Below, in pieces: positions 1-64,000 of a stretch of 64,000 nucleotides of DNA (the stretch's first letter is position 1; each line of letters opens with the position of its first letter). The notes under the pieces are model-generated. The model worked only from the letters and a program-made list of their open reading frames with translations, was not told where the DNA came from and ran no database searches. This DNA comes from Archivesica marissinica (Eukaryota; Mollusca; Bivalvia; Venerida; Vesicomyidae). The position numbers and the translations under genes are program-made. The stretch is taken from positions 6,389,773-6,453,772 of the forward strand of contig CM026404.1 of the NCBI GenBank assembly GCA_014843695.1. The letters are read 5' to 3'.

Positions 1-3000
1 GATATATAACTGTATACTGCAAGCCACGAGATATATAACTGTATACTGGAAGCCACGAGATATATAACTGTATACTGCAAGCCACGAGATATATAACTGT
101 TTGCTGGAAGCCACAAGATATATAACTGTATGCTGCAAGCCACGAGATATATAACTGTATACTGGAAGCCACGAGATATATAACTGTATACTGCAAGCCA
201 CGAGATATATAACTGTATACTGCAAGCCACAAGATATATAACTGTATACTGCAAGCCACGAGATATATAGCTGTATACTGCAAGCCACGAGATATATAAC
301 TGTATACTGCAAGCCACGAGATATATAACTGTATACTGCAAGCCACAAGATATATAACTGCGTGCTGGAAGCCACGAGATATATAACTGCATGCTGGAAG
401 CCACGAGATATATAACTGCATACTGGAAGCCACAAGATATATAACTGCGTGCTGGAAGCCACGAGATATATAACTGCATACTGGAAGCCACAAGATATAT
501 AACTGCATACTGGAAGCCACGAGATATATAACTGTATACTGCAAGCCACGAGATATATAACTGCTGCTGGAAGCCACAAGATATATAACTGCGTGCTGGA
601 AGCCACGAGATATATAACTGCATACTGGAAGCCACAAGATATATAACTGTATACTGCAAGCCACGAGATATATAACTGTATGCTGGAAGCCACGAGATAT
701 ATAACTGTATGCTGGAAGCCACCAAGATATATAACTGCATGCTGGAAGCCACAAGATATATAACTGCATGCTGGAAGCCACAAGATATATAACTGCATGC
801 TGGAAGCCACGAGATATATAACTGCATGCTGGAAGCCACAAGATATATAACTGCATGCTGGAAGCCACCAGATATATAACTGCATGCTGGAAGCCACAAG
901 ATATATAACTGCATACTGGAAGCCACAAGATATATAACTGTATACTGGAAGCCACGAGATATATAACTGTATGCTGGAAGCCACGAGATATATAACTGTA
1001 TGCTGGAAGCCACCAAGATATATAACTGCATGCTGGAAGCCACGAGATATATAACTGTATACTGGAAGCCACGAGATATATAACTGTATACTGGAAGCCA
1101 CGAGATATATAACTGTATACTGGAAGCCACGAGATATATAACTGTATACTGGAAGCCACGAGATATATAACTGTATACTGGAAGCCACGAGATATATAAC
1201 TGCATGCTGGAAGCCACAAGATATATAACTGCATACTGGAAGCCACAAGATATATAACTGCATGCTGGAAGCCACGAGATATATAACTGCATGCTGGAAG
1301 CCACAAGATATATAACTGCATACTGGAAGCCACGAGATATATAACTGTATACTGCAAGCCACGAGATATATAACTGTATACTGCAAGCCACGAGATATAT
1401 AACTGCATACTGGAAGCCACGAGATATATAACTGTATACTGGAAGCCACGAGATATATAACTGCATGCTGGAAGCCACGAGATATATAACTGCATGCTGG
1501 AAGCCACGAGATATATAACTGCATACTGGAAGCCACAAGATATATAACTGCGTGCTGGAAGCCACGAGATATATAACTGCATACTGGAAGCCACAAGATA
1601 TATAACTGCATACTGGAAGCCACGAGATATATAACTGCATGCTGGAAGCCACAAGATATATAACTGCATGCTGGAAGCCACGAGATATATAACTGCATAC
1701 TGGAAGCCACAAGATATATAACTGTATACTGCAAGCCACGAGATATATAACTGTATGCTGGAAGCCACGAGATATATAACTGTATGCTGGAAGCCACCAA
1801 GATATATAACTGCATGCTGGAAGCCACAAGATATATAACTGCATGCTGGAAGCCACCAAGATATATAACTGCATACTGGAAGCCACCAAGATATATAACT
1901 GCATACTGGAAGCCACCAAGATATGTAACTGCATGCTGGAAGCCACCAGATATATAACTGCATGCTGGAAGCCACCAAGATATATAACTGCATACTGGAA
2001 GCCACGAGATATATAACTGCATGCTGGAAGCCACGAGATATATAACTGCATGCTGGAAGCCACGAGATATATAACTGCATGCTGGAAACCACGAGATATA
2101 TAACTGTATGCTGGAAGCCACCAAGATATATAACTGCATACTGGAAGCCACGAGATATATAACTGTATGCTGGAAGCCACGAGATATATAACTGTATACT
2201 GCAAGCCACGAGATATATAACTGTATACTGCAAGCCACAAGATATATAACTGTATACTGCAAGCCACGAGATATATAGCTGTATACTGCAAGCCACGAGA
2301 TATATAACTGTATACTGCAAGCCACGAGATATATAACTGTATACTGCAAGCCACGAGATATATAACTGCGTGCTGGAAGCCACGAGATATATAACTGCAT
2401 ACTGGAAGCCACAAGATATATAACTGCATGCTGGAAGCCACGAGATATATAACTGCATACTGGAAGCCACGAGATATATAACTGTATACTGCAAGCCACG
2501 AGATATATAACTGCGTGCTGGAAGCCACAAGATATATAACTGCATGCTGGAAGCCACAAGATATATAACTGCATGCTGGAAGCCACCAGATATATAACTG
2601 CATGCTGGAAGCCACAAGATATATAACTGCATACTGGAAGCCACGAGATATATAACTGTATACTGCAAGCCACGAGATATATAACTGTATACTGCAAGCC
2701 ACAAGATATATAACTGTATACTGCAAGCCACGAGATATATAACTGTATACTGCAAGCCACGAGATATATAACTGTATACTGCAAGCCACGAGATATATAA
2801 CTGTATACTGCAAGCCACGAGATATATAACTGCGTGCTGGAAGCCACAAGATATATAACTGCATGCTGGAAGCCACGAGATATATAACTGCATACTGGAA
2901 GCCACGAGATATATAACTGTATGCTGGAAGCCACGAGATATATAACTGTATACTGCAAGCCACGAGATATATAACTGTATACTGCAAGCCACAAGATATA

Positions 3001-6000
3001 TAACTGTATACTGCAAGCCACGAGATATATAGCTGTATACTGCAAGCCACGAGATATATAACTGTATACTGCAAGCCACGAGATATATAACTGTATACTG
3101 CAAGCCACGAGATATATAACTGTATACTGCAAGCCACGAGATATATAACTGTATACTGCAAGCCACGAGATATATAACTGCATGCTGGAAGCCACAAGAT
3201 ATATAACTGCATACTGGAAGCCACGAGATATATAACTGCATACTGGAAGCCACGAGATATATAACTGCATGCTGGAAGCCACAAGATATATAACTGTATA
3301 CTGGAAGCCACCAAGATATATAACTGCATGCTGGAAGCCACCAAGATATATAACTGCATGCTGGAAGCCACCAGATATATAACTGCATGCTGGAAGCCAC
3401 AAGATATATAACTGCATACTGGAAGCCACGAGATATATAACTGCATGCTGGAAGCCACGAGATATATAACTGTATGCTGGAAGCCACGAGATATATAACT
3501 GCATGCTGGAAGCCACGAGATATATAACTGTATGCTGGAAGCCACCAAGATATATAACTGCATACTGGAAGCCACGAGATATATAACTGTATGCTGGAAG
3601 CCACGAGATATATAACTGTATACTGCAAGCCACGAGATATATAACTGTATACTGCAAGCCACAAGATATATAACTGTATACTGCAAGCCACGAGATATAT
3701 AACTGTATACTGCAAGCCACGAGATATATAACTGTATACTGCAAGCCACGAGATATATAACTGTATACTGCAAGCCACGAGATATATAACTGCATGCTGG
3801 AAGCCACGAGATATATAACTGCATACTGGAAGCCACAAGATATATAACTGCGTGCTGGAAGCCACGAGATATATAACTGCATACTGGAAGCCACAAGATA
3901 TATAACTGCATACTGGAAGCCACGAGATATATAACTGTATACTGCAAGCCACGAGATATATAACTGCGTGCTGGAAGCCACAAGATATATAACTGCGTGC
4001 TGGAAGCCACGAGATATATAACTGCATACTGGAAGCCACAAGATATATAACTGTATACTGGAAGCCACAAGATATATAACTGTATACTGGAAGCCACGAG
4101 ATATATAACTGTATGCTGGAAGCCACGAGATATATAACTGCATGCTGGAAGCCACAAGATATATAACTGCATGCTGGAAGCCACGAGATATATAACTGCA
4201 TACTGGAAGCCACGAGATATATAACTGTATGCTGGAAGCCACGAGATATATAGCTGTATGCTGGAAGCCACGAGATATATAACTGTATGCTGGAAGCCAC
4301 CAAGATATATAACTGCATGCTGGAAGCCACGAGATATATAACTGTATGCTGGAAGCCACGAGATATATAACTGTATACTGGAAGCCACGAGATATATAAC
4401 TGTATACTGGAAGCCACGAGATATATAACTGTATACTGCAAGCCACGAGATATATAACTGTATACTGCAAGCCACGAGATATATAACTGTATACTGCAAG
4501 CCACGAGATATATAACTGTATACTGCAAGCCACGAGATATATAACTGCATGCTGGAAGCCACGAGATATATAACTGCATGCTGGAAGCCACAAGATATAT
4601 AACTGCATGCTGGAAGCCACAAGATATATAACTGCATACTGGAAGCCACGAGATATATAACTGTATACTGGAAGCCACGAGATATATAACTGTATACTGG
4701 AAGCCACGAGATATATAACTGACCCAAGATATATAACTGCATACTGGAAGCCACAAGATATATAACTGCATGCTGGAAGCCACCAAGATATATATAACTG
4801 CATGCTGGAATCCACAAGATATATAACTGCATGCTGGACGCCACCAAGATATATAACTGCATGCTGGAAGCCACGAGATATATAACTGCATGCTGGAAGC
4901 CACAAGATATATAACTGCGTGCTGGAAGCCACGAGATATATAACTGCATACTGGAAGCCACAAGATATATAACTGTATACTGCAAGCCACGAGATATATA
5001 ACTGTATGCTGGAAGCCACGAGATATATAACTGTATGCTGGAAGCCACCAAGATATATAACTGCATGCTGGAAGCCACGAGATATATAACTGCATGCTGG
5101 AAGCCACCAAGATATATAACTGCATACTGGAAGCCACCAAGATATATAACTGCATGCTGGAAGCCACAAGATATATAACTGCATGCTGGAAGCCACCAAG
5201 ATATATAACTGCATACTGGAAGCCACCAAGATATATAACTGCATACTGGAAGCCACCAAGATATGTAACTGCATGCTGGAAGCCACCAGATATATAACTG
5301 CATGCTGGAAGCCACCAAGATATATAACTGCATACTGGAAGCCACGAGATATATAACTGCATGCTGGAAGCCACGAGATATATAACTGCATGCTGGAAGC
5401 CACGAGATATATAACTGCATGCTGGAAACCACGAGATATATAACTGTATGCTGGAAGCCACCAAGATATATAACTGCATACTGGAAGCCACGAGATATAT
5501 AACTGTATGCTGGAAGCCACGAGATATATAACTGTATACTGCAAGCCACGAGATATATAACTGTATACTGCAAGCCACAAGATATATAACTGTATACTGC
5601 AAGCCACGAGATATATAACTGTATACTGGAAGCCACGAGATATATAACTGTATGCTGGAAGCCACAAGATATATAACTGCATGCTGGAAGCCACGAGATA
5701 TATAACTGCATACTGGAAGCCACGAGATATATAACTGCATACTGGAAGCCACAAGATATATAACTGCATGCTGGAAGCCACCAAGAATATATAACTGCAT
5801 GCTGGAAGCCACAAGATATATAACTGCATACTGGAAGCCACGAGATATATAACTGTATACTGCAAGCCACGAGATATATAACTGCGTGCTGGAAGCCACA
5901 AGATATATAACTGCATGCTGGAAGCCACAAGATATATAACTGCATGCTGGAAGCCACCAGATATATAACTGCATGCTGGAAGCCACAAGATATATAACTG

Positions 6001-9000
6001 CATACTGGAAGCCACGAGATATATAACTGTATACTGCAAGCCACGAGATATATAACTATACTGCAAGCCACAAGATATATAACTGTATACTGCAAGCCAC
6101 GAGATATATAGCTGTATACTGCAAGCCACGAGATATATAACTGTATACTGCAAGCCACGAGATATATAACTGTATACTGCAAGCCACGAGATATATAACT
6201 GCGTGCTGGAAGCCACAAGATATATAACTGCGTGCTGGAAGCCACGAGATATATAACTGCATACTGGAAGCCACGAGATATATAACTGTATGCTGGAAGC
6301 CACGAGATATATAACTGTATACTGCAAGCCACGAGATATATAACTGTATACTGCAAGCCACAAGATATATAACTGTATACTGCAAGCCACGAGATATATA
6401 GCTGTATACTGCAAGCCACGAGATATATAACTGTATACTGCAAGCCACGAGATATATAACTGTATACTGCAAGCCACGAGATATATAACTGCGTGCTGGA
6501 AGCCACGAGATATATAACTGCATGCTGGAAGCCACGAGATATATAACTGCATACTGGAAGCCACAAGATATATAACTGCATACTGGAAGCCACGAGATAT
6601 ATAACTGCATACTGGAAGCCACGAGATATATAACTGCATGCTGGAAGCCACGAGATATATAACTGCATGCTGGAAGCCACAAGATATATAACTGCATGCT
6701 GGAAGCCACCAAGATATATAACTGCATGCTGGAAGCCACAAGATATATAACTGCATGCTGGAAGCCACCAAGATATATAACTGCATGCTGGAAGCCACGA
6801 GATATATAACTGCATGCTGGAAGCCACAAGATATATAACTGCGTGCTGGAAGCCACGAGATATATAACTGCATACTGGAAGCCACAAGATATATAACTGT
6901 ATACTGCAAGCCACGAGATATATAACTGTATGCTGGAAGCCACGAGATATATAACTGTATGCTGGAAGCCACCAAGATATATAACTGCATGCTGGAAGCC
7001 ACGAGATATATAACTGCATACTGGAAGCCACAAGATATATAACTGCATGCTGGAAGCCACAAGATATATAACTGCATGCTGGAAGCCACCAAGATATATA
7101 ACTGCATGCTGGAAGCCACAAGATATATAACTGCATGCTGGAAGCCACCAAGATATATAACTGCATGCTGGAAGCCACGAGATATATAACTGCATGCTGG
7201 AAGCCACAAGATATATAACTGCATGCTGGAAGCCACGAGATATATAACTGCATACTGGAAGCCACAAGATATATAACTGCATACTGGAAGCCACGAGATA
7301 TATAACTGTATGCTGGAAGCCACGAGATATATAACTGCATGCTGGAAGCCACAAGATATATAACTGCATACTGGAAGCCACGAGATATATAACTGTATGC
7401 TGGAAGCCACGAGATATATAACTGCATGCTGGAAGCCACGAGATATATAACTGCATGATATAACTGATGCTGGAAGCCACAAGATATATAACTGCATACT
7501 GGAAGCCACGAGATATATAACTGTATACTGGAAGCCACGAGATATATAACTGTATACTGCAAGCCACAAGATATATAACTGTATACTGCAAGCCACGAGA
7601 TATATAGCTGTATACTGCAAGCCACGAGATATATAACTGTATACTGCAAGCCACGAGATATATAACTGTATACTGCAAGCCACGAGATATATAACTGCGT
7701 GCTGGAAGCCACGAGATATATAACTGCATGCTGGAAGCCACGAGATATATAACTGCATACTGGAAGCCACAAGATATATAACTGCGTGCTGGAAGCCACG
7801 AGATATATAACTGCATACTGGAAGCCACAAGATATATAACTGCATACTGGAAGCCACGAGATATATAACTGTATACTGCAAGCCACGAGATATATAACTG
7901 CGTGCTGGAAGCCACAAGATATATAACTGCGTGCTGGAAGCCACGAGATATATAACTGCATACTGGAAGCCACAAGATATATAACTGTATACTGCAAGCC
8001 ACGAGATATATAACTGTATGCTGGAAGCCACGAGATATATAACTGTATGCTGGAAGCCACCAAGATATATAACTGTATGCTGGAAGCCACAAGATATATA
8101 ACTGCATGCTGGAAGCCACCAAGATATATAACTGCATGCTGGAAGCCACCAGATATATAACTGCATGCTGGAAGCCACCAAGATATATAACTGCATGCTG
8201 GAAGCCACCAGATATATAACTGCATGCTGGAAGCCACCAAGATATATAACTGCATACTGGAAGCCACGAGATATATAACTGTATACTGCAAGCCACGAGA
8301 TATATAACTGCGTGCTGGAAGCCACAAGATATATAACTGCGTGCTGGAAGCCACGAGATATATAACTGCATACTGGAAGCCACAAGATATATAACTGCAT
8401 ACTGGAAGCCACGAGATATATAACTGTATACTGCAAGCCACGAGATATATAACTGCGTGCTGGAAGCCACGAGATATATAACTGCGTGCTGGAAGCCACT
8501 AGATATATAACTGCATACTGGAAGCCACAAGATATATAACTGCGTGCTGGAAGCCACGAGATATATAACTGCATACTGGAAGCCACAAGATATATAACTG
8601 CATACTGGAAGCCACGAGATATATAACTGTATACTGCAAGCCACGAGATATATAACTGCGTGCTGGAAGCCACAAGATATATAACTGCGTGCTGGAAGCC
8701 ACGAGATATATAACTGCATACTGGAAGCCACAAGATATATAACTGTATACTGCAAGCCACGAGATATATAACTGTATGCTGGAAGCCACCAAGATATATA
8801 ACTGTATGCTGGAAGCCACAAGATATATAACTGCATGCTGGAAGCCACCAAGATATATAACTGCATGCTGGAAGCCACCAGATATATAACTGCATGCTGG
8901 AAGCCACCAAGATATATAACTGCATGCTGGAAGCCACAAGATATATAACTGCATGCTGGAAGCCACCAGATATATAACTGCATGCTGGAAGCCACCAAGA

Positions 9001-11702
9001 TATATAACTGCATACTGGAAGCCACGAGATATATAACTGTATACTGCAAGCCACAAGATATATAACTGCGTGCTGGAAGCCACAAGATATATAACTGCGT
9101 GCTGGAAGCCACGAGATATATAACTGCATACTGGAAGCCACAAGATATATAACTGTATACTGCAAGCCACGAGATATATAACTGTATGCTGGAAGCCACG
9201 AGATATATAACTGTATGCTGGAAGCCACCAAGATATATAACTGCATGCTGGAAGCCACGAGATATATAACTGCATGCTGGAAGCCACCAAGATATATAAC
9301 TGCATACTGGAAGCCACCAAGATATATAACTGCATGCTGGAAGCCACAAGATATATAACTGCATGCTGGAAGCCACCAAGATATATAACTGCATACTGGA
9401 AGCCACCAAGATATATAACTGCATACTGGAAGCCACCAAGATATATAACTGCATGCTGGAAGCCACCAGATATATAACTGCATGCTGGAAGCCACCAAGA
9501 TATATAACTGCATACTGGAAGCCACGAGATATATAACTGCATGCTGGAAGCCACGAGATATATAACTGCATGCTGGAAGCCACGAGATATATAACTGTAT
9601 ACTGCAAGCCACGAGATATATAACTGCATGCTGGAAGCCACAAGATATATAACTGCATGCTGGAAGCCACGAGATATATAACTGCATACTGGAAGCCACA
9701 AGATATATAACTGTATACTGCAAGCCACGAGATATATAACTGTATGCTGGAAGCCACGAGATATATAACTGTATGCTGGAAGCCACGAGATATATAACTG
9801 TATGCTGGAGCCACAAGATATATAACTGCATGCTGGAAGCCACAAGATATATAACTGCATGCTGGAAGCCACGAGATATATAACTGCATGCTGGAAGCCA
9901 CGAGATATATAACTGCATGCTGGAAGCCACAAGATATATAACTGCATGCTGGAAGCCACCAGATATATAACTGCATGCTGGAAGCCACAAGATATATAAC
10001 TGCATACTGGAAGCCACGAGATATATAACTGTATACTGCAAGCCACGAGATATATAACTGCGCTGGAAGCCACAAGATATATAACTGCATGCTGGAAGCC
10101 ACGAGATATATAACTGCATACTGGAAGCCACAAGATATATAACTGTATACTGCAAGCCACGAGATATATAACTGTATGCTGGAAGCCACGAGATATATAA
10201 CTGTATGCTGGAAGCCACAAGATATATAACTGCATGCTGGAAGCCACGAGATATATAACTGCATACTGGAAGCCACGAGATATATAACTGTATGCTGGAA
10301 GCCACAAGATATATAACTGCATGCTGGAAGCCACAAGATATATAACTGCATACTGGAAGCCACCAGATATATAACTGCATACTGGAAGCCACCAAGATAT
10401 ATAACTGCATGCTGGAAGCCACAAGATATATAACTGCATGCTGGAAGCCACCAGATATATAACTGCATGCTGGAAGCCACAAGATATATAACTGCATACT
10501 GGAAGCCACGAGATATATAACTGCATACTGGAAGCCACGAGATATAACTGATGCTGGAAGCCACGAGATATATAACTGCATGCTGGAAGCCACGAGATAT
10601 ATAACTGCATGCTGGAAGCCACGAGATATATAACTGCATGCTGGAAGCCACGAGATATATAACTGCATGCTGGAAGCCACGAGATATATAACTGCATGCT
10701 GGAAGCCACAGATATATAACTGCATGCTGGAAGCCACAAGATATATAACTGCATACTGGAAGCCACGAGATATATAACTGTATACTGAAGCCACAAGATA
10801 TATAACTGCATGCTGGAAGCCACGAGATATATAACTGCATACTGGAAGCCACGAGATATATAACTGTATACTGCAAGCCACGAGATATATAACTGTATAC
10901 TGCAAGCCACGAGATATATAACTGCATGCTGGAAGCCACGAGATATATAACTGCATGCTGGAAGCCACCAAGATATATAACTGCATGCTGGAAGCCACCA
11001 AGATATATAACTGCATGCTGGAAGCCACAAGATATATAACTGCATGCTGGAAGCCACCAAGATATATAACTGCATGCTGGAAGCCACCAAGATATATAAC
11101 TGCATGCTGGAAGCCACCAAGATATATAACTGCATGCTGGAAGCCACCAAGATATATAACTGCATGCTGGAAGCCACAAGATATATAACTGCATACTGGA
11201 AGCCACGAGATATATAACTGTATGGCAAGCCACGAGATATATAACTGCATGCTGGAAGCCACAAGATATATAACTGCATGCTGGAAGCCACGAGATATAT
11301 AACTGCATGCTGGAAGCCACAAGATATATAACTGCATGCTGGAAGCCACGAGATATATAACTGCATGCTGGAAGCCACGAGATATATAACTGCATACTGG
11401 AAGCCAGATAATAATATGCTGGAAGCCACAAGATATATAACTGCATGCTGGAAGCCACAAGATATATAACTGCATGCTGGAAGCCACAAGATATATAACT
11501 GCATACTGGAAGCCACGAGATATATAACTGTATACTGCAAGCCACGAGATATATAACTGCGTGCTGGAAGCCACAAGATATATAACTGCGTGCTGGAAGC
11601 CACGAGATATATAACTGCATACTGGAAGCCACAAGATATATAACTGTATACTGCAAGCCACGAGATATATAACTGTATGCTGGAAGCCACGAGATATATA
11701 AC
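1..11702. repeat. 29/30-bp satellite array, left part
   Basis: Continuous tandem repeat whose unit reads roughly GATATATAACTGCATGCTGG followed by AAGCCACGA. The period is 29 bp, or 30 bp where the end is CCACCAA. Main variants are CATG/TATA/CGTG in the middle and CTGG/CTGC before AAGCC. Rare marker variants (GATATGTAAC at about 1920 and 5260; CTGGAAACC at 2081 and 5421) recur exactly 3340 bp apart, which shows a higher-order repeat. Very long minus-strand reading frames cross the array only because the complementary unit has no stop in any of the three frames. I see no gene here. If ZIP9 exon 1 lies further left, this array is inside ZIP9 intron 1. Confidence 0.97.
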
Positions 11703-12702
11703 NNNNNNNNNNNNNNNNNNNNNNNNNNNNNNNNNNNNNNNNNNNNNNNNNNNNNNNNNNNNNNNNNNNNNNNNNNNNNNNNNNNNNNNNNNNNNNNNNN
11801 NNNNNNNNNNNNNNNNNNNNNNNNNNNNNNNNNNNNNNNNNNNNNNNNNNNNNNNNNNNNNNNNNNNNNNNNNNNNNNNNNNNNNNNNNNNNNNNNNNNN
11901 NNNNNNNNNNNNNNNNNNNNNNNNNNNNNNNNNNNNNNNNNNNNNNNNNNNNNNNNNNNNNNNNNNNNNNNNNNNNNNNNNNNNNNNNNNNNNNNNNNNN
12001 NNNNNNNNNNNNNNNNNNNNNNNNNNNNNNNNNNNNNNNNNNNNNNNNNNNNNNNNNNNNNNNNNNNNNNNNNNNNNNNNNNNNNNNNNNNNNNNNNNNN
12101 NNNNNNNNNNNNNNNNNNNNNNNNNNNNNNNNNNNNNNNNNNNNNNNNNNNNNNNNNNNNNNNNNNNNNNNNNNNNNNNNNNNNNNNNNNNNNNNNNNNN
12201 NNNNNNNNNNNNNNNNNNNNNNNNNNNNNNNNNNNNNNNNNNNNNNNNNNNNNNNNNNNNNNNNNNNNNNNNNNNNNNNNNNNNNNNNNNNNNNNNNNNN
12301 NNNNNNNNNNNNNNNNNNNNNNNNNNNNNNNNNNNNNNNNNNNNNNNNNNNNNNNNNNNNNNNNNNNNNNNNNNNNNNNNNNNNNNNNNNNNNNNNNNNN
12401 NNNNNNNNNNNNNNNNNNNNNNNNNNNNNNNNNNNNNNNNNNNNNNNNNNNNNNNNNNNNNNNNNNNNNNNNNNNNNNNNNNNNNNNNNNNNNNNNNNNN
12501 NNNNNNNNNNNNNNNNNNNNNNNNNNNNNNNNNNNNNNNNNNNNNNNNNNNNNNNNNNNNNNNNNNNNNNNNNNNNNNNNNNNNNNNNNNNNNNNNNNNN
12601 NNNNNNNNNNNNNNNNNNNNNNNNNNNNNNNNNNNNNNNNNNNNNNNNNNNNNNNNNNNNNNNNNNNNNNNNNNNNNNNNNNNNNNNNNNNNNNNNNNNN
12701 NN
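11703..12702. other. Assembly gap (1000 N)
   Basis: Exactly 1000 undetermined bases with 29-bp satellite on both sides. The round number suggests a placeholder, so the true array length is unknown. Confidence 0.99.
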
Positions 12703-15700
12703 GGAAGCCACCAAGATATATAACTGCATGCTGGAAGCCACAAGATATATAACTGCATGCTGGAAGCCACCAAGATATATAACTGCATACTGGAAGCCAC
12801 CAAGATATATAACTGCATACTGGAAGCCACCAAGATATATAACTGTATGCTGGAAGCCACCAAGATATGTAACTGCATGCTGGAAGCCACCAGATATATA
12901 ACTGCATGCTGGAAGCCACCAAGATATATAACTGCATACTGGAAGCCACGAGATATATAACTGCATGCTGGAAGCCACGAGATATATAACTGCATGCTGG
13001 AAGCCACGAGATATATAACTGCATGCTGGAAACCACGAGATATATAACTGTATGCTGGAAGCCACCAAGATATATAACTGCATACTGGAAGCCACGAGAT
13101 ATATAACTGTATGCTGGAAGCCACGAGATATATAACTGTATACTGCAAGCCACGAGATATATAACTGTATACTGCAAGCCACAAGATATATAACTGTATA
13201 CTGCAAGCCACGAGATATATAGCTGTATACTGCAAGCCACGAGATATATAACTGTATACTGCAAGCCACGAGATATATAACTGTATACTGCAAGCCACGA
13301 GATATATAACTGCGTGCTGGAAGCCACGAGATATATAACTGCGTGCTGGAAGCCACGAGATATATAACTGCATACTGGAAGCCACAAGATATATAACTGC
13401 GTGCTAGAAGCCACGAGATATATAACTGCATACTGGAAGCCACAAGATATATAACTGCATACTGGAAGCCACGAGATATATAACTGTATACTGCAAGCCA
13501 CGAGATATATAACTGCGTGCTGGAAGCCACAAGATATATAACTGCGTGCTGGAAGCCACGAGATATATAACTGCATACTGGAAGCCACAAGATATATAAC
13601 TGTATACTGCAAGCCACGAGATATATAACTGTATGCTGGAAGCCACGAGATATATAACTGTATGCTGGAAGCCACCAAGATATATAACTGTATGCTGGAA
13701 GCCACAAGATATATAACTGCATGCTGGAAGCCACCAAGATATATAACTGCATGCTGGAAGCCACCAGATATATAACTGCATGCTGGAAGCCACCAAGATA
13801 TATAACTGCATGCTGGAAGCCACCAGATATATAACTGCATGCTGGAAGCCACCAAGATATATAACTGCATACTGGAAGCCACGAGATATATAACTGTATA
13901 CTGCAAGCCACGAGATATATAACTGCGTGCTGGAAGCCACAAGATATATAACTGCATGCTGATGAGCGTTTGTGAAGCCACGAGATATATAACTGCATGC
14001 TGGAAGCCACAAGATATATAACTGATACTGGAAGCCACGAGATATATAACTGCATGCTGGAAGCCACAGATATATAACTGCATATGGAAGCCACAAGATA
14101 TATAACTGCATACTGGAAGCCACGAGATATATAACTGCATGCTGGAAGCCACGAGATATATAACTGCATACTGGAAGCCACGAGATATATAACTGCATGC
14201 TGGAAGCCACGAGATATATAACTGCATGCTGGAAGCCACAAGATATATAACTGCATGCTGGAAGCCACGAGATATATAACTGCATACTGGAAGCCACAAG
14301 ATATATAACTGTATACTGGAAGCCACGAGATATATAACTGTATGCTGGAAGCCACCAAGATATATAACTGTATGCTGGAAGCCACAAGATATATAACTGC
14401 ATGCTGGAAGCCACCAAGATATATAACTGCATGCTGGAAGCCACCAGATATATAACTGCATGCTGGAAGCCACCAAGATATATAACTGCATGCTGGAAGC
14501 CACAAGATATATAACTGCATGCTGGAAGCCACCAGATATATAACTGCATGCTGGAAGCCACCAAGATATATAACTGCATACTGGAAGCCACGAGATATAT
14601 AACTGTATACTGCAAGCCACGACTGGAAGCCACAGATATATAACTGCATGCTGGAAGCCACCAAGATATATAACTGCATGCTGGAAGCCACCAGATATAT
14701 AACTGCATGCTGGAAGCCACCAAGATATATAACTGCATGCTGGAAGCCACAAGATATATAACTGCATGCTGGAAGCCACCATATATATAACTGCATGCTG
14801 GAAGCCACCAAGATATATAACTGCATACTGGAAGCCACGAGATATATAACTGTATACTGCAAGCCACGAGATATATAACTGCATGCTGGAAGCCACCAAG
14901 ATATATAACTGCATGCTGGAAGCCACCAGATATATAACTGCATGCTGGAAGCCACCAAGATATATAACTGCATGCTGGAAGCCACAAGATATATAACTGC
15001 ATGCTGGAAGCCACCAGATATATAACTGCATGCTGGAAGCCACCAAGATATATAACTGCATACTGGAAGCCACAAGATATATAACTGCATGCTGGAAGCC
15101 ACCAAGATATATAACTGCATACTGGAAGCCACCAAGATATATAACTGCATACTGGAAGCCACAAGATATATAACTGCATGCTGGAAGCCACCAAGATATA
15201 TAACTGCATGCTGGAAGCCACAAGATATATAACTGCATGCTGGAAGCCACCAAGATATATAACTGCATGCTGGAAGCCACGAGATATATAACTGCATGCT
15301 GGAAGCCACGAGATATATAACTGCATGCTGGAAGCCACCAAGATATATAACTGCATACTGGAAGCCACCAAGATATATAACTGCATACTGGAAGCCACAA
15401 GATATATAACTGCATGCTGGAAGCCACCAAGATATATAACTGCATGCTGGAAGCCACAAGATATATAACTGCATGCTGGAAGCCACCAAGATATATAACT
15501 GCATGCTGGAAGCCACGAGATATATAACTGCATGCTGGAAGCCACGAGATATATAACTGTATGCTGGAAGCCACGAGATATATAACTGTATGCTGGAAGC
15601 CACGAGATATATAAGTGCATGCTGCAAGTCACCAAGATATATAACTGTATGCTGGAAGCCACCAAGATATATAACTGTATGCTGGAAGCCACCAAGATAT

Positions 15701-16999
15701 ATAACTGTATGCTGGAAGCCACAAGATATATAACTGCATGCTGGAAGCCACCAAGATATATAACTGCATGCTGGAAGCCACCAGATATATAACTGCATGC
15801 TGGAAGCCACCAAGATATATAACTGCATGCTGGAAGCCACAAGATATATAACTGCATGCTGGAAGCCACCAGATATATAACTGTATACTGCAAGCCACGA
15901 GATATATAACTGTATGCTGGAAGCCACGAGATATATAACTGCATGCTGGAAGCCACCAAGATATATAACTGCATACTGGAAGCCACGAGATATATAACTG
16001 TATGCTGGAAGCCACGAGATATATAACTGCATGCTGGAAGCCACGAGATATATAACTGCATACTGGAAGCCACGAGATATATAACTGTATGCTGGAAGCC
16101 ACGAGATATATAACTGCATGCTGGAAGCCACCAAGATATATAACTGCATACTGGAAGCCACCAAGATATATAACTGCATACTGGAAGCCACAAGATATAT
16201 AACTGCATGCTGGAAGCCACCAAGATATATAACTGCATGCTGGAAGCCACAAGATATATAACTGCATGCTGGAAGCCACCAAGATATATAACTGCATGCT
16301 GGAAGCCACGAGATATATAACTGCATGCTGGAAGCCACGAGATATATAACTGCATGCTGGAAGCCACCAAGATATATAACTGTATGCTGGAAGCCACCAA
16401 GATATATAACTGTATGCTGGAAGCCACCAAGATATATAACTGTATGCTGGAAGCCACAAGATATATAACTGCATGCTGGAAGCCACCAAGATATATAACT
16501 GCATGCTGGAAGCCACCAAGATATATAACTGCATACTGGAAGCCACCAAGATATATAACTGCATACTGGAAGCCACAAGATATATAACTGCATGCTGGAA
16601 GCCACCAAGATATATAACTGCATGCTGGAAGCCACAAGATATATAACTGCATGCTGGAAGCCACAAGATATATAACTGCATGCTGGAAGCCACGAGATAT
16701 ATAACTGCATGCTGGAAGCCACGAGATATATAACTGCATGCTGGAAGCCACCAAGATATATAACTGTATGCTGGAAGCCACCAAGATATATAACTGTATG
16801 CTGGAAGCCACCAAGATATATAACTGTATGCTGGAAGCCACCAGATATTTTTAAATGCATGCTGGAAGCCACCAAGATATATAACTGCATGCTGGAAGCC
16901 ACAAGATGTATAACTGCATGCTGGAAGCCACCAGATATATAACTGCATGCTGGAAGCCACCAAGATATATAACTGCATGCTGGAAGCCACCAAGATATA
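12703..16999. repeat. 29/30-bp satellite array, right part
   Basis: Same satellite as at 1-11702. The 30-bp CCACCAA variant is more common towards the right. Degenerate units occur near 13960 and 16840-16860. The array stops abruptly at a TA dinucleotide (16998-16999), where a Tc1 transposon begins. No gene is visible. Confidence 0.97.
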
Positions 17000-18222
17000 C
17001 TGAGTCAAAAAAGAAACGATACCAAACTAAAAATGACGTAAAACGGATAAAACCATAGAAAGGTTTAATATATTATTACGTATCAGTACCGGGTATCTTA
17101 TTGCAACGTCAGCCAACCATAAACACAGGTAAATAAACACCCGATAATCCTGGAACGCCGAATTTCCGATTTGCACGTGCTCCTCAATAAAGACAATTTC
17201 CTACACATGTACAAATCGGAAAACCGGTTTATTGTACTGGTATTGCATTATCATCGAGGAAAAACACCTTACATACCCATTGTTACCTCTAACAAAATGC
17301 CTAGGCTAAACCGTAATCAGAGAATGCGTGCCATTGGCATGATTGACGGCGGTTCACGTCAGCGTGACGTCGCAATTCGACTAGGGGGTTACGCGGATCA
17401 CGATAACACGTCTACTTCGACGTTATCGAACACATGGATCGGTGGACGACCGTCCAAGATCTGGTCGACCACGTGTGACGACGCGTGAACAGGACCGTCA
17501 CATTCGGACGTCACATTTACGTGACCGGTTCCTACCTGCTACGCACACAGCTCCTGGGATGACCAACAATCGCATCAGTGCACAAACAGTCAGGAACCGG
17601 TCGGTGAACGTGGCATTCGTGCCTATCGGCCATACGTTGGACCCATCCTGACACGACGTCACCGTGACGTACGGCAGGAATGGACGACGGAACGTGCTCG
17701 CTGGACTCGGTTACAGTGGAATTCAGTGATGTTTAGCGATGAATCGTGCTTCTGTTTGCGTCGAGCGGATGGCAGAGAGCAGGTATATCGCAGACGCGGT
17801 GAACGTTCGGTCGATCTGTTCGGGGGCGGAAGCATTATGGCGTGGGGCGGTATCACCTTCGGCAGTCGCACTGAACTGTTAGTGGTGGACGGGAACCTAA
17901 ACGCCCAGCGGTACTGTGATGAGATCCTTGCGCCAGTTGTTGTGCCGTTCTTTAACGCCAACAGAAACGTCACACTGTTCCAACAGGACAACGCCAGGTG
18001 TCATACTGCTTGGATTTCCACCACATTATTGGAGCAGAACAATATTGAAACCCTGCCGTGGCCTGCTTTGTCACCAGACTTGTCACCCATAGAACATTTG
18101 TGGGATACGTTAGACCGCCTCGTCAGACGACGTCAGCCGGTAACGTTAAGCCAACTGAGGGATGTTTTGCGTCGGGAGTGGACACATATTGACCAGCAAG
18201 AGATTCAGACACTCTTCCGTTC

Positions 18223-21200
18223 AGGGTTGGCAATTTCCCGGGAAATAAGAGTATTTCCCGGGACGGCGGGAAATACTGGGAAATAAGAATTTGGATACCG
18301 GGAAATAAGAATTTGGATGATTTTGGTGGTAAATACGGGTATATATACCATACAATTTCTATTACCCGGTGTACTGATTGTAGTATCATGTGTGCAGGAT
18401 GAAAATGAACTGCTTTTGAAGAATATGACGAAAAATACAGGCATTCATAGTGGCATTTACGCATTGCTTATAATCTTTATATAAATGTTAGAGATCTAAC
18501 ATTATTGAGACTGTTCATTATTACTCTAATATACATTGTATACAAACACAGTTTAAGGAGTTTATACATACATTTATTGGAGGTATTTTAAATGTTTAAT
18601 GTAGTAGGCAAAATGCAAATGTTTTTAGGATTATCCCTGAAATGTGTTCATAATATAGCTGTATTATTAAAATAATCAATTAGTTATTAAAGAAGTCAGA
18701 ATCATAATTTGAGATGACCCACACTGTTTGTTTGTACACAATTTCAATTGACCTTTCTGCCGATTTTTATTGACAGCTGGCGTTAGCCAATCGCATCGCA
18801 CCATTCGCGCACACCCCCGGCAACGGTTTATCGCCACCATCTTATTAGACAAACAATGCATATTAGACACACTAGTAACGAGTAGACACATTTGAAAAGG
18901 CGTGAATTTTATCGAAAATACGGGTTTAAAATTGTTTTAATGATGTTGAAAATGTGTAGCTTTGGTGTGTGGGTTAGTTATAGTACAAAATTAGTCGATA
19001 CCCTGATGATCGACGTTAAATTCAACCCATTTCAAAATCCTTGGACAAATCTAAAAGTGTGTATATGAACCACAAAATACCAGACAGCTTATTTAAAAAC
19101 AATGCATCTATAAAAACACCGACTGACCCCATATAGTCATTCTTTTCTCACAAACACAGCAATCAAATTTAAGCGTGTCACACTGTTTATTGGGAGCAAT
19201 CAACAACGTACCCGCTAAGTACATCACAGAGACCGCCGAGTTATAATACACTGCTATCAAGATCAAAGTATTTCACATCGGAATTTAGCACTGATTGTGC
19301 TAATTGGTCAATTATAAAATGTGTGCACGTAATTATATAATTGATTACTACACCGAGTCATTGTTTTATCGTTATGTTAGATAAACGAGTTATGTAGTAA
19401 AATTTTAATCAAATCTGATAACGAGTGATCGTGATCTGAAATTATTTTTTGAAAAATATTTAAAATTAATTAATGCTGTCTGTCATTGACAATGGTGAAA
19501 AGATGTAGTTACGGGCTGTGTGACAGTGATGTAGATATCCAGATCGATTGATAGGTGACGTTAAATTCGTGCCATTTTCAAAAGCTAAGACAAATCTTGA
19601 AAACATGTCTAAGGTGGATTAAGTTGTGTGAACGACCAAACGACCAGCTGAATATATCCAAAAGTAATGCAAACAGATATATTTGCACAAAAGTAAGTTG
19701 AAATGAATTTATTTATGCATAATAAAATATTTCGAAAAAATATATTCTGCATTAATAGATCTACCGCTCACAAGAGATATGCGAGTATAGTGGTGATTAT
19801 ACATGTGGTTCATACATACTGTCGTGGATGGTGGACTAGGGATCAGATAGTAGTAATAGTACCCATGCATGTGCAGAGCTGTGGGATTCCCATATTAGCC
19901 CAGTGAACGTACTGGTGTTCAGTTTTTGGGCCTAATGTTCGAGTCTTCTAGGAGGCATAGGGTCGAGTCTCTCAAGACGGTGGCATATTTCATTTCTTTT
20001 GATGTCAAAGTTTACACGATGTGGTTGTTCACTCTTCCGTTGACTGCGCAAGCATTTACCACGAACACTTAACACCTCCTCATCCGTATATCTGTACTTT
20101 AGAGAAATAACCTTCACACCTACGTCTATTATGAGATGGGCTGTTGACAAATTAATCAATTACTGGAGAATATATTATTTTTCACACCTTGATTTGTCGG
20201 CTCAAACATTTGTGATGCTGGCTTGTATGCCCATGTTTTATCAGCCTTAGAGCTGAGCCGTGCCATATGTCCAAGCCCTTGAATCATGTATACATATCAT
20301 GCTCTTCACATCAATTTCATTACAACCATGGCGTCTATTTTTCCATGCGTTTTTTTGCTCTCATCACGTTTCCAGCCGTATGCATGCTCTTAGCTGCGAT
20401 AAGTGCCACCGTTGGAATCATCGAAAATGCGGAATGATTTATTTATTCTCCCCCATTCACTTTAATTAATCTTGATTAGTGGCCTGAAACCTAGATAGAT
20501 AGTCACTCCTGGTATGGCAAACACACAGCTACATAGTCCCATTCATAATTGTGTCTAATTACCTAAATAGCTAATAATAGCATTATTAGTGCAGTACTAT
20601 ATATATATAAAATACGAACCTGTGATTATACGAATGCACTAGTATACGAAACTACCATTAGACGAACAAGGGATTATACGAAATCACCTGAATTCACATA
20701 AAACCCTTGCCTTCTTGCTTTCAACGAGATATTCTTATCTGGGTGAAATAAAACCGAGAAATTCGACGGAATTTTATCTAGATTAACTCGATGCAGGTCT
20801 GCGTTAGACGCCATTTTGTTAGATAGCTTGTCTCGCGTGGTTACAGCGAACACCTGTAACTATGGGGGGCGTGCCTAAGTAGCGTTTGCAGAAAGGTCAA
20901 TTAGCAATGCCCAGTCAGGTGTTAAGGTGTGTTGTGGGACTTCAATTTCAAGATACATGTAGGTGTGAGAGATGTCAGCCAATTAGACAAAGGTGTCCAT
21001 ACTCTATAGTCCTAATCTCACTGGAATACACTGTCGGAGCGGAGAGTGGACAGTGGCTTCCATCTAACAGACAACCAGGTGTCTGTATTGCCTAAAAACA
21101 AAACAATACTATACTTGTCAAATTGAGTTTTACTCAACCTTGCATCATATAAGGCGACCCAAATCCACACTCAAACAAACAATAAAACCCCAAAAAAACC

Positions 21201-21418
21201 GGTTGTGGTTACCAATGATGCCACCTGATGAGTACCCCTGGCAGGGACGAAACAGTTTAAGCACTTATAGAGTGGTAGCAATGCATAAAAATGAGCAAAA
21301 AACGTGTTTGGAAGACACATAATCTTATTTCCCGGTATTTCCCACTTCTGGGCTTATTTCCCGGGGTGGGAAATAACGGTATTTCCCGCCCCCGGTATTT
21401 CCCGGCCAACCCTGCAAG
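18223..21418. mobile_element. hAT-like non-autonomous DNA transposon inside the Tc1 transposase
   Basis: An 8-bp direct repeat TTCCGTTC flanks the insert (18215-18222 and 21419-21426). The ends are AGGGTTGGCAATTTCCCGGG and, inverted, a GGCCAACCCTG end followed by CAAG. The terminal repeat is therefore about 9-10 bp, and the subterminal regions are rich in TTTCCCGGGAAATA-type motifs on both sides. An 8-bp duplication and CAGGG-type ends fit the hAT superfamily. I see no transposase inside. It is itself split by another element at 18750-20897; without that, its length is about 1.04 kb, as in the second copy (62066-63107). The extra CAAG at the right end makes the exact terminus uncertain. Confidence 0.78.
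18750..20897. mobile_element. 2.15-kb unclassified TIR element nested in the hAT-like element
   Basis: This segment is absent from the otherwise near-identical copy at 62066-63107, so its edges are visible. The ends are inverted repeats GACCTTTCTGC (18750) and GCAGAAAGGTC (20888-20898), and CAATT flanks both sides (18745-18749, 20898-20902). The interior is AT-rich and has no convincing coding sequence. Two diverged internal repeats (about 18930-19080 and 19480-19640, sharing GACGTTAAATTC and GACAAATCT) are seen. The superfamily is not clear; a 4-5-bp target duplication is unlike hAT, Tc1 or piggyBac. Confidence 0.75.
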
Positions 21419-21629
21419 TTCCGTTCGATGCGACGGCGGTGCATTGCAGTGAGAGACGCAAATGGTGCCCATACTCGGTATTGACGTCTGTATAAAAACT
21501 CCATTAGACCCCTGTCCGACGAATTACGTCATCACGCAGCAGACAGTTTCGGAGGCTCATTATGCTTTATGTGCTCCTCTTTCAAACATGTTGGACTATC
21601 ATCTTATGAATTTTCAAAGAATTTTCTTA

Positions 21630-21798
21630 AAAAATAAATTTTACAACGATTGCGAAGCACGTTTTAACAACTTATATTAATCACTCTCGTTGGCGCGGAT
21701 GAAAACGTATATGTGGTCATTCATGTGGGAGGAAACCAAAGTACTCGGAGAAAACCACCTGTCCGATCTGGCGACCACCGTACCATCTCACATACTTC
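21630..21798 (-). repeat. SINE family B, head-truncated
   Basis: Shares TTACAACGATTGCGAAGCA, the GGAGGAAACC box and GCGACCACCGTACCATCTCA with the fuller copies at 30696-30942 and 41380-41630. Here the similarity ends at CATACTT and the tRNA-like head is missing. Confidence 0.75.
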
Positions 21799-21999
21799 TC
21801 AACCCGGGCTTATTCAAGAGGGCCACTTGGGCGAAATAGTCTGCCAATGCATGATATGTGTATGTCTGAACCTGAATCCAAAGGCATGTCAACCTTGGAA
21901 GTTTGGTCATCCTTGTGCAAGTATGATTCAGTGACGGTCAAGGTCAATTTCTGCTGTCTAGTTACCAGTCCATGGACTAGTGAAGAGTTTTGAGATTTC
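21799..21999. other. Spacer between SINE and 41-bp array
   Basis: About 200 bp of non-repetitive sequence in which I see no gene or signal. It is repeated unchanged at 63488-63688. Confidence 0.5.
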
Positions 22000-22710
22000 C
22001 ACACCTCTGTCCTGTTTTTGTTTACATCTATATCTAACGTCACACCCCTGCCCTGCTTTTGTTTACATCTATATCTAACGTCACACTCCTGTCCACCTTT
22101 TGTTTACATCTATATCTAACGTCGCACTCCTGCCCTGCTTTTGTTTACATCTATATCTAATGTCACACTCCTGTCCACCTTTTGTTTACATCTATATCTA
22201 ACGTCACACTCCTGTCCACCTTTTGTTTACATCTATATCTAACGTCACACTCCTGTCCACCTTTTGTTTACATCTATATCTAACGTCACACTCCTGTCCT
22301 GCTTTTGCTTACATCTATATCTAACGTCACACTCCTGTCCACCTTTTGTTTACATCTATATCTAACGTCACACTCCTGTCCACCTTTTGTTTACATCTAT
22401 ATCTAACGTCACACTCTAACGTCACACTCCTGTCCACCTTTTGTTTACATCTATATCTAACGTCACACTCCTGTCCACCTTTTGTTTACATCTATATCTA
22501 ACGTCACACTCATGCCCTGCTTTTGTTTACATCTATGTCTAACGTCACACTCCTGTCCACCTTTTGTTTACATCTATATCTAACGTCACACTCCTGTCCT
22601 GCTTTTGTTTACATCTATATCTAACGTCACACTCCTGTTCTGCTTTTGTTTACATCTATATCTAACGTCACACTCCTGTCCTGCTTTTGTTTACATCTAT
22701 ATCTATCGTT
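22000..22710. repeat. 41-bp minisatellite abutting the ZIP9 exon 2 acceptor
   Basis: About 17 units with a 41-bp period, containing TTTTGTTTACATCTATATC then TAACGTCACACTCCTGTCC. One unit is shortened near 22415. The array is pyrimidine-rich, and each unit holds TATCTAAC, which resembles a metazoan branch-point sequence. The last unit changes to ATCTATCGTTGTTTTCAG and becomes the 3' splice site of exon 2. Confidence 0.95.
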
Positions 22711-22718
22711 GTTTTCAG

Positions 22719-22824
22719 GACAAGTTGAAGTTGGTGACAGTTCTAGGAGCGGGGCTGTTGGTTGGTACGGCATTGGCTGTGATAATCCCGGAGGGAATCC
22801 ACGCTATGTCGATTGCTACAGCTC
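22719..22824 (+). CDS. SLC39A9: ZIP9 zinc transporter, exon 2
   Basis: ZIP9 is a multi-pass SLC39 zinc importer; in vertebrates it is found in the Golgi and at the plasma membrane. This 106-bp exon starts after GTTGTTTTCAG and ends before GTATGT. It encodes 35 residues plus one base (phase 1), beginning [20 protein letters not shown] and including PEGIHA. This matches the end of transmembrane segment 1's loop and all of segment 2 of vertebrate ZIP9 almost word for word. The preceding exon, which should encode the start codon and first membrane segment, is not found in the window. The reading frame stays open leftwards into the 41-bp array only by chance. Confidence 0.93.
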
Positions 22825-22965
22825 GTATGTATCGTTCCCTCGTCTATATTAATTGCGTTTAGTCTGTTGTTTTACTGACAAATGAGCTTGTGATTTGATT
22901 TAGACTCAAACAGCCAAACCCACATCACAGATCATAGCTGCTGTTGTTATTCTTCATATTACATG
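22825..22965 (+). other. ZIP9 intron 2, 5' end
   Basis: Unique sequence between the exon 2 donor GTATGT and the 17-bp array. Intron 2 as a whole spans 22825-28951 (6127 bp) and is mostly minisatellite. Confidence 0.8.
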
Positions 22966-24399
22966 TACCTTTCCCTACTTGCTACCTTTCCCTACTTGCT
23001 ACCTTTCCCTACTTGCTACCTTTCCCTACTTGCTACCTGCTACCTTTCCCTACTTGCTACCTTTCTCTACCTGCTACCTTTCCCTACTTGCTATCTTTCC
23101 ATACTTGCTACCTTTCCCTACTTGCTACCTTTCCCTACTTGCTACCTTTCCCTACTTGCTACCTTTCCCTACTTGCTTCCTCTACTTTCCCTACTTGCTA
23201 CCTTTCCCTACTTGCTACCTTTCCCTACTTGCTATCTTTCCCTACTTGCTACCTTTCCCTACTTGCTACCTTTCCCTACTTGCTACCTTTCCCTACCTTT
23301 CCCTACTTGCTACCTTTCCCTACTTGGTACTTTCCCTACTTGCTACCTTTCCCTACTTGGTACCTTTCCCTACTTGCTACCTTCCCCTACTTGCTACCTT
23401 TCCCTACTTGCTACCTTTCCCTACTTGCTATCTTTCCATACTTGCTACCTTTCCCTACTTGCTACCTTTCCCTACTTGCTACCTTTCCCTACCTTTCCCT
23501 ACTTGCTATCTTTCCCTACTTGCTACTTGCTATCTTCCATACTTGCTACCTTTCCCTACTTGCTACCTTTCCCTACTTGCTACATTTCCCTACTTGCTAC
23601 CTTTCCCTACTTGCCCTACTTGCTACCTTTCCCTACTTGCTACCTTTCCCTACCTTTCCCTACTTGCTACCTTTCCCTACTTGCTACCTTTTCCCTACTT
23701 GCTACCTTTCCCTACTTGCTACCTTTCCCTACTTGGTACCTTTCCCACTTGCTACCTTTCCATTCTTGCTACCTTTCCCTACTTGCTACCTTTCCTACTT
23801 TGCTATATTTCCCTACTGTTTTTTTTGCTACCTTTCCCTACTTGCTACCTTTCCCTACTTGCTACCTTTTTTTTTGTTTTACTTGCTATCTTTCCATCTT
23901 GCTACCTTTCCCTACTTGCTACCTTTCCCTACTTGCTACCTTTCCCTACTTGCTACCTTTCCCTACTTGCTACCTTTCCCTACTTGCTACCTTTCCATAC
24001 TTGCTACCTTTCCCTACTGCTACCTTTCCTACTTGCTACCTTTCCCTACCTGCTACCTTTCCCTACTTGCTACCTTTCCCTACTTGCTACCTTTCCCTAC
24101 CTGCTACCTTTCCCTACTTGCTACCTTTCCCTACTTGCTACCTTTCCCTACCTGCTACCTTTCCCTACTTCTACCTTTCCCTACTTGCCATACTTGCTAC
24201 CTTTCCCTACTTGCTACCTTTCCCTACTTGCCATACTTGCTACCTTTCCCTACTTGCCATACTTGCTACCTTTCCCTACTTGCTACCTTTCCCTACCTGC
24301 TACCTTTCCCTACTTGCTACCTTTCCCTACCTGCTACTACTTGCTACCTTTCCGTACTTGCTACCTTTCCCTACTTGCTACCTTTCCCTACTTGCTACC
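22966..24399. repeat. 17-bp pyrimidine-rich minisatellite (intron 2)
   Basis: About 84 units of TACCTTTCCCTACTTGC, with occasional short units (CCTACCTTTCC, TTGCCATACTTGC) and T-runs near 23820 and 23870. The strand is strongly C/T-biased. Long plus-strand frames (22944-24582) are repeat translation, not genes. Confidence 0.97.
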
Positions 24400-24642
24400 A
24401 AGAAATCGCAAACTACTCTCCTACATGGTCTCCTTCATGCACCTGATCTCCGTCACCATAGGCAACATGACACAACATTATTGGCTTCATTGAATCCTAG
24501 CTACATGTATACACCTAGCTATAATTCACTCCAACACTGCTTGATAATAGTGGTATCAACTTGTCAGTGTACATGTAAATGAAATAAGCTTATATTTGCT
24601 TGCATGACTAGACTACGTCACTTCTGTCTGCCTCACTTCCCA
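24400..24642. other. Intron 2 spacer
   Basis: Unique AT-rich sequence between two pyrimidine-rich arrays. No exon or RNA gene is seen. Confidence 0.5.
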
Positions 24643-24955
24643 CTCATCTGCCTCATTCCTCCCTCACTCATATTCCTCCCTCACTCATATTCCTCCCTCA
24701 CTCATATTCCTCCCTCATTTCTCCCTCCCTCATATTCCTCCCTCACTCATATTCCTCCCTCACTCATATTCCTCCCTCATTTCTCCCTCACTCATATTCC
24801 TCCCTCACGCATATTCCTCCCTCACTCATATTCCTCCCTCATTTCCCCCTCACTTTTCCATCATATCCCTCACTACTCCCTCTTCATCATTATTTCTCCC
24901 TCACTTCCTCACTTCTGCCTTACTTCTCCCTCATCTGCCTCACTTCTCCCTATTT
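24643..24955. repeat. 17-bp CT-rich minisatellite, degrading rightwards
   Basis: Units of CTCACTCATATTCCTCC repeat about a dozen times, mixed with CTCATTTCTCC variants. They decay into CTCACTTCTGCC-like sequence by 24955. A chance frame at 24604-25485 runs through it. Confidence 0.9.
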
Positions 24956-24980
24956 TTAGCTCTGTGAGAAGATTTGTCAC

Positions 24981-25437
24981 ATCTCCCATGTGGTATACCT
25001 CATACCCAGTCAACAAGTATCTCCCATGTGGTATAGTCAACAAGCATATCCCATGTGGTATAGTCAATAAGCATCTCCCATGTGGTATAGTCAATAAGCA
25101 TCTCCCATGTGGTATAGTCAATAAGCATCTCCCATGTGGTATAGTCAACAAGCGTCTCCCATGTGGTATAGTCAACAAGTATCTCCCATGTGGTATAGTC
25201 AACAAGTATCTCCCATGTGGTATAGTCAACAAGCATCTCCCATGTGGTATAGTCAACAAGTATCTCCCATGTGGTATAGTCAACAAGCATCTCCCATGTG
25301 GTATAGTCAACAAGCATCTCCCATGTGGTATAGTCAACAAGCATCTCCCATGTGGTATAGTCAACAAGCATCTCCCATGTGGTATAGTCAACAAGCATCT
25401 CCCATGTGGTATAGTCAACAAGCATCTCCCATGTCTC
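24981..25437. repeat. 27-bp minisatellite (intron 2)
   Basis: About 17 units containing ATCTCCCATGTGGTATAGTC then AACAAGC. Because 27 is a multiple of three, open frames appear on both strands; these are artefacts. Confidence 0.96.
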
Positions 25438-25805
25438 CATATCTTGACATGTCGAGACAAAATATTCCTTGGTCAGACAAAATAGAACAGTTTAACCAGT
25501 TTTCTAATCTGCGCCAGAACTATGCCAAAGTTTCATGAACATTGTAGGTTGTATGGATCATGCCATGAAATATGGATATATTTAGTACATTTTGTATATA
25601 CATGCTCTTCCGGTGCAGACTACCAATCTAGAGAAACATTGTATACATGTTTATAAACCCACTTAGGAATTTCATAATGAAAATGTGGCAGCAAAATCTA
25701 CAAACTGCAAACCACTTATTTATAATAAGAAAAGATTTAATCGACATAATCAGGTCATTAGTATGAAGTATTTACTGTTAAATAAAGACAAGTGCTGCCT
25801 ACTTC
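25438..25805. other. Intron 2 spacer
   Basis: Unique AT-rich intronic sequence between the 27- and 45-bp arrays; nothing recognisable. Confidence 0.5.
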
Positions 25806-26663
25806 ATTGTATTGTGCATATCAATGTACTGAGGCAAGGTGGGTATGTTTCTTGTATTGTGCATATCAATGTACTGAGGCAAGGTGTGTATGTTTCTTGT
25901 ATTGTGCATATCCATGTACCTGGCAAGGTGTGTATGTTTCTTGTATTATGCATATCAATGTACTGAGGCAAGGTGTGTATGTTTCTTGTATTGTGCATAT
26001 CAATGTACCGAGGCAAGGTGTGTATGTTTCTTGTATTGTGCATATCAATGTACTGAGGCAAGGTGTGTATGTTTCTTGTATTGTGCATATCAATGTACCG
26101 AGGCAAGGTGTGTATGTTTCTTGTATTGTGCATATCAATGTACTGAGGCAAGGTGTGTATGTTTATTGTATTGTGCATATCAATGTACCGAGGCAAGGTG
26201 TGTATGTTTCTTGTATTGTGCATATCAATGTACTGAGGCAAGGTGTGTATGTTTCTTGTATTGTGCATATCAATGTACCGAGGCTAGGTGTGTATGTTTC
26301 TTGTATTGTGCATATCAATGTACCGAGGCAAGGTGTGTATGTTTATTGTATTGTGCATATCAATGTACTGAGGCAAGGTGTGTATGTTTCTTGTATTGTG
26401 CATATCAATGTACCGAGGCAAGGTGTGTATGTTTCTTGTATTGTGCATATCAATGTACTGAGGCAAGGTGTGTATGTTTCTTGTATTGTGCATATCAATG
26501 TACTGAGGAAAGGTGTGTATGTTTCTTGTATTGTGCATATCAATGTACTGAGGCAAGGTGTGTATGTTTCTTGTATTGTGCATATCCATGTACCTGGCAA
26601 GGTGTGTATGTTTCTTGTATTATGCATATCAATATACCGAGGCAAGGTGTGTATGTTTCTTGT
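25806..26663. repeat. 45-bp minisatellite with 90-bp dimer pattern (intron 2)
   Basis: About 19 units with a 45-bp period, containing TTGTATTGTGCATATCAATG and AGGCAAGGTGTGTATGTTTC. Units carrying TACTGAGG and TACCGAGG alternate through most of the array, giving a 90-bp dimer. A TTTATTG variant recurs 180 bp apart (26161, 26341). Two units have a TACCTGG variant, one near each end. Confidence 0.96.
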
Positions 26664-26762
26664 TGCCTACTGACCATATGTTACTCCACTACCACACTAA
26701 ATGTACTGCCACATCAAGATATGGAATTTAAAGAGGTGTTTGTTTTCTAAGATCTACATATT

Positions 26763-27163
26763 CAGGGGCGTAGCTAGCAGTTTTAAATTGGTATGCCCGA
26801 CTAATAAATTGAGCACCAAAGGATGGGAATTTGCTAGAGTAGTCTGGGGGGCATGGTCCCCCAAGGAGGGCATGGTCCCCCGAGGACAATTTTGAATCAC
26901 ATAACGACGATGGTGCACTCTGACACATTTAAATCTTGGATGTTCAAATTTCGATATTTTCAGAGATATGAATTTAACTTTTTATGTTGTGCAGAATGCA
27001 TGTGACCTCCAAGGTGACAACCCAACTCTTCATCATATTCCCACCTACCCCCACCCACACCCCTAAACGTTTTATTGCATTTTTGGGGTTTTTAGATTTT
27101 TTTGATTTTTTGGGACAATCTACGGGCCCAGCTCATCAGGGATGTATAGAAGCTACATGCCTG
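26763..27163. mobile_element. Possible hAT-type MITE
   Basis: The left end CAGGGGCGTAGCTAGC and the right end (inverted CAGGCATGTAGCTTC) match at 10 of the first 13 positions. CAGGGGCGTAGC-type ends are common in non-autonomous hAT elements. No clear target duplication is seen, so the limits are tentative. The interior has the GCATGGTCCCCC pair and no coding sequence. Confidence 0.4.
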
Positions 27164-27382
27164 AAATGAATACCAGTACAGGTAAGTGAAAACAGAACAT
27201 ATTGAATGTTTCCAGCTGTGTATTGCATTTACTGATGATAAAGTCACAGATGGTGGGTATGATAAATATGTATCACAAAGTCACAGATGTTTCTACATGT
27301 AATTTATATGCAATCAAATTAATCTGACATGCTATCATTATCTACATATATATGTTTAGAGTGATTTAGCTGGGTACTGATA

Positions 27383-28885
27383 TGATCTGACAGAGATACT
27401 CGAGTGTGATCTGACAGAGGTACTTGAGTGTGATCTGACAGAGGTACTAGAGTGTGATCTGACAGAGATACTTAAGTGTGATCTGACAGAGATACTTAAG
27501 TGTGATCTGACAGAGATACTTGAGTGTGATCTGACAGAGGTACTTGAGTGTGATCTGACAGAGGTACTAGAGTGTGATCTGACAGAGATACTTAAGTGTG
27601 ATCTGACAGAGATACTTAAGTGTGATCTGACAGAGATACTTGAGTGTGATCTGACAGAGGTACTTGAGTGTGATCTGACAGAGGTACTAGAGTGTGATCT
27701 GACAGAGATACTTAAGTGTGATCTGACAGAGATACTTAAGTGTGATCTGACAGAGATACTTGAGTGTGATCTGACAGAGGTACTTGAGTGTGATCTGACA
27801 GAGGTACTAGAGTGTGATCTGACAGAGATACTTAAGTGTGATCTGACAGAGATACTTAAGTGTGATCTGACAGAGATACTTGAGTGTGATCTGACAGAGG
27901 TACTAGAGTTGATCTGACAGAGATACTAGAGTGTGATCTGACAGAGATACTAGAGTGTGATCTGACAGAGGTACTAGAGTGTGATCTGACAGAGATACTA
28001 GAGTGTGATCTGACAGAGATACGAGTATGATCTGACAGAGTACTGAGTGTGATCTGACAGAGATACTAGAGTGTGATCTGACAGAGATACTAGAGTGTGA
28101 TCTGACAGAGATACTAGACTGATCTGACAGAGATACTAGACTGTGATCTGAGAGAGATACTAGAGTGTGATCTGACAGAGATACTAGAGTGTGATCTGAC
28201 AGAGATACTAGAGTGTGATCTGACAGAGGTACTAGAGTGTGATCTGACAGATACTAGACTGATCTGACAGAGATACTAGACTGTGCTCTGAGAGAGATAC
28301 TAGAGTGTGATCTGACAGAGATACTAGAGTGTGATCTGACAGAGATACTAGAGTGTGATCTGACAGAGATACTAGAGTGTGATCTGACAGAGATACTAGA
28401 GTGTGATCTGACAGAGATACTAGACTGATCTGACAGAGATACTAGACTGTGATCTGAGAGAGATACTAGAGTGTGATCTGACAGAGATACTAGAGTGTGA
28501 TCTGACAGAGATACTAGAGTGTGATCTGACAGAGGTACTAGAGTGTGATCTGACAGATACTAGACTGATCTGACAGAGATACTAGACTGTGCTCTGAGAG
28601 AGATACTAGAGTGTGATCTGACAGAGATACTAGAGTGTGATCTGACAGAGATACTAGAGTGTGATCTGACAGAGATACTAGAGTGTGATCTGACAGAGAT
28701 ACTAGAGTGTGATCTGACAGAGATACTAGACTGATCTGACAGAGATACTAGACTGTGATCTGAGAGAGATACTAGAGTGTGATCTGACAGAGATACTAGA
28801 GTGTGATCTGACAATACTCGAGTGTGATCTGACAATACTCGAGTGTGATCTAACAATACTCGAGTGTGATCTGACAGAGATACTC
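27383..28885. repeat. 24-bp minisatellite with two kinds of higher-order repeat (intron 2)
   Basis: Units contain TGATCTGACAGAGATACTAG then AGTG. On the left (about 27390-27905) five unit variants cycle to give a 120-bp higher-order repeat. On the right, shortened units (TAGACTGATC at 28115, 28421, 28727; and at 28255, 28561) give a 306-bp higher-order repeat. The array ends about 66 bp before exon 3. Confidence 0.96.
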
Positions 28886-28951
28886 TTCCATCCCAGATAG
28901 GGTTAATATTTCCTAGAACTGTTCAGTGACAAACATTGTATGATATTTCAG

Positions 28952-29149
28952 AGGAGCAACATGACCGTGCACACGAGGAGAAAGATGTGGACAAGGAGCA
29001 CAGTCATGACGGTACAGCGGCGAGCGACAGCCACGCCCACAGCGCTATCGACGACCACTCTCTCATCGGGATCACACTGGTGGCCGGGTTTATATTTATG
29101 TTATTGGTGGACCAGATAGGAGGCGGAGGGCATATGCATATACCTGCAG
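28952..29149 (+). CDS. SLC39A9: ZIP9 zinc transporter, exon 3 (His-rich loop and membrane segment 3)
   Basis: 198-bp exon after TGATATTTCAG and before GTAGGA. Its first two bases complete the codon begun by exon 2 (C+AG, Gln), and it ends one base into a codon. It encodes residues 36-101 of the visible protein. First comes a charged loop with seven histidines (QEQHDRAH ... KEHSHD ... DSHAHS ... DDHS), as expected of the metal-binding loop in ZIP9. Then comes a hydrophobic segment GITLVAGFIFMLLVDQIG, which matches membrane segment 3 of the family, followed by HMHIP. The loop is more acidic than I recall in vertebrates. Confidence 0.93.
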
Positions 29150-29335
29150 GTAGGAGCAGGTCAAACATCTTCAGCCCTTTATTTCTGAAAATCCCTATGC
29201 ATGTTACAGAATAGTCTGTACATGTATATGGACATAATTGAACAAAATGGAAATATTTGATCTGCATTTTTTTCAACTCTTGTTATATAATCTGTCACCA
29301 TAGTGATACTGTTGTTTGAATCTGAGAATTGTTCT
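29150..29335 (+). other. ZIP9 intron 3, start
   Basis: Donor GTAGGA and unique AT-rich sequence. Intron 3 spans 29150-30255 (1106 bp). Confidence 0.75.
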
Positions 29336-29825
29336 CAACCAATCAGAAAGCTTGAAACTAGGTTTGCAGTTATCGAGCTCAAGTGAATATACATGTAATT
29401 GGTTGAATCCTAGATGTGCACTCGGTGCAACCAATCAGAAAGCTTGAAACTAGGTTTGCAGTTATCGAGCTCAAGTGAATATACATGTAATTGGTTGAAT
29501 CCTAGATGTGCACCCGGTGCAACCAATCAGAAAGCTTGAAACTAGGTTTGCAGTTATCGAGCTCAAGTGAATATACATGTAATTGGTTGAATCCTAGATG
29601 TGCACCTGGTGCAACCAATCAGAAAGCTTGAAACTAGGTTTGCAGTTATCGAGCTCAAGTGAATATACATGTAATTGGTTGATTCCTAGATGTGCACCCG
29701 GTGCAACCAATCAGAAAGCTTGAAACTAGGTTTGCAGTTATCGAGCTCAAGTGAATATACATGTAATTGGTTGATTCCTAGATGTGCACTCGGTGCAACC
29801 AATCAGAAAGCTTGAAACTGAGTTT
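29336..29825. repeat. 92-bp tandem repeat with inverted CCAAT/ATTGG ends (intron 3)
   Basis: Five full units start at 29336, 29428, 29520, 29612 and 29704, with a partial sixth at 29796. Each unit carries CAACCAATCAGAAAGC on the left and AATTGGTTGAATCC on the right, so CAACCAAT and ATTGGTTG form an inverted pair about 55 bp apart. Related CTTTCTGATTGGTT occurs at about 35713. Confidence 0.95.
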
Positions 29826-30255
29826 GAATTGATTTAGCTGTTGCCAGTCTCAGGTTCTATTGAATCTATTTATGGTTCTCGTCTGTAGCCAATCAAAATC
29901 AAATGGCTGAGTTGGATATTATAGTAGGGCGTGCATATTTAATGCCTTAAAGCAAAAGGGTTAGGGTTAATGCAAATTTCTACAGAATGTAATTTCCTAT
30001 TATATGGTATAGTTTGTTTCCAAATATTTGCCTTAAAAGCAGGGTATTTCAACTAAGAAACAAACGTCGTATATGCGGTTTGTTGACGTAACTAAATAAT
30101 GTAAATAGGGTCGTAATCCAACACGTGTATCCTGAATGGCACGATTTATGTTACAGATTTACCGTTATATCTCACATTTGTACATATGCATAATTATTTA
30201 TTTGTAGACTAATCTTAGTTAAATTATCTCTAAAAGTATGTATTTGCGATTTCAG

Positions 30256-30339
30256 ACTCGGAATTGGGTACAAATCCTACATCTCAACAAAACAGACATA
30301 AAATAACAGCTACGCTAGGACTGGTTGTACATGCGGCAG
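30256..30339 (+). CDS. SLC39A9: ZIP9 zinc transporter, exon 4 (start of membrane segment 4)
   Basis: 84-bp exon between TTGCGATTTCAG and GTATCA. It opens with two bases completing an Asp codon and ends one base into the next codon. It encodes residues 102-129: a polar linker, then KITATLGLVVHAA. His127 is the first half of the ZIP metal-binding signature H-x-x-x-D. The Asp is supplied by exon 5, so the signature is split across intron 4, the intron that carries the decoy acceptors. Confidence 0.93.
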
Positions 30340-30605
30340 GTATCATAATCTTGTCTCTTTCTTACATTTATACATTAAAAACTTTAAAATTCCAGAATAT
30401 TTTAATGTTATTATTTTTCAAACTTTCCCAAGAATATATTCAATATCGATGTAGCGTACAAACTAAAAATAAGAAAGAACACATTCATGAACTGTCTGCT
30501 ACAATTATTTGAACTATTTATAGCCTAAATTTTACCCAGCATGCAAAGAGTTAGATAGCATATTCAAGGAAATTCTTTTTGAGAATGTATATACATGTAT
30601 ATGGA
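30340..30605 (+). other. ZIP9 intron 4, start
   Basis: Donor GTATCA, then AT-rich unique sequence. Intron 4 is 30340-31360 (1021 bp). Confidence 0.75.
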
Positions 30606-31007
30606 TGTTGTAGCAATGGTAGCGCGTTCACTTCAGGTGTGAAATGTCCGGAGCATGCGCTCAGCTGTAGCTGTTACGATTGTGCCCTTAAGCGTTAAAC
30701 TTTATTTATTTTACAACAATTGCGAAGCAAGTTCTAACAACTTATATTAATCACTTTCGTTGACGCGGATGAAATTGTATATGTGGTCATTCGTGTGGGG
30801 GGGAACCGGAGTACCCGGAGAAAATCCATCTGTCTGATCTTGTGACCACCGTACCATCTTGCATACTTACCGGTCTGAGGATCGAACCCGGGTTGCATTG
30901 GTGAGAAGCGAGCACGCTAACCACTGCGCTAATCAGACAGCCTTAGATGTTGCCTCCTCTCTCCCCTCCCTCCTGGTGATAGCTTCCATCAGGAATGAGG
31001 TGTCAGG
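30606..31007 (+). repeat. SINE family A, interrupted by a family B SINE
   Basis: The left part (30606-30695) and right part (30943-31007) together match the uninterrupted copy at 34111-34271: GGTGTGAAATGTCCGGAG, TTACGATTGTGCCCTTA, then TGTTGCCTC and TTCCATCAGGAATGA. The tRNA-like head of this family (TGATAGCATAATGGATGC with GAGTTTGAGCCC) is clear only in the 34111 copy; here it is decayed. Confidence 0.75.
30696..30942 (-). repeat. SINE family B, full-length, tRNA-derived
   Basis: Read on the minus strand, the head has an A box (TTAGCGCAGTGGTTAGCG) and a B box (GGTTCGATCC), the internal Pol III promoter of a tRNA-derived SINE. The body holds the GGAACCGGAGTACCCGG box. The tail on the left is TTTATTTATTTTACAAC-like. 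It is inserted in a family A SINE and lies in ZIP9 intron 4, antisense to the gene. Confidence 0.88.
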
Positions 31008-31110
31008 TAGGAGGGATTGAATTATGTGCAAGATCTTGTTTTGCAATCAAGCTGAAGTAAACTGTTTATGGCCAGACGTTCATATTACCCGTATATTAGA
31101 GAGGTATAAG

Positions 31111-31360
31111 CTGATGGTATACCTTGAAGTTTCTGTACGTTCTATTGGTTTATATTTCAGCTGATGGTATAGCTTGATGTTTCTGTACGTTCTATTGGTT
31201 TATATTTCAGCTGATGGTATAGCTTGAAGCTTCTGTAAGTTCTATTGGTTTATATTTCAGCTGATGGTATAGATTGAAGCTTCTGTAAGTTCTATTGGTT
31301 TATGTTTCAGCTGATGGTATAGCTTGAAGTTTCTGTACATTCTATTGGTTTATGTTTCAG
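31111..31360 (+). repeat. 50-bp x5 array: tandem copies of the exon 5 splice acceptor
   Basis: Five units of exactly 50 bp start at 31111, 31161, 31211, 31261 and 31311. Each begins CTGATGGTATAGCTTGAAG (first 10 bases identical to the start of exon 5) and ends TCTATTGGTTTATATTTCAG or TTTATGTTTCAG. The fifth TTTCAG (31360) is the true acceptor; those at 31160, 31210, 31260 and 31310 are decoys with the same polypyrimidine context. Joined to exon 4, every decoy meets TGA after five codons. Units 3 and 4 also contain a perfect donor GTAAGT (31235, 31285), each defining a 24-nt pseudo-exon. Confidence 0.95.
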
Positions 31361-31446
31361 CTGATGGTATCGCTATGGGTGCTGCCGTGTCTATGTCCAC
31401 GTCTCATCTAACATTTATAGTGTTTGTAGCTATCATGTTGCATAAG
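31361..31446 (+). CDS. SLC39A9: ZIP9 zinc transporter, exon 5 (segments 4-5, metal-binding motifs)
   Basis: 86-bp exon between TTTATGTTTCAG and GTTAGT. It begins two bases into a codon and ends in phase 0. Residues 130-158 start ADGIAMGAAVSMSTSH and end FVAIMLHK. Asp131 pairs with His127 from exon 4, and His157-Lys158 are the segment 5 signature; these line the zinc path in ZIP proteins. It is chosen over four upstream look-alike starts because only this copy continues without a stop and matches the family. Confidence 0.94.
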
Positions 31447-31463
31447 GTTAGTATATCTGTATA

Positions 31464-31688
31464 CAGGCAAACCTGTGTTAGTGGTCACCTCTATTCGATA
31501 GCCAACCTGTATTAAACAGCCAGTTTCCAGATTTCAAATATATTATTTTAATATACATTAAGCAGACACCTGTGCAAAGTAGCCAGTTTTCAGTTTGCAA
31601 ATATATTATTATCTATTAAACAGCCACCTGTACTAAGCAGCCAGTTTCTGTGATTCCTTCAGATGGCTGCTTAAGACAGGTTTGGCTG
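31464..31688. mobile_element. TA-flanked MITE, family 1 (intron 5)
   Basis: Ends CAGGCAAACCTGTGTTAGTG and inverted CAGCCAAACCTGTCTTAAGC, flanked by TA on both sides (31462-31463, 31689-31690). The interior repeats TAAGCAGCCAGTTT-like sequence. It belongs to the same family as 35989-36166 and 40940-41103. It sits 17 bp after the exon 5 donor. A TA duplication points to the Tc1/mariner superfamily. Confidence 0.8.
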
Positions 31689-31690
31689 TA

Positions 31691-32389
31691 TGTTGTATAT
31701 GTCCTCTCACCTTGCCTTGTCATTCTCTATTTGCTGTAAATCTAGCCCAGCCACGTGTGATGTTTCAAACCTATAACCTCCAGCAGCAGTACTTGTTTGT
31801 GGTCAGGTAGATAAATTGGCCATTGACAATGGAGCCACCAAATGAAAGCCAGTATAGGAGGATATTAATAATGATTTGTGTTTTATTTTCCTGGTTCCTT
31901 GGCCCCTTGTTCACTCGTGTAGTTACAATATTTCGAAACGTGTATTTCTGTTCCTGCCAAATGTTCAGAATCATGCACTAGCGCTTGATTTGATATTTGT
32001 TACAGGAATATAACAATCATACAGCATGATTATATTTCAGAATCATGCAGTTCCGCATGTATGTGATTAAAAACAAATATTTCTTGAGAAATGTTGGCCT
32101 CTGAAAATACTATGTTTACGATGCACAGCATTCACTGGAACTCCGCCCCTGTCCTCGATTTCAGTGCCATAAAATAGATGTGCATTATACATGGTAGCGC
32201 AGCGTACATCGATAAATACGGTATTGTCACAGTGCAGGGCTGTGCCACGGAGAATAAATTTATTTTGGGAGATGCATACGTTGTAGGAAATTGTGTAGAA
32301 TATAATTTATTATTCTGTTTATAATGGCTGCATTTGATCTGGATTTTTGGAGTATATTATTCATATTGTATGTTATTTTCTGTTTTCAG
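31691..32389 (+). other. ZIP9 intron 5, remainder
   Basis: About 700 bp of unique AT-rich sequence between the MITE and exon 6. Intron 5 is 31447-32389 (943 bp), with donor GTTAGT and acceptor TTTTCTGTTTTCAG. No other feature is seen. Confidence 0.7.
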
Positions 32390-32524
32390 GCACCAGCAGC
32401 CTTTGGTTTGGTATCATTTTTGCTCCATGAAGGTTTTGACAGAGCGAGAATACGACGACATTTGTTTATATTTGCCGCAGCGGCACCAATAGGAGCTATA
32501 GTAACTTATATATGTATAAATCAG
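32390..32524 (+). CDS. SLC39A9: ZIP9 zinc transporter, exon 6 (segments 5-6)
   Basis: 135-bp exon, 45 codons, phase 0 at both ends, between TTCTGTTTTCAG and GTACCG. It begins [17 protein letters not shown], directly continuing the HK of exon 5, as in vertebrate ZIP9. It then has a basic stretch RARIRRH and a hydrophobic segment [20 protein letters not shown] (membrane segment 6). Residues 159-203 of the visible protein. Confidence 0.94.
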
Positions 32525-32625
32525 GTACCGTCATCTTCTATTCCCAATCAAGTTGAAAAGTGTTAGGAAATATCGACGTCTGTTTTTTCGTAGAAGATTG
32601 AATAGATCAGTAGACAGAAACAACT

Positions 32626-33034
32626 GTTGTCAATCATGACGGTTGCTGTCAATCATGATGGTTGCTGTCAATCATGACGGTTGCTGTCAATCATGACGGT
32701 TGCTGTCAATCATGACGGTTGCTGTCAATCATGACGGTTGCTGTCAATCATGACGGTTGCTGTCAATCATGACGGTTGCTGTCAATCATGACGGTTGCTG
32801 TCAATCATGACGGTTGCTGTCAATCATGAAGTTGCTGTCAATCATGACGGTTGCTGTCAATCATGATGGTTGCTGTCAATCATGACGGTTGCTGTCAATC
32901 ATGATGGTTGCTGTCAATCATGACAGTTGCTGTCAATCATGATGGTTGCTGTCAATCATGATGGTTGCTGTCAATCATGATGGTTGCTGTCAATCATGAT
33001 GGTTGCTGTCAATCATGACGGTTGCTGTCAATCC
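32626..33034. repeat. 19-bp minisatellite (intron 6)
   Basis: About 21 units of GTTGCTGTCAATCATGACG, with a C/T alternation (GACGG or GATGG) and one 18-bp unit at about 32829. It starts about 100 bp after the exon 6 donor. Intron 6 is 32525-35259 (2735 bp). Confidence 0.97.
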
Positions 33035-34110
33035 TTGAATTAGGTATTTAAAAACATACCCAACCTAATTTCAAATCTCACAAACAGCATGCAATGTTGC
33101 ACTTCATTTACTGTTTACCTCTTTGTATAAACTGTAATGTGATGGACAATGAAATGCTTGTATTTTCTCACTTTTCATGTGAAATAAATATTGCATAACA
33201 CCCCACCAACCCCCCCCCTCCTCCACCCCCTCTATATCGATCATGTCTTTATACAACGTCATTTTTCCATTTTTCTTTATACTAGTACAATACATGTACA
33301 TAAGTAAGTTATCTTCTAAAGTTAGATTTAGGACAAGTTGTCTGTATTATTATATTAATAGGAGACATTGCTGGCTTTTCTATTATCTCCCTTGGCAGGT
33401 AAATTCTGATTTATCCCTAAACGTATATCGGTCCTTTTAGTTGGAATCCTGTGTTTTTACGGTTGTTCACTAAACAGATGTTGCAGAATGATAAATGTGA
33501 TTTTTTGTTTTAATTTGTGTTAATTAATTGATAACAAATTTGTACAGATAAGTAAATAAATAGCCATTGCATATAATAATCTGTCGGGATGTAGTACTGT
33601 AATAATAATAAGATGAGAAAGTGGGTGGAAATTGATAGCATGCATGTTGTGCAAAGGAATCAACGAACAAAACAGAGGAGAACCAATTTAGAGAAACTAT
33701 AAACTTTTAGGGAGCATTCAGGGGAAGTAACTGACTGATGTTTCTTAATGAAAGTGTTGCTACTATTTACTGTGTTTGTGTATTGTGTCATTAACTCTGA
33801 CTGGGCTGCCATATCATTTCATTTTATGTAGGACAAACAGCTTTAAGATGTTTTGTATTTTCAGTAAACAGCTAAGATAAGATAAGATCAATTTTATTTT
33901 GAGTCGGCAAGATACCAATTGTACAACACAAGTTCTGAGTGAGCTTTTGAACCGACTATATAACATAAAATAATGGTAACAGCTATAAAATTAGAATCTA
34001 GCTGTAAGATGTTGTATCTTGTACATTTTTTTACTATTTTCATAGAGTTTTGTCCAGTAAGAGATACACTGACCCATTATAAAGCACTCCTTCTTTTCAA
34101 ATGTTGTATT
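33035..34110 (+). other. ZIP9 intron 6, middle
   Basis: Mostly unique AT-rich sequence. It includes a C-rich stretch near 33200-33232 and GATAAGATAAGATCAATTTT near 33884, possibly the edge of a decayed repeat. No exon is seen. Confidence 0.5.
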
Positions 34111-34271
34111 GTGGAAGTCGTGATAGCATAATGGATGCATGTTCGCTTTAGGTGCGAAAGGTCCGGAGTTTGAGCCCTGCTGGAGCCGTTACGATTGTGC
34201 CCTTAGGCATGTTGCCTCTTCCCTCTCCCCCGTGGCGATGGATTCCATCAGGAATGATGTCTCGAGAGTGA
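34111..34271 (+). repeat. SINE family A, uninterrupted copy (intron 6)
   Basis: tRNA-like head: A-box-like TGATAGCATAATGGATGC and B-box-like GAGTTTGAGCCC. The body is TTACGATTGTGCCCTTAGG, and the end is TTCCATCAGGAATGATGTC. A hAT-like element begins right after it. Confidence 0.75.
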
Positions 34272-34277
34272 TTAATA

Positions 34278-35180
34278 CAGGGCTCGACTACCGTGGTTGA
34301 CTGCAGTTTTACCTGCCCGAATGAGATTTTCACCTGCCCAAAGTTTTACTTCTGATTATTTGTTCATATTTAATTTTTCAACACTGTATACAGGTTCATA
34401 ACATTACTGTTTTCTGGCCGTGCATTTTGGAAGAAACAGCAAAGATATCCCAAATCGTGCTTAATATTGCACCACTCTAAATCTTATGTGATGCTGTGTG
34501 CAGCTGTATCACAAACAATCCCAATGAGTTCGAGCCCTACCATTGTTTCCTTGAGCAAGAAACTTTATCCAAAATTGTGTAGTACTGTGGTTGGTCCCAG
34601 GAACAGACGTAAACATGCCATGATTAATCTAAGTTGTAGAACTTGTTTGATAATCGAGCTTAAAATATATTAGTACAGATTAGCTCTCGCAATCCTTTAA
34701 ATGTGGTAGCCCAACTGTCCACCCATCCACGCTTGCGCTTCTTTTCATAAGCTTGCTTGTCAGGCTGTCTTTTTTGGGGGGAAGCCGATAAAAAAAATTG
34801 ACAGTTGCGTCTGCCCAGATGACCACATTTTAAAAACGCTTCCTATGTATAACTGTAACTGAGGTTTCAATTGGACAAAATCAGCCAATCAGCAAAGCCG
34901 ATTCAAAAATACTCTCCAACAGGAGATTATTTCATAGTAACAGTAACAACACATTCCGATTGGTTAATACATGCAGCTTTATGCTTACGTCATGAGACAA
35001 GTACCTGTTTCGGTTTATTATTATCGAGCAAGAGTAGCGGCACTTAAGTTTACTATCGTTTCGTAAACTATTGAAACAAAAACTAGTTGCCCGTCGGGCA
35101 AGCGAGTAACAACAAGTACTTGCCCGCTGCCAACATTTACCTGCCCCGGGCAATCGGGCAGTGATTAGTGTCGAGCCCTG
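34278..35180. mobile_element. hAT-like non-autonomous element (intron 6)
   Basis: The ends CAGGGCTCGACTACCG and inverted CAGGGCTCGACACTAATC share the first 11-12 bases. TTAATA lies directly outside both ends (34272-34277 and 35181-35186). Subterminal CCTGCCCGAATG and TTGCCCGCTGCC stretches are typical of this element type. No transposase is visible. It ends only 79 bp before exon 7. Confidence 0.75.
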
Positions 35181-35259
35181 TTAATATAAGTGACCTAGAA
35201 TGAACCCTGTGTGTATGTTCAGCAATCAGCTGTAACACTTCGTTTCTTGTATATTTCAG

Positions 35260-35505
35260 AAAAGTATGGAAGTTTTAAATGATGCTCATACCACGGGTAT
35301 AGCCATGTTATTTAGTGCAGGCACCTTCTTATATGTGGCCACAGTGCATGTGCTTCCCGAGCTTGCCAGTCGACAGACGCGGCAGACTTTACCAGATGGA
35401 ACAGTCGTCGTACACGATCATAAAGGATTTGCTAAGATGGACTTAGTAGTACTAGTTTTTGGTGCCGTTGTACCAGTCCTGATAAGCATTGGTCATAAAC
35501 ATTAA
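35260..35505 (+). CDS. SLC39A9: ZIP9 zinc transporter, exon 7 (C-terminus and stop)
   Basis: 246 bp including the stop, after TCTTGTATATTTCAG. Residues 204-284 begin KSMEVLNDAHTTGIAMLFSA and continue GTFLYVATVHVLPEL (membrane segment 7). A variable hydrophilic loop follows. The end is LVVLVFGAVVPVLISIGHKH (segment 8), and the terminal GHKH parallels the GHQH end of vertebrate ZIP9. Stop TAA at 35503-35505. With a 30-35-residue exon 1 the protein would be about 315-320 residues, against 307 in human. Confidence 0.94.
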   Translation, partial: KSMEVLNDAHTTGIAMLFSAGTFLYVATVHVLPELASRQTRQTLPDGTVVVHDHKGFAKMDLVVLVFGAVVPVLISIGHKH

Positions 35506-35988
35506 CACATAGTGCATACTATAGTGATACGACATAGGAAAGTAAATGTCTGATTGCCAACTCAATCTCAAATTCAAAGCATGTTTGCCAATGCTTGCAA
35601 CAGTTACTCATTTGTGAGAGCACAAAGTGCTCAAAGTTCTCTAGTTCAACATTCTGTATGACCTGGCCTGGAGGTTATATAAACTCATCTCCAATCTCAA
35701 CATAAGTCTCAAGCTTTCTGATTGGTTAAACCAAGAGCAAGTGTTGGTGTCAACCAATCATATGATATTATCACTTTGAGAATATGTTTATAACATCCGA
35801 CACGGGACTCTGTTTGCCATCTGCTGTATGACCTGCACTGCGTTTGGGCAGTGTGAAAGCACAACTCGACAACAACAACCTCATTGTAAAAATCCATATA
35901 ACCGTAATAGTGAAACCTGTGTTTTATTTCAATGAATATACATGGTATAATGATCACAATAAGACAATACATGTAGGATCCATATTAA
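35506..35988 (+). other. ZIP9 3' UTR and downstream spacer
   Basis: AT-rich sequence after the stop codon. I find no AATAAA in the next 480 bp, so the cleavage site cannot be placed. CTTTCTGATTGGTT near 35713 resembles the 92-bp intron 3 repeat. Confidence 0.45.
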
Positions 35989-36166
35989 CAGTGAAACCTG
36001 TGTTAGTGGTCACCTCTATTAAGCAGCCGACATTTATTAAGCAGTCTGTTGCAACATTCCCAATGTGGCAATTTCTTCAACATTTAACCTCTATTGAGCA
36101 GCAATCTTCACAAAACAACCATTTTTCATCACTAGCTTGGCTGGCTGCTTAAGACAGGCTTGAATG
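35989..36166. mobile_element. TA-flanked MITE, family 1
   Basis: Left end CAGTGAAACCTGTGTTAGTG; right end inverted CATTCAAGCCTGTCTTAAGC. The interior is TAAGCAGCC-rich. A more degraded relative of 31464-31688. A partial extra left end (AGTGAAACCTGTGTTTT) lies at about 35909. Confidence 0.65.
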
Positions 36167-36834
36167 TAATAATAGAGGCCATATATTGTGAATACAAACA
36201 AAACAAATGAATGCTTTCCGACAAATATCACGATATACGGTTGTGGTCTAAATCAAGCATTTCCAAGGTCAAGATATTTCTACGTATATGACTTGTTGTC
36301 CAGAAAAGACGATTGAAAACTATGTATGTTTGTAATCTATAAATAGCTACATATTTGGCTATTTGGCCTCAGTATCTTGACATATTTTTCAAAAGCCACC
36401 AAAATGGTTTAGTGTACTACTTTCTAGAGAGGTCAAAGCCGGTCATAATTACTAGCCAGTTAACCGGACATTGTTTTGGTCGGCTAGCCGTATTGCTTAA
36501 CTTTCAAAATTGTTCAAAAGTTTTGTCGGTGTTAAACACAGATTGGACCATGTTAAGCTAAGTTTCTAGTCATTTACACGGATTCAACACCTTCGAGCTG
36601 CTTCACTACCGCGTTTTTTCTTTCTGCTCATATCATTTTATCGATTTTGACAGCACTTTATAGTCTGGTGCATTAATTTCCATGAGATTTTGAAATCCAA
36701 CGCCCTCGACTACACTTAGGGGAACGACTAACGTAATCCAAAACTACCATATCAGCTATGGACTGTGTGATTTTCTTGCCAGATAAATGTCGTTTCCGAA
36801 ACGTGCTACTTTGTGCTTTTACCTCTGGCTTGAA
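36167..36834. other. Intergenic, no feature seen
   Basis: AT-rich sequence with no convincing reading frame, RNA gene or repeat. Confidence 0.5.
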
Positions 36835-36836
36835 TG

Positions 36837-36935
36837 TCCGCCTCCGTGGTCGAGTGGTTATGGTCGCTGACTTGTATACCACTGTAACCTATCATCACTG
36901 ATGGTCACGGGTTCGAGCCCCGCTAAGACCGTGTC
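36837..36935 (+). repeat. tRNA-like sequence, probable SINE head
   Basis: GTGGTCGAGTGGTTATGG resembles a Ser/Leu-type tRNA A box, and GGGTTCGAGCCCC is a good B box 60 bp later. The anticodon arm does not fold cleanly, so a working tRNA is unlikely. A tRNA-derived SINE head is the better reading. Confidence 0.5.
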
Positions 36936-37104
36936 TCATTTATATGAATAAGTTGGCAGTTTCTTATGGAGGTTGGTGCACCCAAGTACTGGTTAACCGT
37001 TGGAGCCTGCCCAGGAAAGGTGTTGTTAGGCAAACTGCCCGCCGGCGATATAGCACAAAATGGTGCTGATGCAGTCGTAAAACCCGAAATATAACTTAAC
37101 CATA

Positions 37105-37242
37105 CAAACGACAGCCATTTAGCTATCATGCAGTTGATAAGTAGTCACCATATCTATCCCACCTCCATAGATATTACTGGGACTTCATAGAGATTTAGGT
37201 TAATACACTATTATATCTCCATACAAACAACAGCCATATTAA
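37105..37242. repeat. Diverged direct repeat flanking the TTAA element
   Basis: GACAGCCATTTAGCTATCAT ... CCCACCTCCATAGATATTAC recurs at about 37427 and 37543, so this segment is related to the interior of the adjacent element. Confidence 0.6.
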
Positions 37243-37804
37243 CCCTTTCCTTCATAGAGATTTAGGTTAATATACTATTATATCTCCATACAAACAACAG
37301 CCATATTAACCCTTTCCTTCATAGAGATTTAGGTTAATATACTATTATATCTCCATACAAAAACAGCCATATTAACCCTTTCCTTCATAGAGATTTAGGT
37401 TAATATACTATTATATCTCCATACAAACGACAGCCATTTACCTATCATGCGTGGATAAGTAGTCGCCATATCTATCCCACCTCCAGATATTACTGGGACT
37501 ACATAGAGATTTAGGTTAATATACTATTATATCTCCATACAAACGACAGCCATTTAGCTATCATGCAGTGGGTAAGTAGTCGCCATATCTATCCCACCTC
37601 CATAGATATTACTGGGACTTCATAGAGATTCTGGCCTTTATTATGAACATTGGTTTGGGTACTACATTGTCAATGTATGTCGTATTGGTAATGGCGTTGA
37701 GGTGCTTCTATGAGGGAAAGGGTTATGAACATTGGTTTGGCTACTACATTGTCAATGTATGTTGTATTGGTAATGGCGTTGAGGTGCTTCTATGAGGGAA
37801 AGGG
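37243..37804. mobile_element. TTAA-flanked inverted-repeat element with amplified ends
   Basis: The left end CCCTTTCCTTCATAGAG and the inverted right end CCCTTTCCCTCATAGAAG are both flanked by TTAA (37239-37242, 37805-37808), which resembles piggyBac-type insertion. The left end is repeated three times at 67/66-bp spacing (37243, 37310, 37376). The right end is present twice, 82 bp apart (units at 37641 and 37723). No transposase is seen. Confidence 0.65.
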
Positions 37805-38055
37805 TTAACAGTCAACAGAACACCTTGTACTCTATTGATGTCACAGTTGTAGTACTTGTAGCAATGGAATTGTGTATTTTACTCGTGCATTTGATGCACG
37901 TGTTTATTACAGTTGAATCAGAAAGTATATATTTGTATGCCGCGGTATGATTTGTTACATAATATTATATTTTATTATAAATGTGTAGAAAATTAATTTA
38001 TTATATTCATTGTGGGACTATTGTACTATTGGTGTGTGTGACATGTTTACTGGTA

Positions 38056-38971
38056 CAGTCGAACTTCGTTGCCTTGAACTCGGTTGGCTCGAACACCACC
38101 GTTGGCTCGAACATGTTGTCTCGTCCTGGCGATAATCTCTATATAATGCATATTGTTCTACGTTCGATGACTCGAACACGGATGACTGGAACTCTCGAAC
38201 CAGATCACTGGTCCCATGAAATCAATTAGTTCTTAAATTAACACCTTTGAGTCGAACACAATTGGCCGTGTGTCCAGGTCCACGTGTCACACAAAGTTTT
38301 CACAGCTTTTGTTAATGGCAATGACATCCCTTTTGATCGGTACACTCGCGTAATTTACACATCGTGAGATTGGCAATTACTATTCTATTGTGACTGGGTT
38401 TCAATCACGGTGGCTTTTTATCCATAGCTTAAATTGGTATTAAACGTAATTATGTATAGAACAAACATATTACACACTTATTTAGTTAAAGATGCCAAGC
38501 TACGACATTTCAATAACAACCGATTTTGTCGTCTCTTCATCAAATTCATTATTAATCATGTCAAAATCTACTGTTCTTAACGCCGAGCAACTCAGCGAAG
38601 GGCCCGGCAATGGGGGGATACTTAAGTAGGCTACTGGAAAACAGGGAGCAAAACGGAAATTAGATCAGAAAACCTTGGAGACGAAATATCATGCCATCAT
38701 AGAAAGTGAAAACTGAAAGCCGACTTAAATAAACACAATACGGCAAAGCAGACGACAATCGGTGACTACTTCAAGAAATTAGGAAATACTATGTGTTAAA
38801 TCACTGTACATGTACATTGCATAAACCAGTACATAACAGTAAGCTACGAAAAACATAATTTAATTTATCAATATTATGGGTCAACCCACACAATTACCCT
38901 TGACTCGAACCTCCCATGACTCGAACCATTACTCACGGACCTGTCAAGTTCGAGGCAACGAAATTCGACTG
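38056..38971 (+). mobile_element. Pogo/Tigger-like element, internally deleted
   Basis: Long inverted ends: CAGTCGAACTTCGTTGCC at the left and inverted CAGTCGAATTTCGTTGCC at the right. TA lies on both sides (38054-38055, 38972-38973). The subterminal regions contain several TCGAAC boxes. The interior keeps a broken DNA-binding domain (38651-38799), but no catalytic domain. It is inserted in a 21-bp tandem repeat whose sequence (TGTGTGACATGTTTACTGG) continues on both sides. Confidence 0.85.
38651..38799 (+). pseudogene. Remnant of a pogo/Tigger transposase N-terminal HTH (CENP-B/psq type)
   Basis: One frame reads KRKLDQKTLETKYHAIIESE before a TGA at 38714. Two bases over, the frame reads KADLNKHNTAKQTTIGDYFK (38716-38775) and ends at 38799. 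Together these match the two helices of the CENP-B/pipsqueak-type helix-turn-helix that binds the ends of pogo/Tigger elements. A frame change separates them and the catalytic core is missing, so only a relic remains. Confidence 0.75.
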
Positions 38972-39065
38972 TATGTGTGACATGTTTACTGCTATGTATG
39001 ACATATTTACTGGTATGTGTGACATGTTTACTGGTATGTGTGACATGTTTACTGGTATGTGCGCA
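38972..39065. repeat. 21-bp tandem repeat
   Basis: Four to five units of TATGTGTGACATGTTTACTGG. A further unit lies left of the Tigger-like insertion (38032-38055), so the array predates the insertion. Confidence 0.85.
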
Positions 39066-39344
39066 TGTTTATTTGGGATCATAAATATGCTTTGTTTACT
39101 GTAGATCATGATAATTGAGTGCCAAGCTTTTTTCACGATTTTCCATGATTCTCACTGTTCTTAGATTTGTGCGCACCGGTATATCTGGACAACCAAGGGA
39201 TGCAGGATATTTATTGAAATATATTTTAGCCAAATCTATATTTCACATGAGTGACCTAGAACTCAAATTGACAATACATATTTGATGCTGGGATAAAGTT
39301 ACTGTTAATATGGCATTTAAGTGTAGGTTACTAGTGGTGTACCA
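39066..39344. other. Intergenic spacer
   Basis: Unique AT-rich sequence; nothing recognisable. Confidence 0.4.
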
Positions 39345-40059
39345 ACCATACTCCCCTATAAGGCGATCTTGCCTATAAGGCGACCCCCTTGATCAAATGG
39401 ACACCAGACTCTTATCTAACACGAAATTATGGATACCATTTAAGATTTAACACATTTTTAAAAAAGCAACATTTTTTAGCAGACGGGAAGCAACTTTGAG
39501 GCCATGCTCTGGTGGTAAACTCGTCTTATAGGAGAGTATGTACAGTATGGGAAGCAACTTTGAGGCCATGCTCTGGTGGTAAACTCGTCTTATAGGAGAG
39601 TATGTACGGTATGGGAAGCAACTTTGAGGCCATGCTCTGGTGGTAAACTCGTCTTATAGGAGAGTATGTACGGTATGGGAAGCAACTTTGAGGCCATGCT
39701 CTGGTGGTAAACTCGTCTTATAGGAGAGTATGTACGGTATGGGAAGCAACTTTGAGGCCATGCTCTGGTGGTAAACTCGTCTTATAGGAGAGTATGTACA
39801 GTACGGGAAGCAACTTTGAGGCCATGCTCTGGTGGTAAACTCGTCTTATAGGAGAGTATGTATGGTATGGGAAGCAACTTTGAGGCCATGCTCTGGTGGT
39901 AAACTCGTCTTATAGGAGAGTATGTACAGGATGGGAAGCAACTTTGAGGCCATGCTCTGGTGGTAAACTCGTCTTATAGGAGAGTATGTACGGTATGGGA
40001 AGCAACTTTGAGGCCATGCTCTGGTGGTAAACTCGTCTTATAGGCGAGTATGTACGGTG
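39345..40059. mobile_element. MITE whose right end is expanded into a minisatellite
   Basis: The left end ACCATACTCCCCTATAAGG is inverted relative to the right end CTTATAGGCGAGTATGTACGG. Nearly the whole interior (39485-40059) is a 64-bp array in which every unit carries a copy of that right end. Confidence 0.65.
39485..40059. repeat. 64-bp x9 minisatellite
   Basis: Nine units starting GGGAAGCAACTTTGAGGCCA and containing AAACTCGTCTTATAGGAGAG. The only frequent variation is in TGTACGGTAT/TGTACAGTAT, and the last unit has GGCGAG instead of GGAGAG. Confidence 0.96.
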
Positions 40060-40514
40060 ATATTTATGTTATTTATAGCTAATGTTTCCTTTACTGAGAT
40101 TAAGTGATGGGTATGTGCTATGTATCTAAAGTACCAGGGCTCATTCCGAGGGGCGAAATAGTCGCCCTAGTGACCGTGACTGTGGCCCCACTTCTTCCTA
40201 ATTTTTTCTTCACAATTTCCATGCAAAATCTTATCCAGTGGTCATTGTAAAGCACTCTATTGGAATGTTGTATTTAATGCTGAAATACTGTTTGGTCTTC
40301 CTTCACCAATAATAGCCAGAGCGTTGCCACGTGACCTACGCTGTTGGTGCGATGTTAAGCCCCAGAAAACAAACAAACTAGAACTGAATTCACACACACC
40401 ACGATGTAGCTGCTATATTACTGCACCCGGCTTTTGTATGTGTTTTACGTTTATTTATCGTCGCTACCGGTTGCCCATATGAGCGACGAATGCTGAAGAG
40501 ATTAGTCATTTTAG
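40060..40514. other. Intergenic, decayed repeats possible
   Basis: CAGGGCTCATTCCGAGGGG near 40136 could be a hAT-type end, and GTTGGTGCGATGTTAAGCCC near 40345 with AAACAAACAAAC resembles the 3' tail of a mollusc interspersed repeat. Neither is delimited. Confidence 0.35.
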
Positions 40515-40730
40515 ATTTTTGGAGGATAGTGCAATGATACAGACAGAGACACATTCCAGAATCTCCTCTGGTTCTTTTACATGCACGGTGTACAGCACCG
40601 ACACGAGACCTCGGTTTAACGTCCCATCTGAAAGACTGTTAATTTTATTAGGGTCAGACGGGGGATTTAACCTGCGATCCCTGGATTACCAGTCCAGCGT
40701 GTTACCACTGGACTACAGATCCGTCTGTAA
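40515..40730 (-). repeat. SINE family C, tRNA-derived
   Basis: On the minus strand the head (40651-40728) reads GTAGTCCAGTGGTAACACGC with an anticodon-like stem CTGGA/TCCAG and a weak B box (GGTTAAATCCC). The body contains ACCTCGGTTTAACGTCCCAT on the plus strand, a segment shared by many bivalve repeats. The B box is decayed, so this is not a tRNA gene. Confidence 0.7.
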
Positions 40731-40939
40731 CACCTGGCTTCGGTATCTATAGTTGTTTTTATTGTTGATTATGACAGACAAGGACCTAAATTAACAAAAG
40801 TTGCTAGGTGACATTTGTCACCCTTGAGCGATTTTAAATTTTGAATATCTCCAATTGTTCATGGAGGACAAAAGTTCAACCGGAATTGTTTTTTAATATA
40901 CGTTCGAGTCTGTCATAATCCACAATCAAATAAACTATA

Positions 40940-41103
40940 CAGTCAAACCTGTGTTGGTGATCACCTCTATTAAGCAGCCAACAACCTGTATTCAGCAGCC
41001 AGTGTTCAGATTCCCAATATGTTGTTTTATTATATATTTGACCTCTATTAAGCAGCCACATTCTGCTATTCCCTTCGCTGGCTGCTTAAGACAGGTTTGA
41101 CTA
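40940..41103. mobile_element. TA-flanked MITE, family 1, well preserved
   Basis: Ends CAGTCAAACCTGTGTTGG and inverted TAGTCAAACCTGTCTTAAGC, with TA on each side (40938-40939, 41104-41105). The interior is TAAGCAGCC-rich. The best copy of the family. Confidence 0.82.
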
Positions 41104-41105
41104 TA

Positions 41106-41379
41106 GACACCAAACCCAAGTCCCGCTATAATGAAGGACTTATCTGCCAGACTATATTTATTTATTATCTGTTTACGGTAGAATGCTTACAGAACAGATA
41201 TCTTTTAATATGGTATTAAATATGTTTCTGTTGACCAATATATATTTTTTAATCTACTGTGTCATTTTATTGTAAATACATTTGTATGTAGTATATTATT
41301 GAATGAAATCTGTTTATGACATATCTGTCACAGGATTATGTATAAATTCTCAAGAAACAAGAATACTATGTATATATAT
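41106..41379. other. Intergenic spacer
   Basis: AT-rich, no feature seen. Confidence 0.4.
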
Positions 41380-41630
41380 AAACTTTATTTATTTTACAAC
41401 GATTGCAAAACAAGCTTTAACAACTTATATTGATCACTCTCATAACCGTTTATGAAAGCGTAAAGGTGGTCATTTGTGTCGGAGGAAACCGGAGTCACCG
41501 GAGAAAACCCACCTGTCCGTTCTGGCGACCACCGTACCATCTCACATACTTCCCAGTCTGGTGATCAAACCCAGGATTGCATTGGTGAGAAGCGAGCATG
41601 CTAACCACTGCGCTAATCGGATACCCAACG
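41380..41630 (-). repeat. SINE family B, full-length
   Basis: Same structure as 30696-30942: tail TTTATTTATTTTACAACG at the left, GGAGGAAACCGGAGTCACCG in the body, and a tRNA-like head with A box (TTAGCGCAGTGGTTAGC on the minus strand) at the right. Confidence 0.85.
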
Positions 41631-41871
41631 GACTACATATATAATATATATATATAGCAAGATGGATCGGTTTATTAAACTTGTTTTGTATCAATATGTT
41701 GCAAACTGGTTTCAATGGATGTATGATCCACTCGCTCATAGTCCATAAATGATTTGTTCCTGTGACATGCATGTTATTGCCTGACCAATTTAAACCGCTT
41801 GGCAATATATTGATGTAAAAAAGGTTTATAAAAGCACATCTGATCTTGTTTTATATTTTAATATATATATA

Positions 41872-42067
41872 CAGTCTACATCTGCTATGTCAAAGTCGGT
41901 TATGTCGAATTCTCCGGTTATCTCAAAGTCGGATCACAGTCCCATTTCAGACACTATCATTTACATATAGCTGGCTCCATTTATATCGAATTTCGTTAAG
42001 TCAAACTTCGGTTATGTCGAAGTACTTTGTTCGGTTTGACGGAATTCGACATAACGGATGTAGAATG
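41872..42067. mobile_element. TA-flanked MITE, family 2
   Basis: 196 bp. The left end CAGTCTACATCTGCTATGTC and inverted right end CATTCTACATCCGTTATGTC are flanked by TA (41870-41871, 42068-42069). The interior repeats GTTATGTCGAA motifs. Non-coding. Confidence 0.82.
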
Positions 42068-42238
42068 TATATATATATGACTCTATGTATATATTTATAC
42101 AAGATACAATACAATTGTTAACCAGACAAGATATCTATACGAAACATTCCGTAAACATGCTTTACGCAATAGTCCAATCAATTTAGCCTGGGAAACGGGC
42201 GTCAATATGTTTTGCCTGGTCAGTCAAATAAATATAGT

Positions 42239-42371
42239 TAAACTTATTTATTTTACGATTGCGAAGCAAGTTCTAACAACTTATATTAATCACTCTCGTT
42301 GGCGCGGATGAAAGCGTAAATGTGGTCATTCGTGTGGAAGGAAACCGGAGTACCCGGAGAAAATCCACCTG
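42239..42371 (-). repeat. SINE family B, truncated (tail half)
   Basis: Matches the left 130 bp of the family (TTGCGAAGCAAGTTCTAACA, GGAAACCGGAGTACCCGG) and stops at CCACCTG; the tRNA head is missing. Confidence 0.75.
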
Positions 42372-42712
42372 TTTAATAAATAAATATATTTTATCACCGA
42401 GACCATTAATTGGGCCGTATCGAGTTTCTGATAATATCAATATCATTTTGCCAGAAGTTAAAAAGTGAAAAGTCGACAGACTGGAACCCAGGCTACAATC
42501 GATGCTGAGGCGTACCAGCTCCATTCTTATATAACGTGACAAACAGTCGCTATTAACTACATGTAGTTCAATTTAGAAACGGATATATTGCACAAATTAT
42601 GTGAATAATATTGGTTATACAGCCATTACACTGGTACTAGTTACGTCGTTAATAATTACTGTTGTTGTAACTAACAACTAAACTGGTGGATACCACCATG
42701 TATATGTGATAC
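42372..42712. other. Intergenic spacer
   Basis: Unique sequence with no supported feature. Confidence 0.4.
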
Positions 42713-44777
42713 TGAATGGTTCCCTGTAGAGATGTTGAATGGTTCCCTGTAGAGATGTTGAATGGTTCCCCCGTAGAGATGTTGAATGGTTCCCCCGTAG
42801 AGAAATTGAATGGTTCCCCCGTAGATATGTTGAATGGTTCCCCCGTAGAGATATTGAATGGTTCCCCCGTAGAGATGTTGAATGGTTCCCCACATAGAGA
42901 TGTTCAATGGTTCCCACGTAGAGATGTTGAATGGTTCCCACGTAGAGATGTTGAATGGTTCCCGGGTAGAGATGTTGAATGGTTCCCACGTAGAGATGTT
43001 GAATGGTTCCCACGTAGAGATGTTGAATGGTTCCCCGGTAGAGATGTTGAATGGTTCCCCAGTAGAGATGTTGAATGGTTCCCCGTAGAGATGTTGAATG
43101 GTTCCCCGTAGAGATGTTGAATGGTTCCCCAAGAGAGATGTTGAATGGTTCCCCCATAGAGATGTTGAATGGTTCCCCAGTAGAGATGTTGAATGGTTCC
43201 CCAGTAGAGATGTTGAATGGTTCCCCTGTAGAGATGTTGAATGGTTCCCCCATAGAGATGTTGAATGGTTCCCCAGTAGAGATGTTGAATGGTTCCCCCG
43301 TAGAGATGTTGAATGGTTCCCCCATAGAGATGTTGAATGGTTCCCCAGTAGAGATGTTGAATGGTTCCCCACTAGAGATGTTGAATGGTTCCCCAGTAGA
43401 GATGTTGAATGGTTCCCCAGTAGAGATGTTGAATGGTTCCCCAGTAGAGATGTTGAATGGTTCCCCTGTAGAGATGTTGAATGGTTCCCCCATAGAGATG
43501 TTGAATGGTTCCCCAGTAGAGATGTTGAATGGTTCCCCACATAGAGATGTTGAATGGTTCCCCAGTAGAGATGTTGAATGGTTCCCCAGTAGAGATGTTG
43601 AATGGTTCCCCAGTAGAGATGTTGAATGGTTCCCCTGTAGAGATGTTGAATGGTTCCCCCATAGAGATGTTGAATGGTTCCCCAGTAGAGATGTTGAATG
43701 GTTCCCCAGTAGAGATGTTGAATGGTTCTCCCATAGAGATGTTGAATGGTTCCCCTGTAGAGATGTTGAATGGTTCCCCCATAGAGATGTTGAATGGTTC
43801 CCCAGTAGAGATGTTGAATGGTTCCCCAGTAGAGATGTTGAATGGTTCCCCATAGAGATGTTGAATGGTTCCCCAGTAGAGATGTTGAATGGTTCCCCAG
43901 TAGAGATGTTGAATGGTTCCCCAGTAGAGATGTTGAATGGTTCCCCCAGTAGAGATGTTGAATGGTTCCCCAGTAGAGATGTTGAATGGTTCCCCCGTAG
44001 AGATGTTGAATGGTTCCCCCGTAGAGATGTTGAATGGTTCCCTGTAGAGATGTTGAATGGTTCCCCCATAGAGATGTTGAATGGTTCCCCCGTAGAGATG
44101 TTGAATGGTTCCCCGTAGAGATGTTGAATGGTTCCCCGTAGAGATGTTGAATGGTTCCCCCGTAGAGATGTTGAATGGTTCCCCAGTAGAGATGTTGAAT
44201 GGTTCCCCTGTAGAGATGTTGAATGGTTCCCCCGTAGAGATGTTGAATGGTTCCCCACTAGAGATGTTGAATGGTTCCCTGTAGAGATGTTGAATGGTCC
44301 CCCATAGAGATGTTGAATGGTTCCCCTGTAGAGATGTTGAATGGTTCCCCAGTAGAGATGTTGAATGGTTCCCCAGTAGAGATGTTGAATGGTTCCCCAT
44401 AGAGATGTTGAATGGTTCCCCAGTAGAGATGTTGAATGGTTCCCCCGTAGAGATGTTGAATGGTTCCCCAGTAGAGATGTTGAATGGTTCCCCAGTAGAG
44501 ATGTTGAATGGTTCCCCCGTAGAGATGTTGAATGGTTCCCCCATAGAGATGTTGAATGGTTCCCCAGTAGAGATGTTGAATGGTTCCCCACATAGAGATG
44601 TTGAATGGTTCCCCCATAGAGATGTTGAATGGTTCCCCACATAGAGATGTTGAATGGTTCCCCACATAGAGATGTTGAATGGTTCCCCACATAGAGATGT
44701 TGAATGGTTCCCCCATAGAGATGTTGAATGGTTCCCCCAAAGAGGTGTTGAATGGTTACGCCGTAGAGATGTTGAAT
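42713..44777. repeat. 24-bp minisatellite
   Basis: About 86 units containing GAGATGTTGAATGGTTCCCC with a variable 3-5-base end (AGTA, CGTA, CATA, TGTA, ACATA). Open frames on both strands result from the 24-bp period. The array passes without a spacer into the 29-bp array at 44778. Confidence 0.97.
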
Positions 44778-47700
44778 GCTACTCCACTGTACATCTACCT
44801 GTCAATTCTACTCCACTGTACATATACCTGTCAATTCTACTCCACTGTACATCTACCTGTCAATGCTACTCCACTGTACATCTACCTGTCAATGCTACTC
44901 CACTGTACATCTACCTGTCAATGCTACTCCACTGTACATCTACCTGTCAATGCTACTCCACTGTACATCTACCTGTCAATGCTACTCCACTGTACATCTA
45001 CCTGTCAATGCTACTCCACTGTACATGTACCTGTCAATGCTACTCCACTGTATATGTACCTGTCAATGCTACTCCACTGTACATGTAAATGGTACACCAC
45101 TGTACATCGTATCTACCTGTCAATGGTACTCTACTGTACATATAACTGTTAATGCTACTCCACTGTACATGTACCTGTCAATGCTACTCCACTGTACATG
45201 TACCTGTCAATGCTACTCCACTGTACATGTACCTGTCAATGCTACTCCACTGTACATCTACCTGTCAATGCTACTCCACTGTACATGTTCATGTTAATGC
45301 TACTCCACTGTGCATTTACCTGTCAATGCTATTCCACTGTACATCTACCTGTCAATGTTACTCCACTGTACATTTTCCTGTTAATGGTATTCCACTGTAC
45401 ATCTACCTGTCAATGGTACTCCACTGTACATCTACCTGTCAATGCTATTCCACTGTACATGTACCTGTCAATGATACTCCACTGTACATGTACCTGCCAA
45501 TGGTACTCCACTGTACATCATATCTACCTGTCAATGGTACTCCACTGTACATGTACCTGTCAATGGTACTCCACTGTACATCGTATCTACCTGTCAATGG
45601 TACTCCACTGTACATCGTATCTACCTGTCAATGGTACTCCACTGTACATCTACCTGTAAATGGTACACCACTGTACATCTACCTGTCAATGGTACTCCAC
45701 TGTACATGTCAATGATACTCCACTGTACATGTACCTGTCAATGGTACTCCACTGTACATGTACCTGTCAATGGTACTCCACTGTACATGTACCTGTCAAT
45801 GATACTCCACTGTACATGTACCTGTCAATGGTACTCCACTGTACATGTACCTGTCAATGGTACTCCACTGTACATGTACCTGTCAATGGTACTCCACTGT
45901 ACATGTACCTGGCAATGGTACTCCACTGTACATGTACCTGTCAATGATACTCCACTGTACATGTACCTGTCAATGGTACTCCACTGTACATCTACCTGTC
46001 AATGGTACTCCTCTGTACATGTACCTGTCAATGGTACTCCACTGTACATGTACCTGTCAATGATACTCCACTGTACATGTACCTGTCAATGGTACTCCAC
46101 TGTACATGTACCTGTCAATGGTACTCCACTGTACATCGTATCTACCTGTCAATGGTACACCACTGTACATGTACCTGTCAATGGTACTCCACTGTACATG
46201 TACCTGTCAATGGTACACTACTGTACATGTACCTGTCAGTGGTACTCCACTGTACATGTACCTGTCAATGGTACTCCACTGTACATGTACCTGTCAATGG
46301 TACACCACTGTACACGTACCTGTCAATGGTACACCACTGTACATGTACCTGTCAATGGTACACCACTACATGTACCTGTCAATGGTACTCCACTGTACAT
46401 GTACCTGTCAATGGTACTCCACTCTACATGTACATATCAATGGTACTCCACTGTACATGTACCTGTCAATGCTACTCCACTGTACATGTCAATGGTACTC
46501 CACTGTACATGTACCTGTCAATGCTACTCCACTGTACATGTACCTGTCAGTGGTACTCCACTGTACATGTACCTGTCAATGGTACGCCACTGTACATGTA
46601 CCTGTCAATGGTACTCCACTGTACATGTACCTGTCAATGGTACACCACTGTACAGGTACCTGTCAATGGTACACCACTGTACATGTACCTGTCAATGCTA
46701 CTCCAATGTACCTGTCAATGGTATTCCACTGTACATGTACCTGTCAATGGTACTCCACTATACATGTACCTGTCAATGGTACTCCACTGTACATGTACCT
46801 GTCAATGGTACACCACTGTACATGTACCTGTCAATGGTAATCCTCTGTACATCTACCTGTCAATGCTACTCCACTATACATGTACCTGTCAATGGTACAC
46901 CACTGTACATGTACCTGTCAATGGTACTCCACTGTACATTTACCTGTCAATGCTATTCCACTGTACATCTACCTGCCAATGGTACACAACTGTACATGTA
47001 CCTGTCAATGGTACACCACTGTACATGTACCTGTCAATGCTACTCCACTGTACATGTACCTGCTAATGGTACACAACTGTACATGTACCTGTCAATGGTA
47101 CACCACTGTACATGTACCTGTCAATGCTACTCCACTGTACATGTACCTGTCAATGTTACACCACTGTACATGTACATGTCAATGGTACACCACTGTACAT
47201 GTACCTGTTAATGGTACTCCACTGTACATATACCTGTCAATGCTATTCCACTGTACATCTACCTGCCAATGGTACACAACTGAACATGTACCTGTCAATG
47301 GTACACCACTGTACATGTACCTGTCAATGCTACTCCACTGTACATGTACCTGCCAATGGTACTCCACTGTACATGTACCTGTCAATGGTACACCACTGTA
47401 CATGTACCTGTCAATGCTACTCCACTGTAAATGTACCTGTCAATGATACACCACTGTATATGTACATGTCAATGGTACTCCACTGTACATGTACCTGTCA
47501 ATGCTACTCCTCTGTACATGTACATGTCAATGGTACTCCACTGTACATGTACCTGTCAATGGTACTCCACAGTACATATACCTGTCAGTGGTACTCCACT
47601 GTACATGTACCTGTCAATGGTACTCCACTGTACATGTACATATCAATGGTACTCCACTGTACATGTACCTGTCAATGCTACTCCTCTGTACATGTACATG

Positions 47701-47882
47701 TCAATGGTACTCCACTGTACATGTACCTGTCAATGGTACTCCACAGTACATATACCTGTCAGTGGTACACCACTGTACATGTACCTGTCAATGGTACTCC
47801 ACTGTAAATCTACCTGTCAATGGTACTCCACTGTACATCTACCTGTCAATGATACACCACTGTACATGTACCTGTCAATGCT
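44778..47882. repeat. 29-bp minisatellite B (GTACATGTAC-containing)
   Basis: About 107 units containing TACTCCACTGTACATGTACC then TGTCAATGG. Left units carry GTACATCTAC and GCTACTCC. Most others carry the palindrome GTACATGTAC and GGTACTCC or GGTACACC. The unit is unrelated to the first 29-bp satellite. No stop occurs in several plus-strand frames, so long chance frames appear. Confidence 0.97.
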
Positions 47883-48012
47883 AATTGTTTACATCTATTT
47901 CTATTTATGGCACTATCATCAATTAACAGTACACGCCATTTTAAATTCTTTAAGCCTCAACTCGTGCAATCTGTTGGATCTAATATACCTATATATGTTT
48001 TATTCCTTTTTA
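47883..48012. other. Unique spacer between two arrays
   Basis: 130 bp of single-copy AT-rich sequence; no feature seen. Confidence 0.5.
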
Positions 48013-50360
48013 TGAGACTTTGCTCAGACCGGAGTAAGCAACAACTTACGAGACTTTGCTCAGACTGGAGTAAGCAACAACTTACGAGACTTTGCTCAGA
48101 CCGGAGTAAGCAATAACTTACGAGACTTTGCTCAGACCGGAGTAAGCAACAACTTACGAGACTTTGCTCAGACCGGAATAAGCAACAACTTACGAGACTT
48201 TGCTCAGACCGGAGTAAGCAATAACTTACGAGACTTTGCTCAGACCGGAGACAACTTACGATACTTTGCTCAGACCGGAGTAAGCAACAACTTACGAGAC
48301 TTTGCTCAGACCGGAGTAAGCAACAACTTACGAGACTTTGCTCAGACCGGAGTAAGCAACAACTTACGAGACTTTGCTCAGACCGGAATAAGCAACAACT
48401 TACGATACTTTGCTCAGACCGGAATAAGCAATAACTTACGAGACTTTGCTCAGACCGGAATAAGCAACAACTTACGAGACTTTGCTCAGACCGGAATAAG
48501 CAATAACTTACGAGACTTTGCTCAGACCGGAGTAAGCAACAACTTACGAGACTGCTCAGACCGGAATAAGCAACAACTTACGATACTTTGCTCAGACCGG
48601 AGTAAGCAATAACTTACAATACTTTGCTCAGACCGGATTTGCAACAACTTACGAGACTTTGCTCAGACCGGATTTGCAACAACTTACGATACTTTGCTCA
48701 GACCGGAGTAAGCAATAACTTACGAGACTTTGCTCAGACCGCAGTAAGCGACAACTTACGAGACTTTGCTCAGACCGGAGTAAGCAATAACTTACGAGAC
48801 TTTGCTCAGACCGGAGACAACTTACGATACTTTGCTCAGACCGGAGTAAGCAACAACTTACGAGACTTTGCTCAGACCGGAGACAACTTACGATACTTTG
48901 CTCAGACCGGAGTAAGCAACAACTTACGATACTTTGCTCAGACCGGAGTAAGCAACAACTTACGAGACTTTGCTCAGACCGGAGTAAGCAACAACTTACG
49001 AGACTTTGATCAGACCGGAGTAAGCAACAACTTACGAGACTGCTCAGACCGGAGACAACTTACGATACTTTGCTCAGACCGGAGTAAGCAACAACTTACG
49101 AGACTTTGCTCAGACCGGAGTAAGCAACAACTTACGAGACTTTGCTCAGACCGGAGTAAGCAACAACTTACGAGACTTTGATCAGACCGGAGTAAGCAAC
49201 AACTTACGAGACTTTGCTCAGACCGGAGTAAGCAACAACTTACGAGACTTTGCTCAGACCGGAGTAAGCAACAACTTACGAGACTTTGCTCAGACCGGAG
49301 TAAGCAACAACTTACGATACTTTGCTCAGACCGGAGTAAGCAATAACTTACGAGACTTTGCTCAGACCGGAGTAAGCAACAACTTACGAGACTTTGATCA
49401 GACCGGAGTAAGCAACAACTTACGATACTTTGCTCAGACCGGAGTAAGCAACAACTTACGAGACTTTGCTCAGACCGGAGTTAGCAACAACTTACGAGAC
49501 TTTGCTCAGACCGGAGTAAGCAACAACTTACGAGACTTTGCTCAGACCGGAGTAAGCAACAACTTACGAGACTTTGATCAGACCGGAGTAAGCAACAACT
49601 TACGAGACTTTGCTCAGACCGGAGTAAGCAACAACTTACGAGACTTTGCTCAGACCGGAGTAAGCAACAACTTACGAGACTTTGCTCAGACCGGAGTAAG
49701 CAACAACTTACGAGACTTTGCTCAGACCGGAGTAAGCAACAACTTACGAGACTTTGCTCAGACCGGAGTAAGCAACAACTTACGAGACTTTGCTCAGACC
49801 GGAGTAAGCAACAACTTACGATACTTTGATCAGACCGGAGTAATTAAGCAACAACTTACGAGACTTTGCTCAGACCGGAGTAATTAAGCAACAACTTACG
49901 ATACTTTGATCAGACCGGAGTAATTAAGCAACAACTTACGAGACTTTGCTCAGACCGGATTAAGCAATAACTTACGAGACTTTGCTCAGACCGGAGTAAG
50001 CAACAACTTACGAGACTTTGATCAGACCGGAGTAAGCAATAACTTACGAGACTTTGCTCAGACCGGAGTAAGCAACAACTTACGAGACTTTGATCAGACC
50101 GGAGTAAGCAATAACTTACGAGACTTTGCTCAGACCGGAGTAAGCAACAACTAACGAGACATTGCTCAGACCGGAGTAAGCAATAACTTACGAGACTTTG
50201 CTCAGACCGGAGTAAGCAACAACTTACGAGACTGCTCAGACCGGAGTAAGCAACAACTTACGAGACTTTGATCAGACCGGAGTAATTAAGCAACAACTTA
50301 CGAGACTTTGCTCAGACAGGAGTAAGCAACAACTTACGATACTTTGCTCAGACCGGAATA
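48013..50360. repeat. 36-bp satellite, block 1
   Basis: About 65 units containing ACTTACGAGACTTTGCTCAG and ACCGGAGTAAGCAACA. Variants include GATACT, TTGATCAG, CCGGAATAAG, a short GGAGACAAC form and a longer GGAGTAATTAAGC form. Block 1 has more variants than blocks 2 and 3. Confidence 0.97.
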
Positions 50361-51272
50361 TCAAAATCAACGATTTCCAAATTACAGAATGTTCAACACA
50401 CAGCTGCCCGCCTGATATCAAAAACGTCCCGGTTCGACCACGTGTCTCCTATTCTTGAAGATCTCCACTGGCTACCCGTCAACTACAGAATTAAATACAA
50501 AATCCTAACACTAACATATAAAGCACTAAATGACAAAGGCCCAGTTTACATTAAAAACATGCTGAAAGTGTACCACCCTAAGAGAACATTAAGATCGCAA
50601 AATGGTTCCCTTAGACTAGTCGAGGAGGACCCAAGACACATTAAGTCAGTGACATATGGTGACAGAAGATTTGAAGTAGCCGCACCAAAACTATGGAACG
50701 CCCTTCCCAATGGAATCAGGGACTCAAAATCGTTGTGTTCCTTTAAAAGATCTTTGAAAACACACTTTTTCAAACAAGCGTATGGATGTTAAATATCAAT
50801 GATTTCCAAATTACATGTTGATAGTTTTTCCTTTTTTAATATTATTCATAAATGAAGTTATGTTGTTTTAATGAAAGATTTAATAATAATTTTTAAATGT
50901 TTTTATTTTTGTTTATTTCTTAAGGTTATTTAAATCAACGACATTAGGAATTATATATCTTATCTTAGGCATCTTATATTAGTTTTCAGTTCTTATAATT
51001 TTTAATGTTCTAATGTTTCGATAACTTGTTTCATTAATGATTATGTAGGTTTTATTTAATTTTTGTTTCTTTAGTTTAGTAATTTTAGTTTTAAGATCCA
51101 TATTTTTCAATCTCTAATTACTTTTTATACATGTATTGTATTGTCATGTTTTGCTTACTTATTCATGTTTTACCATATCTGTGATATGTCATATGTTCAA
51201 CTGTAAAGCGCCTTTGAGCGCATACCTTATTATGAAAAGGGCGCTATATAAATGTGGTATATTATTATTATT
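50361..51272 (+). mobile_element. 5'-truncated LINE, copy 1 (reverse transcriptase C-terminus and 3' UTR)
   Basis: The open frame runs from about 50364 (KSTISKLQNVQHTAARLISK) through SPILEDLHWLPVNYRIKYK and YGDRRFEVAAPKLWNALP to a stop at 50790-50792. This is the C-terminal end of a CR1/jockey-group non-LTR reverse transcriptase. An AT-rich 3' UTR follows, ending GCGCTATATAAATGTGG and (ATT)n. The catalytic RT core and endonuclease are missing, so it is a dead 5'-truncated fragment. It lies inside the 36-bp satellite, with about 6-8 bp of the target unit missing and no clear target duplication. Confidence 0.88.
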
Positions 51273-54155
51273 AACTTACGAGACTTTGCTCAGACCGGAG
51301 TAAGCAACAACTTACGAGACTTTGCTCAGACCGGAGTAAGCAACAACTTACGAGACTTTGCTCAGACCGGAGTAAGCAACAACTTACGAGACTTTGCTCA
51401 GACCGGAGTAAGCAACAACTTACGATACTTTGCTCAGACCGGAGTAAGCAACAACTTACGAGACTTTGCTCAGACCGGAGTAAGCAACAACTTACGAGAC
51501 TTTGCTCAGACCGGAGTAAGCAACAACTTACGAGACTTTGCTCAGACCGGAGTAAGCAAAACTTACGATACTTTGCTCAGACCGGAGTAAGCAACAACTT
51601 ACGAGACTTTGCTCAGACCGGAGTAAGCAACAACTTACGAGACTTTGCTCAGACCGGAGTAAGCAACAACTTACGAGACTTTGCTCAGACCGGAGTAAGC
51701 AACAACTTACGAGACTTTGCTCAGACCGGAGTAAGCAACAACTTACGATACTTTGCTCAGACCGGAGTAAGCAACAACTTACGAGACTTTGCTCAGACCG
51801 GAGTAAGCAACAACTTACGAGACTTTGATCAGACCGGAGTAAGCAACAACTTACGAGACTTTGCTCAGACCGGAGTAAGCAACAACTTACGATACTTTGC
51901 TCAGACCGGAGTAAGCAACAACTTACGAGACTTTGCTCAGACCGGAGTAAGCAACAACTTACGAGACTTTGCTCAGACCGGAGTAAGCAACAACTTACGA
52001 GACTTTGCTCAGACCGGAGTAAGCAACAACTTACGAGACTTTGATCAGACCGGAGTAAGCAACAACTTACGATACTTTGCTCAGACCGGAGTAAGCAACA
52101 ACTTACGAGACTTTGCTCAGACCGGAGTAAGCAACAACTTACGAGACTTTGCTCAGACCGGAGTAAGCAACAACTTACGAGACTTTGCTCAGACCGGAGT
52201 AATGCAACAACTTACGATACTTTGCTCAGACCGGAGTAAGCAACAACTTACGAGACTTTGCTCAGACCGGAGTAAGCAACAACTTACGAGACTTTGCTCA
52301 GACCGGAGTAAGCAACAACTTACGAGACTTTGCTCAGACCGGAGTAAGCAACAACTTACGAGACTTTGCTCAGACTGACCGGAGTAGCAACACTTACGAG
52401 AATTTGCTCAGACCGGAGTAATTAGCAAAAACTTACGATACTTTGCTCAGACCGGAGTTAGCAACAACTTACGAGACTTTGCTCAGACCGGAGTAAGCAA
52501 CAACTTACGAGACTTTGCTCAGACCGGAGTAAGCAACAACTTACGAGACTTTGCTCAGACCGGAGTAAGCAACAACTTACGAGACTTTGATCAGACCGGA
52601 GTAAGCAACAACTTACGATACTTTGCTCAGACCGGAGTAAGCAACAACTTACGAGACTTTGCTCAGACCGGAGTTAGCAACAACTTACGAGACTTTGATC
52701 AGACCGGAGTAAGCAACAACTTACGAGACTTTGATCAGACCGGAGTAAGCAACAACTTACGAGACTTTGATCAGACCGGAGTAAGCAACAACTTACGAGA
52801 CTTTGCTCAGACCGGAGTAAGCAACAACTTACGAGACTTTGCTCAGACCGGAGTAAGCAACAACTTACGAGACTTTGCTCAGACCGGAGTAAGCAACAAC
52901 TTACGAGACTTTGATCAGACCGGAGTAAGCAACAACTTACGATACTTTGCTCAGACCGGAGTAAGCAACAACTTACGAGACTTTGCTCAGACCGGAGTAA
53001 GCAACAACTTACGATACTTTGCTCAGACCGGAGTAAGCAACAACTTACGAGACTTTGCTCAGACCGGAGTAAGCAACAACTTACGAGACTTTGCTCAGAC
53101 CGGAGTAAGCAACAACTTACGAGAATTTGCTCAGACCGGAGTAATTAAGCAAAAACTTACGATACTTTGCTCAGACCGGAGTAAGCAACAACTTACGAGA
53201 CTTTGCTCAGACCGGAGTAAGCAACAACTTACGAGACTTTGCTCAGACCGGAGTAAGCAACAACTTACGAGACTTTGCTCAGACCGGAGTAAGCAACAAC
53301 TTACGAGACTTTGATCAGACCGGAGTAAGCAACAACTTACGATACTTTGCTCAGACCGGAGTAAGCAACAACTTACGAGACTTTGCTCAGACCGGAGTTA
53401 GCAACAACTTACGAGACTTTGATCAGACCGGAGTAAGCAACAACTTACGAGACTTTGATCAGACCGGAGTAAGCAACAACTTACGAGACTTTGATCAGAC
53501 CGGAGTAAGCAACAACTTACGAGACTTTGCTCAGACCGGAGTAAGCAACAACTTACGAGACTTTGCTCAGACCGGAGTAAGCAACAACTTACGAGACTTT
53601 GCTCAGACCGGAGTAAGCAACAACTTACGAGACTTTGATCAGACCGGAGTTAGCAACAACTTACGAGACTTTGCTCAGACCGGAGTAATTAAGCAACAAC
53701 TTACGAGACTTTGCTCAGACCGGAGTAATTAAGCAACAACTTACGATACTTTGATCAGACCGGAGTAATTAAGCAACAACTTACGAGACTTTGCTCAGAC
53801 CGGAGTAATTAAGCAACAACTTACGATACTTTGATCAGACCGGAGTAATTAAGCAACAACTTACGAGACTTTGCTCAGACCGGAGTAATTAAGCAACAAC
53901 TTACGATACTTTGATCAGACCGGAGTAATTAAGCAACAACTTACGAGACTTTGCTCAGACCGGAGTAATTAAGCAACAACTTACGATACTTTGATCAGAC
54001 CGGAGTTAGCAACAACTTACGAGACTTTGCTCAGACCGGAGTTAGCAACAACTTACGAGACTTTGATCAGACCGGAGTAATTAAGCAACAACTTACGAGA
54101 CTTTGCTCAGACCGGAGTAAGCAACAACTTACGATACTTTGCTCAGACCGGAGTA
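51273..54155. repeat. 36-bp satellite, block 2
   Basis: About 80 units, more homogeneous than block 1. Its right end (53680-54060) is rich in the longer AATTAAGC variant alternating with TTGATCAG units, as is the sequence just before the other LINE copies. Two disturbed units lie near 52375-52430 and one near 53145. Confidence 0.97.
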
Positions 54156-55067
54156 TCAAAATCAACGATTTCCAAATTACAGAATGTTCAACACACAGCT
54201 GCCCGCCTGATATCAAAAACGTCCCGGTTCAACCACGTGTCTCCTATTCTTGAAGATCTCCACTGGCTACCCGTCAACTACAGAATTAAATACAAAATCC
54301 TAACACTAACATATAAAGCACTAAATGACAAAGGCCCAGTTTACATTAAAAACATGCTGAAAGTGTACCACCCTAAGAGAACATTAAGATCGCAAAATGG
54401 TTCCCTTAGACTAGTCGAGGAGGACCCAAGACACATTAAGTCAGTGACATATGGTGACAGAAGATTTGAAGTAGCCGCACCAAAACTATGGAACGCCCTT
54501 CCCAATGGAATCAGGGACTCAAAATCGTTGTGTTCCTTTAAAAGATCTTTGAAAACACACTTTTTCAAACAAGCGTATGGATGTTAAATATCAATGATTT
54601 CCAAATTACATGTTGATAGTTTTTCCTTTTTTAATATTATTCATAAATGAAGTTATGTTGTTTTAATGAAAGATTTAATAATAATTTTTAAATGTTTTTA
54701 TTTTTGTTTATTTCTTAAGGTTATTTAAATCAAAGACATTAGGAATTATATATCTTATCTTAGGCATCTTATATTAGTTTTCAGTTCTTATAATTTTTAA
54801 TGTTCTAATGTTTCGATAACTTGTTTCATTAATGATTATGTAGGTTTTATTTAATTTTAGTTTCTTTAGTTTAGTAATTTTAGTTTTAAGATCCATATTT
54901 TTCAATCTCTAATTACTTTTTATACATGTATTGTATTGTCATGTTTTGCTTACTTATTCATGTTTTACCATATCTGTGATATGTCATATGTTCAACTGTA
55001 AAGCGCCTTTGAGCGCATACCTTATTATGAAAAGGGCGCTATATAAATGTGGTATATTATTATTATT
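54156..55067 (+). mobile_element. 5'-truncated LINE, copy 2
   Basis: Same 912 bp as copy 1, with identical left and right boundaries, 3795 bp downstream. Only a few substitutions are seen (for example TTCAACC for TTCGACC at about 54229, and AAAGACATT for AACGACATT at about 54733). The coding remnant ends at 54585-54587. Confidence 0.88.
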
Positions 55068-56886
55068 AACTTACGAGACTTTGCTCAGACCGGAGTAAGC
55101 AACAACTTACGAGACTTTGCTCAGACCGGAGTAAGCAACAACTTACGAGACTTTCTCAGACCGGAGTAAGACAACTTACGATACTTTGCTCAGACCGGAG
55201 TAAGCAACAACTTACGAGACTTTGCTCAGACCGGAGTAAGCAACAACTTACGATACTTTGCTCAGACCGGAGTAAGCAATAACTTACGAGACTTTGCTCA
55301 GACCGGAGTAAGCAACAACTTACGAGACTTTGCTCAGACCGGAGTAAGCAACAACTTACGATACTTTGCTCAGACCGGAGTAAGCAACAACTTACGAGAC
55401 TTTGCTCAGACCGGAGTAAGCAACAACTTACGATACTTTGCTCAGACCGGAGTAAGCAACAACTTACGAGACTTTGCTCAGACCGGAGTAAGCAACAACT
55501 TACGAGACTTTGCTCAGACCGGAGTAAGCAACAACTTACGAGACTTTGATCAGACCGGAGTAATTAAGCAACAACTTACGAGACTTTGCTCAGACCGGAG
55601 TAAGCAACAACTTACGAGACTTTGCTCAGACCGGAGTTAGCAACAACTTACGAGACTTTGATCAGACCGGAGTAAGCAACAACTTACGAGACTTTGATCA
55701 GACCGGAGTAAGCAACAACTTACGAGACTTTGATCAGACCGGAGTAAGCAACAACTTACGAGACTTTGCTCAGACCGGAGTAAGCAACAACTTACGAGAC
55801 TTTGCTCAGACCGGAGTAAGCAACAACTTACGAGACTTTGATCAGACCGGAGTTAGCAACAACTTACGAGACTTTGCTCAGACCGGAGTAAGCAACAACT
55901 TACGAGACTTTGCTCAGACCGGAGTAAGCAACAACTTACGATACTTTGCTCAGACCGGAGTAAGCAACAACTTACGAGACTTTGCTCAGACCGGAGTAAG
56001 CAACAACTTACGATACTTTGCTCAGACCGGAGTAAGCAATAACTTACGAGACTTTGCTCAGACCGGAGTAAGCAACAAATTACGAGACTTTGATCAGACC
56101 GGAGTAAGCAACAACTTACGATACTTTGCTCAGACCGGAGTAAGCAACAACTTACGAGACTTTGCTCAGACCGGAGTAAGCAACAACTTACGATACTTTG
56201 CTCAGACCGGAGTAAGCAACAACTTACGAGACTTTGCTCAGACCGGAGTAAGCAACAACTTACGAGACTTTGCTCAGACCGGAGTAAGCAACAACTTACG
56301 AGACTTTGATCAGACCGGAGTAATTAAGCAACAACTTACGAGACTTTGCTCAAACCGGAGTAAGCAACAACTTACGAGACTTTGCTCAGACCGGAGTTAG
56401 CAACAACTTACGAGACTTTGATCAGACCGGAGTAAGCAACAACTTACGAGACTTTGATCAGACCGGAATAAGCAACAACTTAGGAGACTTTGATCAGACC
56501 GGAGTAAGCAACAACTTACTAGACTTTGCTTAGACCGGAGTAAGCAACAACTTACGAGACTTTGCTCAGACCGGAGTAAGCAACAACTTACGAGACTTTG
56601 ATCAGACCGGAGTTAGCAACAACTTACGAGACTTTGCTCAGACCGGAGTAATTAAGCAACAACTTACGAGACTTTGCTCAGACCGGAGTAATTAAGCAAC
56701 AACTTACGATACTTTGATCAGACCGGAGTAATTAAGCAACAACTTACGAGACTTTGCTCAGACCGGAGTAATTAAGCAACAACTTACGATACTTTGATCA
56801 GACCGGAGTAATTAAGCAACAACTTACGAGACTTTGCTCAGACCGGAGTAAGCAACAACTTACGATACTTTGCTCAGACCGGAGTA
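55068..56886. repeat. 36-bp satellite, block 3
   Basis: About 50 units. Sub-blocks within it repeat (for example 55340-55860 resembles 56110-56620, about 770 bp apart). The right end again has the AATTAAGC/TTGATCAG pattern before the next LINE fragment. Confidence 0.97.
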
Positions 56887-57295
56887 TCAAAATCAACGAT
56901 TTCCAAATTACAGAATGTTCAACACACAGCTGCCCGCCTGATATCAAAAACGTCCCGGTTCGACCACGTGTCTCCTATTCTTGAAGATCTCCACTGGCTA
57001 CCCGTCAACTACAGAATTAAATACAAAATCCTAACACTAACATATAAAGCACTAAATGACAAAGGCCCAGTTTACATTAAAAACATGCTGAAAGTGTACC
57101 ACCCTAAGAGAACATTAAGATCGCAAAATGGTTCCCTTAGACTAGTCGAGGAGGACCCAAGACACATTAAGTCAGTGACATATGGTGACAGAAGATTTGA
57201 AGTAGCCGCACCAAAACTATGGAACGCCCTTCCCAATGGAATCAGGGACTCAAAATCGTTGTGTTCCTTTAAAAGATCTTTGAAAACACACTTTT
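56887..57295 (+). mobile_element. 5'-truncated LINE, copy 3, cut by assembly gap
   Basis: Same left boundary and reverse-transcriptase C-terminus as copies 1 and 2, 2731 bp after copy 2. The sequence stops at the run of N after KRSLKTHF, so the 3' part is unknown. Confidence 0.88.
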
Positions 57296-58295
57296 NNNNN
57301 NNNNNNNNNNNNNNNNNNNNNNNNNNNNNNNNNNNNNNNNNNNNNNNNNNNNNNNNNNNNNNNNNNNNNNNNNNNNNNNNNNNNNNNNNNNNNNNNNNNN
57401 NNNNNNNNNNNNNNNNNNNNNNNNNNNNNNNNNNNNNNNNNNNNNNNNNNNNNNNNNNNNNNNNNNNNNNNNNNNNNNNNNNNNNNNNNNNNNNNNNNNN
57501 NNNNNNNNNNNNNNNNNNNNNNNNNNNNNNNNNNNNNNNNNNNNNNNNNNNNNNNNNNNNNNNNNNNNNNNNNNNNNNNNNNNNNNNNNNNNNNNNNNNN
57601 NNNNNNNNNNNNNNNNNNNNNNNNNNNNNNNNNNNNNNNNNNNNNNNNNNNNNNNNNNNNNNNNNNNNNNNNNNNNNNNNNNNNNNNNNNNNNNNNNNNN
57701 NNNNNNNNNNNNNNNNNNNNNNNNNNNNNNNNNNNNNNNNNNNNNNNNNNNNNNNNNNNNNNNNNNNNNNNNNNNNNNNNNNNNNNNNNNNNNNNNNNNN
57801 NNNNNNNNNNNNNNNNNNNNNNNNNNNNNNNNNNNNNNNNNNNNNNNNNNNNNNNNNNNNNNNNNNNNNNNNNNNNNNNNNNNNNNNNNNNNNNNNNNNN
57901 NNNNNNNNNNNNNNNNNNNNNNNNNNNNNNNNNNNNNNNNNNNNNNNNNNNNNNNNNNNNNNNNNNNNNNNNNNNNNNNNNNNNNNNNNNNNNNNNNNNN
58001 NNNNNNNNNNNNNNNNNNNNNNNNNNNNNNNNNNNNNNNNNNNNNNNNNNNNNNNNNNNNNNNNNNNNNNNNNNNNNNNNNNNNNNNNNNNNNNNNNNNN
58101 NNNNNNNNNNNNNNNNNNNNNNNNNNNNNNNNNNNNNNNNNNNNNNNNNNNNNNNNNNNNNNNNNNNNNNNNNNNNNNNNNNNNNNNNNNNNNNNNNNNN
58201 NNNNNNNNNNNNNNNNNNNNNNNNNNNNNNNNNNNNNNNNNNNNNNNNNNNNNNNNNNNNNNNNNNNNNNNNNNNNNNNNNNNNNNNNNNNNNNN
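57296..58295. other. Assembly gap (1000 N)
   Basis: Exactly 1000 N. The left side is LINE inside the 36-bp satellite; the right side is the 29-bp satellite seen at 1-16999. The two sides share nothing, so this is a join of separate contigs. Confidence 0.99.
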
Positions 58296-60842
58296 AAGCC
58301 ACGAGATATATAACTGCATGCTGGAAGCCACGAGATATATAACTGTATGCTGGAAGCCACGAGATATATAACTGTATGCTGGAAGCCACGAGATATATAA
58401 GTGCATGCTGCAAGTCACCAAGATATATAACTGTATGCTGGAAGCCACCAAGATATATAACTGTATGCTGGAAGCCACCAAGATATATAACTGTATGCTG
58501 GAAGCCACAAGATATATAACTGCATGCTGGAAGCCACCAAGATATATAACTGCATGCTGGAAGCCACCAGATATATAACTGCATGCTGGAAGCCACCAAG
58601 ATATATAACTGCATGCTGGAAGCCACAAGATATATAACTGCATGCTGGAAGCCACCATATATATAACTGCATGCTGGAAGCCACCAAGATATATAACTGC
58701 ATACTGGAAGCCACGAGATATATAACTGTATACTGCAAGCCACGAGATATATAACTGCATGCTGGAAGCCACCAAGATATATAACTGCATGCTGGAAGCC
58801 ACCAGATATATAACTGCATGCTGGAAGCCACCAAGATATATAACTGCATGCTGGAAGCCACAAGATATATAACTGCATGCTGGAAGCCACCAGATATATA
58901 ACAGCATGCTGGAAGCCACCAAGATATATAACTGCATGCTGGAAGCCACAAGATATATAACTGCATGCTGGAAGCCACCAAGATATATAACTGCATACTG
59001 GAAGCCACCAAGATATATAACTGCATACTGGAAGCCACAAGATATATAACTGCATGCTGGAAGCCACCAAGATATATAACTGCATGCTGGAAGCCACAAG
59101 ATATATAACTGCATGCTGGAAGCCACCAGATATATAACTGCATGCTGGAAGCCACGAGATATATAACTGCATGCTGGAAGCCACGAGATATATAACTGCA
59201 TGCTGGAAGCCACCAAGATATATAACTGCATACTGGAAGCCACCAAGATATATAACTGCATACTGGAAGCCACAAGATATATAACTGCATGCTGGAAGCC
59301 ACCAAGATATATAACTGCATGCTGGAAGCCACAAGATATATAACTGCATGCTGGAAGCCACCAAGATATATAACTGCATGCTGGAAGCCACGAGATATAT
59401 AACTGCATGCTGGAAGCCACGAGATATATAACTGTATGCTGGAAGCCACGAGATATATAACTGTATGCTGGAAGCCACGAGATATATAAGTGCATGCTGC
59501 AAGTCACCAAGATATATAACTGTATGCTGGAAGCCACCAAGATATATAACTGTATGCTGGAAGCCACCAAGATATATAACTGTATGCTGGAAGCCACAAG
59601 ATATATAACTGCATGCTGGAAGCCACCAAGATATATAACTGCATGCTGGAAGCCACCAGATATATAACTGCATGCTGGAAGCCACCAAGATATATAACTG
59701 CATGCTGGAAGCCACAAGATATATAACTGCATGCTGGAAGCCACCAGATATATAACTGTATACTGCAAGCCACGAGATATATAACTGTATGCTGGAAGCC
59801 ACGAGATATATAACTGCATGCTGGAAGCCACCAAGATATATAACTGCATACTGGAAGCCACGAGATATATAACTGTATGCTGGAAGCCACGAGATATATA
59901 ACTGCATGCTGGAAGCCACGAGATATATAACTGCATACTGGAAGCCACGAGATATATAACTGTATGCTGGAAGCCACGAGATATATAACTGCATGCTGGA
60001 AGCCACCAAGATATATAACTGCATACTGGAAGCCACCAAGATATATAACTGCATACTGGAAGCCACAAGATATATAACTGCATGCTGGAAGCCACCAAGA
60101 TATATAACTGCATGCTGGAAGCCACAAGATATATAACTGCATGCTGGAAGCCACCAAGATATATAACTGCATGCTGGAAGCCACGAGATATATAACTGCA
60201 TGCTGGAAGCCACGAGATATATAACTGCATGCTGGAAGCCACCAAGATATATAACTGTATGCTGGAAGCCACCAAGATATATAACTGTATGCTGGAAGCC
60301 ACCAAGATATATAACTGTATGCTGGAAGCCACAAGATATATAACTGCATGCTGGAAGCCACCAAGATATATAACTGCATGCTGGAAGCCACAAGATATAT
60401 AACTGCATACTGGAAGCCACCAAGATATATAACTGCATACTGGAAGCCACAAGATATATAACTGCATGCTGGAAGCCACCAAGATATATAACTGCATGCT
60501 GGAAGCCACAAGATATATAACTGCATGCTGGAAGCCACCAAGATATATAACTGCATGCTGGAAGCCACGAGATATATAACTGCATGCTGGAAGCCACGAG
60601 ATATATAACTGCATGCTGGAAGCCACCAAGATATATAACTGTATGCTGGAAGCCACCAAGATATATAACTGTATGCTGGAAGCCACCAAGATATATAACT
60701 GTATGCTGGAAGCCACCAGATATATAACTGCATGCTGGAAGCCACCAAGATATATAACTGCATGCTGGAAGCCACAAGATGTATAACTGCATGCTGGAAG
60801 CCACCAGATATATAACTGCATGCTGGAAGCCACCAAGATATA
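58296..60842. repeat. 29/30-bp satellite, second occurrence
   Basis: Same unit and variant order as the right end of the first array, including GATATATAAGTGCATGCTGC (58390 and 59485 here, about 15610 there) and GATGTATAAC just before the Tc1 element. It ends at the same TA as the first array. Internal blocks recur about 1.1 kb apart. Confidence 0.96.
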
Positions 60843-61139
60843 CTGAGTCAAAAAAGAAACGATACCAAACTAAAAATGACGTAAAACGGATAAAACCATA
60901 GAAAGGTTTAATATATTATTACGTATCAGTACCGGGTATCTTATTGCAACGTCAGCCAACCATAAACACAGGTAAATAAACACCCGATAATCCTGGAACG
61001 CCGAATTTCCGATTTGCACGTGCTCCTCAATAAAGACAATTTCCTACACATGTACAAATCGGAAAACCGGTTTATTGTACTGGTATTGCATTATCATCGA
61101 GGAAAAACACCTTACATACCCATTGTTACCTCTAACAAA

Positions 61140-63173
61140 ATGCCTAGGCTAAACCGTAATCAGAGAATGCGTGCCATTGGCATGATTGACGGCGGTTCAC
61201 GTCAGCGTGACGTCGCAATTCGACTAGGGGGTTACGCGGATCACGATAACACGTCTACTTCGACGTTATCGAACACATGGATCGGTGGACGACCGTCCAA
61301 GATCTGGTCGACCACGTGTGACGACGCGTGAACAGGACCGTCACATTCGGACGTCACATTTACGTGACCGGTTCCTACCTGCTACGCACACAGCTCCTGG
61401 GATGACCAACAATCGCATCAGTGCACAAACAGTCAGGAACCGGTCGGTGAACGTGGCATTCGTGCCTATCGGCCATACGTTGGACCCATCCTGACACGAC
61501 GTCACCGTGACGTACGGCGGGAATGGACGACGGAACGTGCTCGCTGGACTCGGTTACAGTGGAATTCAGTGATGTTTAGCGATGAATCGTGCTTCTGTTT
61601 GCGTCGAGCGGATGGCAGAGAGCAGGTATATCGCTGACGCGGTGAACGTTCGGTCGATCTGTTCGGGGGCGGAAGCATTATGGCGTGGGGCGGTATCACC
61701 TTCGGCAGTCGCACTGAACTGTTAGTGGTGGACGGGAACCTAAACGCCCAGCGGTACTGTGATGAGATCCTTGCGCCAGTTGTTGTGCCGTTCTTTAACG
61801 CCAACAGAAACGTCACACTGTTCCAACAGGACAACGCCAGGTGTCATACTGCTTGGATTTCCACCACATTATTGGAGCAGAACAATATTGAAACCCTGCC
61901 GTGGCCTGCTTTGTCACCAGACTTGTCACCCATAGAACATTTGTGGGATACGTTAGACCGCCTCGTCAGACGACGTCAGCCGGTAACGTTAAGCCAACTG
62001 AGGGATGTTTTGCGTCGGGAGTGGACACATATTGACCAGCAAGAGATTCAGACACTCTTCCGTTCAGGGTTGGCAATTTCCCGGGAAATAAGAGTATTTC
62101 CCGGGACGGCGGGAAATACTGGGAAATAAGAATTTGGATACCGGGAAATAAGAATTTGGATGATTTTGGTGGTAAATACGGGTATATATACCATACAATT
62201 TCTATTACCCGGTGTACTGATTGTAGTATCATGTGTGCAGGATGAAAATGAACTGCTTTTGAAGAATATGACGAAAAATACAGGCATTCATAGTGGCATT
62301 TACGCATTGCTTATAATCTTTATATAAATGTTAGAGATCTAACATTATTGAGACTGTTCATTATTACTCTAATATACATTGTATACAAACACAGTTTAAG
62401 GAGTTTATACATACATTTATTGGAGGTATTTTAAATGTTTAATGTAGTAGGCAAAATGCAAATGTTTTTAGGATTATCCCTGAAATGTGTTCATAATATA
62501 GCTGTATTATTAAAATAATCAATTAGTTATTAAAGAAGTCAGAATCATAATATGAGATGACCCACACTGTTTGTTTGTACACAATTTAATTAGCAATGCC
62601 CAGTCAGGTGTTAAGGTGTGTTGTGGGACTTCAATTTCAAGATACATGTAGGTGTGAGAGATGTCAGCCAATTAGACAAAGGTGTCCATACTCTATAGTC
62701 CTAATCTCACTGGAATACACTGTCGGAGCGGAGAGTGGACAGTGGCTTCCATCTAACAGACAACCAGGTGTCTGTATTGCCTAAAAACAAAACAATACTA
62801 TACTTGTCAAATTGAGTTTTACTCAACCTTGCATCATATAAGGCGACCCAAATCCACACTCAAACAAACAATAAAACCCCAAAAAAACCGGTTGTGGTTA
62901 CCAATGATGCCACCTGATGAGTACCCCTGGCAGGGACGAAACAGTTTAAGCACTTATAGAGTGGTAGCAATGCATAAAAATGAGCAAAAAACGTGTTTGG
63001 AAGACACATAATCTTATTTCCCGGTATTTCCCACTTCTGGGCTTATTTCCCGGGGTGGGAAATAACGGTATTTCCCGCCCCCGGTATTTCCCGGCCAACC
63101 CTGCAAGTTCCGTTCGATGCGACGGCGGTGCATTGCAGTGAGAGACGCAAATGGTGCCCATACTCGGTATTGA
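61140..63173 (+). pseudogene. Tc1 transposase pseudogene, copy 2, with an extra stop
   Basis: Same start, frame breaks, DD34E residues and insertion as copy 1 (17297-21484). In addition, a T at 61635 turns AGA into an in-frame TGA (61635-61637) between the first catalytic Asp and the FGGG region. The C-terminus resumes after the insertion at 63108 and ends with a stop at 63171-63173. Confidence 0.92.
62066..63107. mobile_element. hAT-like element, copy 2, uninterrupted (about 1.04 kb)
   Basis: Flanked by TTCCGTTC at 62058-62065 and 63108-63115, with the same GGGTTGGC-type ends as copy 1. The empty site of the 2.15-kb element reads ACAATTTAATTAGC at 62583-62594. No coding capacity is seen. 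Confidence 0.8.
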
Positions 63174-63318
63174 CGTCTGTATAAAAACTCCATTAGACCC
63201 CTGTCCGACGAATTACGTCATCACGCAGCAGACAGTTTCGGAGGCTCATTATGCTTTATGTGCTCCTCTTTCAAACATGTTGGACTATCATCTTATGAAT
63301 TTTCAAAGAATTTTCTTA

Positions 63319-63487
63319 AAAAATAAATTTTACAACGATTGCGAAGCACGTTTTAACAACTTATATTAATCACTCTCGTTGGCGCGGATGAAAACGTATA
63401 TGTGGTCATTCATGTGGGAGGAAACCAAAGTACTCGGAGAAAACCACCTGTCCGATCTGGCGACCACCGTACCATCTCACATACTTC
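63319..63487 (-). repeat. SINE family B fragment, copy 2
   Basis: Identical in position and limits to 21630-21798. Confidence 0.75.
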
Positions 63488-63688
63488 TCAACCCGGGCTT
63501 ATTCAAGAGGGCCACTTGGGCGAAATAGTCTGCCAATGCATGATATGTGTATGTCTGAACCTGAATCCAAAGGCATGTCAACCTTGGAAGTTTGGTCATC
63601 CTTGTGCAAGTATGATTCAGTGACGGTCAAGGTCAATTTCTGCTGTCTAGTTACCAGTCCATGGACTAGTGAAGAGTTTTGAGATTTC

Positions 63689-64000
63689 CACACCTCTGTC
63701 CTGTTTTTGTTTACATCTATATCTAACGTCACACCCCTGCCCTGCTTTTGTTTACATCTATATCTAACGTCACACTCCTGTCCACCTTTTGTTTACATCT
63801 ATATCTAACGTCGCACTCCTGCCCTGCTTTTGTTTACATCTATATCTAATGTCACACTCCTGTCCACCTTTTGTTTACATCTATATCTAACGTCACACTC
63901 CTGTCCACCTTTTGTTTACATCTATATCTAACGTCACACTCCTGTCCACCTTTTGTTTACATCTATATCTAACGTCACACTCCTGTCCTGCTTTTGCTTA
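63689..64000. repeat. 41-bp minisatellite, second occurrence (cut by window end)
   Basis: Matches 22000-22311 unit for unit, including the GTCGCACTCC and CTAATGTCACAC variants. In the first copy this array leads into ZIP9 exon 2, so a second exon 2 may lie just beyond the window. Confidence 0.95.

Follow-up and report, generated by a model that had tools for sequence, protein, structure and literature searches.

A 50-bp minisatellite spanning the intron 4–exon 5 boundary repeats the exon 5 acceptor of ZIP9 in Archivesica marissinica

The window analyzed here is a 64,000-nucleotide stretch of the genome of the vesicomyid bivalve Archivesica marissinica (C19:6389773-6453772 of a 1.54-Gb assembly), and it contains most of a ZIP9 (SLC39A9) gene (Table 1). 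Exons 3-6 match the Pfam Zip family (PF02535, E 8.8e-19), and exons 2-7, when joined into a 284-aa query, share 84% identity with a ZIP9-B-like protein of Ruditapes philippinarum, the highest identity among the 120 matches listed. A Mercenaria ZIP9 form shows 83% identity over 71% of the same query. A search of solved structures with a 167-aa ZIP9 query gave no match at E<=0.001. Placed in order, the seven exons form one open frame of 316 amino acids whose sole stop lies at the end, and exons 2-7 are bounded by GT donors and AG acceptors, suggesting that the gene is active. Intron 4 divides the H-x-x-x-D motif as HAA/AD, with exon 4 ending in GCG GCA G and exon 5 starting with CT GAT, in agreement with an earlier reading made from the sequence alone.

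The 3' end of this intron is part of a tandem array, for which TRF reports a period of 50, 5.3 copies, and 94% matches. Its head-to-tail arrangement and unit length (roughly 10-100 bp) are those of a minisatellite. Each unit consists of about 36 nt of intron end and a 14-nt exon head. All five units terminate in TTTCAG, and exon 5 itself follows the last of them with a unit-like head. The sequence-only reading had described a 50-bp unit repeated exactly five times; the five copies are present, but they are not exact, as 7 of the 50 columns vary and pairs of units differ at 2-5 positions. It had also placed the first bases of exon 5 within the unit, which holds with some imperfection. All five unit heads have A in place of C at position 11 of the exon (both encoding Ile), with further mismatches in U1 at position 12 and in U4 at position 13, so that the heads of U1 and U4 carry two changes and those of U2, U3, and U5 a single synonymous one; from position 15 on, all units diverge from the exon. 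Neighboring units have variants in common (CTTCTGTAAG in U3 and U4, TATGTTTCAG in U4 and U5, and GTACG in U1 and U2), as would be expected from local duplication. The acceptor part of the unit contains one of the seven variable columns and the remainder of the unit six, but neither this placement (Fisher p=0.11) nor the clustering of the columns (p=0.09) is significant, and selection preserving the additional acceptors is therefore not claimed.

Beyond the array and the exon head, the only trace of the unit in the window is one weak 13-nt match at 30004. A search of the genome matched four places, with full matches only at two ZIP9 places; on C1 and C2, the matched stretch (query positions 12-70 and 12-62) precedes the array. 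A short dispersed repeat at 31011-31070, with 85-87% matches on C1 and C2, lies just upstream of the array.

Table 1. Positions of the ZIP9 exons, tandem arrays, acceptors, and candidate microexons, in window coordinates
Feature	Position	Strand	Remarks
ZIP9 exon 1	-4434 to -4339, upstream of window		tblastn placement
41-bp x 17 array	22000..22709	+	ends 9 nt before exon 2 acceptor
ZIP9 exon 2	22719..22824	+	tblastn; donor GTATGT
ZIP9 exon 3	28952..29149	+	tblastn
ZIP9 exon 4	30256..30339	+	tblastn; ends in phase 1 within HAAAD motif
50-bp x 5.3 tandem array	31109..31374	+	TRF, unit alignment; spans from the 3' end of ZIP9 intron 4 through nt 14 of exon 5
Unit U1	31111-31160		
Unit U2	31161-31210		
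Unit U3	31211-31260		
Unit U4	31261-31310		
Unit U5	31311-31360		
Decoy AG 1	31159..31160	+	predicted exon 5 of 286 nt; ADGIA then stop, 269 nt before exon 5/6 junction
Decoy AG 2	31209..31210	+	predicted exon 5 of 236 nt, in-frame length; ADGIA then stop, 219 nt before junction
Candidate 24-nt poison microexon	31211..31234	+	decoy AG 31210 to GTAAGT donor at 31235
Decoy AG 3	31259..31260	+	predicted exon 5 of 186 nt; ADGID then stop, 169 nt before junction
Candidate 24-nt poison microexon	31261..31284	+	decoy AG 31260 to GTAAGT donor at 31285
Decoy AG 4	31309..31310	+	predicted exon 5 of 136 nt; ADGIA then stop, 119 nt before junction
Real exon 5 acceptor AG	31359..31360	+	open ZIP9 frame; tblastn match to exon 5
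ZIP9 exon 5	31361..31446	+	tblastn
ZIP9 exon 6	32390..32524	+	tblastn
ZIP9 exon 7, coding part including TAA	35260..35505	+	tblastn

The region surrounding the array occurs twice in the assembly. Positions 20899-57295 recur at 62588-98984 (window coordinates; C19:6452360-6488756) with 0 mismatches and 0 gaps over 36,397 bp. On the left flank, the second copy lacks 18750-20898 but has 17000-18749 at 99.77%. A second exon 1 lies at 111252-111347, and the 496 bases compared show 0 differences. The resulting order along C19 is exon 1, exons 2-7, exons 2-7, exon 1, with 1000-N gaps between, which suggests either a false duplication in the assembly, the likely case, or a very recent one. Both copies contain the same five units, but given their identity over the full 36,397 bp they amount to one sequence seen twice, and the second copy was rejected as an independent allele. 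Within the duplicated flanks, open reading frames at 17171-18286 and 61014-62129 have the look, by eye, of a Tc1/mariner-type transposase. A 116-aa reverse-transcriptase-like tail, also recognized by eye, occurs whole at 50442-50792 and 54237-54587 inside a 36-bp array, and a third copy, starting from 56968 just past this array, is cut by an N gap.

A locus assembled in this way, with exons 2-7 and exon 1 each present twice and 1000-N gaps between them, could be mis-assembled at the array as well, which would make the array itself, or the number of its units, erroneous. The array, however, sits within an ungapped stretch, its units are set apart by diagnostic changes, and it agrees in both assembly copies, which may not be independent. 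An artefact of this kind is very improbable.

Unit alignment confirms the four upstream AGs that had been proposed as decoys, each in the same TTTCAG context as the real acceptor. As the sequence-only reading had stated, only the last AG leads into the real exon 5, and it is the sole one of the six AGs tested that keeps the ZIP9 frame open. The local contexts of the five sites are close to equal: the last 20 nt are identical in U4 and U5, and U1-U3 deviate solely at -7. All five TTTCAG sites have a pyrimidine content of 0.71 over -20 to -4, compared with 0.53-0.76 for the five remaining ZIP9 acceptors of the window. The head of each unit also contains CTGAT, which resembles a branch point and lies 46 nt ahead of the next AG. 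With five TTTCAG sites before one exon, the locus has the sequence arrangement of putative alternative tandem acceptors, with at least two AGs in acceptor context. In human reporter libraries, two tandem acceptors with the same consensus showed no order preference at distances of 2-59 nt (PMC6783452). Taken together with the equal local contexts, this suggests that some use of the decoys in ZIP9 transcripts may fairly be expected.

Splicing to any decoy is predicted to end translation almost at once. Three decoys would give ADGIA and the one at 31260 ADGID, each followed by a stop. The variant with Pro that had also been attributed to the decoys (ADGIP and a stop) comes instead from an AG at 31110, which has neither TTTCAG nor a pyrimidine tract. 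Under the mammalian rule, a transcript is subject to nonsense-mediated decay (NMD) when its stop lies more than about 50 nt ahead of an exon junction. All four decoy stops lie 119-269 nt before the exon 5/6 junction, and the corresponding transcripts are therefore predicted NMD targets. The stops are present at all four decoys, as had been claimed, but they are not special: when the sequence of a one-unit extension before exon 5 was shuffled, a stop appeared in 5000 of 5000 trials, which is attributed to the frame shift caused by a 50-nt extension. The decoy anatomy, the premature stops, and the predicted NMD of the sequence-only reading thus survive, whereas the features that it cited as special are weak.

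The units also contain donor-like sites, which that reading had missed. In U3 and U4, a GTAAGT lies 24 nt after a decoy AG, with the donor GT at 31235 and 31285. These sites make it possible that U3 and U4 act as 24-nt poison microexons, that is, as cassette exons that would bring an in-frame TGA between exon 4 and exon 5. The introns left between such microexons and the AG at 31360 would measure 126 and 76 nt. Against this stand the short length of 24 nt for exon definition, the T rather than G that precedes each GT, and the presence of GTACGT or GTACAT in place of GTAAGT in U1, U2, and U5. Poison microexons are, on this evidence, quite unlikely.

At the other extreme, the array could be inert, with the decoys never used and the exon-proximal acceptor fixed by exon 5 and its donor. 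In favor of this, the exon departs from the unit past position 14, and predicted RNA accessibility is highest at this site among the five TTTCAG sites in all three window settings (0.034, 0.023, and 0.032, against at most 0.012, 0.011, and 0.006 at the others). These differences are tiny and come from a single sequence, however, and all five sites are predicted to be mostly paired. The tract-less AG at 31110 out-scores the real acceptor in one setting (0.052), and the other ZIP9 acceptors range from 0.013 to 0.399 in a single setting. The extended exons of 136-286 nt would, moreover, use the same donor as exon 5. A wholly inert array is an improbable outcome. The predicted fold of 31090-31446 has a z of -1.97, and 4 of 100 shuffled sequences fold equally well; with this result and the tiny accessibility differences, an RNA structure that hides the decoys was rejected.

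Tandem arrays are common throughout the region. TRF gives 45 rows in the window, and arrays make up 65.6% of its length and 48.5% of the ZIP9 gene region (22000-35505), with rows merged by hand, one of them across a 1000-N gap. They make up 36% of nine further loci, a non-random sample of 9 out of 27 that includes six neighbors of the ZIP9 locus, and one of the nine is without arrays. Other arrays in the gene also end near acceptors. A 24-bp x 63.8 array ends 67 nt before the exon 3 acceptor, and the 41-bp array that abuts the exon 2 acceptor contains CTAAC, presumably a branch-point-like motif, 16 times. If array ends were placed uniformly, 0.09 of them per such gene would be expected at positions 1-20 of an exon, or roughly 1 in 11, with ten array ends in the gene taken as an approximation. 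The five-copy array is far beyond chance as a sequence, yet arrays are the rule in this region.

Duplicated acceptors were also surveyed in myosin genes. A Myosin_head search gave 74 matches among the 65 of 265 candidates that were scored, corresponding to at least 30 loci. Six of 30 loci did not differ from others across the 120 nt surrounding the match start and were left out; of the remaining 24, three more (L037, L047, and L055) were set aside because their acceptor was judged not clear, which gives 21. These myosin acceptors are putative and were placed from sequence by a simple score, one of them (L051) by eye. For each acceptor, the segment from -30 to +12 was compared, ungapped, with the 600 nt upstream. 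Tandem-copied acceptors were found at 1 of 21 myosin sites (L031, 34/42 at -45) and 1 of 6 ZIP9 sites (exon 5, 39/42), or 2 of 27 in a small sample from two gene families, at a threshold of 34/42 that is L031's own score and was chosen after the fact. Below these came 28/42 (ZIP9 exon 2) and 26/42. At guessed positions, the three unclear acceptors score 20-22 of 42, and the count including them is 2 of 30.

Background positions reach the same threshold at least as often. Random positions in the 30 myosin loci did so in 258 of 1500 cases (for 2 of 27 acceptors, P(X<=2)=0.13; two-sided Fisher 0.30). For intron-side positions, taken from the 24 distinct loci at 100-700 nt before the start of the match, the figure was 100 of 600 (P(X<=2)=0.15; two-sided Fisher 0.29). 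Acceptors are therefore not enriched for tandem duplication: their capture by duplication recurs in this genome, no more than at the background rate. The myosin case (near position 1515 of L031; C5:66176392, +) is a two-copy 45-bp duplication of an acceptor and exon head. Its decoy, TAG followed by GATGTCCATATG, is in frame and has no stop (DVHMNSNDLFVYIFQ before DFHVNSFEQ), and its use would add 15 residues; a built-in stop is thus not a general feature of such duplications. In the myosin locus with the acceptor placed by eye (positions 1-1503; C5:66183658), a 40-bp x 37.7 array that contains CATCAG 25 times ends 18 nt before the acceptor.

Considered together, these observations indicate that the array is probably a minisatellite born across an intron–exon boundary, with the decoys as by-products that may add some unproductive splicing. 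The array would have been founded when a 50-bp piece lying across the boundary between intron 4 and exon 5 was duplicated in tandem. Since the unit spans the intron end and the exon head, each new copy bears a complete-looking acceptor, and the four upstream acceptor copies would have arisen as the repeat grew. ZIP9 presumably still works through the last AG, as this is the only one that leads into the real exon. At most, the decoys would send some transcripts toward an extended exon 5 that meets a stop at once, and NMD would remove these transcripts. Several considerations weigh against the by-product reading. The four decoy AGs and their tracts are intact. Tandem acceptors with the same consensus show no order preference in the human reporter libraries (PMC6783452), so that decoy use could be substantial and not noise. 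The survey of 27 acceptors is small and its threshold was set after the fact, and the prior for by-products would be lower if acceptor capture were under strong purifying selection.

The array could instead serve as a copy-number rheostat, as the sequence-only reading had suggested by inference, in which the decoys compete with the real acceptor, extra units raise unproductive splicing, and a varying copy number sets ZIP9 level via NMD. The decoys match the real site in pyrimidine content, all four of them yield stops well upstream of the next junction, and equal tandem acceptors lack an order preference in the human reporter work (PMC6783452). There is also a precedent in TERT, where the repeat number of VNTR6-1 alters splicing and NMD, though in a G-quadruplex-linked manner (PMC11830802). 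Conversely, the sole second copy of the array is identical over its whole 36,397-bp surroundings, acceptor capture recurs at or below background, and the stops are nearly unavoidable, as the shuffled extensions indicate. A rheostat is unlikely, and the by-product reading is better supported. It is likewise doubtful that the five equal acceptors form a splice attenuator whose unit number tunes ZIP9 and varies among clams, in a genome that serves as a recurrent source of attenuators. In a genome this crowded with repeats, the copied acceptors most probably arose by accident and not as a means of control, and the array has probably not been under selection as such.

The human 6-16/IFI6 gene reportedly contains a minisatellite with multiple splice donors. 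There, as in ZIP9, tandem repeats introduce splice sites into a gene, but its sites are donors, whereas the ZIP9 array has putative acceptors and an exon head. Use of the 6-16/IFI6 sites is reported, and that of the ZIP9 decoys is putative. The duplicated-splice-site globin constructs of 1983-86, which were artificial, reportedly set acceptors of equal strength in competition. Among the literature matches listed, none showed repeated acceptors in a natural array, although exact-phrase matching makes this a weak absence; PMC9035003 describes a human donor site with an 8-bp duplication.

In humans, 792 introns lie in 262 tandem repeats (PMC10809524). UBC resembles the ZIP9 array in that splice sites are repeated in register with the tandem unit. 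The UBC sites are AGGT, can be used both ways, and delimit ubiquitin monomers (PMC10809524); at the end of all five ZIP9 units, in contrast, the boundary is AG/CT, which is not dual-specific in the UBC manner, and the decoys lead to stops. TERT VNTR6-1 is also an intronic minisatellite, with TERT repeat length linked to splicing and NMD, but it lies about 3.5 kb from the exon, is tied to G-quadruplexes, and does not contain the splice site (PMC11830802), whereas the ZIP9 array does. The designed tandem-acceptor reporters share with ZIP9 the competition between acceptors of equal strength; they are artificial and have two sites 2-59 nt apart (PMC6783452), compared with five natural sites 50 nt apart in ZIP9.

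The ZIP9 array is a natural counterpart of the duplicated-acceptor experiments on the choice among equal 3' splice sites, and its minisatellite copy number, if variable, would supply a natural dose series. If the decoys are silent, the locus would indicate that a gene can tolerate repeated copying of an acceptor with its reading frame unbroken. The duplicated myosin acceptor suggests that this repeat-rich genome may contain more such cases, either in frame, where they would give new peptide insertions, or with stops, where they would lead to attenuation.
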